Positions 1-64,000 of a DNA stretch of 64,000 bases are shown one piece after another. Location of the stretch: positions 561,001 to 625,000 of the forward strand of contig NZ_CP005083.1 of the NCBI RefSeq assembly GCF_001563265.1, written 5' to 3'. The notes beneath the pieces were generated by a model. It was not told the DNA's origin. It saw only the letters and a program-made list of their open reading frames with translations, and searched no databases. The translations under genes were made by a program, and so were the position numbers. Source of the stretch: Sphingobium sp. TKS (GTDB lineage Bacteria > Pseudomonadota > Alphaproteobacteria > Sphingomonadales > Sphingomonadaceae). Positions within the stretch are counted from its first letter, which is position 1. Every line of letters starts with the position of its first letter.

Positions 1-2
1 GA

Positions 3-611
3 GGCATCCGGCGGATTGCCAGCCCGCCTCGCATGAGGTGGCTTTCCCAGGCAGAAATTCGCAAGCTTGGTGCGGCACTTCGGGAGGCGGAAGCCGATCT
101 CGAGCATCCCAAGGGGATCGCGGTGATCAAGCTGTTGTTGCTGACGGGCTTCCGGCGCTTGGAAGCTCTGGGACTTGAGCGGAAATGGCTCCTCGAAGAG
201 GAGAATGCGGTTCATTTCGTAACGACGAAAACAGGTGCACAGCGCAGGGTCATCGGCGCCGCCGCCGTCGATCTGCTCCTGGCCCAGCCCAACATGGGTT
301 CGAAATACTTCTTTCCGGCGGATTGGGGCGACGGCCACTTCATAGGGGTCGTCCGCGTGCTTGAAAGGGTGTGCTTTAAGGCTGGGCTTGAAGATGTAAC
401 GCCTCACGTCCTGCGCCATACCTTTGCCAGCATCGCCGGCGGGCTTGGCTATTCCGAGCTGACGATCGCGGCGCTGCTAGGGCATGCGTCACGTGGCATC
501 ACCCAGCGTTACATCCACATCGACGAACCGCTCCGCGCAGCAGCGACCGCAGTGTCGGACCACATTATGCATTTGCTGAACGGAACCGGGCAGCCGGGGC
601 CGAAGCGTTAG
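3..611 (+). CDS. Tyrosine recombinase/phage integrase, C-terminal part (5' end outside window)
   Basis: The frame is already open at base 3 and runs through the first ATG at 33, so the gene probably begins upstream of the window. The visible part is the catalytic domain of a tyrosine recombinase. It has an Arg in the GFRRLEAL segment, the HVLRHTF box (H-x-x-R), LLGHAS and a terminal RYIH segment whose Tyr would be the nucleophile. Such enzymes catalyse site-specific DNA integration and excision. No attachment site or tRNA is seen next to it. Its position at the edge suggests an integrated element lies to the left. Confidence 0.85.
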   Translation, partial: GIRRIASPPRMRWLSQAEIRKLGAALREAEADLEHPKGIAVIKLLLLTGFRRLEALGLERKWLLEEENAVHFVTTKTGAQRRVIGAAAVDLLLAQPNMGSKYFFPADWGDGHFIGVVRVLERVCFKAGLEDVTPHVLRHTFASIAGGLGYSELTIAALLGHASRGITQRYIHIDEPLRAAATAVSDHIMHLLNGTGQPGPKR

Positions 612-791
612 CACTACCACAATCGACCTGATTGACCCATTATCTTACTCACAGCATTGGTGGCATTCAGGTGGATTGGCGCCAGTCTAACGAACCACTT
701 TGTACCGGCATTCGGAATGAGCCCTACGACAAATCCGTAATTGTAGATCGAAAACGTGTTTTCAATCCGAAGTTTGCATCAACGCCCCGGC

Positions 792-1178
792 TTAAAGGCT
801 TTCAATTGCGCTGCGCAGTTTGTCGCGCACTCGCTCAGCTGCACGCTTCAGTTCCGGATTATCGATAGCCATCATCGAGGCTACCGGATCTATCGCTGCA
901 ACCTCGATTTTCCCTCCACCTGCGTCCTGAACGACGACATTGCATGGCAGCATGGTGCCAACCTTGTCCTCGATCTGGAGCGCTTCGTGCGCCAGCTGCG
1001 GATTGTACGCACCGAGGATGCGGTAATTCCGAAAATCGACCCCAAGCTTGTTCTTGAACGTATCCCTGACGTCGATCTGGGTGATGATCCCGAAGCCATG
1101 CGCTTTCAGCGCTTCGGTAGCACGTTGCACCGCACCCTCGAAATCAGTCTCCAGCGTCGTGGCAAAATAATAGCTCAT
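792..1178 (-). CDS. DUF302 family protein (copy 1)
   Basis: A 128-residue protein starting at MSYYFATTLETDF. The upstream ATG at 1235 is rejected because the 1178 start has an AGGAAAG ribosome-binding site and matches the start of the second copy. DUF302 proteins are small alpha/beta proteins of unknown role, often near redox and metal-stress genes. A paralogue of the same length at 32782-33168 shares most residues, including GFGIITQIDV and TMLPCNVVVQD. No signal peptide is visible, so it is probably cytoplasmic. Confidence 0.85.
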   Translation of the reverse strand: MSYYFATTLETDFEGAVQRATEALKAHGFGIITQIDVRDTFKNKLGVDFRNYRILGAYNPQLAHEALQIEDKVGTMLPCNVVVQDAGGGKIEVAAIDPVASMMAIDNPELKRAAERVRDKLRSAIESL

Positions 1179-1279
1179 CGTGCTTTCCTCAGCAAAAAGG
1201 GAGGCTAGGATCTCCATTGGCAGCCGAAATACCAAGATTCAGGGCGTGCTCGACAGGAAATCGGCAGCCGGTGGTAACG

Positions 1280-1445
1280 ATGAGCTCGACGTTCGCCTTT
1301 ACCGGCGGGGTGTGTGCGCAGGCCCAACTGAACGAAACACTCCTGGAGATTGGCACCAGTCTCGTCATCCGTCCGCAGATCTTGATCGGTGAGGTCCATA
1401 CCAAGGTGCAGGATGGTAGCCTTACCGACAAGGCCAGCCTCGACT
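1280..1445 (+). pseudogene. C-terminal remnant of an NADPH-dependent FMN reductase-like gene
   Basis: In one frame the translation reads AQLNETLLEIG, then RPQILIGEVHTKVQDG, then LTDKASLDF. This resembles the C-terminal end of flavodoxin-like NADPH-dependent FMN reductases (…PEVLIG..H.K..DG.LTDE.T.DF). No N-terminal FMN-binding half exists upstream; the DUF302 gene lies there instead. FMN reductase genes commonly neighbour pirin and OsmC genes, which fits what follows. The remainder of the 1179-1538 gap holds nothing recognisable. Confidence 0.5.
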
Positions 1446-1538
1446 TCGCAATGGCGGCCGTGGCCTATCCCTCGTGCGATCCATCGAAGCATCTCGGGAG
1501 CCTGCATCCGCTTGAACTTCAAAGTCTGCCGGGCGATC

Positions 1539-2477
1539 ATGAGACCGCTCGGCAGACTGCTTGCGAAAGAGACACTGGCCGTGATCGAACTCGTCATCGA
1601 CAAGCGCATTCGTGATCTGGGCGGCGGCTTCGAAGTGGGCCGCGTGCTGCCTTTCGCCCGCCGCCGGATGATCGGTCCTTTCATCTTCTTCGACCAGATG
1701 GGCCCGCTGGATCTTGCGCCCGGCATACCTGACCGACTGGACGTGCGCCCCCATCCGCATATCGGTCTTTCGACCGTGACCTATCTCTTCAGCGGTGCGT
1801 TGACCCACCGGGACAGCCTTGGCTTTCATCAGGAAATCCGCCCCGGCGAGGTGAACTGGATGGTCGCGGGCAGCGGCATTACTCATAGCGAGCGGCTGGA
1901 ATATGCCCGCGCCCACGGTGCGCACATGCATGGCATCCAGGCCTGGGTCGCCTTGCCGGTGGAGCATGAGGAAACTGCGCCCGCCTTCTACCACCACGAG
2001 GGTGCAGATCTGCAGGAATGGCAGGACGCAGGCCTGCGCGGACGCCTGATTGCCGGTGCCGCCGATAGCCTTGCCGCAGGGGTTCCGACCCATTCCCCAC
2101 TATTCTACCAACACCTCGAGATGGAGCCCGGCGCGCGCCACTTGGTCACTATGGCTTATCCGGAACGCGCGGTATACGTGGCGAGCGGGCAGGCGGAAGT
2201 CGCGGGCCAAGTGCTGAACGCAGGACAAATGGCCGTGCTCACCCCCGCCAGTGCGGCCGACATTCAGGCGTTGGAGCCCTCGATCATCATGGTGTTGGGC
2301 GGCGAGCCGGTCGGCGAGCGGTTCATGTTCTGGAATTTCGTGTCCTCGTCGAAGGAGCGACTAGAACAGGCCAAGGAAGACTGGCGGCAGCAGCGCATGA
2401 AGCTGCCCGTTGGCGATGATCTGGAATTCATTCCCCTGCCGGAAGACAAGCCGGCCGGGACCGGAGCGAGCAAATGA
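1539..2477 (+). CDS. Pirin family protein
   Basis: A bicupin protein of about 312 residues. The conserved pirin start (IELVIDKRIRDLGGG…VGRVLPF) is followed by the iron-site segment RPHPHIGLSTVTY and later SGITHSER. Pirins bind one Fe(II) per N-terminal cupin and act as regulators or quercetinase-like dioxygenases; the substrate here is unknown. ATG 1539 is used; a GTG at 1581 just before IELVID is an equally good start with an AAAGAGA site before it. Longer upstream starts would add non-pirin residues. The stop overlaps the OsmC start (ATGA), so the two are probably co-translated. Confidence 0.85.
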   Translation: MRPLGRLLAKETLAVIELVIDKRIRDLGGGFEVGRVLPFARRRMIGPFIFFDQMGPLDLAPGIPDRLDVRPHPHIGLSTVTYLFSGALTHRDSLGFHQEIRPGEVNWMVAGSGITHSERLEYARAHGAHMHGIQAWVALPVEHEETAPAFYHHEGADLQEWQDAGLRGRLIAGAADSLAAGVPTHSPLFYQHLEMEPGARHLVTMAYPERAVYVASGQAEVAGQVLNAGQMAVLTPASAADIQALEPSIIMVLGGEPVGERFMFWNFVSSSKERLEQAKEDWRQQRMKLPVGDDLEFIPLPEDKPAGTGASK

Positions 2478-2911
2478 CTGACGTTACCATCGCCCACGTA
2501 TCCGATGCGCCCCCGACTCAGGCGCAAGGCAGCCCGTTCGCCATGGCTATCGAAGTTTCAGGGCACCAAATCCTCGGCGACGAACCGCCCGCAATGGGAG
2601 GACTCGACCTTGGACCTGCGCCATACGACCTGCTCACCGCGGCCCTGGCGGAATGCACGGCGATGACCGTGCGCTGGTTTGCGCGTCAGAAGGACTGGCC
2701 GCTCGATCATGTCGAAGTGGTGGTGTACCATGAAAAGGCCGAAGTGGAAGGCCACCCCGGCAGGATCGACACCTTTCGCAAGAGCGTGTCGGTTTCAGGC
2801 GATCTTTCGGAAGATCAGCGGACCCGCCTGCTGGAGGTCGCTGCCCGGTGCCCGGTCCACAAGACGCTGGAAGGGGCCGTCCAGATCGCCACGGTTTCCG
2901 ACATCGCATAG
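2474..2911 (+). CDS. OsmC family protein
   Basis: A 145-residue OsmC-fold protein. The two thiols expected of the family are visible, in LAECTAMTVRWFA and in AARCPVHKTLEG. OsmC/Ohr proteins reduce organic hydroperoxides with the paired cysteines. The start overlaps the pirin stop by four bases. The usual OsmC domain layout (GLDLGPAPYDLLTAAL before the first Cys) is intact. The exact subfamily (OsmC, YhfA-like) cannot be told from sequence alone. Confidence 0.88.
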   Translation: MTDVTIAHVSDAPPTQAQGSPFAMAIEVSGHQILGDEPPAMGGLDLGPAPYDLLTAALAECTAMTVRWFARQKDWPLDHVEVVVYHEKAEVEGHPGRIDTFRKSVSVSGDLSEDQRTRLLEVAARCPVHKTLEGAVQIATVSDIA

Positions 2912-2941
2912 TTCGCCTTCGGACCGGCGAGGCAGCGCTGA

Positions 2942-3892
2942 TCAGTATTCGATTTCCGGGCCCAGTGGCACTATCCCGGTCGGATTGATGGTACGGTGGC
3001 TCTGGTAATAGTGGCCCTTGATGTGCTGCATGTTCACCGTTCCGACTACACCCGGCAGATGGTAGATCTCACGGGTGAATCGCCACAGGTTGGGATAATC
3101 GACAATCCGTCGCAGGTTGCACTTGAAATGCCCAACATAGACCGGATCGAACCGGATCAGCGTGGTGAACAGGCGGATGTCCGCCTCGGTCAACCGATCT
3201 CCCAGCAAGTAACGCCGAGTTTCCAGCCGCTCTTCCAGCCAGTCCAGCGTTTCGAACAATGGACCGATCGCCTCGGCATATGCGTCCTGCGTGGTGGCGA
3301 AACCCGCCCGGTACACTCCATTGTTCACCGTGTCGTAGATCCGCTGGTTCAGCGCGTCGATCTCCGCCCGATGATCTTCGGGATAATAGTCGCCCGGTCG
3401 CGCGCCGAGATGATCGAAGGAAGTGCCCAGCATACGCATGATTTCCGACGATTCGTTGTTCACGATGCGCCCGGTTTTCTTGTCCCACAGCACGGGAACG
3501 ATAACTCGCCCGGTATAATGGGGGTCTGCCGCGGTGTAGATTTGGTGCAGGCACTGTGCGTGATGAATGGGGTCGGCAATAACGCCCGGGGCATCGTCGA
3601 AGGTCCAGCCGCGCTCCAGCATGACCCAGTTGACGATCGATATATCGATCATCTGTTCCAGCCCCTTCAGCACCCGCATGAACAGAGTGCGGTGTGCCCA
3701 GGGACAGGCGAGACTCACATAAAGATGATAGCGCCCGGCCTCCGCAGCAAAGCCGCCATCCCCGCTGGGACCCGGGGCACCGTCAGGCGTCACCCAATTG
3801 CGGTAAGCACTGTCCTTGCGGACAAAGCGGCCGCCGGTCGACTTCGTATCGTACCATTCGTCATGCCAGATGCCGTCGATCAACAGACCCAT
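2942..3892 (-). CDS. Xi-class glutathione transferase / glutathionyl-hydroquinone reductase (YqjG/PcpF type)
   Basis: A 316-residue protein with the Xi-class signature CPWAHR (catalytic Cys63) and the internal NNESSEIMRML segment. The C-terminal helical domain carries YLLGDRLTEADIRLFTTLIRFD and ends with the family's HIKGHYY segment. These enzymes reduce glutathionyl-hydroquinones and are common in sphingomonads that handle quinones and chlorinated aromatics. An AGGAGAAGG site precedes the start. It is convergent with the pirin/OsmC pair and cytoplasmic, with no signal peptide. Confidence 0.92.
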   Translation of the reverse strand: MGLLIDGIWHDEWYDTKSTGGRFVRKDSAYRNWVTPDGAPGPSGDGGFAAEAGRYHLYVSLACPWAHRTLFMRVLKGLEQMIDISIVNWVMLERGWTFDDAPGVIADPIHHAQCLHQIYTAADPHYTGRVIVPVLWDKKTGRIVNNESSEIMRMLGTSFDHLGARPGDYYPEDHRAEIDALNQRIYDTVNNGVYRAGFATTQDAYAEAIGPLFETLDWLEERLETRRYLLGDRLTEADIRLFTTLIRFDPVYVGHFKCNLRRIVDYPNLWRFTREIYHLPGVVGTVNMQHIKGHYYQSHRTINPTGIVPLGPEIEY

Positions 3893-3916
3893 GGCGCCTT
3901 CTCCTGAAGCAGTGTC

Positions 3917-4060
3917 TTAAAGATCTGCCTGGTATCGATCCTTGCCCTGCAGCATCATGCGCAAGGTGTGATCCCGGTCGATGATATGATGCTTTAGCGC
4001 CATCATCACATGCCCTGCCACCAGTATTCCCGCTGTCCAATGCCGCCGTTCCCCTTGGGG
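3917..4060 (-). pseudogene. C-terminal remnant of a cytochrome b561-type membrane protein
   Basis: A reading frame ends at the TAA at 3917-3919 and contains HWTAGILVAGHVMMALKHH, then IIDRDHTLRMMLQG. This is the last transmembrane helix, heme-ligand His pair and tail typical of small prokaryotic cytochrome b561 proteins. Upstream of 4045 the similarity fades in this frame and no start or earlier helices were found. The remaining stretch to 4353 holds only an unassigned 135-codon frame. The fragment lies just upstream of the glutathione transferase. Confidence 0.6.
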
Positions 4061-4353
4061 TCGGACTGTATGTCACGATCTTGGCCTGGCAGCATTTGCC
4101 GCCCTCGACAAAGCCAAGACGGTGCCGGTGCCTCACCATCACTTGCGCATCGGCGTAATGCGTACCCAAGGCCCACACGATCCGCCTACCCTGGAAATTC
4201 AGGGCTTCTTTTTCGACTGCAAGTTTCAAAACTCGGTGCATGCTGCTTCCGAACGTCTTGAAGCTCATGCTGTCGGCAGTCAGTCCAATGGGGAAAAGAG
4301 CGCCCAGTCATCGAACATGGCAAGTCCCGCAAATCACTCCGACGCTCTCGATA

Positions 4354-5058
4354 TTACCTGTCGCCGGGACATTCCCAAGCCAGCGTGTCCAGCAGCCTGC
4401 CTGTGAGGCCGGCGCAATCCGCGCCGGCGAACGGGAAAGCTCCGTCGAGAGTCGGCCTGAGTTCGGGTTCAAGTTCGTGTTGCAGGAGTTGGCGAGCACG
4501 AAACAGCCGGGTCTTCACGGTCGCCGGCACGACATCGAGCGCCTTTGCCGCTTCATCGACCGACATGCCCTCGATATCTCGCAGGACGAAGACCAGACGG
4601 TACTGTGCCGGCAGTCGGGCGACTGCCTGTTCGATCATCTGCCTGACCTGCTTCAGGGCCAGTTCCCGGTCGGGATCGTTTGCAGTCGCCGAGCCACGCA
4701 TCAGTGCCTCTCTGTATTGCTCCAGATCGATGACGGAATCTGGATCGAGCCGCGTACGCCTGCGCCGGTCTGACCGGAGTTTGCCCAGCGCCTCATTGAT
4801 GACGATCCGCGTCAGCCAGGTCGAAAGCGAGGACGCACCTGTGAACGAGGTTATCGCGGCGAAGGCCTTGAGATAGGCAGACTGCACCGCATCCTCAGCA
4901 TCGGCGCGAGACTTGAGGATAGACCATGCTGCGCGAAACAAGCGCTGGTTGTTGAGCGCGGTCACCTGCCGGACAGCATTGGCATCGCGGGCGGCGATGA
5001 GCGCGGCAAGCGATCTGTCGTCCATTGCCGCATAGTCGATCCGGCGCAATGCAGTCAT
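4354..5058 (-). CDS. ECF-type (RpoE-like) RNA polymerase sigma factor
   Basis: A 234-residue sigma-70 family protein. Region 2 includes ALNNQRLFRAAWSIL and DAEDAVQSAYLKAF (about residues 35-75). Region 4 includes LPAQYRLVFVLRDIEG and a helix-turn-helix with VPATVKTRLFRARQLL (about residues 150-195). The start has a strong AAGGAGG site. No anti-sigma gene lies beside it. The tail carries two cysteines (ADC, WEC) of unknown role. A GGAACC / GGTATC promoter-like pair lies 55-80 bases upstream, and a near-copy faces the divergent ferritin-like gene, suggesting self-control and control of that neighbour. Confidence 0.92.
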   Translation of the reverse strand: MTALRRIDYAAMDDRSLAALIAARDANAVRQVTALNNQRLFRAAWSILKSRADAEDAVQSAYLKAFAAITSFTGASSLSTWLTRIVINEALGKLRSDRRRRTRLDPDSVIDLEQYREALMRGSATANDPDRELALKQVRQMIEQAVARLPAQYRLVFVLRDIEGMSVDEAAKALDVVPATVKTRLFRARQLLQHELEPELRPTLDGAFPFAGADCAGLTGRLLDTLAWECPGDR

Positions 5059-5112
5059 GCCAGCCTCCTTTTACGACACGGTCTGTATCCGTTCGGCTCG
5101 CTTCATCTGCTT

Positions 5113-5138
5113 GGATACCACGGGCTGGCAAAGGTTCC
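5113..5138 (-). promoter_or_regulatory. Candidate ECF promoter of the sigma factor gene
   Basis: On the minus strand GGAACC (5138-5133) is followed, after 13 bases, by GGTATCC (5119-5113). GGAAC is the usual -35 core of RpoE-like ECF sigma factors and the spacing is typical. The same layout with the same flanking bases (CTTTGC after GGAAC) occurs in the opposite direction at 5172. Inferred as an autoregulated promoter; not shown experimentally. Confidence 0.6.
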
Positions 5139-5171
5139 CATCATGGGCCACGAGGAATGGCACCACTGACC

Positions 5172-5196
5172 GGAACCTTTGCGAACAGATGGCATC
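5172..5196 (+). promoter_or_regulatory. Candidate ECF promoter of the ferritin-like gene
   Basis: GGAACC (5172-5177), 13 bases, then GGCATC (5191-5196). It shares GGAACCTTTGC and TGG-ATC-AA positions with the oppositely oriented site at 5113-5138. It lies 85 bases before the ferritin-like start at 5281. The paired sites suggest one sigma factor drives both divergent genes. Confidence 0.6.
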
Positions 5197-5280
5197 AAAG
5201 GGAGTACGGTCGCAGATGACCGGTGCGGCCCGCTCCACCAGCCCACCAGCCGCATGAATCCTGAAGGAGGATTTACGCAC

Positions 5281-5868
5281 ATGGAACACATTGTCTCGTC
5301 GCGCCGCAGCATGATCGGAATTGCCAGCACCGGACTGCTGTCGGTCGCAGCCATTGGCATTCTGGGCAATGCCCCTGCCCTTGCCCGCACCCACGGTCGG
5401 AAGCCAGGCACGGCGGCCCATCAGGGCGACATCGATATACTCAATGTCGCCCTCGGGCTCGAGCTGGAGGCAATCGAAGCCTACCAGATCGGCGCGGAAA
5501 GCGGACTATTGCAGAAGCCGGTGCTTGATGTCGCACTGCTGTTCCAGGGACACCACAAGGGACACCGCGACGCCTTGGCCAGTGCGATCACTCAGCTCGG
5601 CGGTCACCCGGTGTCCCCCAAATCGCGGGCAGAATACCTGACCAGTCTGAACATCGCCGCAATCAAGACGCAGGAAGACGTACTGAGGTTGGCTCAAGCG
5701 CATGAGAAGGGTGCGGCCAATGCGTACATCGGCGTCATCCCCTCGTTCGGAAGCCGCGATCTGGCGCAAGTGAGCGCCAGGATCGCTGCCGACGAAGCGG
5801 CCCATTGGGCGCTGCTATCTTCGACGCTCGGCGAAGGTTTGCCCAAGGCCGCACTGATGTTCGGCTAG
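5281..5868 (+). CDS. Tat-exported ferritin-like domain protein
   Basis: A 195-residue protein starting at ATG 5281 behind a GGAGG site. The longer frame beginning at 5179 overlaps the promoter and is rejected. The N-terminus has twin arginines (SSRRSMIG) and a hydrophobic stretch ending near ALA, a Tat-type signal. The mature part carries a ferritin-like four-helix pattern with acidic and His positions (LELEAIEAYQIG, FQGHHKGHRDAL, ADEAAHWALL). Such periplasmic ferritin-like proteins are often found next to ECF sigma genes. Metal content and substrate are unknown. Confidence 0.82.
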   Translation: MEHIVSSRRSMIGIASTGLLSVAAIGILGNAPALARTHGRKPGTAAHQGDIDILNVALGLELEAIEAYQIGAESGLLQKPVLDVALLFQGHHKGHRDALASAITQLGGHPVSPKSRAEYLTSLNIAAIKTQEDVLRLAQAHEKGAANAYIGVIPSFGSRDLAQVSARIAADEAAHWALLSSTLGEGLPKAALMFG

Positions 5869-5950
5869 GGTCGCACCGCCAGCCGGTTTCCTAGCCTGCT
5901 CCCCCTCACCGGTTGGGAGATCGGCTGGCAAGTGTCGGGAGACATGGATC

Positions 5951-6349
5951 ATGAATGCTCACCATGCCCTGATTCCAAGGGCAAGGTTCCTTGTAGCAGC
6001 GAGTTTCGCACTTTGCGGGACAACGGTTTTCGCCGCCCCCGGTGACGCGGTACGTGGGGCGACAATCTATACCGCCAATTGCGGCAGTTGCCATTCACTC
6101 GACGCCAACCGCGTCGGACCTGCTCACCGAGGTATTTATGGCCGCAAGGCCGGATCGGCGCCCGGCTACGCCTATTCGACGCCTGTCAAAAATTCTCGTA
6201 TCATCTGGAACGCAAACAATCTCGATCGCTGGCTTCGGGATCCCCGCAGCGTAATTCCGGGCACGAAAATGGCGTTTCGTTTGACTGATGCCCAGAAGCG
6301 TGCCGATGTCATTGCCTATTTGCGCCAGCAAAGCGCCGGAGTTCGATAA
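5951..6349 (+). CDS. Class I c-type cytochrome
   Basis: A 132-residue protein with an N-terminal signal peptide (hydrophobic segment ending FAAP). It has one heme motif, C44-G-S-C47-H48, and a likely axial methionine M107 in GTKMAF. This is the layout of a cytochrome c2/c550-like periplasmic electron carrier. The start is preceded by GGGAGA about ten bases away. It follows the ferritin-like gene in the same direction and may share its transcript. Confidence 0.9.
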   Translation: MNAHHALIPRARFLVAASFALCGTTVFAAPGDAVRGATIYTANCGSCHSLDANRVGPAHRGIYGRKAGSAPGYAYSTPVKNSRIIWNANNLDRWLRDPRSVIPGTKMAFRLTDAQKRADVIAYLRQQSAGVR

Positions 6350-6380
6350 CGGGACCGGTCTCATCAAAGTGTAAATCAGA

Positions 6381-6755
6381 TCAGGTCGTAGCGTTGGGTG
6401 AACATTCGTGTTCAGCCAGGTATTCCGCCAAGACGCGAGCATGATTGATGTGAGGGTCCCGAGCAGCGTAGACCAGCGTCACGTCATGCTGGCGCACCAT
6501 GTCGCATAACTGTGCGACGGCTTCCGGGTTTTCATCCAGTTCCTCGCGATATCGCTCGCTGAATTCAGCAAATCGGGCAGGGTCGTGTCCGAACCATTTG
6601 CGCAGCGGCACAGACGGCGCAATTTCTTTCATCCAGCAGTCAATTGCAGCCTCGCTTCGACTGACGCCGCGCGGCCAGAGCCTATCGATGAGAAGCCGAA
6701 TGCCATCGTTTGGGTCAGGCGGTACATAGGCCCGTTTCAGGCTTAGAGTGCCCAT
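6381..6755 (-). CDS. DUF488 family protein (YeaO-like)
   Basis: A 124-residue protein with the DUF488 signature GIRLLIDRLWPRGVSR, then DCWMKEIAPS and WFGHDPARFAEF. The start at 6755 is chosen because it overlaps the upstream stop as TGATG. The alternative ATG at 6788 lacks a ribosome-binding site and adds 11 residues. YeaO-like proteins are small and cytoplasmic, of unknown activity, and frequently sit with stress genes. Last gene of a three-gene leftward group. Confidence 0.88.
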   Translation of the reverse strand: MGTLSLKRAYVPPDPNDGIRLLIDRLWPRGVSRSEAAIDCWMKEIAPSVPLRKWFGHDPARFAEFSERYREELDENPEAVAQLCDMVRQHDVTLVYAARDPHINHARVLAEYLAEHECSPNATT

Positions 6756-7042
6756 CACAAGACGCCGCGATGCCTGCGCCCAATCCATGCGGGCGGGTCG
6801 CTTGCCGGGAAGGACTCGATCGAAGCTTCATCGACCAAGTCGGAAACGATGTCCGATTCCAGCAAACGACGAACCTCGAAGCTGACATCCGCAGCGAGGA
6901 CTGGGGGCGCCGCTCCTTCCACGCAATATCGCTGGATCGCCTGTCCGACGAGATCTTCCAGTCTGTCCTCGCCGGCCCGATAACGCATCGCGATTTCGCG
7001 TGCGATCCGCATCAACAGGTCGTTGCCGCCAGTGTCAGTCAT
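6755..7042 (-). CDS. Small hypothetical protein with ESFPASDPPAW motif
   Basis: A 95-residue soluble, mostly helical protein. The only recognisable piece is IESFPASDPPAWIG near the C-terminus, a motif found at the ends of various small uncharacterised proteobacterial proteins. Its TGA overlaps the next gene's ATG, so it is coupled to the DUF488 gene. No membrane segment or signal peptide. Function not known. Confidence 0.75.
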   Translation of the reverse strand: MTDTGGNDLLMRIAREIAMRYRAGEDRLEDLVGQAIQRYCVEGAAPPVLAADVSFEVRRLLESDIVSDLVDEASIESFPASDPPAWIGRRHRGVL

Positions 7043-7056
7043 GGAAGGCTCTCCTG

Positions 7057-7293
7057 CTAGGCGAGACTGAACAGCGTCACCATTGTTCCCAGTGCAATGC
7101 CGAAGACCATGATCATGGTTCCGGATATTCTAAGGACATACGTTACCGGATCGCCTTCGCCGCGAACAGGCCGTGAACGCGGCGCGGACCACCCGAACAG
7201 GCGCCTGACAAATGATTGCCGAAACGCCATGGCGAACCCGCTCAGCGCAAGTACCAACCCAAACGCATCGACGATCAGCACCCGGGCAGACAT
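7057..7293 (-). CDS. Small two-helix membrane protein
   Basis: A 78-residue protein with two hydrophobic segments (about residues 5-23 and 52-76) separated by a basic loop (RRLFGWSAPRSRPVRGEGD). It is 14 bases upstream of the 95-residue gene in the same direction and so heads the small operon. No family is recognised. Confidence 0.65.
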   Translation of the reverse strand: MSARVLIVDAFGLVLALSGFAMAFRQSFVRRLFGWSAPRSRPVRGEGDPVTYVLRISGTMIMVFGIALGTMVTLFSLA

Positions 7294-7330
7294 GTCGCCT
7301 CCTCACGAACCTGCGCCATTCTTCGCTGGT

Positions 7331-8500
7331 TCAACCACCACATGCTGCCAACCCTTGTCCCAGTCCGACAATGAGATCCTGCTCGGCCTCTATGCCGACA
7401 GACAACCGCAGCAGATTATCGCTGATCCCGGCAAGAGCACGCGCCTCGGCGCCCATGTCGGCATGGGTCATGGTTGCCGGGTGGGCGACAAGGCTTTCGA
7501 CCCCACCCAGCGATTCCGCGAGCGTGAAGCAACCCACCGCGGCGATGAAGCACTTCACGGCCTCGATCCCACCGACCAGTTCGAAGCTCAGCATCGCGCC
7601 GAAGCCGCGCTGCTGGCGGCTCGCCACGGCATGGCCCGCGTGCGAGGGCAGCCCCGGATAATGGACCTTCGCTACTGCTGCATGGGATTCGAGATAGTGC
7701 GCAACGGCCATTGCGTTGGCCTGCTGCCACTCCATTCGCGGGAACAGCGTACGCAATCCGCGCAGGGTCAGCCAGGCGTCGAATGGCGCGCCAGTACTGC
7801 CCACGACGTTAGCCCAATGGCGCAGCGCCTCGACCTGCACGGCATCGGCCGCGACAACGGCGCCGCCGATCACATCGGAATGGCCGTTCAGGTATTTCGT
7901 GGTGGAGTGGATGACGTAATCGGCCCCCAGCGCAAGCGGCTGCTGGATGGCCGGCGAAAGAAACGTGTTGTCGACCGCCACCTCGGCTTGCACCTCGTGT
8001 GCCATGGTACAGATTGACCGGATGTCGACGATCCGCATCAGGGGGTTGCTGGGCGTTTCGACGAGCACCAGTCTCGGCCGCTCCCGAAGTGCCGACGCGA
8101 AAGCCCCGGCGTCAGCCTGATCGACAAGGCGAAGGCCGATCTGGCCAAGCTCGGCGCGGGCCTTGAGCAGGCGGATCGTGCCGCCATAGCAGTCGTGCGG
8201 GGCCACGACCTGCGCGCCGGCGGGCAGGCGGCTGACGAGGAGATCGACCGCCGCCATTCCACTCGCAGTGATTACCGCGCCTGCCCCACCCTCGAGCTTG
8301 GCGATAGCCTCCGCAAGGAGATCCCGCGTCGGGTTGCCGGCGCGTCCATAGTCGTAGGCTCGCGGCTGCTCAAATCCGGCAAATTCGTAGGTCGTAGAAA
8401 GATAGAGTGGCGGCGCGACCGCTCCAAACGCTGGATCACTGGCGACCCCGAACGCGGCGGCAATCGTCTCAGGGCAGCTATCGGCCTTGTCGTCAGTCAT
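7331..8500 (-). CDS. metB: Cystathionine gamma-synthase / O-acylhomoserine sulfhydrylase family PLP enzyme
   Basis: A 389-residue Cys/Met-metabolism PLP enzyme. It has the AYDYGRAGNPT phosphate-binding segment, SGMAA, VDNTFLSP and the Schiff-base lysine K202 in HSTTKYLNGHSD. It joins an activated homoserine with cysteine or sulfide in methionine synthesis. It overlaps the end of cysI by 8 bases, so sulfide made by CysJI could feed this step directly. Family members differ in the sulfur donor, so metB versus metZ/metY cannot be settled here. Confidence 0.85.
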   Translation of the reverse strand: MTDDKADSCPETIAAAFGVASDPAFGAVAPPLYLSTTYEFAGFEQPRAYDYGRAGNPTRDLLAEAIAKLEGGAGAVITASGMAAVDLLVSRLPAGAQVVAPHDCYGGTIRLLKARAELGQIGLRLVDQADAGAFASALRERPRLVLVETPSNPLMRIVDIRSICTMAHEVQAEVAVDNTFLSPAIQQPLALGADYVIHSTTKYLNGHSDVIGGAVVAADAVQVEALRHWANVVGSTGAPFDAWLTLRGLRTLFPRMEWQQANAMAVAHYLESHAAVAKVHYPGLPSHAGHAVASRQQRGFGAMLSFELVGGIEAVKCFIAAVGCFTLAESLGGVESLVAHPATMTHADMGAEARALAGISDNLLRLSVGIEAEQDLIVGLGQGLAACGG

Positions 8501-10205
8501 TGAAGAAACGTCCTTCCGTCACCTCGCGGACGATACCTGCGCGGATGGTGAAATCACCGAAGCGCTCGTCCGGCTTCCGTTCGCGGGAATAGCGGCCAAT
8601 CACATCGTCCAGGAGTTCGAGGATCGCCGCCTCGCCCACATTCTCGCGCACCATGCGATTGAGACGCTGGCCGTGGAAGCCACCACCGAGATAAAGGTTG
8701 TACTTGCCCGGCGCCCGGCCGGTCAAACCGATCTCGGCGATGTAGGGCCGCGAACAGCCGTTCGGACAACCGCTCATGCGGATCGTGATCGGTTCGGCAG
8801 ACAGACCATGGCTCGCCAGGATGCTCTCGATCCGGGCGATCAACGATGGCATGTACCGCTCGCTTTCCGCCATGGCGAGGCCGCAGGTGGGCAGGGCGAC
8901 GCAGGCGATGGCATTGCGGCGCAAGGCAGAGAATGTGTCGGTGCCAAGGCCGTGATCGCCCAGAACCGCGTCGATGGCTGGTCGGTCCTCCGGCTTCACG
9001 CCGGCGACGATCAGGTTCTGGTTGGGAGTCAGGCGGAAGGTGCCACGATGGATTCGCGCCAGGTCACGAAAGGCATCCAGAAGTTTGCGATCGAGCCGGC
9101 CATTCTCGACGAATATGGTGCGGTGCTGCCGCCCATCAGGCGTGGCACTCCAGCCAGGCGTATCGCCGTTGGAGGTGAAGATGAAGGATCGCGGTTCCCC
9201 GAACGGCGCATCCATCACGCGCTCAATCTCTGCCTTGATCCAATCCTGTCCCTTGTCGTCGATGGTGTACTTGAAGCGGGCGCGCTGGCGGTCCTTGCGG
9301 TCGCCATAATCCCGCTGCACCGCCATCACCGCATCGGCGCAGGCGATCACCTGACTTGCGGGCACGAAGCCGATAAGGCTGGCGAGGCGCGGATAGGTTT
9401 CCGGTGCCTGATCGGTGCGCCCCATGCCGCCGCCGATGACGACGTTGAATCCTTCCAGCCCGTCCGGTCCGCCGATGGCGATGAACCCCAGGTCTTGCGC
9501 ATAGACATCGATATCGTTCGAGGGCGGCAGCGCGAAGCCGATCTTGAACTTTCGCGGCATGTAGGTGCGGCCATAGAACGGATCCTCCGGCCCGGAGGAC
9601 GCGATCCGTTCCTCACCATACCATATTTCGTGGTAGGCCCGGGTTTTCGGGATGACGTGATCGCTCACCCGCTTTGCCATGGCAGCAACCTCGGCGTGAA
9701 AGCGGGAGGCCTGGGGATCGACCGTGCACATCACCCCGCGGCTGTCGTCGCCGCAGGCGGCGATGGTGTCGAGCAGGGCGTCGTGAAGCCCCTGGATCAC
9801 CGGCTGCAGGCGGTTCTTGAGTACCCAGTGGAACTGGAACGTCTGGCGGGTGGTGACCCGCAGGGTTTCGCCGCCGTGGGCCCGGGCGAGTTCGTCGAGT
9901 TTCAGCCACTGCGCCGGCGTGCAGACACCACCCGGCAGTCGTACGCGGATCATGAACTGGTAAGCCGGTTCAAGTTTCTGTCGCCGACGCTCGTCGCGCA
10001 GGTCGCGGTCGTCCTGCTGGTATATCCCGTGGAACTTCATCAACTTCACGTCGTCGGCACAAGGCATGGCCCCGGTTATGCGATCGAGCAGACCCTCGTC
10101 GATTGTGCCGCGCAGGTAATCGCTCGCGTCCTTCATGCGCTCATCGGCGCTCAGACGATCAAGCGGCTGGGAAAGGTCGCGGCTTCGGTCGATGCTCCTC
10201 GTCAT
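8493..10205 (-). CDS. cysI: Sulfite reductase (NADPH) hemoprotein beta subunit
   Basis: A 570-residue protein. The start at 10205 is chosen for its GAAGGA site; the longer frame to 10265 runs back into cysJ. Siroheme/[4Fe-4S] motifs are present: CVALPTCGLA and, about 40 residues on, SGCPNGCSRP. It reduces sulfite to sulfide using electrons from CysJ. Ten bases separate it from the cysJ stop. It overlaps metB downstream, making one sulfur-assimilation operon. Confidence 0.94.
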   Translation of the reverse strand: MTRSIDRSRDLSQPLDRLSADERMKDASDYLRGTIDEGLLDRITGAMPCADDVKLMKFHGIYQQDDRDLRDERRRQKLEPAYQFMIRVRLPGGVCTPAQWLKLDELARAHGGETLRVTTRQTFQFHWVLKNRLQPVIQGLHDALLDTIAACGDDSRGVMCTVDPQASRFHAEVAAMAKRVSDHVIPKTRAYHEIWYGEERIASSGPEDPFYGRTYMPRKFKIGFALPPSNDIDVYAQDLGFIAIGGPDGLEGFNVVIGGGMGRTDQAPETYPRLASLIGFVPASQVIACADAVMAVQRDYGDRKDRQRARFKYTIDDKGQDWIKAEIERVMDAPFGEPRSFIFTSNGDTPGWSATPDGRQHRTIFVENGRLDRKLLDAFRDLARIHRGTFRLTPNQNLIVAGVKPEDRPAIDAVLGDHGLGTDTFSALRRNAIACVALPTCGLAMAESERYMPSLIARIESILASHGLSAEPITIRMSGCPNGCSRPYIAEIGLTGRAPGKYNLYLGGGFHGQRLNRMVRENVGEAAILELLDDVIGRYSRERKPDERFGDFTIRAGIVREVTEGRFFND

Positions 10206-10215
10206 GATCAGTCCT

Positions 10216-12009
10216 TCAATAGACGTCGCGCTGGTAGCGGTGATCGGCCTGGAGCGAGCGGACATAGTCCTCGGCTGCCTCGCATCCTGTGCGCGCTTCG
10301 CTCGCCACGATCTCGACTAGCGCCGCATGGACATCGGGAGCCAGATGAGCAGCATCGCCGCAGACATAGACGTGCGCGCCGTCCTCCAGCCACGCGAAGA
10401 TGTCACGAGCGCGCTCGCGCATTCGGTGCTGGACATAGACCTTCTCCTGCCCATCGCGCGAAAAGGCGACATCCATCCGGCCAAGCGTGCCATCCTTCAG
10501 CCAGGCCTGCCATTCGGTCTGGTAGAGAAAATCGGTGCGGAAATTGCGTTCGCCCAAGAACAGCCAGCTCTGGCCCGCGGCTCCCCTCGCCTCGCGCTCC
10601 TGCAGAAAGGCGCGATAGGGCGCGACACCCGTGCCTGCTCCAATCATGATGATCGGGACATCGTCTGCAGGCAGACGGAAATGCGGATTGGCCTGGACAT
10701 AGATCGGCAGGACAGTGTCGGGGTCGGCGCGGTCGGCCAGAAGCCCGGAAGCCACCCCGCTGCGCTGCTCCCCGTGCAGCGCGTAGCGCACGGGCGCCAC
10801 CGTCAGATGTGCTTCGTCAGGCGCTGCCGACAAACTCGATGCGAGCGAATAGAGCCGCGGCTGCAAGGGGCGCAGTGCCGACACCAGGCCTTGCGGCATG
10901 ACTGCGCCAACAGGAAACCGGCGGACGATATCGACAATATGATGCGTCCGCAGGAATACCGCGCGTTCGCCCGGCCTGTCCGCATCCTGCAACTGCCTGA
11001 GCGCAGTTGCCTCGCTCAACATGGCCCAGTAGTCGAGAAAGCGCGGGGTTGCGGCCGTGATTTCAAAGCGCCGGGTCAGCGCCTCGCCTAGAGTCAGGGT
11101 CTGCCCCTTGATCTCCAATGCAGCGTCGGGGGGCAGGGATAGCGCGCCGAGCAGCGCGGCGACCACTGCCGGATCGTTCTCGGCGGCGATGCCGAGCGCA
11201 TCGCCGGGTTCGTAAGCGAGCGCGGAGCCGGCGAGCGAGAATTCAACGTGGCGGGTTTCCTTGGTCGATCCGCGCCCGACGATGGCGATGTTCTCGATTA
11301 CCGCGGCAGGAAACGGATTGCGCTTGTCGTGCCTGGCAGCGGCGATAGCGCTGCCGGGCAGGACCGCGGCGGGTATCGCTCCTTGCGGGGCCACAGCGGC
11401 AATCTGCGCGATGACGGCCTGCGTCCACGCGGCGGCGGCATCCTCGTAATCGACATCGCAATCGACCCGGTCGCTGATCCGCCGCGCGCCCAGTTCCTCT
11501 AACCGCCGATCGAGCCGTTTGCCCGCCTGGCAGTAGTGTTCGTAGGTGGAATCGCCAAGCGCCAGCACGGCAAAACGCAGGCCCGGCAGCTTCGGTGCCT
11601 TGCGGCCCTCGACGAATTCGAAGAAGCCCGCCGCCGGCTGCGGCGGGTCGCCTTCGCCGTAAGTGCTGACAACGATCAGCAGGTCTTCCTCGTGCACCAG
11701 TTGCCGCACCTTGTAGTCGGCCATGTCCACCGCCGCAGCCGCCAGCCCCCGCGCAAGCGCAGCCGCCTCGGCGGCCCTCGCCACGTCGGCTGCATTGCCT
11801 GTCTCGGTCCCATAGAGGATCGTAAGCGAACGCGACGCCGGCCCAGGACCAGTCCCGCTCGCCGCCGCGGCAGGAAGCACCGCGCCAAGGCCGGCGAAGT
11901 AGCCGCTGAGCCATTGCGCCTGCGGCGGCGCCAGGCCGGCCGCCAATGCCTGGACCAACTGCCATTGTCTGGCGGCCAAGACCGCACCGGGCACTTCATT
12001 TACCGCCAT
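10216..12009 (-). CDS. cysJ: Sulfite reductase (NADPH) flavoprotein alpha subunit
   Basis: A 597-residue diflavin reductase. The N-terminal flavodoxin domain shows ILYGTETGNA, STYGEGDPP and LALGDSTYEHYC. A linker leads to the FAD/NADPH module with RLYSLASS, MIGAGTGVAPYRAF and the C-terminal DVY that stacks on FAD. It passes NADPH electrons to CysI. It is the first gene of the leftward cysJ-cysI-metB operon. The leader (12010-12177) carries a 9-5-9 palindrome that may be a LysR-type operator. Confidence 0.94.
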   Translation of the reverse strand: MAVNEVPGAVLAARQWQLVQALAAGLAPPQAQWLSGYFAGLGAVLPAAAASGTGPGPASRSLTILYGTETGNAADVARAAEAAALARGLAAAAVDMADYKVRQLVHEEDLLIVVSTYGEGDPPQPAAGFFEFVEGRKAPKLPGLRFAVLALGDSTYEHYCQAGKRLDRRLEELGARRISDRVDCDVDYEDAAAAWTQAVIAQIAAVAPQGAIPAAVLPGSAIAAARHDKRNPFPAAVIENIAIVGRGSTKETRHVEFSLAGSALAYEPGDALGIAAENDPAVVAALLGALSLPPDAALEIKGQTLTLGEALTRRFEITAATPRFLDYWAMLSEATALRQLQDADRPGERAVFLRTHHIVDIVRRFPVGAVMPQGLVSALRPLQPRLYSLASSLSAAPDEAHLTVAPVRYALHGEQRSGVASGLLADRADPDTVLPIYVQANPHFRLPADDVPIIMIGAGTGVAPYRAFLQEREARGAAGQSWLFLGERNFRTDFLYQTEWQAWLKDGTLGRMDVAFSRDGQEKVYVQHRMRERARDIFAWLEDGAHVYVCGDAAHLAPDVHAALVEIVASEARTGCEAAEDYVRSLQADHRYQRDVY

Positions 12010-12146
12010 GCCTGCAATCCCTCGACGACCGCGCCATACTTCCTGTGCGGGAGCCCCGGAGAAGTGGTCTACGCGGGTACTGTCGTCAGAAGCATTCGGT
12101 CAGGAGCGCGGTTGTCGCGCAGGCATTGACATGTTACAAATGCATA

Positions 12147-12169
12147 TTATTGCATCTTCAATGCAATAA
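12147..12169. promoter_or_regulatory. 9-5-9 perfect palindrome upstream of cysJ
   Basis: TTATTGCAT, five bases, ATGCAATAA: a perfect inverted repeat with the A/T-rich T-N11-A look of LysR-type binding sites. It lies between the ferritin-like gene's stop and cysJ, about 140 bases before the cysJ start. A LysR gene is nearby at 12685. It could also end transcription of the upstream gene, but it is A/T-rich and lacks a T-tract. Confidence 0.5.
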
Positions 12170-12177
12170 ATTTTATT

Positions 12178-12666
12178 CTATTTCCGGGATTGCAGTCGCC
12201 CCAGAAAATCTTCGGCTGCCGCTACGTTATCACGATGCCTTTGCGCCATCTCGGCCAGATCGGCATGAAGCCGGTCATCGCGTATCCGGGGCATCAGCGC
12301 CTCCAGCTTGCGCACCACCCACTGCTGTCCGCGGTTGAGAAAGGACAGCCGTTCGACCGGATCGGCAATGGCCATCGCCCTGGCGTGAAAGTCTCCGGTG
12401 CTGTGCGATGGCGATCCGTCAAGACACCGGATATGCCGATCGAGCATCGCGCACCAGTGCGCCTCGTCTGCACGCACGTGCCGCATCAGTTCGGCAAATC
12501 CGGCAGGTGATCTTGTTTTCGCGCTCTCGGCCGCGACCCGCGCACCGGCCCTTTCTGCCTCCAGCAATTCGTTGAGGGCGGCGACAATTTCGTCCCTCCC
12601 CGCATATCCCATGTAGACGTCGTCGGCATCGGCCGCACCGCAGGGTGGGGAGGTAGGTTCGTTCAT
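12178..12666 (-). CDS. Ferritin-like helical protein (DUF6306-like)
   Basis: A 162-residue, mainly helical protein. ELLEAERAGARV and DEAHWCAMLDRHI look like the E and E-x-x-H helices of ferritin-like folds, and a late helix has RHRDNVAAAEDFL. The similarity to DUF6306 is from recall and tentative. It lies 18 bases downstream of the LysR gene in the same direction. Metal binding and function are inferred only. No signal peptide. Confidence 0.65.
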   Translation of the reverse strand: MNEPTSPPCGAADADDVYMGYAGRDEIVAALNELLEAERAGARVAAESAKTRSPAGFAELMRHVRADEAHWCAMLDRHIRCLDGSPSHSTGDFHARAMAIADPVERLSFLNRGQQWVVRKLEALMPRIRDDRLHADLAEMAQRHRDNVAAAEDFLGRLQSRK

Positions 12667-12684
12667 GGCATCACCTCATTTCCT

Positions 12685-13533
12685 TCATGCCGCGATCGCC
12701 GCAGCCGCACGCAAGCCCGCGCGCACCCGGTCCATGACCCCCGGGTCAGCCTTGGTCGAATGGACTGCATAGGCGGAGTAGGAAAACTCGGGGCTGCCGG
12801 GGACAAGGGCGAGCCGCCCTTCCTCAAGGTAGGAACGAATGAAACCCTTGCGGAAATAGCCCGCCCCGCCTGTCGCGAGGATATAGTCGAGCGCGAGCGG
12901 CCCATAGCTGATCGACACTACTGCATTGGGCTGATCGGCAAATGCCGCCTGGTAACTCGCCGCGAATTCCTCTCCCCAGTCGATGAGGACATGGTCCTCC
13001 GGCGCCAGCGGCTTGGTCGTCGGCGTCGTCCGGGCAAGGACGAGCTTCTCCTCGAACAGCAGTTCGGCAATCATGCCGGGCCGGCTCGGGGCGGCATAGA
13101 GCACCGCCACATCGAGCGAACCATCCTGAACCTGCTCCATCAGCCGCTCGGAGGTGTCAATCTGCGTGCTGACAGCGATCTCCGGACATTCGCGGCGCAT
13201 CCACAGGAGCCAGTGCCGCAGGAGCGGGCTCCACAGGCTCAGTTCTGCCCCGATCGTTACAACCGTTTCGCGCCCCGGTGGCAGGGCCACCGCGCGCTGT
13301 GCCCTCGCCCAGACCTGGACAAGCGTGGTCGCAAACCGGTGAAACTGCTCACCGGCCGGAGTCAATCTGGCGCCAGCCTTGTTACGAATGAAGACGGGGC
13401 GATCCAGTTGCTCCTCCAGGACGCGAATCCGCGCGCTGACCGCCGTTTGCGTGAGGTTCAGGTTTTCGGCTGCCCGAACGAAGCTGCCGGTCTTCACGAC
13501 TTCGAGAAATGTCCGGGCAACCGCAATATCCAT
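12685..13533 (-). CDS. LysR-type transcriptional regulator
   Basis: A 282-residue regulator. The N-terminal winged helix-turn-helix is clear (FLEVVKTGSFVRAAENLNLTQ, then TAVSARIRVLEEQL), followed by a periplasmic-binding-protein-like effector domain. Only one cysteine is present, so it is not an OxyR with a redox pair. It is divergent from the peroxiredoxin operon and upstream of the ferritin-like gene and cysJIB-type operon, so either side could be its target. The effector is unknown. Confidence 0.9.
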   Translation of the reverse strand: MDIAVARTFLEVVKTGSFVRAAENLNLTQTAVSARIRVLEEQLDRPVFIRNKAGARLTPAGEQFHRFATTLVQVWARAQRAVALPPGRETVVTIGAELSLWSPLLRHWLLWMRRECPEIAVSTQIDTSERLMEQVQDGSLDVAVLYAAPSRPGMIAELLFEEKLVLARTTPTTKPLAPEDHVLIDWGEEFAASYQAAFADQPNAVVSISYGPLALDYILATGGAGYFRKGFIRSYLEEGRLALVPGSPEFSYSAYAVHSTKADPGVMDRVRAGLRAAAAIAA

Positions 13534-13655
13534 ACCCTAGGATTCCTTCTGACAATCGCCGAATATGACAGCGTTGATGATGGCCCTGCGCCGCCTGTCA
13601 TGGCGCACGGCGACTGCACAGCACTTCCGGAACTATAATATCAAATTTCTTGTTT

Positions 13656-13684
13656 CCAAGCATGAATATCATTCGTTTGCTTGG
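13656..13684. promoter_or_regulatory. Inverted repeat in the LysR/peroxiredoxin intergenic region
   Basis: CCAAGCA and TGCTTGG (13656-13662 and 13678-13684) flank an inner GAAT-ATC-ATTC repeat. This nested symmetry, about 50 bases before the peroxiredoxin start, fits a LysR-type operator. Inferred from position and symmetry only. Confidence 0.45.
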
Positions 13685-13732
13685 TTATCAACCTGACCCC
13701 AAAATGGGTGAGCATTCCGACAGGAGCCGCTC

Positions 13733-14374
13733 ATGACCATTCATCTCGGGCAGATCGCCCCCGATTTCGAACAGGACACAACCCACGGCCGCATCCGGTT
13801 CCATGACTGGCTGGGAACGAGTTGGGGCGTGCTGTTCAGCCATCCCAAGAACTTCACTCCGGTCTGCACCACCGAACTGGGTGAAGTGGCCAAGCTTCGT
13901 TCCGAATGGGACAAGCGTGATGTCAAACCGATCGGCCTTTCGGTGGATCCGGTTGAGGCGCACCACAAATGGGAACACGACATCGAGGAAACGCAAGGCG
14001 CCCGCCTCGATTTTCCGATGATCGCGGATCCGGACGGCCGGGTTTCCAAGCTATACGACATGATCCACCCCGAGAGCGATCCCACGGTCACGGTCCGGTC
14101 GGTCTTCGTCATCGATCCAACCAAGAAAATTCGGCTGATCCTGACCTATCCTCCAAGCACGGGCCGCAACTTCGCCGAAATCCTGCGTGCGATCGACAGC
14201 CTGCAGCTCACAGATGCTCGCAGTATCGCAACTCCGGTCAACTGGACGCCAGGGGAGCCAGTGGTCATTTCACCCAAGTTGTCGGACGAGGAGGCCGCGC
14301 GCCAGTTCCCGCAAGGCTTCCGCACCCTGAAGCCCTATCTGCGGATTGTCGATCTGCATGCCGGCGCTTCATGA
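13733..14374 (+). CDS. 1-Cys peroxiredoxin (Prx6 type)
   Basis: A 213-residue peroxiredoxin. The peroxidatic cysteine is C45 in NFTPVCTTELG. The protein has the long C-terminal arm of the Prx6 group (NWTPGEPVVI) and no resolving cysteine, since C45 is the only Cys. It reduces peroxides in the cytoplasm. An AGGAG site precedes the start. Its stop overlaps the carbonic anhydrase start (ATGA), making it the first gene of an antioxidant operon. Confidence 0.93.
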   Translation: MTIHLGQIAPDFEQDTTHGRIRFHDWLGTSWGVLFSHPKNFTPVCTTELGEVAKLRSEWDKRDVKPIGLSVDPVEAHHKWEHDIEETQGARLDFPMIADPDGRVSKLYDMIHPESDPTVTVRSVFVIDPTKKIRLILTYPPSTGRNFAEILRAIDSLQLTDARSIATPVNWTPGEPVVISPKLSDEEAARQFPQGFRTLKPYLRIVDLHAGAS

Positions 14375-15051
14375 CCGGTGGCTTGCCTGAACCTGGAATT
14401 CCGGCCGCGCCGCAAGAGGACTGCGCGCTCACCGAACTTTTCGACCGCAACCGGGAATGGGCGAGCCGCAAGACAGCGAGCGATCCGGGCTTCTTCAAGA
14501 GGCTCGTTGGCCAGCAAAAGCCGCGGTACTTCTGGATAGGCTGCGCCGACAGCCGTGTGCCCGCCACCGAAATCGTCGATCTCGATCCGGGCGAGATGTT
14601 CGTACATCGCAACGTCGCCAATCTCGCAAATCCGGATGATCCCAATTTCCAGGCCGCCCTGCAGTTTGCGGTCGAGGCACTCGAAGTCGATCACATCATC
14701 GTGGTTGGCCACTACGGATGCGGCGGCGTGGATGCGGCAATGGCCGGGACCGAGCCCGGCGGCGCCATCGGCCTGTGGCTTGCCCCCCTTAGGAAGCTGT
14801 ACCGGAACACTTGCGCCAGCCATGACGCCAGCCGCGACGGGCGCGCGGTTTCATCCGAGGAACTCTGTCGGCGCAACGTCTCGGCCCAGGTTGCCGCGCT
14901 GGCCGCAAATCCCGTCGTGCTTGCGGCCTGGAGCCGCGGCACGCCGCTCATGCTCCATGGTTGGGTCTACGCCATCGGTGATGGCTTGCTCGAGGCCGTC
15001 CAGCCGCCGGTCGTTTCAGCGCAGTGGCTGCCGGCAGGGAAGCTGGAGTGA
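14371..15051 (+). CDS. Beta-class carbonic anhydrase
   Basis: A 226-residue enzyme. The zinc ligands are C58 (with the D60/R62 dyad in GCADSRVP) and H114/C117 in GHYGCGG. It interconverts CO2 and bicarbonate. The ATG overlaps the peroxiredoxin stop, and the frame upstream of it is the shadow of the peroxiredoxin. Its presence inside a peroxide/superoxide operon is unusual but the overlaps at both ends show it belongs there. Confidence 0.93.
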   Translation: MTGGLPEPGIPAAPQEDCALTELFDRNREWASRKTASDPGFFKRLVGQQKPRYFWIGCADSRVPATEIVDLDPGEMFVHRNVANLANPDDPNFQAALQFAVEALEVDHIIVVGHYGCGGVDAAMAGTEPGGAIGLWLAPLRKLYRNTCASHDASRDGRAVSSEELCRRNVSAQVAALAANPVVLAAWSRGTPLMLHGWVYAIGDGLLEAVQPPVVSAQWLPAGKLE

Positions 15052-15473
15052 TGGCCTGTCATGCACCACTTCCGGCTAGGACGGGTACTGCGCTGGCACC
15101 GCTACGCGGCGCGATCGCGTCTTGTCTTGCCGCCACCGCGCCGTCACGCGAACTGGACGCAGCAATCGGCAAGTCCATCTTTCCCGCATTGGCCGACCTT
15201 GAAGAGCTCGAACCGGGCATCTGGCGCCAACAGGATGGCAACCGTGTCCGGGCGCTGAACTATACGCGGACCTGGTCAGCGGCAGCCTCGTTGGTGCCCA
15301 CTGGCTGCTGGATCGAGCATGACTGCCTGGACGTCATCGTCATGAGTGCCGAGGACCGGTCGCGGGGAACGCATGACATCCTGCCCATTGCGCTGTGCCT
15401 GGCCGCGCTGCGCGCCCGAATGCGGGCTGCAGATGCCGGAATGGCACCCGCGAACCAATCCGAGGAGATATGA
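15051..15473 (+). CDS. Hypothetical protein in the peroxiredoxin-SOD operon
   Basis: A 140-residue protein beginning at the ATG of a TGATG overlap with the carbonic anhydrase stop. It has no membrane segment. Recognisable stretches are LEPGIWRQQDGNRVRALNYT and WIEHDCLDVIVM, with four cysteines spread along the chain. No family is recognised with confidence. The tight coupling on both sides implies joint expression with carbonic anhydrase and superoxide dismutase. Confidence 0.75.
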   Translation: MACHAPLPARTGTALAPLRGAIASCLAATAPSRELDAAIGKSIFPALADLEELEPGIWRQQDGNRVRALNYTRTWSAAASLVPTGCWIEHDCLDVIVMSAEDRSRGTHDILPIALCLAALRARMRAADAGMAPANQSEEI

Positions 15474-15474
15474 A

Positions 15475-16164
15475 ATGCCTGAAAGGAGCCCATCCTTGAC
15501 AGCTACCGCAGCGTCGTCTGCACCCGCGACCTTCACTCTGCCGCCGTTACCTTACGGCTATCAGGATCTTCAGCCCCATCTCGGTGAAGAGACCCTCCAC
15601 GTTCATCACGATCGCCATCACGCCAAATATGTCGAAAACCTCAACCGCCTGCTATCCGAGCAGAGCCTCGCCCCGACCAGCCTTGAGGACGTGATCCGGT
15701 CTGCCGCCAGGACGGGCAACGCCGCCTTGTTCAACAACGCGGCGCAAGCGTGGAATCACAGCTTCTTCTGGGAAAGCATGACGCCCGGGACTGCGGGGCC
15801 GGAGGGACGGCTCGCCGAGGCCATCGTCAAAACCTTCGGCAGTCCGGAGAAGCTGCGGGAACGCTTCATCGCCGTAGGGCTAGGGCAATTCGGTTCGGGC
15901 TGGGTCTGGATCGTCGCCCGCAACGGCGTCCTCGAAGTGCTGTCGACCCATGATGCCCAGACGCCGATCAGCGATGCCACGACGATCCCGCTGCTGACCT
16001 GCGATGTCTGGGAACATGCCTATTACATCGAGCATCGGCAGGACCGAGCCGCCTGGCTCACAGTCTGGTGGAGCAAGCTCGCCAACTGGCGGTTCGCCGA
16101 AAAGCAATTTGCCGCCGCCACCGGACAAGGCGCCCTCTGGAGTTTTCCTGCGGCAACGCATTGA
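15475..16164 (+). CDS. Fe/Mn superoxide dismutase
   Basis: A 229-residue enzyme. Metal ligands are H44 (VHHDRHH), the His of WNHSFFW, and D and H in CDVWEHAYYIEH. A 20-residue Ser/Ala-rich N-terminal extension precedes the usual FTLPPLPYGY start. It is polar and not a clear signal peptide. The start has a GAGGAGAT site and lies two bases after the previous stop. Iron versus manganese cannot be decided here. It removes superoxide; the H2O2 produced could be handled by the peroxiredoxin. Confidence 0.93.
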   Translation: MPERSPSLTATAASSAPATFTLPPLPYGYQDLQPHLGEETLHVHHDRHHAKYVENLNRLLSEQSLAPTSLEDVIRSAARTGNAALFNNAAQAWNHSFFWESMTPGTAGPEGRLAEAIVKTFGSPEKLRERFIAVGLGQFGSGWVWIVARNGVLEVLSTHDAQTPISDATTIPLLTCDVWEHAYYIEHRQDRAAWLTVWWSKLANWRFAEKQFAAATGQGALWSFPAATH

Positions 16165-16192
16165 GCACACGCTCTGGAAAGGATGGATAGAC

Positions 16193-16438
16193 ATGCTGGT
16201 AGACATATTCCTGGGCCGGAACCGGCAAACGGCAACAGCCGAAGGAAGCTTCCATTTCTCCAACCCGCCGGTTCCCGGCGAAGAGGTGGAACTGGCCGGT
16301 GTGCGCCTCAAGGTGATGGAGGCCTGGCACAGGCCGGACATCTATTATCGCGGAGCCAAGTTCGCGATCCTTGTTGCAGACGCGGTCGAAATGCCACTGA
16401 CGCTCCAGCAAATGGATGATGCAGGCGCCTTTGCCTGA
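16193..16438 (+). CDS. Small hypothetical protein after SOD
   Basis: An 81-residue protein starting at ATG 16193 (MLVDIFLGRNRQ…). The longer frame from 16004 lies inside the SOD gene and is a shadow. Its middle reads FSNPPVPGEEVELAGVRLKVM, a likely beta-rich fold. No family is recognised. It trails the antioxidant operon by 28 bases. Confidence 0.65.
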   Translation: MLVDIFLGRNRQTATAEGSFHFSNPPVPGEEVELAGVRLKVMEAWHRPDIYYRGAKFAILVADAVEMPLTLQQMDDAGAFA

Positions 16439-16678
16439 TTTGCGGGGAAGGGGCGCCAATCAGACCAGCATATTTGACTTGTCGATGCGGTCGTTGCACG
16501 CTCGCATCATGTGGTCTCAATCCATCCAACCGCGTTTTCGCGTTCACGCAGGTCAGCTTCTCGCGGGCAACTAGCCCCGGGATCCGGTGCGGTGTGCTCC
16601 GGTCTCGGGGCGAAAATCCTCTCCATCGCCGCGATTTGATCGCGGACCCGCGATACAAGCTCCGGATTTTGCATTGTC

Positions 16679-17092
16679 ATGACCACGAAGAAGGCCACAC
16701 GGCGGCCGCCGATACACATGATAGATGTCGAGGCTGATACACTGACTGATCTCGCGTTGAGTGCCGAAGCGCGGGTCCCGGAAGTCAGTCGGCAATTGCT
16801 CGACGAAATTGCACGCGCCACCGTCCATGACGCGGCCAGCCTTCCGCCCGATGTCGTCACGATGCATTCCACAGTGGAATTCATCGACGAGGCGAGCGGT
16901 GCCGACCGGACAGTCAAACTCGTTTTTCCCCGGGACGCCGATATCGCGGCCGGGCGTGTGTCCATTCTCACGCCTGTCGGCGCCGGTTTGATCGGTCTGC
17001 GCGCGGGCCAATCCATCCTGTGGCCTGACCGCGACGGGCGTGAACGCAAACTCACCATCGTCAATGTCTGCAAGAGTGCAGACAAGACCTGA
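16679..17092 (+). CDS. Rnk / GreA-GreB C-terminal domain protein
   Basis: A 137-residue protein of the Rnk type. A short helical N-terminus (ARVPEVSRQLLDEIARATV) precedes the GreA/B-like C-terminal domain: STVEFIDEASGADRTVKLVF, SILTPVGAGLIGLRAGQSI. Rnk proteins bind RNA polymerase and affect transcription and NDP kinase activity. It stands alone between the SOD operon and the NsrR-like gene. Reverse-strand frames across this region are shadows. Confidence 0.88.
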   Translation: MTTKKATRRPPIHMIDVEADTLTDLALSAEARVPEVSRQLLDEIARATVHDAASLPPDVVTMHSTVEFIDEASGADRTVKLVFPRDADIAAGRVSILTPVGAGLIGLRAGQSILWPDRDGRERKLTIVNVCKSADKT

Positions 17093-17134
17093 CATGGCGC
17101 GAGGCGGCTCCAAACGGTTGCCTCGAAAATCGAC

Positions 17135-17599
17135 TTGGCCCATGTTGGCATCGTGCATCTCAGCCTGCAAACCGATTACGGCCTGCGCATCCTCATGCTG
17201 CTCGCCTCAGCCGACCGGCAAATGTCGGTCGATGAGATCGCACGCAGCTATGGCATCTCGCGCAATCATCTGGCCAAGGTGGCGCAGCGCCTGCAGCAAT
17301 CGGGCTACGTCGACACGGCTCGCGGGCGCAGCGGCGGCTTGCGCCTGGCCGTTCCGGCAAGAGATCTGAACGTTGGAACCATCGTCAGGGATCTCGAAAA
17401 CCTCGAAACCTTCGTCGAATGCATGTCGCCGGCGCGGAACATGTGCCCTGCGTTCGGCGTCTGCGGCCTCCAGAGTGCCCTGGGGCTGGCCCTTGGCGAC
17501 TTCCTTAAGCGACTGGATAGCTACACCGTCGCCGACCTCGTGCCTGACACTGCCTGGTTCAACGAACAGCTCAGCCGGAACCTTCCGGCCACAGACTGA
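17135..17599 (+). CDS. nsrR: Rrf2-family regulator, NsrR-like NO sensor
   Basis: A 154-residue Rrf2 protein: wHTH with SLQTDYGLRILMLL and YGISRNHLAKVAQRL, then three cysteines C96, C104 and C110 in ECMSPARNMCPAFGVCGLQ. This three-Cys layout is that of NsrR, which binds an Fe-S cluster and loses DNA binding on reaction with NO. A GTG at 17153 (VHLSLQTDYG) may be the true start. It lies next to a multicopper oxidase-cytochromes-nirK operon, as in Nitrosomonas, and a palindrome sits before that operon. Confidence 0.85.
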   Translation: MAHVGIVHLSLQTDYGLRILMLLASADRQMSVDEIARSYGISRNHLAKVAQRLQQSGYVDTARGRSGGLRLAVPARDLNVGTIVRDLENLETFVECMSPARNMCPAFGVCGLQSALGLALGDFLKRLDSYTVADLVPDTAWFNEQLSRNLPATD

Positions 17600-17695
17600 C
17601 GCCGATTAGCCAGCCTGACGGGCAATCAAGCAAAATTATTACACTAAAAAAACAACATTTTTCACTTTCCACTACGCACAATCCGCCCATAAATG

Positions 17696-17712
17696 AGGTA
17701 TTAAACATACCT
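17696..17712. promoter_or_regulatory. Candidate NsrR operator
   Basis: AGGTAT-TAAAC-ATACCT, a perfect 6-5-6 palindrome in an A/T-rich leader, ends 17 bases before the multicopper oxidase start. A/T-rich palindromes containing GTATT/ATAC-type half sites resemble known NsrR boxes. Binding there would block the promoter or ribosome loading. No full FNR box (TTGAT-N4-ATCAA) was found in the same leader. Confidence 0.55.
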
Positions 17713-17729
17713 ATTTAAGGGGCGGGGAC

Positions 17730-18815
17730 ATGCCAAAGCTTACCAGACGCGATGCGGTTCTGACCAGCCTGGCGGCGGCGGGCGCGCTTCCCGTTCTGAG
17801 TTCGGCCTCTGCGTCGGCCGCCAGCGCCCCCTCGACATCGACAAGCACAGGCCGCGCTTCCCACAAGTTCGAAATGAACATCGAGGACACGCGGATCACG
17901 CTGGTCGGCAACCAGACGTTCCACACCTTCGCCTTCGCCGGCCAGGTTCCCGCCCCCCTGTTCCACGTCGGCGAAGGCGACCTTGTCGAAGTCACCGTGA
18001 ACAACCTCACCACCCTGCCTCATTCGATTCACTGGCACGGCATTCTCCAACGCGGCACCTGGCAGATGGACGGCGTGCCCGACATGACCCAACTGGGCAT
18101 CCAGCCCGGCGACAGCTTTACCTATAAGTTCGTCGCCGAGCCGGCCGGAACGATGTGGTATCACTGCCATGTCAACGTAAATGAACACGTCGCCACCCGC
18201 GGTATGTGGGGGCCATTCATTATCGACCGAAAGCGCCCCACGCCAATCGAGCGCGAAATCACCGGCGACTACATCATGATGTTCTCCGAGTGGGCATCGG
18301 CCTGGGCGGACAAGCCTGGGCAGGGAGGCGTGCCGGGCGATGTCTTCGACTTTTTCACCATCAACGGGAAATCGTTCCCCGAAACGCAGCCACTCCGGGT
18401 GAAGGAAGGCGATGTCCTGCGTCTGCGCCTGTTCGGAGCAGGTGGCGGATTCCATTCGATCCACATCCATGGCCACGTCTTCGAAATCGCCTTCAAGGAC
18501 GGCCATCCGCTGCCAGCGCCAATCAAGGCCGATACCGTGCTGGTCGGTCCCGGAGAACGCTACGACATCATCCTTCGCTGCGACAACCCCGGCCGATGGA
18601 TGATCCATGATCACATCGATCACCACACCATGAACGGCCACACGCCGCACGGCGGGGTGATGACCGTCATCGAATACGACGGCATTCCGCGCGACCAGCC
18701 CTGGTATCACTGGGGCCACAAGCAGTTCGTGCCCGACTTCTACTACGAGCAGAGCCTGAAGAAGCCCCACGGCATCCACACCAACCCGACTTTCAAGGGC
18801 ACCCCGATCACCTGA
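17730..18815 (+). CDS. ncgA: Two-domain multicopper oxidase (NcgA-like)
   Basis: A 361-residue, Tat-exported (TRRDAV, R6-R7) two-domain cupredoxin. Domain 1 has H98/H101/H103 (HSIHWHG), then H145-C146-H147, H153 and M159, giving a type 1 copper site plus trinuclear-site ligands. Domain 2 has H242-H249 (HSIHIHGH) and H293/H295 (HDH), where Asp replaces Cys, so it lacks a type 1 site. Type 1 copper only in domain 1 matches the two-domain oxidases encoded with nirK in ammonia oxidisers. Gene order with two cytochromes and nirK supports this. Substrate unknown. Confidence 0.85.
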   Translation: MPKLTRRDAVLTSLAAAGALPVLSSASASAASAPSTSTSTGRASHKFEMNIEDTRITLVGNQTFHTFAFAGQVPAPLFHVGEGDLVEVTVNNLTTLPHSIHWHGILQRGTWQMDGVPDMTQLGIQPGDSFTYKFVAEPAGTMWYHCHVNVNEHVATRGMWGPFIIDRKRPTPIEREITGDYIMMFSEWASAWADKPGQGGVPGDVFDFFTINGKSFPETQPLRVKEGDVLRLRLFGAGGGFHSIHIHGHVFEIAFKDGHPLPAPIKADTVLVGPGERYDIILRCDNPGRWMIHDHIDHHTMNGHTPHGGVMTVIEYDGIPRDQPWYHWGHKQFVPDFYYEQSLKKPHGIHTNPTFKGTPIT

Positions 18816-18827
18816 GGAGGCGGCACG

Positions 18828-19538
18828 ATGCGCATTCCCCTGTTTCTTGCCGCAGGCGCGACCATTGCCGCCCTGATGTTCTCGGCAAGGCCAGCTCCAG
18901 CGGAGCCGGCTGCCGCAGCGGATGCAGCAAGCGCCATTCCAGCCAGTTGCGCCTCGTGTCATGCGCTGACCAAACCCGACAATCCCACCGTCGAGCGTCT
19001 GTGGAACCGCAAAGGACCGGACCTGTGGTATGCCGGCGACAAATTCAACCGCGACTGGCTGGTGAGCTGGCTGCAGAATCCCACGCCGATACGTCCGGGC
19101 GGCGTGCTGTGGTTCAAGCATGCGAAGCCGGGGAGTCCGCGCGATACGCTGGACACGGCCGCGATCGAGAAACATCCGCCGGTCGATGCCGCTTCTGCTC
19201 CCCGGATCGCCGACGCCTTGTCGCAGCTCAAGAGCGCAGGACTCGTCAATCCCGGCGAGTTCAAGCCCGAGGGCGTCAACCTGACGATGGGCCAGATGTC
19301 CTTTGGCAAGCTGCGCGGCTGCACTTCCTGTCATCAGGACAAGCCCGGCCAGGGCGGCCTGTCCGGCCCCGAACTCTATGACGCGGGCAAGCGGCTGAAG
19401 CCGGACTATGTCCTGGCCTATACCCGCGACCCGCAGCAATTCGACCGCTTCATCTGGATGCCGCGCCTGACGCTGACCGACGCCGACCTCCAGCGTCTCA
19501 CCGGCTATGTCGCCTCACTCGGCAAGGAGGGCAAGTGA
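18828..19538 (+). CDS. ncgB: Diheme c-type cytochrome (NcgB-like)
   Basis: A 236-residue exported protein with two heme motifs: C41-A-S-C44-H45 and C165-T-S-C168-H169. Between them lies a stretch with RLWNRKGPDLWYAG and WLQNPTPIRPGG. It sits 12 bases behind the multicopper oxidase gene, and its stop overlaps the next cytochrome's ATG (TGATG). It probably relays electrons in the periplasm between the respiratory chain and the copper enzymes; this is inferred from context. Confidence 0.85.
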   Translation: MRIPLFLAAGATIAALMFSARPAPAEPAAAADAASAIPASCASCHALTKPDNPTVERLWNRKGPDLWYAGDKFNRDWLVSWLQNPTPIRPGGVLWFKHAKPGSPRDTLDTAAIEKHPPVDAASAPRIADALSQLKSAGLVNPGEFKPEGVNLTMGQMSFGKLRGCTSCHQDKPGQGGLSGPELYDAGKRLKPDYVLAYTRDPQQFDRFIWMPRLTLTDADLQRLTGYVASLGKEGK

Positions 19539-19927
19539 TGGTCCGTTTTGGAATCCTCGCGCCAGCCGTCGCACTGCTCGCAGGCTCGCTGGCGCTTCAC
19601 CAGCCCGCCTCCGCAGGCGCCGAAAGTCCGAAGATCCAGGCGTCCGCCCGGCTCTACGACACCTATTGTGCGCAATGTCACGGCGTCCAGCGCAACGGCA
19701 AGGGCATCAACACGGTCGGGCTTTCGGTGCAACCGCGCGATCACAGCGACACGGTCGCCATGGCCTCGCTGCCACGCGACCAGATGATCCGCGCAATCAC
19801 CGATGGCGGCGCTTCGGTCAACAAATCGGCACTGATGCCATCGTGGTCTTCGGTCCTCACTCACGAACAGATCGAGGACATGGCCGACTACCTCCACTTC
19901 GTCTGCAAATGCGGAGAGGCGAAGTGA
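19538..19927 (+). CDS. ncgC: Monoheme c-type cytochrome (NcgC-like)
   Basis: A 129-residue exported protein with one heme motif, C44-A-Q-C47-H48. Methionines further on (ALMPSW) may be axial ligands. The ATG at 19538 overlaps the diheme gene's stop; the preceding GTG at 19535 is less likely. The C-terminus ends with CKC. It is third in the multicopper oxidase-nirK operon and is the expected small electron carrier to NirK. Confidence 0.85.
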   Translation: MVRFGILAPAVALLAGSLALHQPASAGAESPKIQASARLYDTYCAQCHGVQRNGKGINTVGLSVQPRDHSDTVAMASLPRDQMIRAITDGGASVNKSALMPSWSSVLTHEQIEDMADYLHFVCKCGEAK

Positions 19928-19954
19928 CCCGCTCCATCAACCAGGGGGAACCTT

Positions 19955-20878
19955 ATGCGTAAAACCATGTTACTGGCCGCTTCGGCACTCGCGGCTCTCA
20001 TCGCACAGCCATTGCTTGCGAAAGAGATCAATCTGCGGCTGACCGCCAAGGAGGTGATGCTGCCCATCGACAACAAGGGAACCATGCAGGCATCCTGGAC
20101 CTATGAAGGCCAGATACCGGGACCGGTCCTGCGCGTGACCGAGGGTGACCGCGTTACCATCACGCTGACCAACGATCCCGCCAACAAGAATTCGCACTCG
20201 ATCGATCTGCACGCTGCCCGCGTTGACGTCGTCAAGGACTTCGAAGCGATCAAGCCCGGCGAAACCAAGACTTTCAGTTTCGTCGCCACTTATCCGGGCG
20301 CCTTCTACTACCACTGCGGCTCGGACCCGATGTACCAGCACATTGCGCGCGGCATGTTCGGGGTCATCCTGGTCGATCCGAAGGATTCCAAGGCCTTGCC
20401 CAAGGCCGACCGCGAATATGTGCTCGTTCAGTCGGAAATCTATGCCAACCCGGATGACCTTCACTCGATCATGAAGAGCAACTGGGAGCATGTTGCGTTC
20501 AACGGCATGGCCTTCAAGTATGATCCCGTCCACGATCCGGCGGCCACGCGGATGTTGGTCGCCAGGCCCGGCGAGCGGGTCAGGGTCTATTTCGTCAACG
20601 CCGGCCCGAACGAATATTCGACGCTGCATCCGATTGCAGGCATCTGGGACGCCGTCTATCCCAGCGGCAATCCCAAAAACCGCAAGACCGGGCTGCAGAG
20701 CCTTACCGTCGGACCCGGCGATGGTGCTACTCTCGACATCGTCTCGCCGGTCGCGGGCGCGAATGTGATTGTCGATCACTCCATGTCACATGCCCATACC
20801 GGGGCGATGGCCGTGCTCATGTATTCCGATGACGCGGATCCCAAGATGGGTCGGGGCGACCTCATCCTTGTGCCCTAG
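19955..20878 (+). CDS. nirK: Copper-containing nitrite reductase
   Basis: A 307-residue exported NirK-type protein. Type 1 copper ligands are H81, C121, H129 and M134; type 2 ligands are H86, H120 and a C-terminal His (H279 or H281). The catalytic pair is conserved as D84 (SIDLH) and H225 (STLHPIAG). It reduces nitrite to NO in the periplasm. It lacks any C-terminal cytochrome domain, so electrons must come from separate proteins, plausibly the cytochromes just upstream. The start has a GGGGGAA site. No NO reductase gene is present in this window. Confidence 0.88.
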   Translation: MRKTMLLAASALAALIAQPLLAKEINLRLTAKEVMLPIDNKGTMQASWTYEGQIPGPVLRVTEGDRVTITLTNDPANKNSHSIDLHAARVDVVKDFEAIKPGETKTFSFVATYPGAFYYHCGSDPMYQHIARGMFGVILVDPKDSKALPKADREYVLVQSEIYANPDDLHSIMKSNWEHVAFNGMAFKYDPVHDPAATRMLVARPGERVRVYFVNAGPNEYSTLHPIAGIWDAVYPSGNPKNRKTGLQSLTVGPGDGATLDIVSPVAGANVIVDHSMSHAHTGAMAVLMYSDDADPKMGRGDLILVP

Positions 20879-20897
20879 GCACAAGCAAGCCCCCCCT

Positions 20898-20917
20898 CTG
20901 GTGCGTGGTCGCACCAG
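20898..20917. terminator. 8-bp perfect hairpin after nirK
   Basis: CTGGTGCG, loop TGGT, CGCACCAG: a perfect 8-bp GC-rich stem 19 bases after the nirK stop. No T-tract follows, so it is a weak terminator or an mRNA-stabilising hairpin. Confidence 0.5.
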
Positions 20918-20921
20918 CGCC

Positions 20922-20993
20922 GTGGTTCCCGGGACGACCCCTTGGCTCCTGCCGGGCCGATGAATGCGGCAGGAGCCTCGTCTCGGGAACCAC
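20922..20993. repeat. Long imperfect hairpin between nirK and the TonB receptor gene
   Basis: Outer arms GTGGTTCCCGGGACGA (20922-20937) and TCGTCTCGGGAACCAC (20978-20993) pair with a single mismatch. Inner arms GGCTCCTGCCG (20944-20954) and CGGCAGGAGCC (20967-20977) pair perfectly around a 12-base loop. A six-base bulge sits on the left side. It ends 27 bases before the receptor start, so it lies in the leader RNA of that gene or terminates the nirK transcript. No known riboswitch consensus was recognised. Confidence 0.65.
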
Positions 20994-21019
20994 GACGGAA
21001 ACGACTTGTGAGATCGACG

Positions 21020-23272
21020 ATGAAACGGCCGGACATGACATATGCAATCACTTTGGGATTGCTGGCCCTATCATCGCCAGCCCTGGCCGATAACGAGCCG
21101 GAAGAAAATCGACTGGTCGCTAACTTCCGTCCGACGCCCGGCGACGAAATCCTCGTTATCGGCCAGAAGCACAACGACCGGATCGAAAACGCGCCGTCCA
21201 CGCGCGTCTCCATCGACGAAAGCCGGATAAACGCCACGGTCAACGCCGCAAGCGTCGAAGACACGATCAAGTATCTGCCAAGTCTGGTGGTACGCAAGAG
21301 GCACATCGGCGACAATTTCGCACCCATCGCAACGCGAACATCGGGGCTCGGCGCCAGCGCCCGCAGCCTGATCTACGCCGATGGCGCGCCGCTATCGGCA
21401 CTCATTGCCAACAACAACGGCAGCGGCAGTCCGCGCTGGAACATGGTAACGCCCGAGGAAATCTCGCGGATCGACGTCCTTTACGGCCCCTTTTCCGCTG
21501 CTTATCCGGGAAACAGCATCGGCACGGTCGTCAACATCGTCACACGCATGCCCGATGCGCTGGAGGCGCGGCTGAGCGTACTGAGCAACCTCCAGCGGTT
21601 CGACCAGTACGCCACCAGCCGGACGCTGCCGACATGGCAGGTCGCCGGCTCGATCGGGGACCGCTTCGGACCACTTGCCCTGTTCGCGAGCGCGACGCAC
21701 ACCACCGCCAACAGCCAGCCGCTGGCCTACATCACGGCTGCCAGCGCCCCGGCAGGCGCCACCGGCGCCTTCGACGATCGCAACCGCACCGGCACTCCGA
21801 TCAAGGTGCTCGGCGGCGGCGGGATCGAGCATCACCTTCAGGACAATTTCAAGCTGAAGGCCGCACTCGAACTGAGCCCGGATGTGCGCATCACCTATAT
21901 ATTCGGTCTGTGGCGCGACGACAGCCGAGGCACGGTAAAATCCTACCTGAGCGATGTGACCGGTGCGCCTGTCTACACCAGCGCGTTCTCACCGAACGTC
22001 TATACCCGCGATGCCTTGCATTGGTCGCACGTGGCGACCGTTCATGGCGAAGGAGACCACTTCGACTGGCATCTAGTCGGCACGGTCTATCGCTATGGTC
22101 ACGACATACAACGCACGCCCGGCGGAGCGCTCCCCGCCGCCTTTTCCGGCGGGGGCGGCAACGTCCAGCGGCAGGACGGAACCGGATGGACCACGTTCGA
22201 CGCCAAGGCCGCCTGGCGCTCATCGGACGGTGCACATGTCCTCGGCTTTGGCGGCCACTACGACCGCTACCGGGTCGAAGCCGACCGTTACACCACCGCC
22301 GACTGGACCGGGGATCAGCAGGGCGCGCTCAACCAGTCCTCGCGCGGCAAGACCCGCATGCTGGCGCTCTGGGTGCAGGACGCCTGGACGATCAGACCGG
22401 GCCTGACGCTGACGCTGGGCGGCCGCCATGAATGGTGGCGCGCCTACGAAGGCTACAACTTCTCGGCTACTCCGGCGCTTGTCGTCAATCAGCCGGAGCG
22501 CGCAGCCCAGGGGTTCTCGCCAAAGGCCACGCTCGAGTGGCAGCCTAGGGCGGGTTGGAGCGCAAAACTGTCGTTCGGCCAGGCCTACCGTTTCCCGACA
22601 GTGGGCGAGCTTTATCAGACCGTCACCACGGGCACTGTGCTGAGCGTGCCCAATCCGGACCTCAAGCCCGAGCGCGCGCGATCCGCGGAACTGGCGCTGG
22701 AACACCGCGACGCCCGCGGCACACTGCGCCTGTCGCTGTTCAACGAGGTGGTCGATAATGCCCTGATCGCCCAGAGTGGCCCGCTACCGCCGATCACCGG
22801 TACGTTCAGCTTCGTCCAAAACGTCGATCGCACCCGCGCGCGCGGCATCGAAGTGGCGGTCAACCACCGCGACATCGTGCCGGGAATCGACCTGTCGGGC
22901 AGCGTGACATACACCGACGCCAGGACAGTCAGAGATGCGATCTTTCCTGCCGCGGTCGGCAAGCTGCTGCCCAGCGTCCCACACTGGAAAGCCAGCGCAG
23001 TCGTTACATGGCATGCAAGCAAGGCGATCTCACTGGCCACGGCCGTGAGATATGCCAGCCGTAACTACGCGACGCTCGATAACAGCGATAGTGTCGGCAA
23101 CACCTATCAAGGTTTCTACAGGTATTTCGTCGTCGATGCGCGCGCGCTGTTCCAGGTGTCGGAACATCTCGAATTCGCGGTCGGGGTCGATAACCTCAAT
23201 AATGACAAATACTTCCTCTTTCATCCGTTTCCGCAAAGATCGTTCACCATCGAAGCAACGTGGAAGCTGTGA
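21020..23272 (+). CDS. TonB-dependent outer-membrane receptor
   Basis: A 750-residue receptor starting at ATG 21020 with a signal peptide ending at ALA. The plug domain has [15 protein letters not shown], a [20 protein letters not shown] segment and VVNIVTRMP. The barrel ends in a terminal aromatic-rich strand (FTIEATWKL). The ligand is unknown. Its position between nirK and ALA synthase suggests copper or heme/iron, but no specific binding motif was seen. A long hairpin lies in its leader. Confidence 0.88.
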
Positions 23273-23292
23273 GGAATCAAGGAGGCGTCGAG

Positions 23293-24507
23293 ATGAACTA
23301 CGACCAGATTTTCGACTCGGCGATTGAGCGCCTTCATTCGGAAGGCCGCTACCGGGTCTTCATCGACATCCTGCGCAACAAGGGCGCCTATCCCAACGCG
23401 CGCTGCTTTGCCGGGCACAATGGTCCCAAGCCGATCACGGTGTGGTGCTCGAACGATTATCTCGCCATGGGCCAGCACCCCAAGGTCATCGCCGCGATGG
23501 AGGAAGCGCTCCACAATGTCGGCGCGGGCTCAGGCGGCACGCGCAACATCGGCGGCAACACGCATTATCACATCGAACTGGAAGCCGAACTCGCCGACCT
23601 TCACGGCAAGGACAGCGCGCTGCTGTTCACCTCGGGCTATGTCTCGAACGACGCCACGCTCTCCACCCTCGCCAAGGTCCTGCCGGGCTGCGTGATCTTT
23701 TCCGACGAGCTGAACCACGCCTCGATGATCGCCGGCATCCGCAATTCGGGCGCCGAAAAGAAGGTCTGGCGGCATAACGACGTCGAACATCTCGAACAGC
23801 TGCTGGCGGAAACCGATCCCGCCCTGCCCAAGCTGATCACCTTCGAGAGCGTCTATTCAATGGACGGCGACACCGCGCCGATCCACGCGATCTGCGACCT
23901 GGCCGACAAGTACAACGCCCTCACCTACATCGACGAGGTCCACGCCGTCGGCATGTATGGCGTACACGGCGGCGGCATCTCCGAGCGTGACGAGGCCGCC
24001 GGCCGGGTCACCATCATCGAGGGCACGCTGGGCAAGGCCTTCGGCGTCATGGGCGGCTATATCGCGGCCGACAGCCGGATCATCGACGTGATCCGCTCCT
24101 ACGCGCCCGGCTTCATCTTCACCACCTCGCTCTCGCCGGTGCTGGTCGCCGGCGTGCTCGCATCGGTCCGCCACCTCAAGGCCTCCAGCGTCGAGCGCGA
24201 GGGCCAGCAGGCGGCTGCCGCCTTCCTCAAGGCCAGCTTCGCCGCGGCCGGGCTGCCGGTGATGGACACGGTCACCCACATCGTCCCGCTGATGGTCGGC
24301 GATCCGGTCAAGGCCAAGCGGATCAGCGACATCCTGCTCGCCGAATACGGCGTCTACGTCCAGCCGATCAACTTCCCCACCGTCCCGCGCGGGACCGAGC
24401 GGCTGCGCTTCACCCCCGGCCCCTCGCACACCGAGGAGATGATGGTGGAGCTAACCAAGGCGCTGGTCGAAATCTGGGAACGCCTGGAGATGAAACAGGC
24501 CGCGTGA
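23293..24507 (+). CDS. hemA: 5-aminolevulinate synthase
   Basis: A 404-residue PLP enzyme of the alpha-oxoamine synthase family, starting [14 protein letters not shown] behind a GGAGG site. It has [27 protein letters not shown] and the PLP lysine in [13 protein letters not shown], all typical of alphaproteobacterial ALA synthase. It condenses glycine with succinyl-CoA for heme. The gene is unusually rich in C/G third positions compared with its neighbours. It lies within a heme-protein cluster, so it may be an extra copy serving cytochrome production. Confidence 0.95.
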
Positions 24508-24548
24508 GGGCGCAACGTTCGACGATGGAACCCAATCGGAGATAAGAC

Positions 24549-25109
24549 ATGACGGACAATGCCGCGATCGAGATGCTCGGCAGGGAGCATGAGATTATCC
24601 TGAGGGTCGTTCTCGGCCTGCATGGTCTTGCGCGGCATCTCCGCGAAGGCCGCAGTACCGATGCGGATCTGCTGCTTGAAGCAGTCATTTTCATGCGTGA
24701 ATTCGCCGACAAATGCCATCATGCCAAGGAAGAGGAAATCCTGTTTCCCGCAATGGTCGCGCACGGCGTCCCCCTGCACGGCTGCCCGCTGGATGCGCTG
24801 CTGCATGAACACAAGGAAGCAAGGCATCTCGTCGGACAGCTGGAGGAGGCTGCCAAGGCTTATCACGCAGGTGAGCCAGGCTCCGAAGGGAAGGTCATAG
24901 CGGCCATCGAGCCCATCGAGCGCCTTTATCCGGAACACATCTGGAAAGAGGACCAGATGGTCTTTCCGATGGTCGAACGATTGGTGCCTGCCGAAGCCCG
25001 CAGGCAGATATTTGCGGAGTTTGAGGAAGTGGAGGCGCGCAATGCTCCTGGAACCCACGAGCGCTTCCATCACTTTGCAGCCCGCCTGTCGACCGCTGCC
25101 GGGCAATGA
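24549..25109 (+). CDS. Hemerythrin HHE domain protein
   Basis: A 186-residue protein with the HHE iron-site pattern: EHEIILRV, CHHAKEEEILFP, HEHKEARHL and EHIWKEDQMVFP supply the His and Glu ligands of a di-iron site. Such proteins bind O2 or NO or repair iron centres. It follows hemA by 41 bases with a GGAG site and precedes the cbb3 operon. An NO- or O2-related role fits the neighbourhood but is inferred. Confidence 0.88.
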   Translation: MTDNAAIEMLGREHEIILRVVLGLHGLARHLREGRSTDADLLLEAVIFMREFADKCHHAKEEEILFPAMVAHGVPLHGCPLDALLHEHKEARHLVGQLEEAAKAYHAGEPGSEGKVIAAIEPIERLYPEHIWKEDQMVFPMVERLVPAEARRQIFAEFEEVEARNAPGTHERFHHFAARLSTAAGQ

Positions 25110-25268
25110 TTCCAGGTTGCTCATACCCCGGCAGTCTCACTTGCAGCCAGGGACACCAGCAGATCCGCTGGCGGCTCGGCAGCTCCGGACCACATTCGAC
25201 GCTTGCCCCCGCTGGATTGGAGGCCGTGCATTGTCGCTGCTGGACCTCGCCCGGTATTACCACAAGAA

Positions 25269-25296
25269 ATTGCTGCAAAAGCAATTTTGCAACAAT
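25269..25296. promoter_or_regulatory. 28-bp near-perfect palindrome upstream of ccoN
   Basis: ATTGCTGCAAAA, centre GCAA, TTTTGCAACAAT: 12-4-12 symmetry with one mismatch, ending 63 bases before the ccoN start. It does not match an FNR/FixK box (TTGAT-N4-ATCAA), and none was found in this leader. It could be an operator for an unidentified regulator or a terminator of the hemerythrin transcript. The rest of 25110-25359 holds no gene. Confidence 0.55.
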
Positions 25297-25359
25297 AAGC
25301 GGTATGTCAAATGCATCTTCTGTGATAATTCCTGGCATGTCCTTTGAGGGAGTTCGCGC

Positions 25360-27006
25360 GTGATCTCAGGTCTCACCTTAAGCGAACGCCAGGCGGCGAT
25401 TGCCATTCTGACCGTGGGAATGATGATTGGTATCGTCATGGCTGCGGCGGCGGCGATGCGCGCCGATGCCATGGAAATTCACGGCTATATCGTAGCGCTG
25501 TACAGCCTTGGCCTCCTCGCCGTGGTCCTGCGCGGATATTTTGCGCCGGAACCGGACGATACGCGACTGGCCTCATATTACGATGACCCGAGCAAGGCCG
25601 GGATCATCCTGTCCATGGCGTGGGCCGTGTTCGGGATGTTCATGGGCGTCTGGGTGGCATTGTTGCTGGCCTTTCCCGACATGACCTTCGACACGGCATG
25701 GGCCAGCTTCGGGCGCATGCGACCGGTCCACACCACCGGCGTGATCTTCGGATTTGGCGGCAATGCGCTGATCGCCACCTCCTACCATGTCATGCAGCGC
25801 ACATCGCGCGCGCGGATGCCGGGCCAGTTCAGCCCGTGGTTCGTTCTGCTGGGCTACAACCTGTTCTGCATCCTTGCGGTGTCGGGCTATTTCATGGGCA
25901 TTACCCAGTCGAAGGAATATGCCGAACCGGAATGGTATGCCGATATCTGGCTGGTCGTGGTCTGGGTGACCTACCTCGTGCTCTACCTGCGAACGCTGGC
26001 GCGCCGCAAGGAGCCGCATATCTACGTCGCCAACTGGTATTACCTGGCGTTCATTCTCGTCGTTGCGATCCTGCACATCGTCAACAACCTGGCGGTGCCG
26101 GTGTCCTTTGCCGGCGCCAAGAGCTATTCGGCGTTCTCTGGCGTGCAGGACGCGATGACGCAGTGGTGGTATGGCCACAACGCGGTCGCCTTCTTCCTCA
26201 CCGCCGGTTTCCTCGGCATGATGTACTATTACCTGCCCAAGCGGGCTGGGCGGCCGATCTATTCCTACCGCATGTCGATCATCGGCTTCTGGGGGATCAC
26301 CTTCTTCTACATGTGGGCGGGGTCGCACCACCTGCACTACACGGCGCTGCCGCAGTGGGTGCAGACGCTGGGCATGACCTTCTCGCTGATGCTGCTTATC
26401 CCTTCGTGGATCGCGGCGGCCAATGCGCTGCTGACGCTGAACGGCGCGTGGGACAAGGTCCGCGACGACGCCACGCTGCGCTTCATGATGATGGCCGCCG
26501 TTTTCTATGGGCTGTCGACATTCGAGGGATCGTTCATGGCAATCCGTCCGGTCAATTCGCTATCGCATTATACTGACTGGACGATCGGCCATGTCCATTC
26601 GGGCGCGCTGGGCTGGGTCGCCATGATCACCTTCGGCTCGATCTATGCGCTGGTGCCATGGTTGTGGAAGCGTGAGCGGATGCATTCCCCGGCGCTGGTC
26701 GAGGTGCACTTCTGGCTCGCCCTGGCGGGAACGCTGATCTACGTCTTTGCCATGTGGAACTCGGGCGTTCTGCAGGGCCTGATGTGGCGCACCTACAATG
26801 ACAGCGGCACGCTGACCTACTCCTTCCTCGATACGGTCGTGGCGATGCATCCCTACTACATCGCGCGGGCCATCGGCGGGCTGTTCTTCCTGACCGGCGC
26901 GTTGGTGGGCAGCTACAACATCTGGATGACGATCCGCCAACCGACGTCCGCCGTTGCGCCGCCGGGAGATGAGCCCGTCCTCGCCCACCTCCAGCCTGCG
27001 GAGTAA
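25360..27006 (+). CDS. ccoN: cbb3-type cytochrome c oxidase subunit I
   Basis: A 548-residue multi-helix heme-copper oxidase subunit starting at GTG behind GAGGGAG. Conserved histidines are in [36 protein letters not shown] and [14 protein letters not shown], covering low-spin heme, high-spin heme and CuB. It is longer than typical CcoN (about 480 residues) because of extra hydrophobic helices at the N-terminus. It is the catalytic subunit of the high-affinity oxidase and the first gene of ccoNOQP. Confidence 0.95.
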
Positions 27007-27012
27007 ACGGCG

Positions 27013-27738
27013 ATGTTCGGAATCCACTACCGGCTTGAACGCAAGTCTATCACACTCGTGCTCGCGATCATGGTCGTCGCAAGCATTGGCGGCCTGATCG
27101 AGATCGCCCCCCTGTTCACCATCGACGAAACGGTGGAGACCGATCCGGACATGCGGGTCTACACGCCGCTCGAACTGGCCGGGCGCAACATCTACATCCG
27201 CGAAGGCTGCTATGCCTGCCATTCGCAGATGATCCGCACGCTGCAGGACGACGTGGATCGGTATGGCCATTATTCGCTGGCGGTGGAGTCCAAGTACGAC
27301 CACCCGATGCTGTGGGGCTCAAAGCGCACCGGTCCCGATCTCGCCCGCGTCGGGGGCAAGTATTCCGACGCCTGGCAGGTGGCGCACCTCACCAACCCGC
27401 GCAGCGTGGTTCCGCAGTCCGTCATGCCGAAATACGGCTGGCTTAATACCACAGAATTGCAGACCACCTATCTTGGCGAGCACCTGAAAGCGCAGCGCGA
27501 CGTAGGTGTGCCCTATACCGACGCGATGATCGCGAATGCGCCAGCCGACGCTGTCGCCCAGGCCTCGCCCGATGGCGACACGCAGGGGCTGATGAAGCGC
27601 TATGGCGCGGCGACGCAGGTCCGCTCATTCGATGGCGACAAGCGCACCGTATCGGAAATGGATGCGCTGGTCGCTTATCTCCAGGTTCTGGGCAAGCTTA
27701 GCAACGCGGCCCAGGCACCCGAACCGGCAGGAAAGTGA
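27013..27738 (+). CDS. ccoO: cbb3-type cytochrome c oxidase subunit II (monoheme)
   Basis: A 241-residue protein with one N-terminal membrane anchor and one heme c motif, C66-Y-A-C69-H70, followed by SQ as in the family. MPKYGWL probably supplies the axial Met. It carries electrons from CcoP to CcoN. Six bases separate it from ccoN. Confidence 0.95.
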   Translation: MFGIHYRLERKSITLVLAIMVVASIGGLIEIAPLFTIDETVETDPDMRVYTPLELAGRNIYIREGCYACHSQMIRTLQDDVDRYGHYSLAVESKYDHPMLWGSKRTGPDLARVGGKYSDAWQVAHLTNPRSVVPQSVMPKYGWLNTTELQTTYLGEHLKAQRDVGVPYTDAMIANAPADAVAQASPDGDTQGLMKRYGAATQVRSFDGDKRTVSEMDALVAYLQVLGKLSNAAQAPEPAGK

Positions 27739-27742
27739 CCCG

Positions 27743-27913
27743 ATGGACATAGCCCATTCCACGCTGGTCGGTTTCTCCAAGTCGTTCGGGCTGGTCTACT
27801 TGCTCGCGATGGCGGCGGTAGCTCTGGCTTACGCCTTGTGGCCTCGGAACCGGGACCGGTTCGACAAGGCAGCCCGGGACATCATCGAGGACGAGGACAA
27901 GCCATGGCTGTAA
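27743..27913 (+). CDS. ccoQ: cbb3 oxidase small subunit CcoQ
   Basis: A 56-residue single-helix protein (FGLVYLLAMAAVALAYALW) with the family's C-terminal RFDKAARDIIEDEDKPW. It starts at ATG 27743, four bases after the ccoO stop, and overlaps ccoP by ten bases. CcoQ stabilises the oxidase complex. Confidence 0.92.
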   Translation: MDIAHSTLVGFSKSFGLVYLLAMAAVALAYALWPRNRDRFDKAARDIIEDEDKPWL

Positions 27914-28785
27914 CCGAACGCGATCCTCACACCGGGCACCAGACAACCGGCCATGAATGGAACGGCATCAAGGAACTGAATACGCCAGTGCCCCGGGCGG
28001 TTTGGTTCTTCCTGATCCTCAGCGCCTTGTTCGCCGTGGGCTACTGGATTCTCATGCCGGCCTGGCCGCTTGGCCGCACTTATACGCACGGCCTGCTTGG
28101 CGTGGATCAACGGACGACCGTGACCCGGATCGTTGAACGGGCCGCGCAAGAACGCAGCGCCTGGACCGGCCGGATCGCCGCGCTCGATTACAACCAGATC
28201 CGCGCCGACCCGGCCTTGATGAAGATCGTCCGGGAAGACGGCCACCGCTTGTTCGGCGACAATTGCGCGGCCTGCCACGGCGTCAATGCCACCGGCGGCA
28301 AGGGCTTTCCCAACCTCACCGACCGGGACTGGCTGTGGGGTGGCAGCCCCGGAACGATCGCGCAGACCATCGCGGTTGGCGTGAACAGCAGCAAGAGCAA
28401 GGATACGCGCGTCAGCCAAATGCTGGCGTTTGGCCGCGATGGCATTCTCGACAACAACGCCGTTCTGGCGGTGACCGATTATGTCCTGTCGCTGTCGGAC
28501 CCGGCCCATGCATTGGGCAGAACCGCGCAATCGGTCGCTGCGGGGCAGGCAGTCTTCGCGGCCAATTGCGTCGCCTGCCACGGGCCGGAGGGACGCGGCA
28601 ACCAGGCGCTGGGCGTCCCCAATCTCACCGATCACACATGGCTTTATGGCGGCGATGCAGAGTCGGTCTATACGTCGGTGTACGGTGGCAGGCAGGGCGA
28701 AATGCCCGCCTGGCAGAACCAGCTCAGTCCGGTCGATCGCAAGATCCTCGTGGTCTATCTCCTCGACAAGGGGGCCGGACGGTGA
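27904..28785 (+). CDS. ccoP: cbb3-type cytochrome c oxidase subunit III (diheme)
   Basis: A 293-residue protein starting at MAVTERDPHTGH. The N-terminal segment EWNGIKELNTPVPRAV and one helix are typical of CcoP. Two heme c motifs are at C121-A-A-C124-H125 and C222-V-A-C225-H226. The longer frame to 27838 runs inside ccoQ and is rejected. It accepts electrons from soluble cytochrome c. Its stop overlaps the next small gene as TGATG. Confidence 0.95.
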   Translation: MAVTERDPHTGHQTTGHEWNGIKELNTPVPRAVWFFLILSALFAVGYWILMPAWPLGRTYTHGLLGVDQRTTVTRIVERAAQERSAWTGRIAALDYNQIRADPALMKIVREDGHRLFGDNCAACHGVNATGGKGFPNLTDRDWLWGGSPGTIAQTIAVGVNSSKSKDTRVSQMLAFGRDGILDNNAVLAVTDYVLSLSDPAHALGRTAQSVAAGQAVFAANCVACHGPEGRGNQALGVPNLTDHTWLYGGDAESVYTSVYGGRQGEMPAWQNQLSPVDRKILVVYLLDKGAGR

Positions 28786-28970
28786 TGACCGCCCCTTCCC
28801 GCCGCTCGATCGTGATCTTGTGCGGCATCGCGCTCGTCGTCGTGCTGCTTGCCAATGCCCATCTGGTCTATGTCGCCACCAGTTCGCAACCGCGATGCGT
28901 GGCGCATGCCAAGGCCGGCGAACAACCCGTAAGCCCCGGCGTCTTCACTGCGGCCCAGCCGTCATGCTGA
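28785..28970 (+). CDS. Small single-helix membrane protein after ccoP
   Basis: A 61-residue protein coupled to ccoP by TGATG. It has one N-terminal transmembrane helix (IVILCGIALVVVLLANAHL) and a periplasmic tail of about 30 residues containing a C-x-x-H (CVAH) and a terminal Cys. Usual ccoG, ccoH and ccoI neighbours are absent at this place. A role in metal or redox assembly of the oxidase is a guess; no family is recognised. Confidence 0.7.
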   Translation: MTAPSRRSIVILCGIALVVVLLANAHLVYVATSSQPRCVAHAKAGEQPVSPGVFTAAQPSC

Positions 28971-28985
28971 CATGATCAGGAGACG

Positions 28986-29771
28986 ATGATGACCACCATC
29001 CCCCCTATCGTCCCGCCGCTCCCTCGGGTCAGTCCCTATGCCCGCAACCTGCCAGCCAGCAGTGCTGTCGCCTGGCTGCGCGCGGGATGGCACGACCTGA
29101 CGCGCGATCCATGGCCAAGCCTGCTCTACGGCCTGTTCGTGTTCTTGCTGTCCGCCGCGATCATCGTGGGGCTGGTGGTGCTGGAATGGGACTTTGCCAT
29201 TTTCCCGGTGCTTGCCGGCTTTCTCATCCTTGCGCCGGCGCTGGCCATCGGTCTCTACGCCAAGAGCCGCTCGTTGGAGGAAGGTCGACCGGTGTCGCTG
29301 GGGCACATGCTGATGCCTCGGGCGCAGTCGGGCGGCCAGATCCTGTTCACCGGCGCGATGCTGTGCGGGCTGCTGCTGCTGTGGATGCGGGCGGCGGTGC
29401 TGATCTACGCCCTGTTCTTCGGGGTGCGGCCGTTTCCGGGGTTCAACCATATCGTGCAGATGCTGTTCGCCACGCCGACGGGGCTGGCGATGTTGCTGGT
29501 CGGCTCGGCAGTCGGCGGCCTGTTCGCCGCCTTTGCCTTTGCCATCTCGGCCTTTTCGATCCCGATGATGCTCGACCGGCGGCTCGACAGCCTGACTGCG
29601 ATGGGCACGAGCTGGGCGCTGGTCTGGAACAATCTGCCGGCCCTGCTGGTCTGGGGTGCGGTGGTGCTGGCGCTGTTTGTGCTTTCGGTGGCGACCGGGA
29701 TGATCGGCCTGATCATCGTGTTTCCGTTGCTGGGCCATGCGACATGGCATGCCTGGCGCGCGGTTCGCTGA
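28986..29771 (+). CDS. DUF2189 family membrane protein
   Basis: A 261-residue protein with about six hydrophobic helices. The DUF2189 start is recognisable: AWLRAGWHDLTRDPWPSLLYG, with later FSIPMMLDRRLD and WALVWNN. Members are commonly found beside cbb3 oxidase genes in alphaproteobacteria, with unknown function. AGGAGACG precedes the start. It lies between ccoP and ccoS, so it is probably part of the operon. Confidence 0.88.
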   Translation: MMTTIPPIVPPLPRVSPYARNLPASSAVAWLRAGWHDLTRDPWPSLLYGLFVFLLSAAIIVGLVVLEWDFAIFPVLAGFLILAPALAIGLYAKSRSLEEGRPVSLGHMLMPRAQSGGQILFTGAMLCGLLLLWMRAAVLIYALFFGVRPFPGFNHIVQMLFATPTGLAMLLVGSAVGGLFAAFAFAISAFSIPMMLDRRLDSLTAMGTSWALVWNNLPALLVWGAVVLALFVLSVATGMIGLIIVFPLLGHATWHAWRAVR

Positions 29772-29826
29772 CGATGTCGCCCGAGATGCGTCATCCTCTT
29801 CCCCAGACCAATCGTGACATCACCCG

Positions 29827-29979
29827 ATGAGTGCGCTGATCTTCCTGATACCTCTTTCGATCGCTCTTGGCGGTCTGGGTCTCGCTGTATTCTTCTGGGC
29901 ATTCCGGACGGGTCAGTACGAGGATGTTGCCGGAGCGTCGGAGCGGATTTTCCTGGACGAGGATGACAAGCCGCTATGA
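29827..29979 (+). CDS. ccoS: cbb3 oxidase maturation protein CcoS
   Basis: A 50-residue protein. One transmembrane helix (LIFLIPLSIALGGLGLAVFFW) is followed by AFRTGQYED and the ERIFLDEDD motif that defines CcoS. CcoS is needed to insert heme b and CuB into CcoN. The copper ATPase ccoI and the ccoG/ccoH genes that normally accompany it are not in this window. Confidence 0.93.
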   Translation: MSALIFLIPLSIALGGLGLAVFFWAFRTGQYEDVAGASERIFLDEDDKPL

Positions 29980-30024
29980 CCGGGCCAGACTCCACGCCCA
30001 GCCAGACCCAAACACCCCTGGAGC

Positions 30025-30495
30025 ATGGCCATGGATGACTTCATGATCGCCCGCGTGATCCACATAGCCTCCATCGTGCTGTGGATCGGCGGCGTCGCCT
30101 TTGTCACCACGGTCGCCATGCCGGCGATCCGGCGCGACACTCTGCCGGATGAGCAGCTCTCGGGATTTCATCGGTTCGAAGGCGGCTTTGCCCGGCAGGC
30201 GCGCGTCTGGGTGGCGCTGGCCGGCCTCAGCGGCTTCTGGATGGTCTGGCGCGCCGGCTTGTGGGAACGGTTCGGCCAACTCCAATTCTGGTGGATGACG
30301 GCTATGGTGGCCGTTTGGACGATGTTTGCCATGATGCTGTTCGTGCTCGAACCGCTCGTCATCCATAAGCGCATGCGCCATTCGTCCACGCCAGCCGCCG
30401 ACTTTCGCCGGATGGAGATCATGCATCGCATTCTGCTGGCGGCCTCGCTGATCACAATCATCGGCGCTGCTGGCGGGAGCCATGGCTTGTGGTAA
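30025..30495 (+). CDS. CopD-like four-helix membrane protein
   Basis: A 156-residue protein with four hydrophobic helices and several in-membrane histidines (VIHIASIVLWIGG, SGFHRFEGGFARQ, MEIMHRILLAAS). The first helix resembles the N-terminus of CopD-like membrane proteins, which often bind heme or copper. It overlaps nnrS by seven bases and follows ccoS. Likely a heme-binding or copper-related membrane protein; not certain. Confidence 0.65.
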   Translation: MAMDDFMIARVIHIASIVLWIGGVAFVTTVAMPAIRRDTLPDEQLSGFHRFEGGFARQARVWVALAGLSGFWMVWRAGLWERFGQLQFWWMTAMVAVWTMFAMMLFVLEPLVIHKRMRHSSTPAADFRRMEIMHRILLAASLITIIGAAGGSHGLW

Positions 30496-31688
30496 AAGCC
30501 CCCGTCGTCCTTGCGACCCCGCACCGGCTGCTGTTTCTCGTCGGCGCGGTCCAGTTCGCCTTGGTCATAATATGGTGGGGCGCAATGCTGTTCGCCCTCG
30601 GCGGGATGGGGCCGCACCTTGAGCAACCCATCCCCGCAAGCCTGCTGCATGCCCCGATCATGTTGTTTCTCGTGCTTCCGGCGTTCTTTTTCGGCTTCCT
30701 CCTCACGGTATTTCCGCGCTGGACGGGCTTTCCTGATTCGGCGCCGATCATCTACGTCCCAGTAGGCCTGGCCTTCCTGCTGGCAGCGATCATGCTGTGG
30801 ACGGGCCTGCTTGCCGCTGTGCCCCTCGCCATTGTCATTGCATTCGGCGCGGCGGCGACAGGCTGGATCTGGGCGCTGGGCTGGATGCTTGGCTGGCTGG
30901 TTCGCGAGTTGCGCGCTGGCCGGTCGCCAACGTGGCACGGCTGGTCGATCTTCGGCGCCGTCTGCGCAGGCTTCGGCTGCCTGATCGGGGTTATCGCGGG
31001 ATTGCGATCGCTGGATGGTATGCTGATCCACGTGTCCAACGTTGCCGGCCTCGCCCTGTTCATCCTCCCGGTCTTCATCACCGTGTGTCACCGCATGGTC
31101 CCGTTCTTCGCAGGCAATGTGGTGACGAACTATTCGCGCTGGAGGCCTTTCTGGGTCCTGGCTGCCTTCTGGATCGCCAGTCTTGCCGAGACTGGCGCCT
31201 ATTACCTTTCCGCTTCTGGCGTGGCTGCGGCATGCAATGCAGTGCTCGCGTGCCTGACCGGCCTCATGCTGTGGAAGTGGTGGCCCGGAAGGCGTGCACC
31301 CGGCTTGCTGTGGGTTCTCATCCTGGGATTTGCCTGGGCGCCTCTTGGCTTCGCCTGGACGGCCTGGTCCGGCCTGTTCGCACCGGAGAGCGCCAGGGGA
31401 GGCATCCACCTGCTCACGATCGGCTTTGCTGGCAGCCTGGTTATCGCCATGGTCACGCGCGTGAGCCAGGGGCATTCGGGCCGGCCACTGGCCATGCCCG
31501 CCCTCGCGTGGTTAGCCTTTGCCCTGGTCCAGGTTTCAACCGTGCTGCGATTGGCTGCGGCGCTGTCCGCTGAAGCTCTCCCCTTGCTGATCCTGTCCGC
31601 CTTCTGCCTCGCGGCAGGCCTATTGCCATGGGCCGTGCGGGCGATGGCGATTTACGTTCAACCTCGCGTGGACGGCAAAGCAGGATGA
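30489..31688 (+). CDS. nnrS: NnrS family protein
   Basis: A 399-residue integral membrane protein with about 12 helices. NnrS features are visible: an N-terminal HRLLFLVGAVQFALV, LLHAPIMLFLVLPAFFFGFL with FPRWTG, VCHRMVPFFAGNVV, and late GGIHLLTIGFAGSLV with MVTRVSQGHSG. NnrS is a heme- and copper-containing protein that protects cells against NO and dinitrosyl-iron damage. It closes the cbb3 cluster and fits with NirK making NO nearby. Confidence 0.92.
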   Translation: MVKAPVVLATPHRLLFLVGAVQFALVIIWWGAMLFALGGMGPHLEQPIPASLLHAPIMLFLVLPAFFFGFLLTVFPRWTGFPDSAPIIYVPVGLAFLLAAIMLWTGLLAAVPLAIVIAFGAAATGWIWALGWMLGWLVRELRAGRSPTWHGWSIFGAVCAGFGCLIGVIAGLRSLDGMLIHVSNVAGLALFILPVFITVCHRMVPFFAGNVVTNYSRWRPFWVLAAFWIASLAETGAYYLSASGVAAACNAVLACLTGLMLWKWWPGRRAPGLLWVLILGFAWAPLGFAWTAWSGLFAPESARGGIHLLTIGFAGSLVIAMVTRVSQGHSGRPLAMPALAWLAFALVQVSTVLRLAAALSAEALPLLILSAFCLAAGLLPWAVRAMAIYVQPRVDGKAG

Positions 31689-31753
31689 CTCCATGGCGCA
31701 AGTTGGCCTTGTCGCGCTCCATGGCGTTAATTTTCAGACCATGAGCATCGCCT

Positions 31754-32476
31754 TCACGACGTAGAAACCAGAGAATAGCGGGCCGCAGCCAATCTCCACG
31801 CCAGTGCCCAACCCGCACCAAGCGCCCAGCCAGCCGCGACATCGCTAGGCCAGTGGACGCCGAGATAGAGCCGCGACAATCCGATCAGGATCGTCAGCGT
31901 CATGGCCACAGCCATTATGTAGATTCGCGCCGAACGGCCTGGTTCCACATCGCTGGCGAGCGCGGCGATGGTGAGATAGACCAGCGCGGAATTTGCGGCA
32001 TGGCCGGATGGAAAGCTCATCGATTGGGCCGCCACCAAATGATCGACAAGTTCTGGCCGGGGCCGTCCGAAGGCATTCTTGAGAAAAAATATTGCACCAG
32101 CGCCGCTGAGAGTTGCGGCCGCGAGCATCAACGCGCGGATGCGTGCCCCTTTGATGACGAGATATCCGCAGGCGGCAAAAATCAGCAGGCCAAGCAGGGT
32201 CGTCCCGCCGAGGCTCGATACCTCAATCATGCTTTGCTTGAGCCAGGTCGGACCGATCGGAACGTCCGGATGCCCTGCCACCCGCAACGACAGCAGAATT
32301 GCCGCATCAACCGCACGTGCATCTCCTTCAGCCACTTCGGCCCAAATTTTGAGAAACACGAAGAAAAGGCCGGCGACAGTGGCCAGCCCGGCAAGTAGGC
32401 GCAGGGGCAATCCCAAAGAGTCCCGGAATCGGGGGAGTTGCAGTGATGCCATTCTCAAATCCTGCTCCGATTGCAT
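31754..32476 (-). CDS. PAP2-family phosphatase
   Basis: A 240-residue membrane protein. It has all three PAP2 phosphatase motifs: KNAFGRPRP, SFPSGHAANS and SRLYLGVHWPSD. These enzymes remove phosphate from lipid phosphates such as undecaprenyl pyrophosphate or phosphatidate. ATG 32476 with GGAG upstream is used; ATG 32452 with AGGA is also possible. Helices fit the six-helix fold. Confidence 0.88.
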   Translation of the reverse strand: MQSEQDLRMASLQLPRFRDSLGLPLRLLAGLATVAGLFFVFLKIWAEVAEGDARAVDAAILLSLRVAGHPDVPIGPTWLKQSMIEVSSLGGTTLLGLLIFAACGYLVIKGARIRALMLAAATLSGAGAIFFLKNAFGRPRPELVDHLVAAQSMSFPSGHAANSALVYLTIAALASDVEPGRSARIYIMAVAMTLTILIGLSRLYLGVHWPSDVAAGWALGAGWALAWRLAAARYSLVSTS

Positions 32477-32490
32477 GGGATACCGTCTCC

Positions 32491-32725
32491 ATGACCATGA
32501 ACCTCGGCTATCTCGTCGACACAGCCATATTCGCCAGTCTGTTGGTGCTGCTCGTATGGTTGCAGATGCGCGCCCGAACCTTCCCACCCTACGCTCTATT
32601 GGACGACGATCATCGCATCGACCAAGGCGGGCAGCACCATGGCCGATGTTGCCACCCGTTCGCTCGGCATCGGTTATACCGGGGGCTCAACCCTGCTCCT
32701 TGGCTGCATCGCCATCCACGCGTAG
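32491..32725 (+). pseudogene. Broken COG4705-type membrane protein gene
   Basis: Frame one reads MTMNLGYLVDTAIFASLLVL, then LVWLQMRARTFPP. Frame two, from about 32597, reads YWTTIIASTKAGSTMADVAT, then RSLGIGYTGGS and ends at TAG 32723. Together they make one repeat of the COG4705 membrane-anchored family, joined by a frameshift and then cut off. It is divergent from the PAP2 gene. Confidence 0.7.
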
Positions 32726-32781
32726 CCCAGGTATCAACATTTCTGTGTTGATCGGGAACACTCAGGGCAGGAAGGCCTTGG

Positions 32782-33168
32782 CTACAGGCTTTCGATCGCT
32801 CCGTGAAGCTTCTCGCGAACCTGTTCAGCGGCGCGCTTTAGTTCTGGGTTTTCGATGGCCATCATTGAGGCGACCGGGTCAATCGCGGCGGCCTCGATCT
32901 TTCCATGGCCCAAATCCTGAACGACGACGTTGCACGGCAACATGGTGCCAACTTTGTCCTCGATCTGGAGCGCCTCGTGCGCCAGTTGCGGATTGCAGGC
33001 ACCCAGAATGCGGTAGTCGCGAAATTCAACCCCGATCTTGTTCTTGAACGTATTTTTGACGTCGATCTGGGTGATGATCCCGAATCCGTGCTGCCTCAGT
33101 GCCTCGGTGGCACGTTGCACCGCACTCTCGAAATCCGTCTCCAGGGTCTTTGCAAAATAGTAGTTCAT
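32782..33168 (-). CDS. DUF302 family protein (copy 2)
   Basis: A 128-residue paralogue of the 792-1178 gene, differing at about 20 positions over the same length and with the same start context (GAGG site, MNYYFAKTLETDFES). Its upstream region is cut 74 bases before the start by an IS701-family element. It may therefore have lost or changed its native promoter. Function unknown, as for copy 1. Confidence 0.85.
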   Translation of the reverse strand: MNYYFAKTLETDFESAVQRATEALRQHGFGIITQIDVKNTFKNKIGVEFRDYRILGACNPQLAHEALQIEDKVGTMLPCNVVVQDLGHGKIEAAAIDPVASMMAIENPELKRAAEQVREKLHGAIESL

Positions 33169-33245
33169 CGTGCCATCCTCGTCCGACAAGGTGAAAAATG
33201 CCTGACCAACCGGTCCTCGGTTGTGCACCCGCGCGGATATACTAG

Positions 33246-34676
33246 CACTACTTTGGCAGAAGTGTAATTTTTGGGATTCCCCTTCGGAGGAATGCGTGAT
33301 TCATAGGGAGCCAGCTTTTGTGGAGGCTGGCGATGGAAGAGGATTGGCGGCGGGACCTCGAACAGTGGCTTGAGCCGTATTTGCAGGCTCTGGCCAACAA
33401 GACGCGGCGGCGGATGTGTCCGGCTTATATCGCCGGATTGATAGGCCCGGGCGATCGCAAGAGTATCCAGCCGATGGCAGCACGCATCGACGCGCTCAGC
33501 TATGACCGGCTACACCATTTCGTCGGAGCAGGGATCTGGGACAGCGCGCCGCTGGAGGCGACGTTGTGGCGACAGGCTGATGAGCTGGTCGGCGGCGACA
33601 AGGCCTGGCTTATCATCGACGACACAGCGCTACCCAAGAAGGGCAAGGCCTCGGTCGGTGTCGCGCCGCAATACGCCACGGTGTTGGGCAAGAACGCCAA
33701 CTGCCAGACCTTGGTATCGGTGACGTTGGCCTCGGGAGAAGTTCCGGTCATGCTGGGTTTGCGGCTGTTCCTGCCGGAAAGCTGGACCAGCGACACTGCA
33801 CGGATGGCCAAGGCGGCTGTGCCCGAAGCATTTCGGGCCTATCGCACAAAGCCTGACATCGCGATTGAGGAGATCGACCGCATCATCGCTGCCGGCGTGC
33901 GCTTTGGCTGCGTCCTGGCCGATGCCGGTTATGGCCTGTCCGCACCGTTCCGGCAGGCGCTCAGCGCACGGGGCCTCTGCTGGGCGGTCGGCATCCCCCG
34001 CCACCAGAAGGTCTATCCCTCAGACGTGCAGTTGATCTTCCCGGTGGCGGGACGTGGACGACCGCGTGTCCGGCACGTACCCGACGTCAAATCCCTGGCC
34101 GCCCATACCATGCTGGAGGAGGCGAAGTGGCGGAAGATCAGTTGGCGCCGCGGAACCAAAGGCCGTCTGAGCGCCCGCTTCGCTGTCATGCGCGTGCGGA
34201 TCGCTGATGGCGCGCCACAGCGGATCGGTGCTGCTGGCGCACAGCACATGCCAGGCGAAGAGGCTTGGCTGGTGGGCGAGCATCGCTCCAGCGGCGAGCG
34301 AAAATACTATCTTTCCAACCTTCCCGCCGACACGCCAGCCAAAGATGTCGCCGGCGCCATCAAGGCGCGCTGGGTCTGCGAACAGGCGCATCAGCAACTC
34401 AAGGAAGAACTTGGTCTCGACCATTTCGAGGGCCGCTCGTGGACCGGGCTGCATCGCCATGCGCTCATGACAATGATCGCCTATGCCTTCCTGCAAACAC
34501 GAAGGCTCGCTCAGACGGGGCGGAAAAAAAAGAGTCTCCGGTCCGCCCCCTCAGCCGAGCCTACCGGCTGTACGCCAAGCTATCCTTGACCGCTTATCGC
34601 GCGCGCCGCCGCGCCATTGCCCTCATTGCGGAGGATGCCTGGCAACTGCACATCCTGCAATTCTGCCAAAGTAGTG
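33246..34676 (+). mobile_element. IS701-family insertion sequence
   Basis: A 1431-bp element bounded by perfect 16-bp inverted repeats, CACTACTTTGGCAGAA at 33246-33261 and TTCTGCCAAAGTAGTG at 34661-34676. It is flanked by CTAG direct repeats (33242-33245 and 34677-34680), the YTAR-type target of this family. It holds one transposase gene in two frames. The right CTAG is also the left target of the next element. Confidence 0.88.
33318..34674 (+). CDS. IS701-family transposase, split by a frameshift at an A8 run
   Basis: A DDE transposase. The first frame (33318-34589) has WLIIDDTALPKKGKASVGV, LADAGYGLSAPFR and WVCEQAHQQLKEELGLDHFEGR, which supply the D, D and E regions. At the A8 run after LAQTGRKK (34526-34533) the family-like tail RVSGPPPQPSLPAVRQAI… CPHCGGCL continues in the other frame to TAG 34672-34674. 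Seven A's would restore one frame. Either slippage joins the frames or the copy carries a late frameshift. Confidence 0.85.
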
Positions 34677-34680
34677 CTAG

Positions 34681-35834
34681 GTCCTGTTGACAAAGTTGGT
34701 CACTACGGTGACTTTGCTTGAATGAAGTTTCGCAACGTCATTGAACCTTATACGGAAGGACGGGCCTTCAGGTGTCCCTGCTGCCGCTTCGCGACGCTCT
34801 CGGAGCGAGGCGGCTATGAGGTTTGCCCCGTGTGTTTTTGGGAAGATGATGGCCAAGACGACCACGATGCCGAGTTGGTCCGGGGCGGTCCGAACGGCTC
34901 GCTATCATTACGTCAGGCGCGGGTGAATTTCGCAGAGTGCGGTGCCTGCGATGTTCGCCACCGCAAAAATGTGCGTCCACCCGCAGACGCTGAACTCTGA
35001 CGATTCACAAATGGGTTGATCTCTGATTCAAGGCTGCCTTTTGCAGGGAGCGGCGATGGCGCGTGGAGATCTGACGGACGAGGAATGGGACGTGATCGAG
35101 GGACTGCTGCCCTCGGAACGCGGTCGAAAGGCGCGCCCTGCCCATGACAATCGGCGATTTCTGAATGGCATGCTTCATGTGCTGCGTGTTGGCTGCCCGT
35201 GGCGGGACATGCATGAACGCTACGGCAAGTGGAACTCGGTCTATGTGCGGTTCCGGCGATGGGCCGAGCAAGGCGTCTGGGATGCAATCCTGGCGACGCT
35301 GGTCGAGTTCGGACTGACCGACAACTGGCAGCACATGATCGACAGCACCACGGTTCGCGGCCATGTTTCGGCAGCGGGCGCTAAAGGGGGACTCATAAGG
35401 AGGCTTTTGGTCGATCACGCGGCGGCTTTTCGTGCAAGGTCCACGCCCGCTGCGACAATCAGGGACGCCCTCTCGGCTTCATCCTGACCGGCGGCGAGGC
35501 CTCGGATTACGGGGCGGTCGATGACCTCATGGCATTGCCCGTCAACATGCCCAAGGCTTTGCTGGCAGACAAAGGATATGATGGCGATGCGGTCCGGGCG
35601 AACCTGCTGATGCGCGGCATCCTGCCAATCATCCCGCCAAAGGCCAACCGGCGCGAACCTATCGCCTGCGACTTCCGTCGCTACAGGGACCGCAACCGCA
35701 TCGAACGCATGTTCGGTCACCTCAAGCATCAACGGCGCATCGCAACCCGCTACGACAAGACTGCGCTCTCGTTCGCCAGCTTCCTTAATCTCGCCGCCAT
35801 CCGTCGATGGCTACCGAACTTTGTCAACAGAACC
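34681..35834 (+). mobile_element. IS5-family insertion sequence with an extra gene
   Basis: A 1154-bp element. The left end GTCCTGTTGACAAAGTT and the right end AACTTTGTCAACAGAAC are inverted repeats with one mismatch. CTAG flanks both sides (34677-34680 and 35835-35838), fitting the YTAR target of IS5 elements. It carries the transposase and, between left end and transposase, a CPCC-motif gene not normally part of such elements. Confidence 0.75.
34722..35000 (+). CDS. Cysteine-rich CPCC domain protein
   Basis: A 92-residue protein with the CPCC motif (FRCPCCRFATL), a CPVCFWEDDG motif and a later CGAC, giving a zinc-ribbon-like small protein. CPCC proteins are of unknown function and often linked to toxin-immunity or mobile loci. 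It lies inside the IS5-like element between its left end and the transposase. ATG 34722 follows TTGACAAAGTT and TTTGCTTGA. Confidence 0.75.
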   Translation: MKFRNVIEPYTEGRAFRCPCCRFATLSERGGYEVCPVCFWEDDGQDDHDAELVRGGPNGSLSLRQARVNFAECGACDVRHRKNVRPPADAEL

Positions 35835-35837
35835 TAG
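35056..35837 (+). CDS. IS5-family transposase, expressed across a -1 frameshift
   Basis: The first frame (ATG 35056, MARGDLTDEEWDVIEGLLP) has the first Asp in HMIDSTTVRGH. It must shift by -1 at the AAAGGGGG run near 35383-35390 to continue as THKEAFGRSRGGFSCKVH. The second part holds DKGYDGDAV and RNRIERMFGHLK, the second Asp and the Glu. Many IS5-group elements use such a shift, so this copy may still be active. The last codons lie in the right repeat. Confidence 0.85.
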
Positions 35838-35924
35838 CCAATGCCGGCGTCATCGGTCCGGGCGTTACCGGATTCACCATACCCGAGGTGCTGGATATCC
35901 TGAGGGTCCCCAGCCGTCCGCAAA

Positions 35925-37142
35925 CTAACTTCCGCCCACTCGTCGGGCAATCATCAGCAGACTGCCTGCTACCAGAACAAACATCGCCCCGACCAGGAAC
36001 GTGGCAGCGGACCCGATTGTTGACCAGAGCACGCCTGCCAGCAAGCTGGCGAATAGCATCGCAATCCCAGTTGCCAGATTGAACAGGCCAAATCCTGAGC
36101 CACGCAAATGCTCAGGCGTTGCGTCCGCCACTAACTTGGCAAGTATCCCTTGAGTCAGTGCCATGTGCGCGCCCCACAGGGCGATGCCGGCGAACGCTGC
36201 GAATAGCCCAACCCCGAACGCCAGCATGAGGTCTGCGAGAATGAGACACACGAGTCCCCAGGCCATCGGCCATGCCGAATTCACCCGATCTGCAATCGCG
36301 CCCGCGGGATAGGATCCCAGTGAATATACGAGGTTCATCACCACCAGTACCAGCGGCGTCCAAGCCAGCGGTAGTCCTTCGCCGTTGGCTTTGAGTACGA
36401 GAAAGGATTCACTGAACCGGGCAAGTGTGAATACTACTCCCACCGCCACGACCATCCAGAACCCGCGGTCGAAGGACTTCAGTTCCGCCAGTCTGAGTGG
36501 CGGTGGCTTTGCCATGCCCTGCGTCTTTCGTTCGGCCTCGCCGACGCCGAAAATCACCAGCAGGACCGAGAGCAGCGCCGGTATCAGTGCAATCCAGAAG
36601 ATCGCGCGCATATTGTCGGCCAGCGCGAACATGAGTGCGATGGCGGCCAGCGGTCCCAGGAAAGCTCCGACCGTGTCGAGCGCCTGACGTAAACCGTAGG
36701 CTCGTCCCCGAATTTCAATCGTGGTTACGTCGGCAACAAGCGCATCGCGCGGCGCACCGCGCAGGCCTTTGCCGATCCGGTCGGCAAACCGTGCACCAAG
36801 CACCGGCATGGGGCCCGTAGCTATGGCAAAGAGTGGCTTGGATACCGCCCCAAGCCCATATCCCAAGAGAATGAGAGGCTTCCGGCGTCCGATCCGGTCC
36901 GAAATGTAGCCCGAGAACATTTTGGTGATTGATGCGGTCGACTCGCCGATGCCATCGATCAGGCCCACAAGGGCGACGCTGGCGCCGAGCGTCGTGGTCA
37001 GGAACACCGGCAAGAGCGCGTGAATGATCTCGGATGATAGATCCATGAACAGGCTGACGAGGCCCAGCACCCAAACCGTGCGGGGAATTCCGACCCGAGC
37101 GTCGGCCAGGGTGGTTGTCGCTGCAGGGCCGGTTTCGCTCAC
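35925..37142 (-). CDS. MFS transporter at the end of a metal-efflux operon
   Basis: A 405-residue, 12-helix major facilitator protein. It has the MFS motif A region SGYISDRIGRRKPLILLGYG and RFADRIGKGLRGAPRDALVAD. The start overlaps the RND pump stop (ATGA). A remnant of a close relative lies at 58830-59127. The substrate is unknown; position suggests metal or metalloid export or stress relief. Confidence 0.85.
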   Translation of the reverse strand: MSETGPAATTTLADARVGIPRTVWVLGLVSLFMDLSSEIIHALLPVFLTTTLGASVALVGLIDGIGESTASITKMFSGYISDRIGRRKPLILLGYGLGAVSKPLFAIATGPMPVLGARFADRIGKGLRGAPRDALVADVTTIEIRGRAYGLRQALDTVGAFLGPLAAIALMFALADNMRAIFWIALIPALLSVLLVIFGVGEAERKTQGMAKPPPLRLAELKSFDRGFWMVVAVGVVFTLARFSESFLVLKANGEGLPLAWTPLVLVVMNLVYSLGSYPAGAIADRVNSAWPMAWGLVCLILADLMLAFGVGLFAAFAGIALWGAHMALTQGILAKLVADATPEHLRGSGFGLFNLATGIAMLFASLLAGVLWSTIGSAATFLVGAMFVLVAGSLLMIARRVGGS

Positions 37143-40100
37143 GACGCCAAGTCCGGCGCGGGCAAGGGCTGCCCAGTCCGCGCATGCTTGCCGAACCGGA
37201 GAATCAGCGCTGGGAGGAACAACAGACTCATGATTGTCGAGGTGATGAGGCCACCGAGAATGACCAGTGCCATCGGTCCCTGCACCTCGCGACCAGCCTG
37301 ACCACTTTCGAGCGCCAAAGGCAGGAGGCCGAGCGCCGTGACCAGCGCAGTCATCAGGATCGGGGTTACGCGCTCCTCGGCTGCCCTGAGGACAGTGGCG
37401 ATGCCAAAGGCTTCGCCCTCTTCGCCGACCAGGTGATCGAGATGCGAAACCAGCAAGATCGCATTGCGCGCGGCGATGCCAAACAGCGTGACGAACCCGA
37501 CCAAAGCACCGAGCGACAGCACGCCACCTGTCAGTCCAACCGCGACGACACCACCCATCAGCGCGAATGGAGTGCCGGCGAGGATCAGCGCGGCCGACCG
37601 CAATCCGCCGAAGGCGAGAACCAGGAGCCCGACGATGGCAACCGCGGCGATGGCCACGTTGAACATGACCTGGCGCGTTGCAGCGGCTTGCCCCTCGGCA
37701 ACGCCGCTGTAGGCAAGCGTCACCCCGACCGGCAGCTTGACGTTGGCCGCGATGGCGGCGCGCGCATCGCGGCCAAAGCCCGCAACATCGGAGCGCGTCG
37801 GATTGAGCGTGACAACCTGGCGGCGCTGGCCGCCTCCACGATTGACGCTGCTGCGGCCCTCTTCGAGATTGATCCTCGCCACGTCACCCAGCCTGACCGA
37901 CGACCCGTCCATCGATCGCACCAGTATGTCGCGGACGCTTTCGGGATCGCGGCGCAATTCAGGGGGCAGAATCAGCGCCACATCGGTCACCCGGTCGGCT
38001 TCGGCAACCTGCCCTGCAACATGGCCTTGATTGGCTATCTCGATCGCGTCGTTGGCGTCGGCCGGGGTAACTCCGTGCGCAGCCATGCGCGCCGGATCAA
38101 GTTCGATGGTCAGCACTGGCGTTCCCGGCGGCGACTTCACGCGCACGTCCGCAGCCCCCGGAACCTTGGCGACAACCGCGGCCACTTCTGTTGCGACGCG
38201 ATCGAGCGTGTCGAGATCTGCACCATAGATGCTGACCGCAAATTGCGCCGTTTCGCCCGAAAGCGATTCGCCAATGCGGTCACCCAGAAAGGTGAGTGTT
38301 TCTGATTGGAGCGATGGATAGTTGCTCAGCGTTCTGCGGATGGCTGCCAGGGTAGCCTCCTGGGACCGCGCGCCGCCAGATTTCAGTTCGACATGCATTT
38401 CGCTCTGGTTGGGCGGGAACGGATCTTCGCCGGCTTCGGCACGCCCTATCTGCTGCTCCACCGTAGCAACGCCCGGTATGGCCAGGAGATCGCGCGAGAG
38501 CCGTGTTCCTGTTTCGCGCATCCAGCCTATTGACGCGCCGGGAGGGCCGTTAACCTTGAGCACGTAGTGGCCTTCACGAAACGCTGGCAGCAGTTCGCCG
38601 CCAAAGACCAGCAGGCCAATGACCCCGACGATGCCGGTGATGGCGGTGACACCCAGCACAAGCTTGGGCCCGCCGCAAATCCGGGTCAGATAATTCCTGT
38701 GCCAGGCCTTGGCGCGCGCAAGCAAAGCCGGTTCGTCGTGAGGCGTGGTGCGAGACAGCAGCAGGAAGGCAAGCGCCGGGGTCAGGGTGATCGCGACGGC
38801 GAGCGAGGCCAATACGGCAAGCAGGATCGCCAGCGCGAGCGGCGAGAAAAACGCGCCCTGCAGGCCGGTGAGAAACAGGATCGGCGCGATGGTCAGCGCC
38901 AGCACGTAGGTCGCGTAAACCACGGGCGCGCGCACTTCAACGCTCGCCGCGGCAATGATTGCCCGGCGGTCACCGCCCTGCGTTCCGCGCAGCCGGCGCA
39001 CGATATTCTCGACATCGACAACGGCATCGTCGACGACAACGCCGAGCGCAACTGTCAAACCTCCAAGCGTCATGGTGTTGATCGTCTGGCCCAGAAGGTC
39101 GAGCACGATCAGAGCAGCAATCAGCGACAGCGGGATGGCCAGGAACGCGATCAACGCGATCCGCATGTCACGCAGGAAGGCCATCAGGATAAAGCCGATC
39201 ATCGCTGCGCCCACGGCTAGGTCGATCGACATGCCATGCAGCGCAGTCTCGATGAAGTTTGCGGGGCGATGGAGGGCGGGATAGACTTGCACCCCCTGCG
39301 CGGCGAGAGAGGGGCGCAGGTCCTCGAGCGTCCTTTCCACCGCGCGCGTCGCTTCGAGGGTGTTAGCGCCGTACTGGCTGAACAGCGAGACCAGCACGCC
39401 GGGGCGGCCCATGATGAGCGCGTCGCCCATCTGCGGCCCGGCCACCAGGGTGATGTCGGCGACGTCGCGCAAGCGAATTGCCGGCCCACCGCCACTGGCA
39501 ATCAGTGCATCCCCCAGTGTCGAGGCATCGATGCGTCCGTTGGTCGGTCGTATGAGAATACGCTGGTTGGCTGTCTCCGCAAAGCCGCCGCCGCGAACTG
39601 TTGTAAGCGCCGATACCGCCGCAGAGACATCCGCCAGCGAGATTTGCCGGGCAACCAGTGCTTCGGGTCGCAAGCGCACTTCGAATCGCGATTCGGCCGA
39701 GCCATAGATCACCGCGCCCGCAACGCCGCGTGTTGCCAGCAGACGCGGCTTGAGGGTCCATTCAGCGAACGCCCTCAGTTGGCGCTGGTCAAGCCGGTCG
39801 CTGACCAGTCCAATCTTGAGCATGTCCATTGTCGAGGAGGTCAGCGGCGAGAGCGCGGGCGTCGCCACGCCGCTCGGTAACTGGCCCGAAACCCGAACCA
39901 ATGCCTCAGCCACGACCTGCCGAACCCTTAACGGGTCCGACCCTTCCTTGAAGGTCACCCGGATGATCGACAGGCCCTGAGCCGATTCCGAGCGGACGGT
40001 TTCAACTCCGTTCGCCCCGTTGATGGCGTTTTCAAGCGGGCGGGTCACCAGAGCCTCGACCTGCTCGGCGACCAGGCCGGGGGATTCGGTCTGGACGGTC

Positions 40101-40240
40101 ACTTGTGCGGGAACGAACTCAGGAAACACATCGTAGCGCGCACGCTCGACCACGACGATCCCGTAAGTGAGCAAGATGGCAGCAAGACCAAGAACCAGCC
40201 AGGCGTTGCCTACGCACCAGCGAACAACCCGATCAAGCAT
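37139..40240 (-). CDS. Heavy-metal efflux RND pump (CzcA/CusA family)
   Basis: A 1033-residue inner-membrane pump starting at MLDRVVRWCVGNAWLV (40240). The family layout is clear: AQVTVQTESPGLVAEQVE near the start, then a helix-4 proton-relay segment LGVVVDDAVVDVEN with acidic residues, and the repeated half later on. The relay differs from the CzcA form (VDGAVVMVEN) and the CusA form, so the metal cannot be named. It overlaps the MFS start and follows the adaptor by four bases. Confidence 0.9.
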   Translation of the reverse strand: MLDRVVRWCVGNAWLVLGLAAILLTYGIVVVERARYDVFPEFVPAQVTVQTESPGLVAEQVEALVTRPLENAINGANGVETVRSESAQGLSIIRVTFKEGSDPLRVRQVVAEALVRVSGQLPSGVATPALSPLTSSTMDMLKIGLVSDRLDQRQLRAFAEWTLKPRLLATRGVAGAVIYGSAESRFEVRLRPEALVARQISLADVSAAVSALTTVRGGGFAETANQRILIRPTNGRIDASTLGDALIASGGGPAIRLRDVADITLVAGPQMGDALIMGRPGVLVSLFSQYGANTLEATRAVERTLEDLRPSLAAQGVQVYPALHRPANFIETALHGMSIDLAVGAAMIGFILMAFLRDMRIALIAFLAIPLSLIAALIVLDLLGQTINTMTLGGLTVALGVVVDDAVVDVENIVRRLRGTQGGDRRAIIAAASVEVRAPVVYATYVLALTIAPILFLTGLQGAFFSPLALAILLAVLASLAVAITLTPALAFLLLSRTTPHDEPALLARAKAWHRNYLTRICGGPKLVLGVTAITGIVGVIGLLVFGGELLPAFREGHYVLKVNGPPGASIGWMRETGTRLSRDLLAIPGVATVEQQIGRAEAGEDPFPPNQSEMHVELKSGGARSQEATLAAIRRTLSNYPSLQSETLTFLGDRIGESLSGETAQFAVSIYGADLDTLDRVATEVAAVVAKVPGAADVRVKSPPGTPVLTIELDPARMAAHGVTPADANDAIEIANQGHVAGQVAEADRVTDVALILPPELRRDPESVRDILVRSMDGSSVRLGDVARINLEEGRSSVNRGGGQRRQVVTLNPTRSDVAGFGRDARAAIAANVKLPVGVTLAYSGVAEGQAAATRQVMFNVAIAAVAIVGLLVLAFGGLRSAALILAGTPFALMGGVVAVGLTGGVLSLGALVGFVTLFGIAARNAILLVSHLDHLVGEEGEAFGIATVLRAAEERVTPILMTALVTALGLLPLALESGQAGREVQGPMALVILGGLITSTIMSLLFLPALILRFGKHARTGQPLPAPDLAS

Positions 40241-40244
40241 GGCC

Positions 40245-41234
40245 CTAGTCGTCCCCGCCAGAGGACTGCGCCGGCCGCGTTTCGAGCGCGAGCAGTCCAG
40301 CACCGCCGTGGACGACCACGATCTCACCCGGTCTCAATCCGCTGAGTACCAGCCAGCCTCCGCTGACGGGCACGGGTTCGACCAAGACTTCCCGCTCGAA
40401 CTTCGCGCTTTCGCGGTGGTAGACCCACATCTGTCCCTGATGCCGCACAATGGCATCGCGCGGAACGAGAACGCCCGAAACCGAAGCGCCGGATGCCGTC
40501 TGCACGGCAAGCACGCGTCCGGCGAGAGCCTGACGGACGGCAGGGCCGGTCACGACCGCAAGCACTCCTGCCGACTGTAGTTTGCTGTCGCTCGCGGCTG
40601 CCGGCCCGAGCACCCGGACGTCGACCGAAACCTCCCTGTCGCCGATTCGGACAACCGCGCCAGCACTGAGCAGAACCCCCGGCACGTCAATCCGGACCAG
40701 CGCAGCATCACCACTGGAAATTCGCGCGACGAGTTGGTGCACGCCGACATCGCCGAGCCTTGCAAGACCAGGACCGTATTCCAGCCCGATCCGCTGCCGA
40801 GCAAGTCGTAGCCGGGCTAGGTCCGCCCCCGCCTGCGCCTTCGCTGTCTCGACCGCGCGGCGCGATGCGCTGACATCGCTGCGATAGAGCATATCGAGAC
40901 GCGCAGCTTCAGCCTGCGAGGCGGCAGCGGTGGCGCGCGCGGTGTCAATCTCGGCAACGATGGCGGCCAGCGTGCTGGCATCGAGCCCTCGGGCAAAGCC
41001 GCCGGCCTGCTGCGCCCCGGAATATGCGGCGAGCGGCGCCTCAACGATCCCGAGTCGCTGTCGCAGTGCAGGATCGCGAACCGGATCGGGACTGGCCGCC
41101 GCTACGGACTTGTTGCGATCCGCTTCAGCCGCATTCTCCCCAAGTTCGCCCGTCAGATAAAGGGTAAGCGCGAGGATCGATGCGCCCGCTGCCGCGCCCA
41201 TGGCGACCAGCGCCGCTCCCTTGCCGCCGCTCAC
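40245..41234 (-). CDS. RND periplasmic adaptor (membrane fusion protein)
   Basis: A 329-residue protein with an N-terminal membrane anchor or signal (MGAAAGASILALTLYL). A coiled-coil hairpin (IDTARATAAASQAEAARLDM, then SASRRAVETAKAQAGADL) and a beta domain follow (VPRDAIVRHQGQMWVYH, GLRPGEIVVVHGGAGLL). It links the RND pump to the outer-membrane factor. It is somewhat short, with few His/Met metal-binding residues. Overlaps the upstream gene by four bases. Confidence 0.85.
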   Translation of the reverse strand: MSGGKGAALVAMGAAAGASILALTLYLTGELGENAAEADRNKSVAAASPDPVRDPALRQRLGIVEAPLAAYSGAQQAGGFARGLDASTLAAIVAEIDTARATAAASQAEAARLDMLYRSDVSASRRAVETAKAQAGADLARLRLARQRIGLEYGPGLARLGDVGVHQLVARISSGDAALVRIDVPGVLLSAGAVVRIGDREVSVDVRVLGPAAASDSKLQSAGVLAVVTGPAVRQALAGRVLAVQTASGASVSGVLVPRDAIVRHQGQMWVYHRESAKFEREVLVEPVPVSGGWLVLSGLRPGEIVVVHGGAGLLALETRPAQSSGGDD

Positions 41235-42619
41235 GATCCTGCTCCCACAATCAGTGTTTCCGGTCCCGAGAGCGGGCGCCGCAATGCTTCTTCCAGCGCC
41301 GCATCGGCGGATAGAACCCGCGCCAGGGCGTCGAATTCGGCGAGGCGTGCCACTTCGAGCCCGCCTTGCGCCGCCGCCCAGTCGCTGCGATCGATCGCCC
41401 CCGCCGAGAGTTCGTGGTCGGCTTGCGCGGCAAGCTGGGCTGCGATGGGAAGGTCGAGCCCGCGCGCCTGCGCCAGCGCCCGGCGCGCGGCCGCAGCCTC
41501 GGCCACGGCCTGATCGATCCCGGCGACCGCACCGGCGTAGAGTGCCTCGAGTTCGGCACCGGCTTGCGCACGGCGCGCTTGCGCTGCGGCAATCGCGCGC
41601 CGGTTGAGATCGAGCGGCGGTAACGCCAGCCCGATGTTGAAGGGAATCTTCACCAGGCCGTGGTCCCAGGTAAACCCCGGACCAATGCTCAGCGCGGGGT
41701 ATTGCTTGGCGACTTCGCCCCGCAGGTCGAATTCGGCCTGATCGTAAAGGGTCATTGCCTTCAGCAGATCGGGGCGTCCTAGCAGTGCCGCAGCGCGGCC
41801 TGCGGCAGAAGAGGCAACGGTCGGCGCAGGTGTTTCAAGGCCGGGCCAACTCGCAGCCAGCGTACGCACCTGCTCAAGCGGCAGTCCAAGCGCCGAAGCA
41901 ATCTGGACGGTTGCGGCTTCATGTCGAGCCTGGGCCGCCGCGACCCGAGTGCGCGCATCGGCCAGATCGATCCGTGTACGTTCGAGTTCGGCGCGCGATG
42001 CCTCGCCCTGCGCGACCCGCCGTTCAAGAATGGTGAAGCGTCGGTTCTGAAGGGCCTCCAGGCGCCCGGCGATGGCGGTCTGCCGATCCGCCACCAATTG
42101 CTCGGCAAGCCCCCGTACCAGCGCCATCCGGGCGGTCCAGATCGCATCGGCCAGATCGTAGCGGGCGGCTGCAACCGCAAGCTCGGCTGAGCCGATGCGC
42201 GCTGCCCGACGCCCACCCAAATCCAGTGGGATGTCGGCCGCGATGCCAAGCAGCCATGGCTGCGAGTCGGCACCGGCATATTCGCTGCTCAGCGTCATGG
42301 TAGGGCCGCCCGGTGCATGCGCCGCCCGACCGGCAGCTTGCGCCGTCGCCACCCTGGCGCGGGCTGCGGCGATTGCAGGATTGTTTGCGAGGAGAACGTC
42401 GAACAGGACGAGCCTGTCGGGCCGCGCCGGATCGCAAGGGGCACTGGGTGCGCGAGCACGGCAAGTTGCTGCTGCCGTGCCGAGATCGATGGTGTGGGAG
42501 GCAAAGCGCGTCGCTGTGTCTGCGACACTGACCGGCTTCGGCGCGTACCGGACGCAGCCTGAAATCGCGAGGGCGGCAGCTACGGCACTGGCCGCCTGAA
42601 GCAGGCTGCGCCGGCTCAC
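41231..42619 (-). CDS. Outer-membrane efflux factor (TolC/CzcC family)
   Basis: A 462-residue protein with a lipobox-like AISGC (Cys22), suggesting a lipoprotein. Long Ala-rich helical repeats follow (AAARARVATAQAAGRAA; ARTRVAAAQARHEAATVQI), as in TolC-like factors. It forms the outer-membrane channel of the tripartite pump. Start and stop overlap both neighbours by four bases. Confidence 0.85.
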   Translation of the reverse strand: MSRRSLLQAASAVAAALAISGCVRYAPKPVSVADTATRFASHTIDLGTAAATCRARAPSAPCDPARPDRLVLFDVLLANNPAIAAARARVATAQAAGRAAHAPGGPTMTLSSEYAGADSQPWLLGIAADIPLDLGGRRAARIGSAELAVAAARYDLADAIWTARMALVRGLAEQLVADRQTAIAGRLEALQNRRFTILERRVAQGEASRAELERTRIDLADARTRVAAAQARHEAATVQIASALGLPLEQVRTLAASWPGLETPAPTVASSAAGRAAALLGRPDLLKAMTLYDQAEFDLRGEVAKQYPALSIGPGFTWDHGLVKIPFNIGLALPPLDLNRRAIAAAQARRAQAGAELEALYAGAVAGIDQAVAEAAAARRALAQARGLDLPIAAQLAAQADHELSAGAIDRSDWAAAQGGLEVARLAEFDALARVLSADAALEEALRRPLSGPETLIVGAGS

Positions 42620-43956
42620 GCGACTATCCGCCGCGGAAAGCGAATTTCGGCATAAAGGCCCGGACGGGCGTCGGCGAGCGTGAAGGACGCATCATGGGCC
42701 TGCGCCACAGCCCGGACCAGGCTGAGCCCAAGGCCGTATCCGGACGTCGCGCGCGACGCTTCAAGCCGCACGAAGCGTTGTTGCACCCGCTCACGCTCGG
42801 CCGCGGGGATGCCCGGACCATTGTCGCTCACCGCGACAAGCGCCCCGCCGTCGTCAAGGCGAACCTGAAGACCGATCCGTGATCCCGACGGCGTGTGGAG
42901 CAAAGCATTCTCGACGAGATTGATCAGCGCCTGCGCAATCAACTCGCGATCACCGGAAACACGCACTCCGGCGCCCACGGCGACCTCGAGAATGTGCCCT
43001 TCATCCTCAGCCAAAGGAGCTAGAGTTTCCCCGAGTTCATGGACCAGCGCCGATAGATCGACTGGCTTGAAATCGCGGCGCAGGCTGCCTTCTTCGACCT
43101 CTGATATCCGCAGGATCGCGCCGAACAGCGACAGCACGCCATCGGCCTGGTCCACGGCTTGATCGACCGACGCGGCCGTGGCTGCGCCGCCGCGCATACG
43201 CTCGAGATGATTACGCAGACGCGACAGTGGAGTGCGCAGATCATGCGCCAAATCAGCCGAGACCTGCCGCAGGTTCGCGATCAGACCCGCGATCCGGTCG
43301 AGCATGGTGTTGAGCGAAAGCGCCACGCGGTCGAACTCGTCGCCTGCCACGCCAACTCTCGCGCGCTGCTGCAAGTCGCCGCCGATGATGGCGCTGGCAG
43401 TCGCCTCGATGCTTTCAAGACGACGGCGCAGATATCGGGCGAGAAGGACGGCACCGCCTAGTCCCAGCAGCAACAGGGCGAGAACCGCACTCCCGAACAT
43501 CGCCAGGATGGTGTGATCCATCGCCTTGAGCGATTCGAGGTCGGCCGCCACCACAAGTCGGTAGCTTCCCGGCAGTGCCGTCACTTGCGCACGGGCTTGC
43601 TCACGCCCTTCGCCGGGATCTTCGAACACGATGTTGTGCCAGCCCGGCGGTGCGAGCGGGATCGCGAGATTGCCTGCAATTCTCTCTCCCCTGGCATCGA
43701 ACAGAGCGGTCCCGAGCCCGATCGGGCGGGTTCGTCCCTGCTGGTCGAGCGCGGATTGCACGCCTCTGACCCCATCATCGTGATATTCGATCAGCAGCGC
43801 GTTAGTCGCTTGCTCGATCCGGGCATCGATCTGCCGGGCAAAGGCCAAATGGGTCGCGGCGTAGACGCCTACGCCCAGCAGCAGGGTTGCCGCGGCAAAG
43901 GTCATCCAGCCCAAGAGCGCGATCCGGTTGGCGGCGCTGCGGCGAGCGAACATCAT
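42616..43956 (-). CDS. Sensor histidine kinase
   Basis: A 446-residue kinase. Two transmembrane helices enclose a periplasmic domain of about 120 residues, followed by a HAMP segment. The H-box is DLAHDLRTPLSRLRNHLE, then NLVENALLHTP (N-box) and DNGPGIPAAE, GYGLGLSLV (G-boxes). It pairs with the response regulator upstream (ATGA overlap) and probably senses the exported metal. The ligand is not visible in the sequence. Confidence 0.92.
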   Translation of the reverse strand: MMFARRSAANRIALLGWMTFAAATLLLGVGVYAATHLAFARQIDARIEQATNALLIEYHDDGVRGVQSALDQQGRTRPIGLGTALFDARGERIAGNLAIPLAPPGWHNIVFEDPGEGREQARAQVTALPGSYRLVVAADLESLKAMDHTILAMFGSAVLALLLLGLGGAVLLARYLRRRLESIEATASAIIGGDLQQRARVGVAGDEFDRVALSLNTMLDRIAGLIANLRQVSADLAHDLRTPLSRLRNHLERMRGGAATAASVDQAVDQADGVLSLFGAILRISEVEEGSLRRDFKPVDLSALVHELGETLAPLAEDEGHILEVAVGAGVRVSGDRELIAQALINLVENALLHTPSGSRIGLQVRLDDGGALVAVSDNGPGIPAAERERVQQRFVRLEASRATSGYGLGLSLVRAVAQAHDASFTLADARPGLYAEIRFPRRIVA

Positions 43957-44627
43957 GAAGCCCGGACCCGGTAGCCAGCACCGCGCGTGGTCTCGATGAG
44001 GTCGGGAAGACCGCCCTCGTTGAGCTTGGCACGCAGCCGGCTCATGTGGGTCTCGACGATCTTGGTCTGCGGATCGAAATGGAAATCCCAGACCTGCTCA
44101 AGCAGCATGGTCCGAGTGACGTATTCGCCGCCCTGACGCATCAGAACTTCGAGCAGCCTGAATTCACGAGGCTGGACGGTCACGAGCCGCCCGTCGCGCC
44201 GCACCTCACGCGCGATCAGGTCGATCTCCAGAGGCCCTGCCCGCAGCTTCGTGGCGATCCCGCCTTGGGCATTTCGGCGGCCGAGGGCCTGGATCCGTGA
44301 CACGAGTTCTGCGGGCGCGAACGGCTTGAGAAGATAGTCGTCGGCACCGGCGTCGAGACCGTCCACGCGGTCCTCGATCCGCCCGAGCGCGGTGAGCATC
44401 AGCACCGGCGTAGCCACGCCGCAACCGCGCAGGGCCTTAAGGAGCGTCAGCCCGTCGAGTTCCGGCAGCATGCGATCAAGAATGATGACATCCCACGTCG
44501 ACGCGCGGGCAGTCTGCAAGGCTACCTGTCCTCTGCCTGCTGACGTCACGACATGGCCCAACTCACCGAGACAGGTCTCGATGAACTGGACCGTATCGAC
44601 ATCGTCTTCGGCGAGAAGGATGCGCAT
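43953..44627 (-). CDS. OmpR/CzcR-type response regulator
   Basis: A 224-residue regulator starting MRILLAEDDVDTVQ. The receiver domain has the acidic pair EDD, a phospho-acceptor Asp in DVIILDRMLPELDG, and K in LLKPFAP. The C-terminal winged helix ends ETTRGAGYRVRAS. No strong ribosome-binding site precedes 44627; ATG 44651 and 44690 are alternatives. It heads the six-gene leftward operon with kinase, outer-membrane factor, adaptor, pump and MFS transporter. Confidence 0.92.
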   Translation of the reverse strand: MRILLAEDDVDTVQFIETCLGELGHVVTSAGRGQVALQTARASTWDVIILDRMLPELDGLTLLKALRGCGVATPVLMLTALGRIEDRVDGLDAGADDYLLKPFAPAELVSRIQALGRRNAQGGIATKLRAGPLEIDLIAREVRRDGRLVTVQPREFRLLEVLMRQGGEYVTRTMLLEQVWDFHFDPQTKIVETHMSRLRAKLNEGGLPDLIETTRGAGYRVRAS

Positions 44628-44879
44628 GCTGCGTTTTGTACCCCGAACCATTGTTTGCCGCGGGTCGCGGCAGTCCAATGCTCTCTCCATAGCCGCGTCG
44701 CGTCGGCAAAGGGGGATACAATTCCGTAACCAGGCCTTTTAGTTTGATCTCGGGCCTGTCCGCGATGTCTGAAATTTACGCATGAACACCATCGTCAAAA
44801 TGCCGAATCTGCAAGTGGTGCGCTCTATTCACGCGCCTTTTCGATCGCGGCCACCACATCCACCAGTTGCTCCCTGAGC

Positions 44880-45114
44880 CCGAGGATAACTGCGGCCAGA
44901 ACAAGGTCCGGGTGATCGGCACGGCAGTTGCTCAGCAGAGCCTGCGCAGCGTGCTGGGCTTCTGCAACTCGCCCCAGATGAATGCGCCGGAAGCCTAAAT
45001 CCAGTTCACGCCGGGTCTGATCATCGAGGACGGCGAAGTCACGGTGGAATCAACCGAAAAGTCCTGCGCACCTATATGCAGGAGTTTCACGACTTCATCG
45101 CCCGGGTGCTGTAG
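44880..45114 (+). pseudogene. Remnant of an NADPH-dependent FMN reductase (ArsH/ChrR-like)
   Basis: The frame reads AQQSLRSVLGFCNSPQMNAP then an in-frame TAA, then IQFTPGLIIEDGEVTVEST. After a shift it continues LRTYMQEFHDFIARVL to TAG 45112. This is the C-terminal third of a flavodoxin-like FMN reductase, broken by one stop and one frameshift. The minus-strand frame opposite it has no start and is a shadow. The 44628-44880 stretch contains the regulator's promoter area. Confidence 0.7.
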
Positions 45115-45165
45115 CCTTGCCCAAGGACGCCTGATTCCAAGCCAGGCACGCGAGAGGAAACCCAG

Positions 45166-45753
45166 ATGAGCAGCGGCGCCGATTTCAGCGACAGGGTCAG
45201 CTCGAGGGTCGAGATCGGATATCCCGATTTCGCCACACTACCTGCACAGGTGAGAGAGAAGTTCGAAAACCTGCCCACCAAGGTGAATTTCTTCCGGATG
45301 ATGGGCTACAGCCCGGGCACTTTCGTCGAGATCATCGATCTCACGAACGCGATCTTCAAGAACCTGACGCTGAAGGATTACCACAAGGAACTGCTGGTGC
45401 TGAGCGTCGCAGCTTATGCCGATGCCACCTATGAATGGGAGCAACACGTCTCCGTCGCCCAAGCCGCAGGGGTTCGCGAGGAGCAGTTCGTCGCGATTGC
45501 CGAGGCGCGCCTCGACGACCGGGATGCATTCGTCGAAGATGAGCGCATACTGCTGCGGTTCGCGCATGCCATCCTCGACAAGGGCAAGGCTCCCGGCGTC
45601 CTGTTCAAACGGGCGCTCGACCACTTTTCGGTCCAGGAACTGGCGGACGCGATGATCGTCATTGGATACTACCGGATGCTGTCGGGCTTCATCCAGACCT
45701 TCGACCTCCCAATCGATCCGCAGCAAGACGGCACCTGGACGAAGGGCCTGTAA
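45166..45753 (+). CDS. Carboxymuconolactone decarboxylase/AhpD-like protein
   Basis: A 195-residue helical protein of the AhpD/CMD superfamily. It has NLTLKDYHKELLVLSVAAYA and EWEQHVSVAQAAGV, but the catalytic C-x-x-C of AhpD is absent (no Cys at all). It may therefore be a CMD-like hydrolase, isomerase or binding protein rather than an alkylhydroperoxidase. GAGAGGAAA precedes the start. It lies 34 bases before a hydroxyacid dehydrogenase, which suggests a small catabolic pair. Confidence 0.8.
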   Translation: MSSGADFSDRVSSRVEIGYPDFATLPAQVREKFENLPTKVNFFRMMGYSPGTFVEIIDLTNAIFKNLTLKDYHKELLVLSVAAYADATYEWEQHVSVAQAAGVREEQFVAIAEARLDDRDAFVEDERILLRFAHAILDKGKAPGVLFKRALDHFSVQELADAMIVIGYYRMLSGFIQTFDLPIDPQQDGTWTKGL

Positions 45754-45787
45754 CAACCCTTGTTGCACTGTCAGTTAGGAAGAACTC

Positions 45788-46624
45788 ATGGGCAAGAAAA
45801 TAGGTTTTGTCGGCCTCGGCACGATGGGGTTCCCGATGGCGGTCAACCTCAAGAACGCCGGCTTCGAGGTCATCGGCTACGATGCGTTCAAGGGCGTCTA
45901 CGAGAAGGCGCACGCAGCCGGCCTGACAATGGTGGATACCTTGCGCGAGGTAGCTGACCAGGCCGACGAGGCGATCATCTCGATGGTGCGCGACTATGCG
46001 CAGAACGTCGACGTGATCCTGGGAAACGAGGGCCTGCTGACCGCTCATTCCAAAGGCAAGACGATCGTTGTCATGAGCACTCTCGATCCCGAATCGATGA
46101 ATGAGCTGGGGAAGAAGGTCGAGGACGAAAGCGATTTCAAACTGATCAGCGCTGCGGTCAGCGGCGGTCATACAGGGGCTGAAGCGGGCACGCTGTCGAT
46201 CATGACTTCCGGCTCGAAAGCTATCGTGGACGCGTGCCGCCCCTATTTCGAAGCGATGGGATCGAACATCTTTTTCTACGGCGAGAAAGCGGGCAACAGC
46301 CAGGTGGCCAAGCTGGTCAACAACATGATCCTGGGCATCAACATGAACGCCGTGGCTGAGGGACTGAAGCTCGGCAGCCACTACGATTTGCCCCAGGAGG
46401 CGTTGTTCGACCTGCTCAAGGTGAGCACGGGCGACAGCTGGGTAGCCAGGAACTGGGACGACATCGCGGAATGGACCGCTGATACCGCGCTGGGCGTCTT
46501 GCTCAAGGACTTGAAGGCCGCTCACAACGAAGGGATCAAGCACAGTGTCGCCTTGCCCTTCAACGCCCTCTCATGCGTGTTCTTGTTCAATGCGATGGGC
46601 AAGGACAAACCTGACGAACACTGA
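45788..46624 (+). CDS. Beta-hydroxyacid dehydrogenase (3-hydroxyisobutyrate dehydrogenase family)
   Basis: A 278-residue NAD(P)-dependent enzyme. It has the Rossmann motif GFVGLGTMGFPMA, the substrate motif SAAVSGGHTGAEAGTL and the catalytic lysine region GNSQVAKLVNNMI. It oxidises a 3-hydroxyacid to the semialdehyde, or the reverse. AGGAAG precedes the start. Its pairing with the AhpD-like gene suggests a catabolic step; the substrate is unknown. The stretch after it (46625-47066) holds no recognised gene. Confidence 0.9.
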   Translation: MGKKIGFVGLGTMGFPMAVNLKNAGFEVIGYDAFKGVYEKAHAAGLTMVDTLREVADQADEAIISMVRDYAQNVDVILGNEGLLTAHSKGKTIVVMSTLDPESMNELGKKVEDESDFKLISAAVSGGHTGAEAGTLSIMTSGSKAIVDACRPYFEAMGSNIFFYGEKAGNSQVAKLVNNMILGINMNAVAEGLKLGSHYDLPQEALFDLLKVSTGDSWVARNWDDIAEWTADTALGVLLKDLKAAHNEGIKHSVALPFNALSCVFLFNAMGKDKPDEH

Positions 46625-47066
46625 TCCCTAATGGCCAACGTCGAGGCGGGAGCGCCATTCAAGGGGTGCCCGGTCCGACTCAGCGACGCCGAAGTCGATG
46701 CCGCGTTCGAGCAGACCTGCCACTAGCTCGAGCTCTGTGTGAATGCGCAGCTGGTGCTTCTCTTCAAGACCATGAATTGCAGAAGCTGCACGCAGAGCTT
46801 GCGCAGATCGGTCGGCTGGAAGGTTGGGGTCCACTGCTTGGCAGCATCAACTCACACCTCTAGGCTCGCCCGATGAGTAGTTGTGGTTGTAGCCCGCATC
46901 ACCTCTCAGGAAGACATCGACAGTGGCTGACCCGCAGCTCCCGTAAATGCGATAGTGCCGCGCTTCGAAGTAGACGTCGTCCGCATCTCCTCTGAACATG
47001 TTGCGCGATAGGCGTGATGGCGAAAAGGAAAGTGACCAATCGCTTTCTTTGTGGCAGAACGCTCAC
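46625..47066. other. Intergenic stretch, no recognised gene
   Basis: About 440 bases between the dehydrogenase and the TetR gene. Short frames exist on both strands (a 31-codon ATG frame at 46632 and a 68-codon minus frame), but none shows a domain, a ribosome-binding site or a conserved start. The end of the stretch should contain the TetR promoter. Confidence 0.5.
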
Positions 47067-47663
47067 ATGAACCGCCCTTATCTCTCTGCCAAAATTCGCC
47101 GGGTTGGGGCCGTGGAAGCCGTCATTGAACTCGCGGCGGACAATGATCCGGCCACGATCACGACCGGCCAGATTGCATCGGCCATGGGCGTATCGCAGGG
47201 AGCACTGTTCCGTCATTTTCCGAACAAGACAGCAATCTGGACAGCCGTGCTCGAATGGACCCGGGCCGAATTGGACTGCCGGTTCGATGCGCTCGATGCC
47301 GGCCGACCTCTGGCCCGATTGGAGGCGATATTGGCCGCGCATGTTGATTTCGTGATCGCCAGTCCCGGCGTCCCGCGTATCCTGTTCGGCGAACTTCAGC
47401 GCGCTGGCGAGACGCCCACCAAGGCCATCGCCCGCGACCTGATGGCCGGATACCGCGCCAGAGTGGCGCGCGAACTTTGCGCCGCGCGCGATGCTGGTGA
47501 GATTGTTGAAGGCACCGATATCGAGGCGGCGACCGTGATGTTCCTTGCCATGGCCCAGGGCATGGTCATGCAGGCACTTGCCGCAGATGATTTTTCGGTC
47601 ATGCCCACACTTTCGCGCCGCCTGTTGGGTCTTTTCCGACAAGGTTTGGGAGCCGCCTCATGA
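47067..47663 (+). CDS. TetR/AcrR-family regulator
   Basis: A 198-residue regulator starting MNRPYLSAKIRRV. The helix-turn-helix TITTGQIASAMGVSQGALFR with HFPNKTAIW is standard TetR. The C-terminal helical domain would bind a ligand. Its stop overlaps the HlyD gene (ATGA), so it is co-transcribed with, and likely controls, the exporter. The longer frame from 46998 is less likely. Confidence 0.9.
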   Translation: MNRPYLSAKIRRVGAVEAVIELAADNDPATITTGQIASAMGVSQGALFRHFPNKTAIWTAVLEWTRAELDCRFDALDAGRPLARLEAILAAHVDFVIASPGVPRILFGELQRAGETPTKAIARDLMAGYRARVARELCAARDAGEIVEGTDIEAATVMFLAMAQGMVMQALAADDFSVMPTLSRRLLGLFRQGLGAAS

Positions 47664-48841
47664 AGATATCCTTGCCACAAAGCCGAAGGGTTTGGATGCT
47701 GCTGGCCGTGCTTGTGCCGCTGGCGCTTCTGCTCTTCTGGGTGGCAATCCGTTCTGGTCCGCTGGCCGCGGTCAAGGTCACTGTCGCTCAGGTGGATGAG
47801 CGCGCGATAACGCCGGCCTTGTTCGGAATTGGCACGGTTGAGGCGCGCTACATCCATAAGATCGGACCAACCGCGCCGGGGCGAGTCGCGCGCATTGCGG
47901 TCGATGTCGGGGACCGGGTGGAAGCCGGGCAGTTGCTTGCCCTGATCGATCCCATCGATCTGGACCAGCGCATCGTCGCGGCATCGGGCAGTGCCGGCCG
48001 TTCAGCGGCACTCGAGCAGGCGGCAACCTCGCAAGTGGCGGATGCCAGCGCGCGGCTTGCCCTGGCACGAAGCGAGGCGGCGCGCGGCGAGGAGCTGTTC
48101 CGGGGCGGATGGCTGACCCGTGCGGCCCTCGATCAACGGCGGCAGTCCCTGGCAGCAGCCGAAGCCGGTCTCGCCGCCGCGCAGGCGAACCGGGCCGCAG
48201 CCACGCAGGATCGCGGGCGCACCGGGGCGGAACGCGCGGCGTTGCAGGAGCAGAAGACCAATTTGCGCCTGGTCGCGCCCAAGGCCGGGCTGGTCGTCCG
48301 CCGCCTGGCCGAACCGGGGACGACCGTAGTGGCAGGGCAAGCCGTTGTCGAAATAGTCGATCCGGCGCATTTGTGGATCAACGCACGGTTCGACCAGACT
48401 CGCGCGGGCGGCCTTGCCGCAGGCTTGCCGGCGCGCATCGTGCTGCGCTCGAGGATCGACGCGCCCCTGCGCGGCGCTGTCCTGCGGGTCGAACCTGTCG
48501 CCGATGCCGTGACCGAGGAGGTGCTGGCGAAGGTGGCATTCAACGGCCACACGGCGCACCCACCCATTGGCGAACTGGCCGAAGTGACGATCAGCCTTCC
48601 GTCGCGACAACGCACGCTCGCGTTACCGAACGCCGCTGTGCATCGAACAGGGGGCAGAGTCGGCGTCTGGGCCATGCGTGACGGCGATCTGGAATTCGTG
48701 CCTGTGCGCCTTGGCGTGGAAGATGCAGATGGCTGGGTGCAGGTGCTGGAAGGGCTGGCGAAGGGCGACCGCGTAGTCGTCCACAGTGCCCGGCCTCTGA
48801 CAAGCTCGAGCCGGATTTCCGTGGTCGAAAAGCTGCCGTGA
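47660..48841 (+). CDS. HlyD-family periplasmic adaptor of an ABC exporter
   Basis: A 393-residue membrane fusion protein. An N-terminal helix (MLLAVLVPLALLLFWVAI) is followed by the split biotinyl-lipoyl segment (GRVARIAVDVGDRVEAGQLL), a long coiled coil and later LVAPKAGLVVRRLAEPGTTV. It probably bridges the FtsX-like permease to an outer-membrane channel. No outer-membrane gene accompanies it. Confidence 0.88.
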   Translation: MKISLPQSRRVWMLLAVLVPLALLLFWVAIRSGPLAAVKVTVAQVDERAITPALFGIGTVEARYIHKIGPTAPGRVARIAVDVGDRVEAGQLLALIDPIDLDQRIVAASGSAGRSAALEQAATSQVADASARLALARSEAARGEELFRGGWLTRAALDQRRQSLAAAEAGLAAAQANRAAATQDRGRTGAERAALQEQKTNLRLVAPKAGLVVRRLAEPGTTVVAGQAVVEIVDPAHLWINARFDQTRAGGLAAGLPARIVLRSRIDAPLRGAVLRVEPVADAVTEEVLAKVAFNGHTAHPPIGELAEVTISLPSRQRTLALPNAAVHRTGGRVGVWAMRDGDLEFVPVRLGVEDADGWVQVLEGLAKGDRVVVHSARPLTSSSRISVVEKLP

Positions 48842-48851
48842 AGGTGCCGCG

Positions 48852-50054
48852 ATGATCAGTCTGGCCGGACGCGACATTCTGCATGGCTGGGGCAAGTTCG
48901 TGCTCACTGGTTTCGGGCTAGGTCTGCTGATCGGCGTCACCCTGTCCATGGCGGGCGTCTATCGCGGGATGATCGATGATGCTCAGGCGCTGCTCGACAA
49001 CAGCGGCGCGGATCTATGGGTGGTCCAGAAGGAAACGCTTGGCCCCTATGCCGAACCGTCGAGCCTGAACGAGGATACCGAGCGCCCGATCCGGGCGATG
49101 GCCGGCGTCGACCGCGCGGCCGGCGTTACCTATCTCACCATGCAGATCGCGCACCGGGGCAAGGATGTGCGGGTCATGGTGGTGGGGGCGGAAGTTGGCC
49201 AGCCGGGCGAGCCGGGCCAGCCGCCGCACCTCCTTGCCGGGCGCCGGATCGTGCGGGGACATTACGAGGCAGTGGCTGACGTGAAGACGGGCTTCGCCAT
49301 CGGTGACCAGGTGAAGGTCCGGCGCAACACCTATCGCATTGTCGGCCTGACCAGTCGGATGGTCTCGTCCGGTGGAGATCCGATGCTGTTTCTCTCGCTC
49401 AAGGATGCGCAGGAGGCTCAGTTCCAGAAGGACAGCGATGCCATCGTCCGCCAGCGCGCGCGCACGGCTGCAAGTCCGGTGCTGAACCCGCCGGGCAATC
49501 CGGCCGTGAGCGAAGCGGTGAATGCCGCACAGGCCAGTAGCAACAATGTCAACGCCGTGCTGGTGACCGTCGCGGCCGGTGCCGATGCCGAAGGCGTCGC
49601 CGCCGCGATCCGGCGGTGGCAACGGGTGACCGTTTATACCCGCGCGCAGATGGAAGAGATCCTGGTCGACAAGATGATCGCCACTTCGGCGCGGCAGATC
49701 GGAATGTTCCTGGTGATCCTCGCCATAGTCAGCGCCGCCATCGTCGCCTTCATCATCTATACCATGACCATCGGCAAAATCCGCGAGATTGCCGTGCTCA
49801 AGCTGATCGGCACGCGCAACCGCACTATTGCAGGCATGATCCTGCAACAGGCGCTGGGGCTGGGCCTCATCGGTTTTGCCGTCGGCAAGATCGCCGCGAC
49901 TTTCTGGGCACCGTTCTTCCCCAAATACGTGCTGCTGCTGCCGTCCGATGCCGTCCGGGGATTTTTCGCGATCATGGCGATCTGCGCGTTCGCCAGTCTG
50001 CTTGCCATCCGTGCGGCACTGAAGGTCGATCCTGCGGAGGCGATCGGTGGCTGA
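48852..50054 (+). CDS. FtsX-like ABC transporter permease (DevC/MacB type)
   Basis: A 400-residue permease. One N-terminal helix, a large periplasmic domain, then three C-terminal helices with FIIYTMTIGKIREIAVLKL, typical of FtsX/MacB-fold permeases. It pairs with the ATPase, whose GTG start lies inside its last codons (eight-base overlap). DevBCA-like exporters of this layout move lipids or other envelope compounds. Confidence 0.88.
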   Translation: MISLAGRDILHGWGKFVLTGFGLGLLIGVTLSMAGVYRGMIDDAQALLDNSGADLWVVQKETLGPYAEPSSLNEDTERPIRAMAGVDRAAGVTYLTMQIAHRGKDVRVMVVGAEVGQPGEPGQPPHLLAGRRIVRGHYEAVADVKTGFAIGDQVKVRRNTYRIVGLTSRMVSSGGDPMLFLSLKDAQEAQFQKDSDAIVRQRARTAASPVLNPPGNPAVSEAVNAAQASSNNVNAVLVTVAAGADAEGVAAAIRRWQRVTVYTRAQMEEILVDKMIATSARQIGMFLVILAIVSAAIVAFIIYTMTIGKIREIAVLKLIGTRNRTIAGMILQQALGLGLIGFAVGKIAATFWAPFFPKYVLLLPSDAVRGFFAIMAICAFASLLAIRAALKVDPAEAIGG

Positions 50055-50742
50055 AGGCATCCGCATCGAGAACCTGGCCAAGACCTATGGCAGCGGCGAC
50101 ACCGCCGTTCATGCCCTTCGCGGCGTCAATATGTCGGTTGCCAAGGGTGAAGTGGTCGGCCTCATCGGACCATCGGGTTCGGGCAAGAGCACCTTGCTCA
50201 AATGCCTCGGCGCCGTGATCGAGCCGACATCCGGACGCATGACCATCGGCGATACCGTGATCTACGAGAATGGCTGGAAAGTGGACGATCTGCGCGCGCT
50301 TCGCCGCGATCTTATCGGGTTCATCTTCCAGGCGCCCTATCTGATTCCGTTCCTCGATGTGACCGACAATGTGGCGCTGCTGCCGATGCTGGCCGGCAAA
50401 CCCAACGCCCAGGCGCGCAGGGAGGCGCGCGACCTGCTGGAGGCGCTCGACGTGGCGCACCGTGCTGCGGCCATGCCATCGCAGCTTTCCGGTGGCGAAC
50501 AACAGCGCGTCGCCATTGCTCGCGCGCTCGTAAATCGGCCTCCGGTAATCCTGGCCGATGAACCTACCGCCCCGCTCGACGGGGTCCGCGCCTTGGCAGT
50601 GGTCAAGCTGCTTAATGACATGGCCCGGCAATTCGATACCGCGATCATTGTCGTCACGCATGACGAGAAAATCATCCCGACCTTTGGACGACTGTACAAC
50701 ATCCGCGAGGGCATAACTGTCGAGGAAACGGCAGCCGCATAA
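50047..50742 (+). CDS. ABC transporter ATP-binding protein (LolD/DevA type)
   Basis: A 231-residue ATPase starting at GTG 50047 (GTG GCT GAA GGC). It has Walker [10 protein letters not shown], signature [15 protein letters not shown] and Walker [14 protein letters not shown]. It powers the FtsX-like permease just upstream. The usual TANLD/TSALD after Walker B is TAPLD here, a minor change. Likely an envelope-substance exporter. Confidence 0.92.
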
Positions 50743-50895
50743 TTCGCCGCGCAGGAAGGCGTTCAGTTTGCGGTCCAGAGAAGGTTGGAACCGGGTCGAC
50801 TTCCCCCCGCCAGTGGGCCGCAGCAACCCTTCCGCCAACGAACGGGACAACAACAAGCAAGCAAAAATCATAGCTGCCAGCAAACGCCTGCATAC

Positions 50896-51900
50896 TTAAT
50901 GCGCGAGCGCCCTTTGCAGACCGCGTGCCACGCAATGGGCGTGGTTGTCAGCCACCGTCACAGACAGCCCCGTGACGTCGACAATGGCCCGACCGACAAG
51001 ACCGATTTCTGCGCTTCCACCGGTTAGGACAATGCCGCCATCGTGAATGTCTCGGCTCAGTTCGGGCGGTATCTGACTGAGAAGGTTCAGCACCATTGCG
51101 GCAATTCCCGCTACGTGCTTCTCCACGACCGGATGCAAGTCGCTGACGGGAATACTGATTGCGCCAGGCAGGCCGTTAGCCAGATTACGGCCCTTGATCC
51201 GGATAGAGACGCTGGCGTCTACTCCATCATGAAACATTTCAACCAGCTCGCGCTTGGCCTTCTCTGCCGTACTTGCGCCGATGAGGAACTTGTGACGGAA
51301 ATGGAGATGGTCGGAAATCGCGCCATCCAAGGCATCTCCGCCGCCGCGAAGCGATGCCGTCGCGCAAATCCCGCCAAGCGAGAGTATGGCTGCTTCCGTG
51401 GTGCCTGCTCCGCATTCAACGATCATGGTGCCTTGGGGCAGCTCGATCGGAAGGTCTGCACCGAGCGCAGCCACAAGTGGTTCTGCGAGCAACTGGACTG
51501 ATCCGAGGCCAGCGTCATTCGCAGCTGTAAGCAGAGCGCTGCGTTCAGCGTTGGTTGCATCGGCAGGAACGCCAATGATTGCGCGGAAGGAGCGCAGCCG
51601 ACGTTGGCCGACGCTCGACTGCACGGCATAGGCCAGATAATCACGCGCAGCAGCGATGTCGCTCAGAACCCCGCGTTTGAGCGGACGGGCGACCATCATC
51701 GCTCCGGAGGTCCGATCCAGCATGGACCTGACAGCAGAACCTGCGGCCACCAGTTCGCCACGATCAGCCTGCCCCATAAAACAGCACAGGGATGGTTCGT
51801 CGAACAGAATACCGCCGCCGGACGTTACGATGCGCGTGTTCGCTGTGCCAAAATCGATTCCGAAATCGGGCTTGCCCATGCCTTGAAACAGTCTTTTCAT
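50896..51900 (-). CDS. MreB-like actin homologue (paralogue)
   Basis: A 334-residue protein with the MreB ATPase core: IDFGTANTRIVTSGG (phosphate 1), GVPADATNAERSALLTAA, ECGAGTTEAAILSLGG (phosphate 2) and GGIVLTGGSAEI. It is diverged from cell-shape MreB (IDLGTANTLIY…) and has no mreC/mreD/pbp2 neighbours. ATG 51900 is the start; the longer frame upstream lies in an IS3 remnant. A specialised cytoskeletal role is possible. Confidence 0.82.
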   Translation of the reverse strand: MKRLFQGMGKPDFGIDFGTANTRIVTSGGGILFDEPSLCCFMGQADRGELVAAGSAVRSMLDRTSGAMMVARPLKRGVLSDIAAARDYLAYAVQSSVGQRRLRSFRAIIGVPADATNAERSALLTAANDAGLGSVQLLAEPLVAALGADLPIELPQGTMIVECGAGTTEAAILSLGGICATASLRGGGDALDGAISDHLHFRHKFLIGASTAEKAKRELVEMFHDGVDASVSIRIKGRNLANGLPGAISIPVSDLHPVVEKHVAGIAAMVLNLLSQIPPELSRDIHDGGIVLTGGSAEIGLVGRAIVDVTGLSVTVADNHAHCVARGLQRALAH

Positions 51901-51988
51901 TTCATCTTGGTAGCAGTTGAGGCTTGGAATGTCTTCCGGACGCAGTTTGTACAGCATCTGAAGCGTCCCGGGTTTACCAGAGGTAGTT

Positions 51989-52262
51989 TCAATTGGGTCG
52001 CGATACCATATCGAGGGTCTCGTTGGCTGCATAGTCGTTGGCATCGGCTTCGGCCGGCCGGATGTGTCCGGTGGGGCCGAACAGGCGATGGTGGTTGAAC
52101 CAGTCGACCCCAGCGCAGGGGCGCCATTTCCACGGCTGAGATGCCGAGCCATGACCGTTGCCGCCAGATGACCCCGGCCTTGTAGAGGCCGTTGATCGTC
52201 TCGGCCAAGGCGTTGTCGTAGCTGTCGCCGACGCTGCCCGCCGAAGGCACAAGATTGGATTC
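51989..52262 (-). pseudogene. IS3-family transposase 3' remnant
   Basis: Frame one reads AGSVGDSYDNALAETINGLY, then VEMAPLRWG. After one extra G in a GGGG run (minus strand of 52108-52111) the second frame continues VDWFNHHRLFGPTGHI to ANETLDMVSRPN and a TGA at 51989. This is the end of an IS3-type orfB integrase, cut off at its 5' side and frameshifted. It lies just upstream of the MreB paralogue. Confidence 0.8.
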
Positions 52263-52342
52263 AGCCAGGCGAGGCAGTTCATCGGCGGGATTCCGGAACA
52301 TCGGACCAAAAATCTTTTTGCCGAGTGTTGCCATACCCCAAT

Positions 52343-52825
52343 CTATGCCTGACTTTCGTTGCGCCAAGTGCCGCCAGCTCTCCGGCGACGCACGAGCAGG
52401 CCATTGAGATAATGCCAAACAAAGATAGCCGGCAAGACGAGGCCAACGATCCAATGTACCATGCTGGTCCATTCGCGCATGCTGTCGTCGCCAACATAGT
52501 AGAGCATGTACCCACTGGCGACGAGCACGGCCAGGACCGCGCACAGGGCAACACCCGCGACACGCTGATGCACATGGTCCCAGCCCTTGGGGATATGTGC
52601 GACGAACATCCCGCCAATGCCGAGCAACACAGGGATCAGGACCAACCCATGGAGCTTCATCATCCAGGGTTCGAGCGGATTGATCTCTGGTCCAAACTGG
52701 CCTTCCTTTTGGCCAAAATAGTGCAGCAAGAGCCAGGCCCCGCCACTCAGCCATAAGCCCGCGCCGCCCAGGCTGACGAGCCAGATCTGCCAGCCCGCAA
52801 GTCGAGCCGTGCGGCGATGGACCAT
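52343..52825 (-). CDS. Four-helix membrane protein with conserved histidines (b-type heme candidate)
   Basis: A 160-residue protein with four transmembrane helices. Histidines sit in or near helices (MMKLHGLVLIPV, HIPKGWDHVHQRVAG, SMVHWIVGLVLPAIFVWHYLNG), as in small membrane cytochromes b of the DUF4405/ferric-reductase type. Its ATG overlaps the ApbE stop as TGATG. It could pass electrons from the quinone pool to the periplasmic flavin protein. Heme binding is inferred, not shown. Confidence 0.7.
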   Translation of the reverse strand: MVHRRTARLAGWQIWLVSLGGAGLWLSGGAWLLLHYFGQKEGQFGPEINPLEPWMMKLHGLVLIPVLLGIGGMFVAHIPKGWDHVHQRVAGVALCAVLAVLVASGYMLYYVGDDSMREWTSMVHWIVGLVLPAIFVWHYLNGLLVRRRRAGGTWRNESQA

Positions 52826-53652
52826 CAGGCGGCCTTTCCAAGGTCAGATTGGGGGAGGATGTATCCACCGTAACGCTTGATCATTTCCTGCGCCGTTTCT
52901 GGGCAAGCGATTGCAACCTTGGTCAGGGCATCGGCCATCACGCAGCGATCGGCGATGACACTGACCCGGCCTGGTACTGCTACAGGTGAGCGGCCGGCAC
53001 CGATGTGCGGAGTATGAACACGGTCCAGTCGCCTGCGGCGGTTAGCAAAATTGGATGAGCTGGCGATGGCGCAATCGGCAAGGGCAATAGACGTGCGAAC
53101 AGCGCCATCGCCATCGCGCAGTTGCACTACCCATTCGCGGTCCCCGTACATCCGCAGGTCACCGCCAGCATTGACCAGCCCCTCCATGGCTCCAGCCGAC
53201 TGTAAAGCCGCGACTGCCCGATCAACGGCAAAGCCCTTGGCGATCCCACCAAGGTCGATCAGTATCGCCTTGTGGCAGCGCACGCGGCGGTCATCGAGAA
53301 TTTCAATGTCTGCCGAGGTGCCCGAATGGCGAGACCACATTGGGCCTTCCGGTCGCGGCAGGAATCCGGAGCGGACCAGTTCCCGGCCGATTGTCACATC
53401 GAACAGACCGTTCGATTCCCTGTGGAGATCGAGCGCGATGCGCAGCACTTCAACCGTCTCGGACGCGACCTCGACGGTCATGCCGGGGGGCGCCTTCCTG
53501 AGAAGCGCCAGATCGCTGTCTTCGGCATGAAAGGACATGCGCGCATGAACCTCCGCGATTGCCGCGAAGGCACGGTCCACCGCACCTGCCGCAGCTTCCG
53601 GAACGGATATCTCGACCAATGTGCCGAGCAGAGGCTTGCATCGGGTCAGCAA
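52825..53652 (-). CDS. apbE: FAD:protein FMN transferase (ApbE)
   Basis: A 275-residue enzyme. It has the ApbE segments KPLLGTLVEISVP, DLGGIAKGFAVDRA, LVNAGGDLRMYG and VSVIADRCVMADALTKV (the Mg site). It attaches FMN to a Thr or Ser of target proteins outside the cytoplasm. Its target is probably the FMN-binding gene two bases upstream. An N-terminal signal is not obvious; the start MLTRCKPLLG is short. Confidence 0.9.
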   Translation of the reverse strand: MLTRCKPLLGTLVEISVPEAAAGAVDRAFAAIAEVHARMSFHAEDSDLALLRKAPPGMTVEVASETVEVLRIALDLHRESNGLFDVTIGRELVRSGFLPRPEGPMWSRHSGTSADIEILDDRRVRCHKAILIDLGGIAKGFAVDRAVAALQSAGAMEGLVNAGGDLRMYGDREWVVQLRDGDGAVRTSIALADCAIASSSNFANRRRRLDRVHTPHIGAGRSPVAVPGRVSVIADRCVMADALTKVAIACPETAQEMIKRYGGYILPQSDLGKAA

Positions 53653-53654
53653 GC

Positions 53655-54203
53655 TTACCTCGCCTGAGCCAAGGCGACGGCGTGAATGGCGAGAAGGCGC
53701 TTCACCCCATCAGTGACGTTGCGCGACGACAAGGTGGCGCCGGAAATGTTCGGTATGTCCTGATTGAGCTTGAACTTGTCGCGCACCGTCTTGCCCCGGA
53801 AAAGGCCACGCCACCGTGCGTCGCGCACTTGACCGCCCTTGCTCTCGCGATAGCTCAGGATTTCGACGCCCAGCACATGGCCATCGGGCGAGATGCCAGT
53901 GGCATAAGTGATGTACTCGTGCTTGCCGATCACCTCGTCGACGATCACCCAGCCGAGCAGCCTGCCGCCGACGGCGGCGCGCCACACGCGCGGTTGGGCT
54001 GTGCGCTGCGGGACGCCGGAAATCTGACGGATCTGCGCAAGCTGCGCCGGGGAAAGGGCAACAGGAAATGGCGTGAAAGCATCCGCTTGCGGCACGAGGA
54101 TATGCTGGGCCTCGGCCACAGTCAGGTAATCGGCGGCGACCGCGCTCGATGAGGCCGCAAGCACCGGCGTGGCGAACATACTTGCCCAGTTGAATCTTGT
54201 CAT
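53655..54203 (-). CDS. FMN-binding domain protein, likely ApbE-modified
   Basis: A 182-residue exported protein (signal ending near SSAVAA). The C-terminal FMN-bind domain carries DIPNISGATLSS, the ApbE target motif, with T157 the predicted covalent FMN site. It is next to apbE and the four-helix membrane protein. It should be a periplasmic one- or two-electron carrier, possibly feeding an extracellular or periplasmic acceptor. Confidence 0.88.
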   Translation of the reverse strand: MTRFNWASMFATPVLAASSSAVAADYLTVAEAQHILVPQADAFTPFPVALSPAQLAQIRQISGVPQRTAQPRVWRAAVGGRLLGWVIVDEVIGKHEYITYATGISPDGHVLGVEILSYRESKGGQVRDARWRGLFRGKTVRDKFKLNQDIPNISGATLSSRNVTDGVKRLLAIHAVALAQAR

Positions 54204-54215
54204 CGCAAGCTCCTG

Positions 54216-55133
54216 TCAGAAGTTCATGCCAAGTTTAAGCCGAAACTCGTTCCTGGTCTTCTCGATCAGGTGCAGATTGGTGTCGGTCTGCCCGTTATAG
54301 CGCTCGCCGCCGCCCTTGATCTGCGGAAACCAGGTGAGCGTGGCCCAGAATTTCTTGCCGCCATAGTGGATCGTCGGGCCGGCAAACAGCGACCAGCGCT
54401 CCTGGCCGACCTCGGTCTCATATTCCGATGTATATTGAGTCTCAGCACCGATGAACCAGTTCGGCGCGACACGATAAGTGAGGCCCGTGCCGGCGCTGAG
54501 TTCGATTTCCATTTCGGGTGTGGTTGGCCAGTCGAAATCGGCAGGCAGATTGGCAATTGGTGCACGCTTTTCATGCCCGGCCTTGAGGCCGAGGTTGCCG
54601 ACCCAGACGATCTGGCCCTGGCGGAAATATTTCTGCGCAGCCAGTACGACCCTGCCTTCATATTCCGTCTTGCGCTGGCCGCTATGCGGGTCGAGCCGCT
54701 TCCATTCGACCGAGGTGATGACGGCGAGCCCAAAATCGTCGAGGGCTGGACTGAGGACGTTGAACTTCGATTTGAGTTCGAGACCCGAAAAACGCGGCCC
54801 CTTGTCGATGGGCGCCGGGAGATAGCCATCGATCAGCAAGCCATGGGTGTCGATGGTGAGGAAGCTCGCGGCGGCCGACACGGTGATCCTGTCGGTGACG
54901 CCGTATTCACCTTCAATCTCGGTATCGATCGCGCGGTAAGTGCCTTGCCCCTTGTCCGAGCGCAAGGTGTTGAACACATAGATTTCGCCCGAGCCCTTCG
55001 GCAGGGTTTCGGCGCCGGTGTTGTAGCCGAACAGGTTCTCGTCAGCATGGGCCACGCCGGGGAATGCGGTGGCAGCCCCCAGAGCCAGGGCGCAGAAAAA
55101 CAGGCCGCCAGAGCGGCTGGAAAATGGACGCAT
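54216..55133 (-). CDS. Outer-membrane beta-barrel protein (DUF6662-like)
   Basis: A 305-residue exported protein with a signal peptide ending in AHA and beta-barrel strands to a final LKLGMNF. The mature start ADENLFGYNTGAETLPKGSG resembles DUF6662 proteins (from recall). Its position, between the porin and the FMN-binding gene, links it to the flavin module. Ligand unknown. Confidence 0.72.
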   Translation of the reverse strand: MRPFSSRSGGLFFCALALGAATAFPGVAHADENLFGYNTGAETLPKGSGEIYVFNTLRSDKGQGTYRAIDTEIEGEYGVTDRITVSAAASFLTIDTHGLLIDGYLPAPIDKGPRFSGLELKSKFNVLSPALDDFGLAVITSVEWKRLDPHSGQRKTEYEGRVVLAAQKYFRQGQIVWVGNLGLKAGHEKRAPIANLPADFDWPTTPEMEIELSAGTGLTYRVAPNWFIGAETQYTSEYETEVGQERWSLFAGPTIHYGGKKFWATLTWFPQIKGGGERYNGQTDTNLHLIEKTRNEFRLKLGMNF

Positions 55134-55151
55134 TTGAGATCAACCTGATTG

Positions 55152-56528
55152 TTAGAACATGTAGCCCAGACCAAGATTGATCCGGTCGTTGTCCTTGTTT
55201 TCGAAGAATTTCTGGTAATCGACCTTGACCACCACTTCACGCAGCGGATGGAACGAGAGGCCCGTCGTGAGCACCCGGTCGCGGTTGGCCAGATCGGACA
55301 TCAGACCCAGCGGCAGGCGCGCCTGCGTGTCGAATTTCTCATAGCGGACGAACGGATCGAGGGTCGCAGTGCCCCCGAGTGCAAAGCTGTAAGCGCCCTG
55401 AACATACCAGCCATAGAACGCTGAAGGAGCGACCGGCAGTTCGGTGCCGTTGGTGTCGTTGAAATTTTCGATCACGGTGCCCAATGCCGCCGACCGGCTG
55501 ATCGTGCCGCGCGCATAAAGTGCCTGAAGGTCGAGGCCACGATGCTGCCAACGACCGTGAACGTCCCACAGGGTGACGCGGGAAGTAATGCCCGAAAAGT
55601 CTGGCAGGCTGTGGTCGGCCTTGAAGTCAGCATTGTTGTGGGTGGCATTGCCGGTGAAGACCGCGCCGCCGATCAGCAATCCCGGAATACCCTGATATTC
55701 AAGCGAACCGTAGAACGAGAGGCTTGAAGCCTTCGCGAGCTGGAGCTCCTGGTGCGATCCTGCCAGCGGAGCGCCAGGATCATCAAATTTGGCGACATCG
55801 AAGCCGGTCGTTACCCCGACATCGTAGCTGAGCCCAAATGGCGTGCTGCCATAGAGGCCCATCCCGCCCTCGCGCCATGTCGAAGGGATAATGCGCGTTT
55901 CGACTTCGTTGCGCTCGACGCCATAGAAGACCGGCGGCTCGTGATTGCGGTTGAGGAAGCCGAATGGCATCAGGAACAGACCGGCCTTGAGGTTCGCCGC
56001 TTGGCTGAATGAGTAGTCGAGGTAGGCCTGCTCAATTGCGACCTCGCCCTGGTCGCCCGAACTGGCAACGGCATGCTCGACCTCGATTTCGCTGTTGAAG
56101 CTGAGTTTGTCACTGAAGCGATGGCCGACAAACAGCACCAGGCGCTTGAGGTCGGCCTGATTACGGCTGCTGTCCTTGAGATACCCATTGTAGGTAATCT
56201 CGCCATAGCCGCCGATCGTCGTGTCCCCGCCACTGCCTTTGCCGACACCGACGGTGTTGGCTGCAACAGCCGTGGGCGAGGCAGTCGCTCCAGAGGCCTT
56301 ACTCGTAGATTCCGCCAGGGCCGCAGGAGGAGTGGTCGGTGTCGCAGTGGCCTGCAAACGGGCCTCGACTTGTTCCAGGCGCGCAGCTTGTGCCGCGAGT
56401 TGCTCTTTTTGCGCCGCGATCTGCGCCTTCAGCAAAGCGACTTCCGCTTCGAGGGAGGTCTGATCGGCAAGGGCCGGTGTTGCGGTCGACAGGGCCGTCG
56501 CCGCCAGAAGCATTCCAAATTTCCGCAT
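55152..56528 (-). CDS. Porin with N-terminal coiled coil (OprO/P-like)
   Basis: A 458-residue exported protein. After the signal peptide an Ala/Gln/Glu-rich coiled coil (LEAEVALLKAQIAAQKEQLA) precedes a beta-barrel that ends INLGLGYMF. The barrel contains AFYGWYVQGAYSFALGG, typical of phosphate-selective-type porins. It is the first gene of the leftward porin/barrel/FMN/ApbE module. Substrate unknown. Confidence 0.82.
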   Translation of the reverse strand: MRKFGMLLAATALSTATPALADQTSLEAEVALLKAQIAAQKEQLAAQAARLEQVEARLQATATPTTPPAALAESTSKASGATASPTAVAANTVGVGKGSGGDTTIGGYGEITYNGYLKDSSRNQADLKRLVLFVGHRFSDKLSFNSEIEVEHAVASSGDQGEVAIEQAYLDYSFSQAANLKAGLFLMPFGFLNRNHEPPVFYGVERNEVETRIIPSTWREGGMGLYGSTPFGLSYDVGVTTGFDVAKFDDPGAPLAGSHQELQLAKASSLSFYGSLEYQGIPGLLIGGAVFTGNATHNNADFKADHSLPDFSGITSRVTLWDVHGRWQHRGLDLQALYARGTISRSAALGTVIENFNDTNGTELPVAPSAFYGWYVQGAYSFALGGTATLDPFVRYEKFDTQARLPLGLMSDLANRDRVLTTGLSFHPLREVVVKVDYQKFFENKDNDRINLGLGYMF

Positions 56529-56821
56529 AGGTCCCCCGATTCGTGTGACGGGCCGCTGCTACATAAAATGCGAATGGTTCGCAATAGCAATTTACTAAGG
56601 GGTGATAGATCGGCACTGACGTTTACCTGACCCCAGTCGGCATTCCCGCCATCCGGGTCCTGACTCCGAATTGGCTTTCCCGGCGCGCATCGCAGACCCT
56701 TCAGCGTCGGCGGGCCTCGCCCCGTCCGCCGGAGATGAACGCCAATCATCTCCGCCATTCAGCCATCATGCAGAGCAATTGTATCAAACAGTCGCAGGGG
56801 CCTGATTGGAAGGAGCGCATC

Positions 56822-57208
56822 GTGAAACGAAATTTGGTTCCCCTTGTCGGAGCGGCCGCATTTGCGGCGATGGCACCGACTGCGGCTTTCGCGCAAAGCA
56901 GCTGGTCGATCTCGATCGGCTCGGGTGGCGGCTATTATGGCACCCCCTATTACAACGGCCATTCACGGCACGATGACGAGCATGAAGAGCTCGATGCTGA
57001 GCACGGCGACGTTCATGATCAGCTCGACGAAGAGCATGCCGAAGCACACGAACAGGGGCTGACGCCCTGGGAGCATGCACAACTGCACCGGCAATTGCGA
57101 TACGAGCACCGATACGGGCACGATCAACTCGATCGTGAACATGACGGATGGCATCGTCGCGATTGGCGACGCCGTTACTATCCCCGCTATGGCTATTATG
57201 GCTATTGA
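56822..57208 (+). CDS. Secreted acidic His-rich protein
   Basis: A 128-residue protein starting at GTG 56822 behind AAGGAG. A signal peptide ends at AFAQ. The mature part has a highly charged helix of D/E/H heptad-like repeats (HDDEHEELDAEHGDVHDQLD, EEHAEAHEQ), then HRQLRYEHRYGH and an RR/Y-rich tail. Such repeats can bind copper, nickel or zinc. It precedes copC and copD. Function inferred only; no family recognised with certainty. The 56529-56821 stretch holds nothing else recognised. Confidence 0.75.
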   Translation: MKRNLVPLVGAAAFAAMAPTAAFAQSSWSISIGSGGGYYGTPYYNGHSRHDDEHEELDAEHGDVHDQLDEEHAEAHEQGLTPWEHAQLHRQLRYEHRYGHDQLDREHDGWHRRDWRRRYYPRYGYYGY

Positions 57209-57435
57209 AACGCAGAGACGACGGGCGTGAATGTGGTGAATGTGCCGTCGACGTTGATGGCACCAGAGCCGACACTTGGCTTGGCCCGGGTTGGACGAGG
57301 AATTCCAACCCGGGCTTGTTGACCTGCTGGAATAGCGTTCCAGCGTGCGCCTCGATCCGCCATTCGCGCTCTAACCAACCCGCCGCGAGGTACCGAGCCT
57401 GGTCCAGTTCGAGCGCTTTCGCGAGGAGAAGCAGA

Positions 57436-57831
57436 ATGATACCGATCCGAACCATTGCGACGTCACTTGCCGCTATCGCCGTTGCTGCGGCCACTCCAGC
57501 CCTGGCACATCCACGACTGTTGCGCGCCGTGCCAACGCAATCCGGAACTGCTAGCAATGTCCGCGAAGTTCGACTTACATTCAGCGAGACGTTGATCGCC
57601 CCGCTTTCCGGCTTTGATGTAGTGATGACCGGCATGCCTACCCCGTCACCATCAGGGAAACACATCGCAATGAAGGTGAGCGGGATCAGGGCTTCCCTTG
57701 CCCCGGATCGCAAGACGCTGAGAGCATCGCTTGCCCGCCCCCTTCCGGCTGGCAGATACGACGTCAATTGGCACGCGGTTTCGACGGACACGCATCGGAT
57801 TTCCGGCAAGATATCCTTCACGGTCCGCTAG
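57436..57831 (+). CDS. copC: CopC-like periplasmic copper-binding protein
   Basis: A 131-residue exported protein. The mature start AHPRLLRAVPTQSG and the end WHAVSTDTHRISGKISFTV match CopC, with His at the N-terminus and in DTHRIS as likely Cu(II) ligands. The Met-rich Cu(I) loop of classical CopC is not seen. It hands copper to CopD. GAGGAGAAG precedes ATG 57436; the longer frame from 57148 is rejected. Confidence 0.88.
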   Translation: MIPIRTIATSLAAIAVAAATPALAHPRLLRAVPTQSGTASNVREVRLTFSETLIAPLSGFDVVMTGMPTPSPSGKHIAMKVSGIRASLAPDRKTLRASLARPLPAGRYDVNWHAVSTDTHRISGKISFTVR

Positions 57832-57833
57832 AC

Positions 57834-58748
57834 GTGGGCCTTGAGGCGATACATCTGGTAAGCGGGGCGCTCTATGCCGACCTCGGGTTGCTCTTCGGTG
57901 CCCCGCTGTTCGCGATGGTGTTGGCCAAGCCTCACGCCGAGCCATTGCAGCGGGGAACTCTCGCGGTTCTGGCGGTGACCGGCTTGTGCCTGAGCCTTGC
58001 AGGATTTGCCCTAACTGCGGCCGCGATGGGGGGAACCAGCGTCATCGAAATGGATCCCGATCTCTTCACATTTGTGGTGACCGGCACTGCGGTGGGCTGG
58101 GCGTTTCTGGTTCGGCTGGCCGCTCTGGTCCTGATCCTTGTCTCCACCGCAATTTCAACGAGCAGCACGACCACGAGACCCATTCTCGTTGTAACTCTGG
58201 CGGCTGTTTCTGTGGCGTCCCAGGCTTGGTCAGGGCATGCGGCAGCATCTGATGGCGCGGCCGGATTAGTCCGGCTCGCTGGGGACATCGCTCACCTGTT
58301 GACCGCGTCAGTTTGGCTGGGCGCCTTGGTGATCCTGCTCCGGCGGCTTTTGGCGAAACTGCCGCAGGACGAGGAGCATAGAATTCGGACATGGCAGATG
58401 CTCGCCAGCTTCGGCAGCGTTGGAACGATTGTCGTCGCCACGTTGATACTAACGGGACTTCTGAACGCGGCTTTCTTGCTCAGGCCTGTCGATCTGCGCC
58501 TGCTGCCATCCACACAGTATGGCCAGTTGCTGCTGCTCAAACTGACGCTCTTTGGAGTCATGCTCGGCCTTGCGGCGCTGAACCGCTTCAGACTTTCGCC
58601 CGCGCTTGCGCGAGCGGACAAGGCAAGCAATGGTTCTGCAGCCGTGCTCGCATTGCGTGTGAGCGTCGGGTTGGAATTCACTCTCGCCGGCGCGATTCTG
58701 CTACTTGTTGGATGGCTAGGGACGCTCGAGCCGACGTTCGGGGGGTGA
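57834..58748 (+). CDS. copD: CopD family copper-resistance membrane protein
   Basis: A 304-residue protein with about eight transmembrane helices. It has VGLEAIHLVSGALYADLGLL at the start, AHLLTASVWLGALVILLRRLL and TGLLNAAFLL later, as in CopD. GTG 57834 is used, three bases after the copC stop; a GTG at 57768 inside copC is also possible. CopC and CopD together take up copper across the inner membrane. Confidence 0.82.
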   Translation: MGLEAIHLVSGALYADLGLLFGAPLFAMVLAKPHAEPLQRGTLAVLAVTGLCLSLAGFALTAAAMGGTSVIEMDPDLFTFVVTGTAVGWAFLVRLAALVLILVSTAISTSSTTTRPILVVTLAAVSVASQAWSGHAAASDGAAGLVRLAGDIAHLLTASVWLGALVILLRRLLAKLPQDEEHRIRTWQMLASFGSVGTIVVATLILTGLLNAAFLLRPVDLRLLPSTQYGQLLLLKLTLFGVMLGLAALNRFRLSPALARADKASNGSAAVLALRVSVGLEFTLAGAILLLVGWLGTLEPTFGG

Positions 58749-58829
58749 GATGAAAGGGCAACCCAGCCCGGATTTGGCAGGCTAACGACGTAACCGGACT
58801 GAGTGGACGCCGCTTTTGCAAATCCGCCT

Positions 58830-59127
58830 TTATGTTCCGACGCGGATCGCCACCACTCGTCGGGCCAGGATCAACAAGGCTGCAATTGCTGCGAACCCGC
58901 CACCGACGATAAATGTTGCCGACGGTCCGGCATAATCCCACAACACCCTCGCGAGCACACTGGCCGCCAGCATAGTGATTCCGGTTGCCAGATTGAACAG
59001 GCCAAAGGTCGCCCCTCGCAATGCCTCGGGAGCACGTTCGGCGGCGAGCTGGGCCAGCAATCCCTGGATCAGCGCCATTTGCCCGCCCATAGCGCGATCC
59101 CAGCAAATGTGCCGATCAGCCCCAGCC
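58830..59127 (-). pseudogene. C-terminal remnant of an MFS transporter
   Basis: The frame reads MALIQGLLAQLAAERAPEAL, then RGATFGLFNLATGITMLAAS and ILARRVVAIRVG. It matches the end of the intact MFS gene at 35925-37142 (LRGSGFGLFNLATGIAML). A further piece, GLIGTFAGIALW, is in another frame upstream, and the rest of the gene is missing. It lies between copD and the broken MerR gene. Confidence 0.75.
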
Positions 59128-59189
59128 GCGATGCCTTCTACAAGTTCAAGTACCTTGAAGAGCAAGCGGCGCCATGCGATGCCTTCGCC

Positions 59190-59602
59190 ATGCCGATGTC
59201 GATCAGCCAGGCCGCGCGTCACGCGGGATGTTCCACGCCGACGGTCCGCTATTACGAGGCGTCGGCCTCATCGCGAACGCGGCAAGGACCGCTGGCAGGC
59301 GGAGTAGTTATGGCTGACCCGATGTGAAACGCCTGCAATTCGTTCGCCACGCGCGCGATTTTGGCATGTCGATCGATCAGACCCGCGAATTTCTGGTTCC
59401 CGAAGCCGATGGTCCCGGAGGATGCATCAAGGCTCGCGAAATCGTCCAGCAGCGCATCGACGAGGTCAAGGAGAGGCGGTTGGAACTTGCCCGTCTCGCG
59501 GCCTCGCTCGATGCCATGGCCAGGCGCTGCGATGCCACCTGCAGTCCGTCGCCGGCGTTACCGTGCACGATCTTCGAAGACATCGCGGACGCTGCTGCGT
59601 GA
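59190..59602 (+). pseudogene. Broken MerR-family regulator gene
   Basis: The first frame starts MPMSISQAARHAGCSTPTVR YYEA, a MerR helix-turn-helix. It then shifts frame; the other frame reads VGLIANAARTAG, meets an in-frame TGA after YG, and continues [20 protein letters not shown] with EFLVPEADG to the end. The tail has CDATC and PCTIF cysteines, as metal-sensing MerR proteins have. One frameshift and one stop make it non-functional as read. Confidence 0.75.
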
Positions 59603-59937
59603 AGCTCTGGGCAATCTACGCCGCAGCTGCCTTCTGCGAGATCGCGGGCTGCTTTGCCTTCTGGGCCTGGCTGAAGAATGGGAAGCCGGTTCTTGTCGCC
59701 ATTCCCGGGGTGGTGGCGTTGGTCGCGTTCGCGTGGCTGTTGACACGGGTCGATGTCACCTACGCCGGGCGCGCCTATGCCGCTTACGGCGGGATCTACA
59801 TTGTCGCTTCGCTGGTTTGGCTCGGCCTGGTCGAAGGACAGAAACCAACGGCAACCGATATCCTCGGCTCCCTGATCTGCCTTGCCGGCGCTGCAGTCAT
59901 ACTCGCCGGTTCAAGCGCCCTTACGGCTGGAAAATAG
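59599..59937 (+). CDS. YnfA/UPF0060 family membrane protein
   Basis: A 112-residue, four-helix membrane protein starting at GTG 59599 overlapping the MerR stop. It has [38 protein letters not shown] and [20 protein letters not shown], the YnfA signature. YnfA proteins are small multidrug-type transporters; some export antimicrobials, often with metal genes. Confidence 0.9.
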
Positions 59938-60067
59938 CGACTTCGCCCAAAGACAATGCAACACGACCCGCTGAAATTTTGATATTGCGGAGTGCCAGTT
60001 GATCGCCTCGGCCGTCATTCTCTTCCTATTCCCAGGGGGTGCAACGGCTGGCTTACCGCCATTCTGA

Positions 60068-60559
60068 TTACTCGCAGCAACCGTCTTTGGCTTGCGCCGA
60101 AGTTGGCGGGCACTGTTTCGCACCTGAGGCAGGACTGCTGCGCGACGTTGTACCCTCGGCCGGCGACGATGCTGAAGCGATCATCTGACTGGCCGCCATC
60201 AACCCGGCTTTGATGAACTGTTCCTCCGGGATCGTCTCGTAAGTGCGGCCACCGACTTCGAGCGTTCGGCAATCCGAGTCGCCGCACACAGAACAGCAGC
60301 GGTTCATGCCAACATTGGCGCCGAGCCACTCCTCGATCGATTTGCCGGCGATCCACACGCGGTTGGACTCCGCAGCATTTGCCTTGAATGTTGTTCCATC
60401 GATTTCCTGGGTTTCAAGCACGGGCTCAATTCCCAGCGGTCTCAGCGCGGCCGCAAGTTTTGCCACCGCCGCCTTGAGTTCGTTTCCGGTATCCCCGCAG
60501 CGAGTGCAAGTCTCACCGTCCTTAACGAGGCGCTTCCACAAGATCCGCATCGACTTCAT
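60068..60559 (-). CDS. DUF2703 cysteine-rich protein
   Basis: A 163-residue protein starting MKSMRILWKRLV with AGGA before it. It has CTRCGDTG near the N-terminus, CCSVCGDSDCRTLEVGGRTY in the middle and a CCE end, so many Cys for metal or metalloid binding. DUF2703 proteins are of unknown function and often sit in mercury/arsenic loci. No such operon surrounds it here. The next 180 bases contain nothing recognised. Confidence 0.82.
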   Translation of the reverse strand: MKSMRILWKRLVKDGETCTRCGDTGNELKAAVAKLAAALRPLGIEPVLETQEIDGTTFKANAAESNRVWIAGKSIEEWLGANVGMNRCCSVCGDSDCRTLEVGGRTYETIPEEQFIKAGLMAASQMIASASSPAEGTTSRSSPASGAKQCPPTSAQAKDGCCE

Positions 60560-60801
60560 CACACGTTCCTGAATGCCATCCACACGTAGTTGACTATGCA
60601 GAGGCGCATTCAGGCGCACTGCTTACCAGGCCAATTGTTCAATCCTAACATAATATAGATCCACTTATCGAAGGCAGTGGAGTCCCCGAGACTTCAAGTC
60701 ATATATCCTGACTTGGCAGCTGGACGCTGTGGCTCTGCTTCCTCTACCTGGCAAACTGTGCCGTTAAGGCGCCTCAAGCACGTCTATTCACTTTGCTTGG
60801 G

Positions 60802-61257
60802 TCAGCCGTGGTATGCCTCGACATCGCCAGGTTTGCGCAGCATCTTGTTGACCTCGTCGAGATGCAGTTCCTCGAGCATGATCATCTCTCGGGCATACTC
60901 CTCGAGCAAGACCGACTTGTCGGCAGCAGTTTGAAGCAGCTCGTAGTAAAGTCCGAGAGTGAGCTTTTCATGCTCAAGGCTCTCTCGCAAAATGTCACCG
61001 ATGTCGTGCTTGGCTGTTTCCAGCAGCGAGCCGATTTGCAGCGAAGGATGTCCGCCGAGCAGCGTAACCAGTTCTCCGGCTTTTCGCGCGTGGTTGAGGC
61101 CTTCCGAGGCATTGCCTTCGAGCCAGGACACAATGGGAATGCGATTATAGCCGTAAACCATGAGCGAATAATGCGTGTAACGAACGACGCCCGCCAATTC
61201 TGCTTCCATGATCCGATTGAGAATGGCGATCGCAGACTTCTTGTCGATTTCAGTCAT
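60802..61257 (-). CDS. Bacterioferritin/ferritin-like iron protein
   Basis: A 151-residue four-helix protein starting MTEIDKKSAIAIL behind AGGAGG. The di-iron site pattern is visible in NRIMEAELAGVVRYTHYSLM, GNASEGLNHARKAGEL, EHEKLTLGLYYELL and EEYAREMIMLEELHLDEV. It stores iron or acts in peroxide-dependent iron oxidation. No heme-binding Met was assigned. It is one of three ferritin-like genes in the window. Confidence 0.88.
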   Translation of the reverse strand: MTEIDKKSAIAILNRIMEAELAGVVRYTHYSLMVYGYNRIPIVSWLEGNASEGLNHARKAGELVTLLGGHPSLQIGSLLETAKHDIGDILRESLEHEKLTLGLYYELLQTAADKSVLLEEYAREMIMLEELHLDEVNKMLRKPGDVEAYHG

Positions 61258-61518
61258 CGCTGCCTCCTGAACTGGCCGAATGGGCGCCTCAAGGAACCGG
61301 CGGATTTCGGCACCAACCCATAATACCGCATCCTCGCCGCCGACGCGATTCATTCAGAATTCCGCACATGGCAAATCAACGATGTCATGCTGTGTCCGCC
61401 GGGGGGCCGGCACAGACTGCAAGATCGGGGGATCGGGCGACCCGGTCCTTGCAACAAACCCGTGCAGTTCGCTGGACAAGGCGTGCTAGGATTTGGGCCA
61501 AGCTTTTGCGGAGATCCG

Positions 61519-62601
61519 ATGAGTTGGTCATTTTCGATCGGAAGCATCAGCGGCATCCGCATCCGGATCCATCTGACCTTCGCCCTGTTCTTTATCTGGA
61601 TTGGTGCCGCTTTCTGGAATGAAGGCGGCATGGCAGCCATGGCCAATGGCCTGGCTTACATCCTGTTGCTGTTCCTTTGTGTCGTCCTCCACGAATTCGG
61701 CCACATTCTGACCGCACGCCGCTTCGGCTCACAAACGCTCGACGTGGTCCTGCTACCGATTGGTGGTGTGGCGCGCATGAAGTGCATTCCAGAAAAGCCC
61801 GGCCAGGAATTGGCCGTCGCCCTCGCCGGCCCCGGGGTAAATCTGGTGATTGCGGCGGTGTTGTTCATCCTGCTCGGTTCGCAAACCATCATGCAGGATG
61901 TCGCGCAACCCGCGAAGAACGTCTCACTGTTGTCGCAACTGGCCGTCGCGAACATCGCCCTGGCCGTGTTCAATCTTGTGCCTGCTTTCCCGATGGATGG
62001 CGGAAGAGCCCTGCGGGCATGTCTGTCCTATCGGATGGACCGGGCCGCTGCGACGAAGCTCGCGACCCGGATCGGTCACATCCTGGCATTCGGATTTGGC
62101 CTGTTCGGCTTCGTCAGCGGCTACCCCCTCCTGATGCTCGTCGCGCTCTTTGTTTTCATGGGAGCAAGTGCCGAAAACAACAGCACCCAGCTCCATCAGT
62201 TGGCCCGGCGGCTCAGGGTGTCGGATGCGATGATCACGCAGTTCTCGACATTGCCTGTCACGAGCCGCATCGCCGACGCTGTCGCGCTTCTGATCCACTC
62301 GACGCAGCACGACATCCCTATCGTCGATGGGGTGGGCAAGCCGATCGGTCTGCTGACGCGGGCCCGGCTGCTTCGTGCACTTCACGATCTCGGCGCTGAC
62401 GGTCAGGTTGCAGATGTAATGCGCACCGATGTTCCTACTGTCTCCGACCGAGCCGAGCTCGAAGATGCCCTGCGCCTCATGGATGAAGAGAATTTCCCGG
62501 CAGTCATGGTCGCGGACCAGCGCGGACACTTGATCGGGATGGTCACTCTCGAAAACCTGGATCAGATGCTGCTGCTGGCACGCTTGCAGCCTCGGGAATG
62601 A
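61519..62601 (+). CDS. Site-2 protease (M50) with CBS domain pair
   Basis: A 360-residue membrane protein starting MSWSFSIGSISGIRIRIHLT. The zinc motif H58-E59-F-G-H62 (LHEFGHILTARR) and the downstream FPMDGGRALRA mark a M50 intramembrane protease. The C-terminal third has two CBS domains (DAMITQFSTLPVTSR…, VMRTDVPTVSDRAELED), which usually bind adenine nucleotides. Such enzymes cut membrane anti-sigma or signal factors; no target is present next to it. Confidence 0.9.
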   Translation: MSWSFSIGSISGIRIRIHLTFALFFIWIGAAFWNEGGMAAMANGLAYILLLFLCVVLHEFGHILTARRFGSQTLDVVLLPIGGVARMKCIPEKPGQELAVALAGPGVNLVIAAVLFILLGSQTIMQDVAQPAKNVSLLSQLAVANIALAVFNLVPAFPMDGGRALRACLSYRMDRAAATKLATRIGHILAFGFGLFGFVSGYPLLMLVALFVFMGASAENNSTQLHQLARRLRVSDAMITQFSTLPVTSRIADAVALLIHSTQHDIPIVDGVGKPIGLLTRARLLRALHDLGADGQVADVMRTDVPTVSDRAELEDALRLMDEENFPAVMVADQRGHLIGMVTLENLDQMLLLARLQPRE

Positions 62602-62717
62602 AAGCAAGCCGCTGGTTCGGCACGGGGCTGGCATCGCGCACAGCCCTCCAGCACATGGTGGGCCCGACGGGCTAGGTCATCCGCAACCGGATCATCAATT
62701 TGTGCCTCTCTCCCAGG

Positions 62718-62909
62718 AAGTGGGTGACGATCCGTCTTGGCCACGGCGTCATGGCCCCTGTTGTCAAACAGGCTGCCCGCGAAGTGGCGGCCGACGTGCT
62801 CGTGCTCGGCACGCATGGGCGTAGCGGTTTCATAGAGGCGATTGTCGGGAGCCGGGCGGAGTCCCTGCTTTTCTGGAGCCCGACCAACACCTTGATGGTC
62901 CGCGAAGGA
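62718..62909 (+). pseudogene. C-terminal remnant of a universal stress protein
   Basis: The frame reads VKQAAREVAADVLVLGTHGR then SGFIEAIVGSRAESLLF and PTNTLMVRE, the ATP-binding loop and last strand of UspA proteins. The N-terminal half is missing and no start precedes it. The frame runs on to 63020, into the receptor gene's 3' end. Confidence 0.7.
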
Positions 62910-62997
62910 AGTGATCGGCTGGAGGTGCCTGGGCGCCAGACACCTCCACCGCTTCTACCGGACTGGCCGGCCCCCGTAAGAACGGCTGGTTCCCACC

Positions 62998-64000
62998 CTA
63001 GAACTTCAGGCGTGCGGTAAAGCGCGCGTTGAGCGGCGCGCCCGGCGAGATGTTGTTATTGTTGTGTGCGTCAGAATAATAGGTTTCGTCGAACAGGTTC
63101 TCGACATTGACCTGAAGCTGCAACTGCTCGGTTGCGTTGAAGAACAGTGCGGCATCGACACGGGTGAAGCCCGGAAGCCGCGTCGTGCCGGCCGCGGTGC
63201 GGTTGGCGGCGAACTGGCTGGTCTGGTGGATTACCCCGATGCCCGCACCGAACTGGCGCGTGAAATCATAGCGATTCCACAGCGCGAACTGATGTTCGGG
63301 CACCTGGCCCAGGCGCACGAAATCATTGCCGCGCAGTTTGGCATCCTGATGGGTGTAGCCACCGCTTACTTGCCAGTTGCTCGTCAACCGACCTGTCAGG
63401 GCCAGTTCGACACCCCGGGTGCGGGTTTCACCGACATTGATCGTGTTGGCGGGGTTGGCCGGATCGGGGGTGGTCGCGTTGGTGCGGTCAAGCTGGAACA
63501 CCGCCAGGGTGGCGCTGAGGCCGGGGCGGATGTCCCACTTGGCGCCGAACTCGTAATTGGTGAATTTCTCAGGGGCGAGGTTCTCCTGGGTGGCCGTCAG
63601 GGTCAGGAACTGATCACCGGACCGCGGCAGGAAGGACTGGCTGAAGCTGCCGTAGATCGAGATATTCTCCCGCGGCTTGAAGATCAGGCCAACGCGGGGG
63701 GATACTTTCTCGTCGATCCGGGAGAACGGCCGGTCGGGATTGGGTGCAAAGTCCGTCCCCTTGATGTCGAAGCGGTCGAACCGCAAGCCAACGACGAGGT
63801 CGAGATGGTCGCCGATGCCGATCTGGTCCTGGGCATAGGCAGAGAAGAACTTCACCTTCGACGCGGTGTCGCGGTTGATGGCGGGGAAGGTCACCGTCGG
63901 ATAGACGATATTGGCAAGATTCAACGTCGCATTGGACAGGACGGCATTGAAACGCTGGTTGGTGGAATCCTGCTCGCCATATTCGAGACCCAGCAGGATC
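62998..64000 (-). CDS. TonB-dependent siderophore receptor, 3' part (5' end outside window)
   Basis: The visible C-terminal 334 codons read through from beyond 64000 with no start. Barrel strands include AYAQDQIGIGDHLDLVVGLR, SPRVGLIFKPRENISIYGSF and the terminal GAPLNARFTARLKF. ENLFDETYYSDAHNNNNISP is typical of catecholate/ferrichrome-type receptors (FhuE/FiuA-like). The ligand is not determined. It imports ferric siderophores via TonB. Confidence 0.88.
   Translation of the reverse strand, partial: ILLGLEYGEQDSTNQRFNAVLSNATLNLANIVYPTVTFPAINRDTASKVKFFSAYAQDQIGIGDHLDLVVGLRFDRFDIKGTDFAPNPDRPFSRIDEKVSPRVGLIFKPRENISIYGSFSQSFLPRSGDQFLTLTATQENLAPEKFTNYEFGAKWDIRPGLSATLAVFQLDRTNATTPDPANPANTINVGETRTRGVELALTGRLTSNWQVSGGYTHQDAKLRGNDFVRLGQVPEHQFALWNRYDFTRQFGAGIGVIHQTSQFAANRTAAGTTRLPGFTRVDAALFFNATEQLQLQVNVENLFDETYYSDAHNNNNISPGAPLNARFTARLKF

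Follow-up and report, generated by a model that had tools for sequence, protein, structure and literature searches.

The locus raises the question of how a copper nitrite reductase gene cluster of the kind carried by the ammonia oxidizer Nitrosomonas europaea is arranged in Sphingobium sp. TKS, and to which functions it may be tied there. In the window analyzed here (64,000 nucleotides; contig NZ_CP005083.1, positions 561,001 to 625,000), all five open reading frames of the set lie on the plus strand between positions 17135 and 20878: a gene for an Rrf2-family, NsrR-like regulator (17135..17599; PF02082, E 2.3e-31), ncgA, encoding a two-domain multicopper oxidase (17730..18815), ncgB, encoding a diheme cytochrome c (18828..19538; two CxxCH motifs, PF13442), ncgC, encoding a monoheme cytochrome c (19535..19927; one CxxCH motif, PF13442) and overlapping ncgB by 4 bp, and nirK, encoding a copper nitrite reductase of the N. 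europaea type (19955..20878). For the regulator, the in-frame GTG at 17153 is probably the start, fitting the homologs better than the listed TTG. Judged by sequence, the N. europaea proteins are the closest solved relatives of NcgA and NirK; the top PDB matches are 3g5w (E 1.7e-159) and 4kns (E 1.7e-131), respectively, and a fragment of each chain recurs without a single change in N. europaea NcgA or NirK. The N. europaea locus, with nsrR, has the same gene order, and its NirK and NcgA are 62% and 67% identical to those of the window, so the five-gene order and the match to N. europaea proposed in an initial annotation hold; unlike the window, that locus has no matches to a cbb3 oxidase module within its 8 kb flanks. 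The same-strand gene run in the window reaches 31688, beyond the end of the initial annotation at 20878.

The copper sites are intact, as had been claimed. The catalytic NirK pair D84 and H225, the type 1 positions (H81, C121, H129, and M134), and the type 2 positions (H86, H120, and H275) are identical in 81 of 81 aligned NirKs, with ligand roles taken from the motifs of copper nitrite reductases. Against NCBIfam TIGR02376, the window NirK scores 188.5 bits, below the cut-off of 296.3, in a test of this protein alone. NcgA is, by its residues, a two-domain multicopper oxidase with a trinuclear site and type 1 copper in domain 1 only, since domain 1 has an HCH motif containing the type 1 Cys (145-147), while the same place in domain 2 reads HDH (293-295). 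These residues are identical in all 75 true NcgA rows, from which three loci with ncgA cut off by a contig end (L057, L079, and L084) are excluded. Two CxxCH motifs occur in NcgB in 78 of 81 collected rows and one in NcgC in 82 of 82, and the single-strand order ncgA-ncgB-ncgC-nirK seen here is common to 74 of 82 sets.

The cluster itself is already known, contrary to the novelty implied at first. An ncgABC-nirK cluster was described in Sphingomonas wittichii RW1, with lateral transfer proposed (Cua and Stein, 2014; PMC4123721), and PMC5080386 reports one in the alphaproteobacterium Nitrobacter. In the RW1 locus (Swit_1789-93), where the nirK primers of PMC4123721 give an exact 742 bp amplicon, the same four genes adjoin an Rrf2 gene, and NirK is 83% identical to that of the window. 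The two loci differ in that the RW1 Rrf2 is divergent and has the spacing C-x2-C-x5-C rather than C-x7-C-x5-C, the RW1 ccoNOP module lies near the cluster in the opposite direction whereas that of the window follows on the same strand, and hemA and NnrS, both present in the window, gave no match in the RW1 stretch examined and in the RW1 genome, respectively. Nitrobacter winogradskyi has the same genes (NirK 61% identical) and falls in the same alphaproteobacterial tree group, with an extra gene of ∼237 aa between rrf2 and ncgA and no match to a NO reductase (NOR). Three Nitrobacter genomes carry the cluster and gave no NOR match, which would suit a role in which NirK and NcgABC run in reverse under air, taking NO to nitrite and passing electrons to NcgA and oxygen, and reverse activity has been suggested for N. 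europaea NirK (PMC10999283); the RW1 data, however, describe nitrite consumption (PMC4123721), and we regard this reversal as improbable.

The four genes travel together: all were found in 76 of the best 80 of 175 loci, and the remaining four are cut by contig ends, so linkage is conserved in relatives, and its absence, which the initial annotation would have counted as a refutation, is not observed. As recorded for the best 80 of 175, the loci come from Alpha-, Beta-, and Gammaproteobacteria and Nitrospirota, with a single acidobacterium and a single verrucomicrobium, and zetaproteobacteria as well as Nitrobacter also carry the cluster, a range that fits the suggestion of an old, wider use. 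Its presence is patchy nearer to hand (2 of 94 genomes of the genus; 3 of 397 sampled genomes of the family). In the trees of NirK (81 of 82 sets) and of the four genes together (72 of 82 sets, 10 having been dropped because one or more of their genes were too short or fell outside the length limits), the window cluster groups with alphaproteobacterial clusters, and the Nitrosomonas clusters are not its sister. The approximately unbiased (AU) test rejected a single clade of the two Sphingobium clusters (p-AU 4.9e-9) and one of sphingomonads with Nitrosomonas (p-AU 0.015), p values that are only a guide because the groups were named after inspection of the trees. Horizontal spread among sphingomonads is thus supported, in part as the initial annotation suggested; a direct gift from Nitrosomonas goes against the trees and, more weakly, against the AU test. 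No plasmid record matched at E 1e-50 in a search that may have left out records very near this genome, and an island border was sought as a GC step at the cluster or a tRNA, neither of which was found. As a small negative control, NirKs of other types in four genomes of the family (33-36% identity) had no Ncg matches in loci of 3.3-3.8 kb. The region is flanked by an integrase-like open reading frame (33-611) and an IS701 element (33318-34589).

Regulation offers a possible link between the cluster and its surroundings. The regulator had been called NsrR; it belongs to the Rrf2 family and has three Cys, and with 110 bits against the NCBIfam NsrR model (cut-off 182), and 108.7 bits against RirA, also below cut-off, it is filed as NsrR-like only. 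It is 83% identical to the Rrf2 of the nearest relative (L010), 52% to that of L018, and 39-48% to Rrf2 matches elsewhere. Upstream of ncgA on the plus strand lies a predicted NsrR-type operator, ATGAGGTATTAAACATACCTATT (17693..17715; core 17696-17712, 18-34 bp before the gene), whose palindrome AGGTATn5ATACCT has three mismatches to GATGTATn5ATACATC. In the 6.2 Mb genome the core has just two occurrences, each a perfect match, one ahead of ncgA and the other ahead of the ccoN of a module on contig C4; a reversed-pattern control gave five places at up to one mismatch. An NsrR-type box with up to three mismatches precedes ncgA in 34 of 75 loci, compared with a mean of 0.97 and a maximum of 4 in shuffles, which here, as in the ccoN site and palindrome tests below, preserve single-base composition only; in the other 41, the nearest relative L010 included, no box was found upstream of ncgA at three mismatches.

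Downstream of nirK, the run continues on the plus strand with genes for a TonB-dependent receptor (20942..23272; PF00593 and PF07715), a hemA-type 5-aminolevulinate synthase (23260..24507; TIGR01821, 651 bits, above cut-off), a hemerythrin-domain protein distantly like the RIC/YtfE proteins of iron-sulfur repair (24549..25109; PF01814; TIGR03652, 28.7 bits, far below cut-off), the cbb3 oxidase subunits CcoN of the module type (25360..27006; TIGR00780, 648 bits), CcoO (27013..27738; TIGR00781, 315 bits), and CcoP (27838..28785; TIGR00782, 290 bits), all three above cut-off, a DUF2189 membrane protein (28986..29771; PF09955, E 5e-36), a small protein without family match (30025..30495), whose 58% relative on contig C4 has a NO reductase gene close by, and an NnrS-family membrane protein (30489..31688; PF05940, E 7.6e-57). 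TonB receptors of the same or a second family (one member, from L009, was scanned) also follow nirK in L009-L013, L016, and L090. The close type of hemerythrin-domain protein was found in one of 94 genomes of the genus, this one, with two others at 34-35%. The ccoNOP-DUF2189 part corresponds to an accessory sphingomonad cbb3 module with an Rrf2 gene and the same kind of operator, and an Rrf2 gene lies near ccoNOP-DUF2189 in four of five modules without nirK. Of the seven genus genomes that carry the boxed type of module, five, unlike the window, lack NirK of this kind; the module oxidase occurs in 13 of 92 nirK-less genus genomes (the boxed type in 5 of these), so the link between module and nirK is one-way.

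A weaker predicted NsrR-like site, AAGCGGTATGTCAAATGCATCTT (25297..25319, plus strand), lies 41-63 bp upstream of ccoN and scores 20.3 bits (best of 30 shuffled windows, 14.6). The model was trained on six sites including the window ncgA site, whose own score is therefore not independent; the ccoN sites are outside the training set. All 11 distinct modules with CcoN identity of at least 81% have a similar box in roughly this position ahead of ccoN, a count that includes the contig C4 site from which the consensus was derived, and the box is absent from six control promoters, five of the 74-75% type (two distinct sequences) and that of this genome's third ccoN. The ccoN boxes of Sphingobium indicum BiD32 and N. 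album score low (10.4 and 11.6 bits). The palindrome alone (arms 9, gap 5) was rejected as proof at ccoN, the site not being outstanding at each locus: another repeat scores best in the promoters of the window and L010, 97 of 500 shuffles were equally good for L118, and no repeat exceeded the shuffles for L120. Given this unevenness, the argument at ccoN is based on where the site lies, how rare it is across the genome, and its lack in the control promoters.

The recurrent NsrR-type box upstream also bears on the view that the cluster serves mainly periplasmic copper balance, with NcgA a cuprous oxidase guarding NirK and cbb3. The best curated match of NcgA, copper_res_A, lies below cut-off, 30 and 29 of 83 loci encode, respectively, a CusB-type membrane-fusion protein and an RND pump (identified from a scan of a single member per family), and a heavy-metal P-type ATPase stands within the module copies on contig C4 and in BiD32. 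With an NsrR-type box, two cytochromes left without explanation, and no such ATPase among the listed open reading frames of the window's run, a copper-handling operon seems to us doubtful.

Plain partial denitrification deserves a little more credence, though we still consider it unlikely: NirK and two quinol NO reductases would respire nitrite to N2O at low oxygen, with NcgBC as carriers, NcgA incidental, and the cbb3 and nnrS genes chance neighbors. The genome indeed encodes two qNorB-type NO reductases, NOR is matched in 15 of 22 cluster-bearing genomes (E 1e-60), and RW1 makes N2O from nitrite (PMC4123721). Yet nitrite use by RW1 is confined to stationary phase, with most nitrite not recovered as N2O (PMC4123721), 7 of 22 genomes had no NOR match (other kinds of NOR could escape this search), NarG exceeded its cut-off in just 7 of the 22, this genome not among them, and NcgA is present in all 76 uncut loci among the best 80 of 175.

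We favor, with fair rather than strong confidence, the explanation that this is a known, horizontally spread ncgABC-nirK cluster that has become part of a respiratory module related to NO and controlled by Rrf2. For its working we infer that nitrite or NO would damage the Fe-S cluster carried by the Rrf2 repressor, freeing the AGGTATn5ATACCT operator before ncgA. NirK would then reduce nitrite to NO in the periplasm, with electrons passing from the cytochrome c pool through NcgB and NcgC, and NcgA may drain or oxidize surplus electrons, Cu(I), or NO, rendering NirK harmless to the cell; a role in the oxidation of NO or Cu(I) is a guess. As told in PMC5080386, nitrite tolerance in N. europaea comes from nirK with ncgABC, and nirK without ncgABC is harmful. 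The same kind of operator would switch on the spare cbb3 oxidase (ccoNOP), HemA would supply haem, and NO would be handled by NnrS, the hemerythrin-domain protein, and the two quinol NO reductases encoded elsewhere in the genome. The two NnrS and two qNorB-type NO reductases of the genome agree with this, as do the rise of nirK mRNA with nitrite and the formation of N2O from nitrite in RW1 (PMC4123721). RW1 has cluster and module and no NnrS match, which counts against this explanation.

For sphingomonads at large, we lean, if only slightly, toward an NO-sensing Rrf2 that controls both ncgABC-nirK and a dedicated cbb3 oxidase through one palindrome, giving an oxidase switch under NO, in which the module with its Rrf2 would have come first and the cluster would have been added by horizontal transfer more than once. 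Two further observations count against the explanation favored above: the window Rrf2 is only 37-42% like those of BiD32, RW1, Sphingopyxis, and contig C4, and cco genes decrease under NO in Sphingopyxis granuli TFA, according to PMC6472365.

What looks new is the continuation of the cluster into hemA and a spare ccoNOP with an apparently common predicted operator. A heterotroph free of ammonia oxidation, in which the cluster lies beside a spare oxidase and a clear predicted operator, offers a simpler system for examining the role of NcgABC. Furthermore, if the shared switch is real, NO production would be linked to which terminal oxidase aerobic degraders use, and this would bear on their N2O output.

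Between positions 17135 and 20878 of the window, the forward strand encodes an Rrf2-family regulator, a two-domain multicopper oxidase (NcgA), a diheme cytochrome c (NcgB), a monoheme cytochrome c (NcgC), and a copper nitrite reductase (NirK). The best PDB match of NcgA is 3g5w (E 1.7e-159; runner-up 5.7e-124) and that of NirK is 4kns (E 1.7e-131; runner-up 5.4e-55), and one fragment of each of these chains is matched exactly in the Nitrosomonas europaea locus. These matches and the gene set bear out the initial annotation of an ncgABC-nirK cluster with an NsrR-like regulator in a sphingomonad. The ligands it described as intact are also conserved among the best 80 of 175 loci and added sets: D84, H225, and seven copper-ligand residues of NirK are unchanged in 81 of 81 sequences, and all 75 true NcgA sequences agree at 14 positions in or near the copper sites. 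The window NirK misses the cut-off of the curated NirK model (188.5 vs. 296.3 bits), as the Rrf2 protein does that of the curated NsrR model, and this Rrf2 differs from the one adjoining most other sphingomonad clusters. In the divergent Rrf2 proteins of five sphingomonad clusters (L009, L012, L013, L015, and L111), the Cys motif is compressed to C-x2-C-x5-C and lacks five residues relative to that of the window Rrf2.

The cluster is a member of a type previously described in a sphingomonad. In Sphingomonas wittichii RW1 (Swit_1789-93), nirK closes a four-gene cluster behind NsrR, likened to those of Nitrosomonas and Nitrobacter and proposed to be laterally transferred; nirK mRNA is induced by nitrite, N2O is formed from nitrite, and the whole cluster was found in only 2 of 51 sphingomonads, both S. 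wittichii (Cua and Stein, 2014; PMC4123721). The nirK primers of that study yield the exact 742 bp amplicon on the RW1 locus (L111), which identifies it as the same cluster. The cluster is also reported for Nitrobacter winogradskyi (PMC5080386) and for zetaproteobacteria (PMC3603346). The novelty implied by the initial annotation is not supported, the cluster being largely in print already.

Searching 84,980 species genomes for NirK identified 175 loci, and the analysis used the best 80. Linkage is conserved: all four genes occur in 76 of these 80 loci, and in the other four (L011, L057, L079, and L084) the contig breaks off within the cluster. Adding the window and L111 makes 82 sets, 74 of which keep the order A-B-C-nirK, the remainder being rearranged (four) or cut (four); the order nirK-ncgB-ncgC-ncgA was seen in L066, L068, and L069, labeled Halomonas and Thioalkalivibrio. 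Labeled hosts among the best 80 loci include Alpha-, Beta-, and Gammaproteobacteria, Nitrospirota, an acidobacterium, and a Methylacidiphilum. One contig binned as Rhizobium (L029) is probably misbinned, judging from its Thiobacillus-like cluster, which groups inside Thiobacillus in trees. The cluster is rare in sphingomonads: among 397 sampled family genomes, 3 encode cluster-type NirK at ≥71% identity and another four carry different NirKs (33–36% identity), and 2 of 94 genus genomes have the cluster; the 3 and the 2 both include the window's genome.

Descent was examined in quick, midpoint-rooted trees (no bootstrap) of NirK (81 rows) and of all four proteins (72 rows). In both, the alphaproteobacterial clusters, the "Rhizobium" bin aside, form one group (SH-aLRT 96 each), the sphingomonads group with Phenylobacterium and Rhodospirillaceae bins (support 99–100), and Nitrosomonas is placed outside these groups. 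With test groups chosen after viewing the tree, AU tests rejected uniting the two Sphingobium clusters (p-AU 4.9e-9) and, moderately, uniting sphingomonads with Nitrosomonas (p-AU 0.015). Because the two Sphingobium clusters do not group together and Nitrosomonas lies elsewhere, the clusters seem to have moved among sphingomonads; the transfer suggested initially is retained in this form, while a direct gift from Nitrosomonas has left no sign in the trees.

Beyond nirK, a same-strand run continues to 31688 with genes for a TonB receptor, 5-aminolevulinate synthase (hemA), a hemerythrin protein, ccoN, ccoO, ccoP, a DUF2189 protein, an unnamed protein, and NnrS. The nearest relative (L010) keeps this order to its contig end, with 1.8 kb extra between the TonB receptor and hemA, whereas in Sphingobium indicum BiD32, S. 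wittichii RW1, and Novosphingobium album the ccoNOP-DUF2189 module lies near the cluster on the opposite strand; hemA is also nearby in BiD32, and nnrS in BiD32 and N. album. The RW1 genome has no NnrS match anywhere. Upstream, genes for a PLP enzyme of Cys/Met metabolism and for sulfite-reductase-like CysI and CysJ (7331–12009) all have relatives near the BiD32 cluster (L138). The region is flanked by a short integrase-like ORF (33–611) and an IS701 transposase (33318–34589).

A second module on contig C4 of the same genome has its own Rrf2, hemA, nnrS, heavy-metal P-type ATPase, catalase, and quinol NO reductase; on this 195 kb contig (positions 8001–28000) the copy reads hemA-nnrS-P-type ATPase-DUF2189-ccoPON, with an NhaA-like antiporter recognized by eye. 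The genome's third ccoN, on contig C2, is just 61% identical. Among the 92 genus genomes that lack nirK, 13 carry the module oxidase, with CcoN of the 74–75% type in 8. In two other family genomes (L094 and L095), hemA (81–88% identical) comes after a different type of NirK, with no ncg matches in the locus.

A predicted NsrR-type operator, AGGTATTAAACATACCT, lies upstream of ncgA; it is exact once within the window and has three window sites at ≤2 mismatches, vs. 0.37 in shuffles. Within 300 bp upstream of ncgA, a GATGTATn5ATACATC box (≤3 mismatches) occurs in 34 of 75 loci from the best 80 of 175 and added sets (shuffled mean 0.97, maximum 4); at this threshold the other 41, L010 among them, have none. 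Across the whole genome, AGGTATn5ATACCT at ≤1 mismatch occurs in only two places, both exact, before ncgA and before the C4 ccoN, vs. five for the reversed control. A weaker predicted site lies 41–63 bp upstream of the window's ccoN. Taking the C4 site as consensus (16 fixed positions), all 11 distinct module-type ccoN promoters (CcoN ≥81% identical) have a site with ≤4 mismatches starting 60–67 bp before the gene, whereas in the 74–75% type (five promoters, two distinct sequences, from 5 of 8 such genomes) and the C2 ccoN the nearest site has ≥7; the palindrome alone is not significant in every ccoN promoter. The parts covered of the literature on sphingomonad nirK/denitrification and NsrR-cbb3 regulation (including PMC4123721, PMC1274295, PMC6472365, PMC6446978, and PMC4335978) mention no NsrR operator ahead of ccoN. 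In five nirK-less modules the ccoN box is the top scorer within the surrounding 19–20 kb, and an Rrf2 gene (41–89% identity to the C4 Rrf2) is near four of them. In L137, a second, weaker NsrR-like box (∼2719; 14.0 bits) directly precedes the Rrf2 gene, hinting at self-regulation.

NsrR-type repressors release DNA once NO, the product of NirK, attacks their Fe-S cluster, and cbb3 oxidases are high-affinity haem-copper enzymes. Nitrite or NO would probably derepress ncgABC-nirK and the spare cbb3 set alike. Counting against such a shared switch are the distinct window Rrf2 with its score below the NsrR cut-off, the box missing at ncgA in L010, the module oxidase in genomes that lack nirK, ccoN palindromes that are not all significant by themselves, and the cco genes of Sphingopyxis granuli TFA, which go down under NO (PMC6472365). 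In this reading, NcgB and NcgC would supply NirK, NcgA would dispose of surplus electrons, Cu(I), or NO, and 5-aminolevulinate synthase and NnrS would back haem supply and NO handling. Two quinol-type NO reductases in the window's genome, which has no NarG above cut-off, make conversion of nitrite to N2O possible. Since cluster-bearing genomes variously encode NOR (15/22), NarG above cut-off (7/22), and NnrS (20/22), the ncgABC-nirK cluster is not bound to full denitrification; its extension to a spare oxidase bearing the predicted Rrf2 box is the part worth following.
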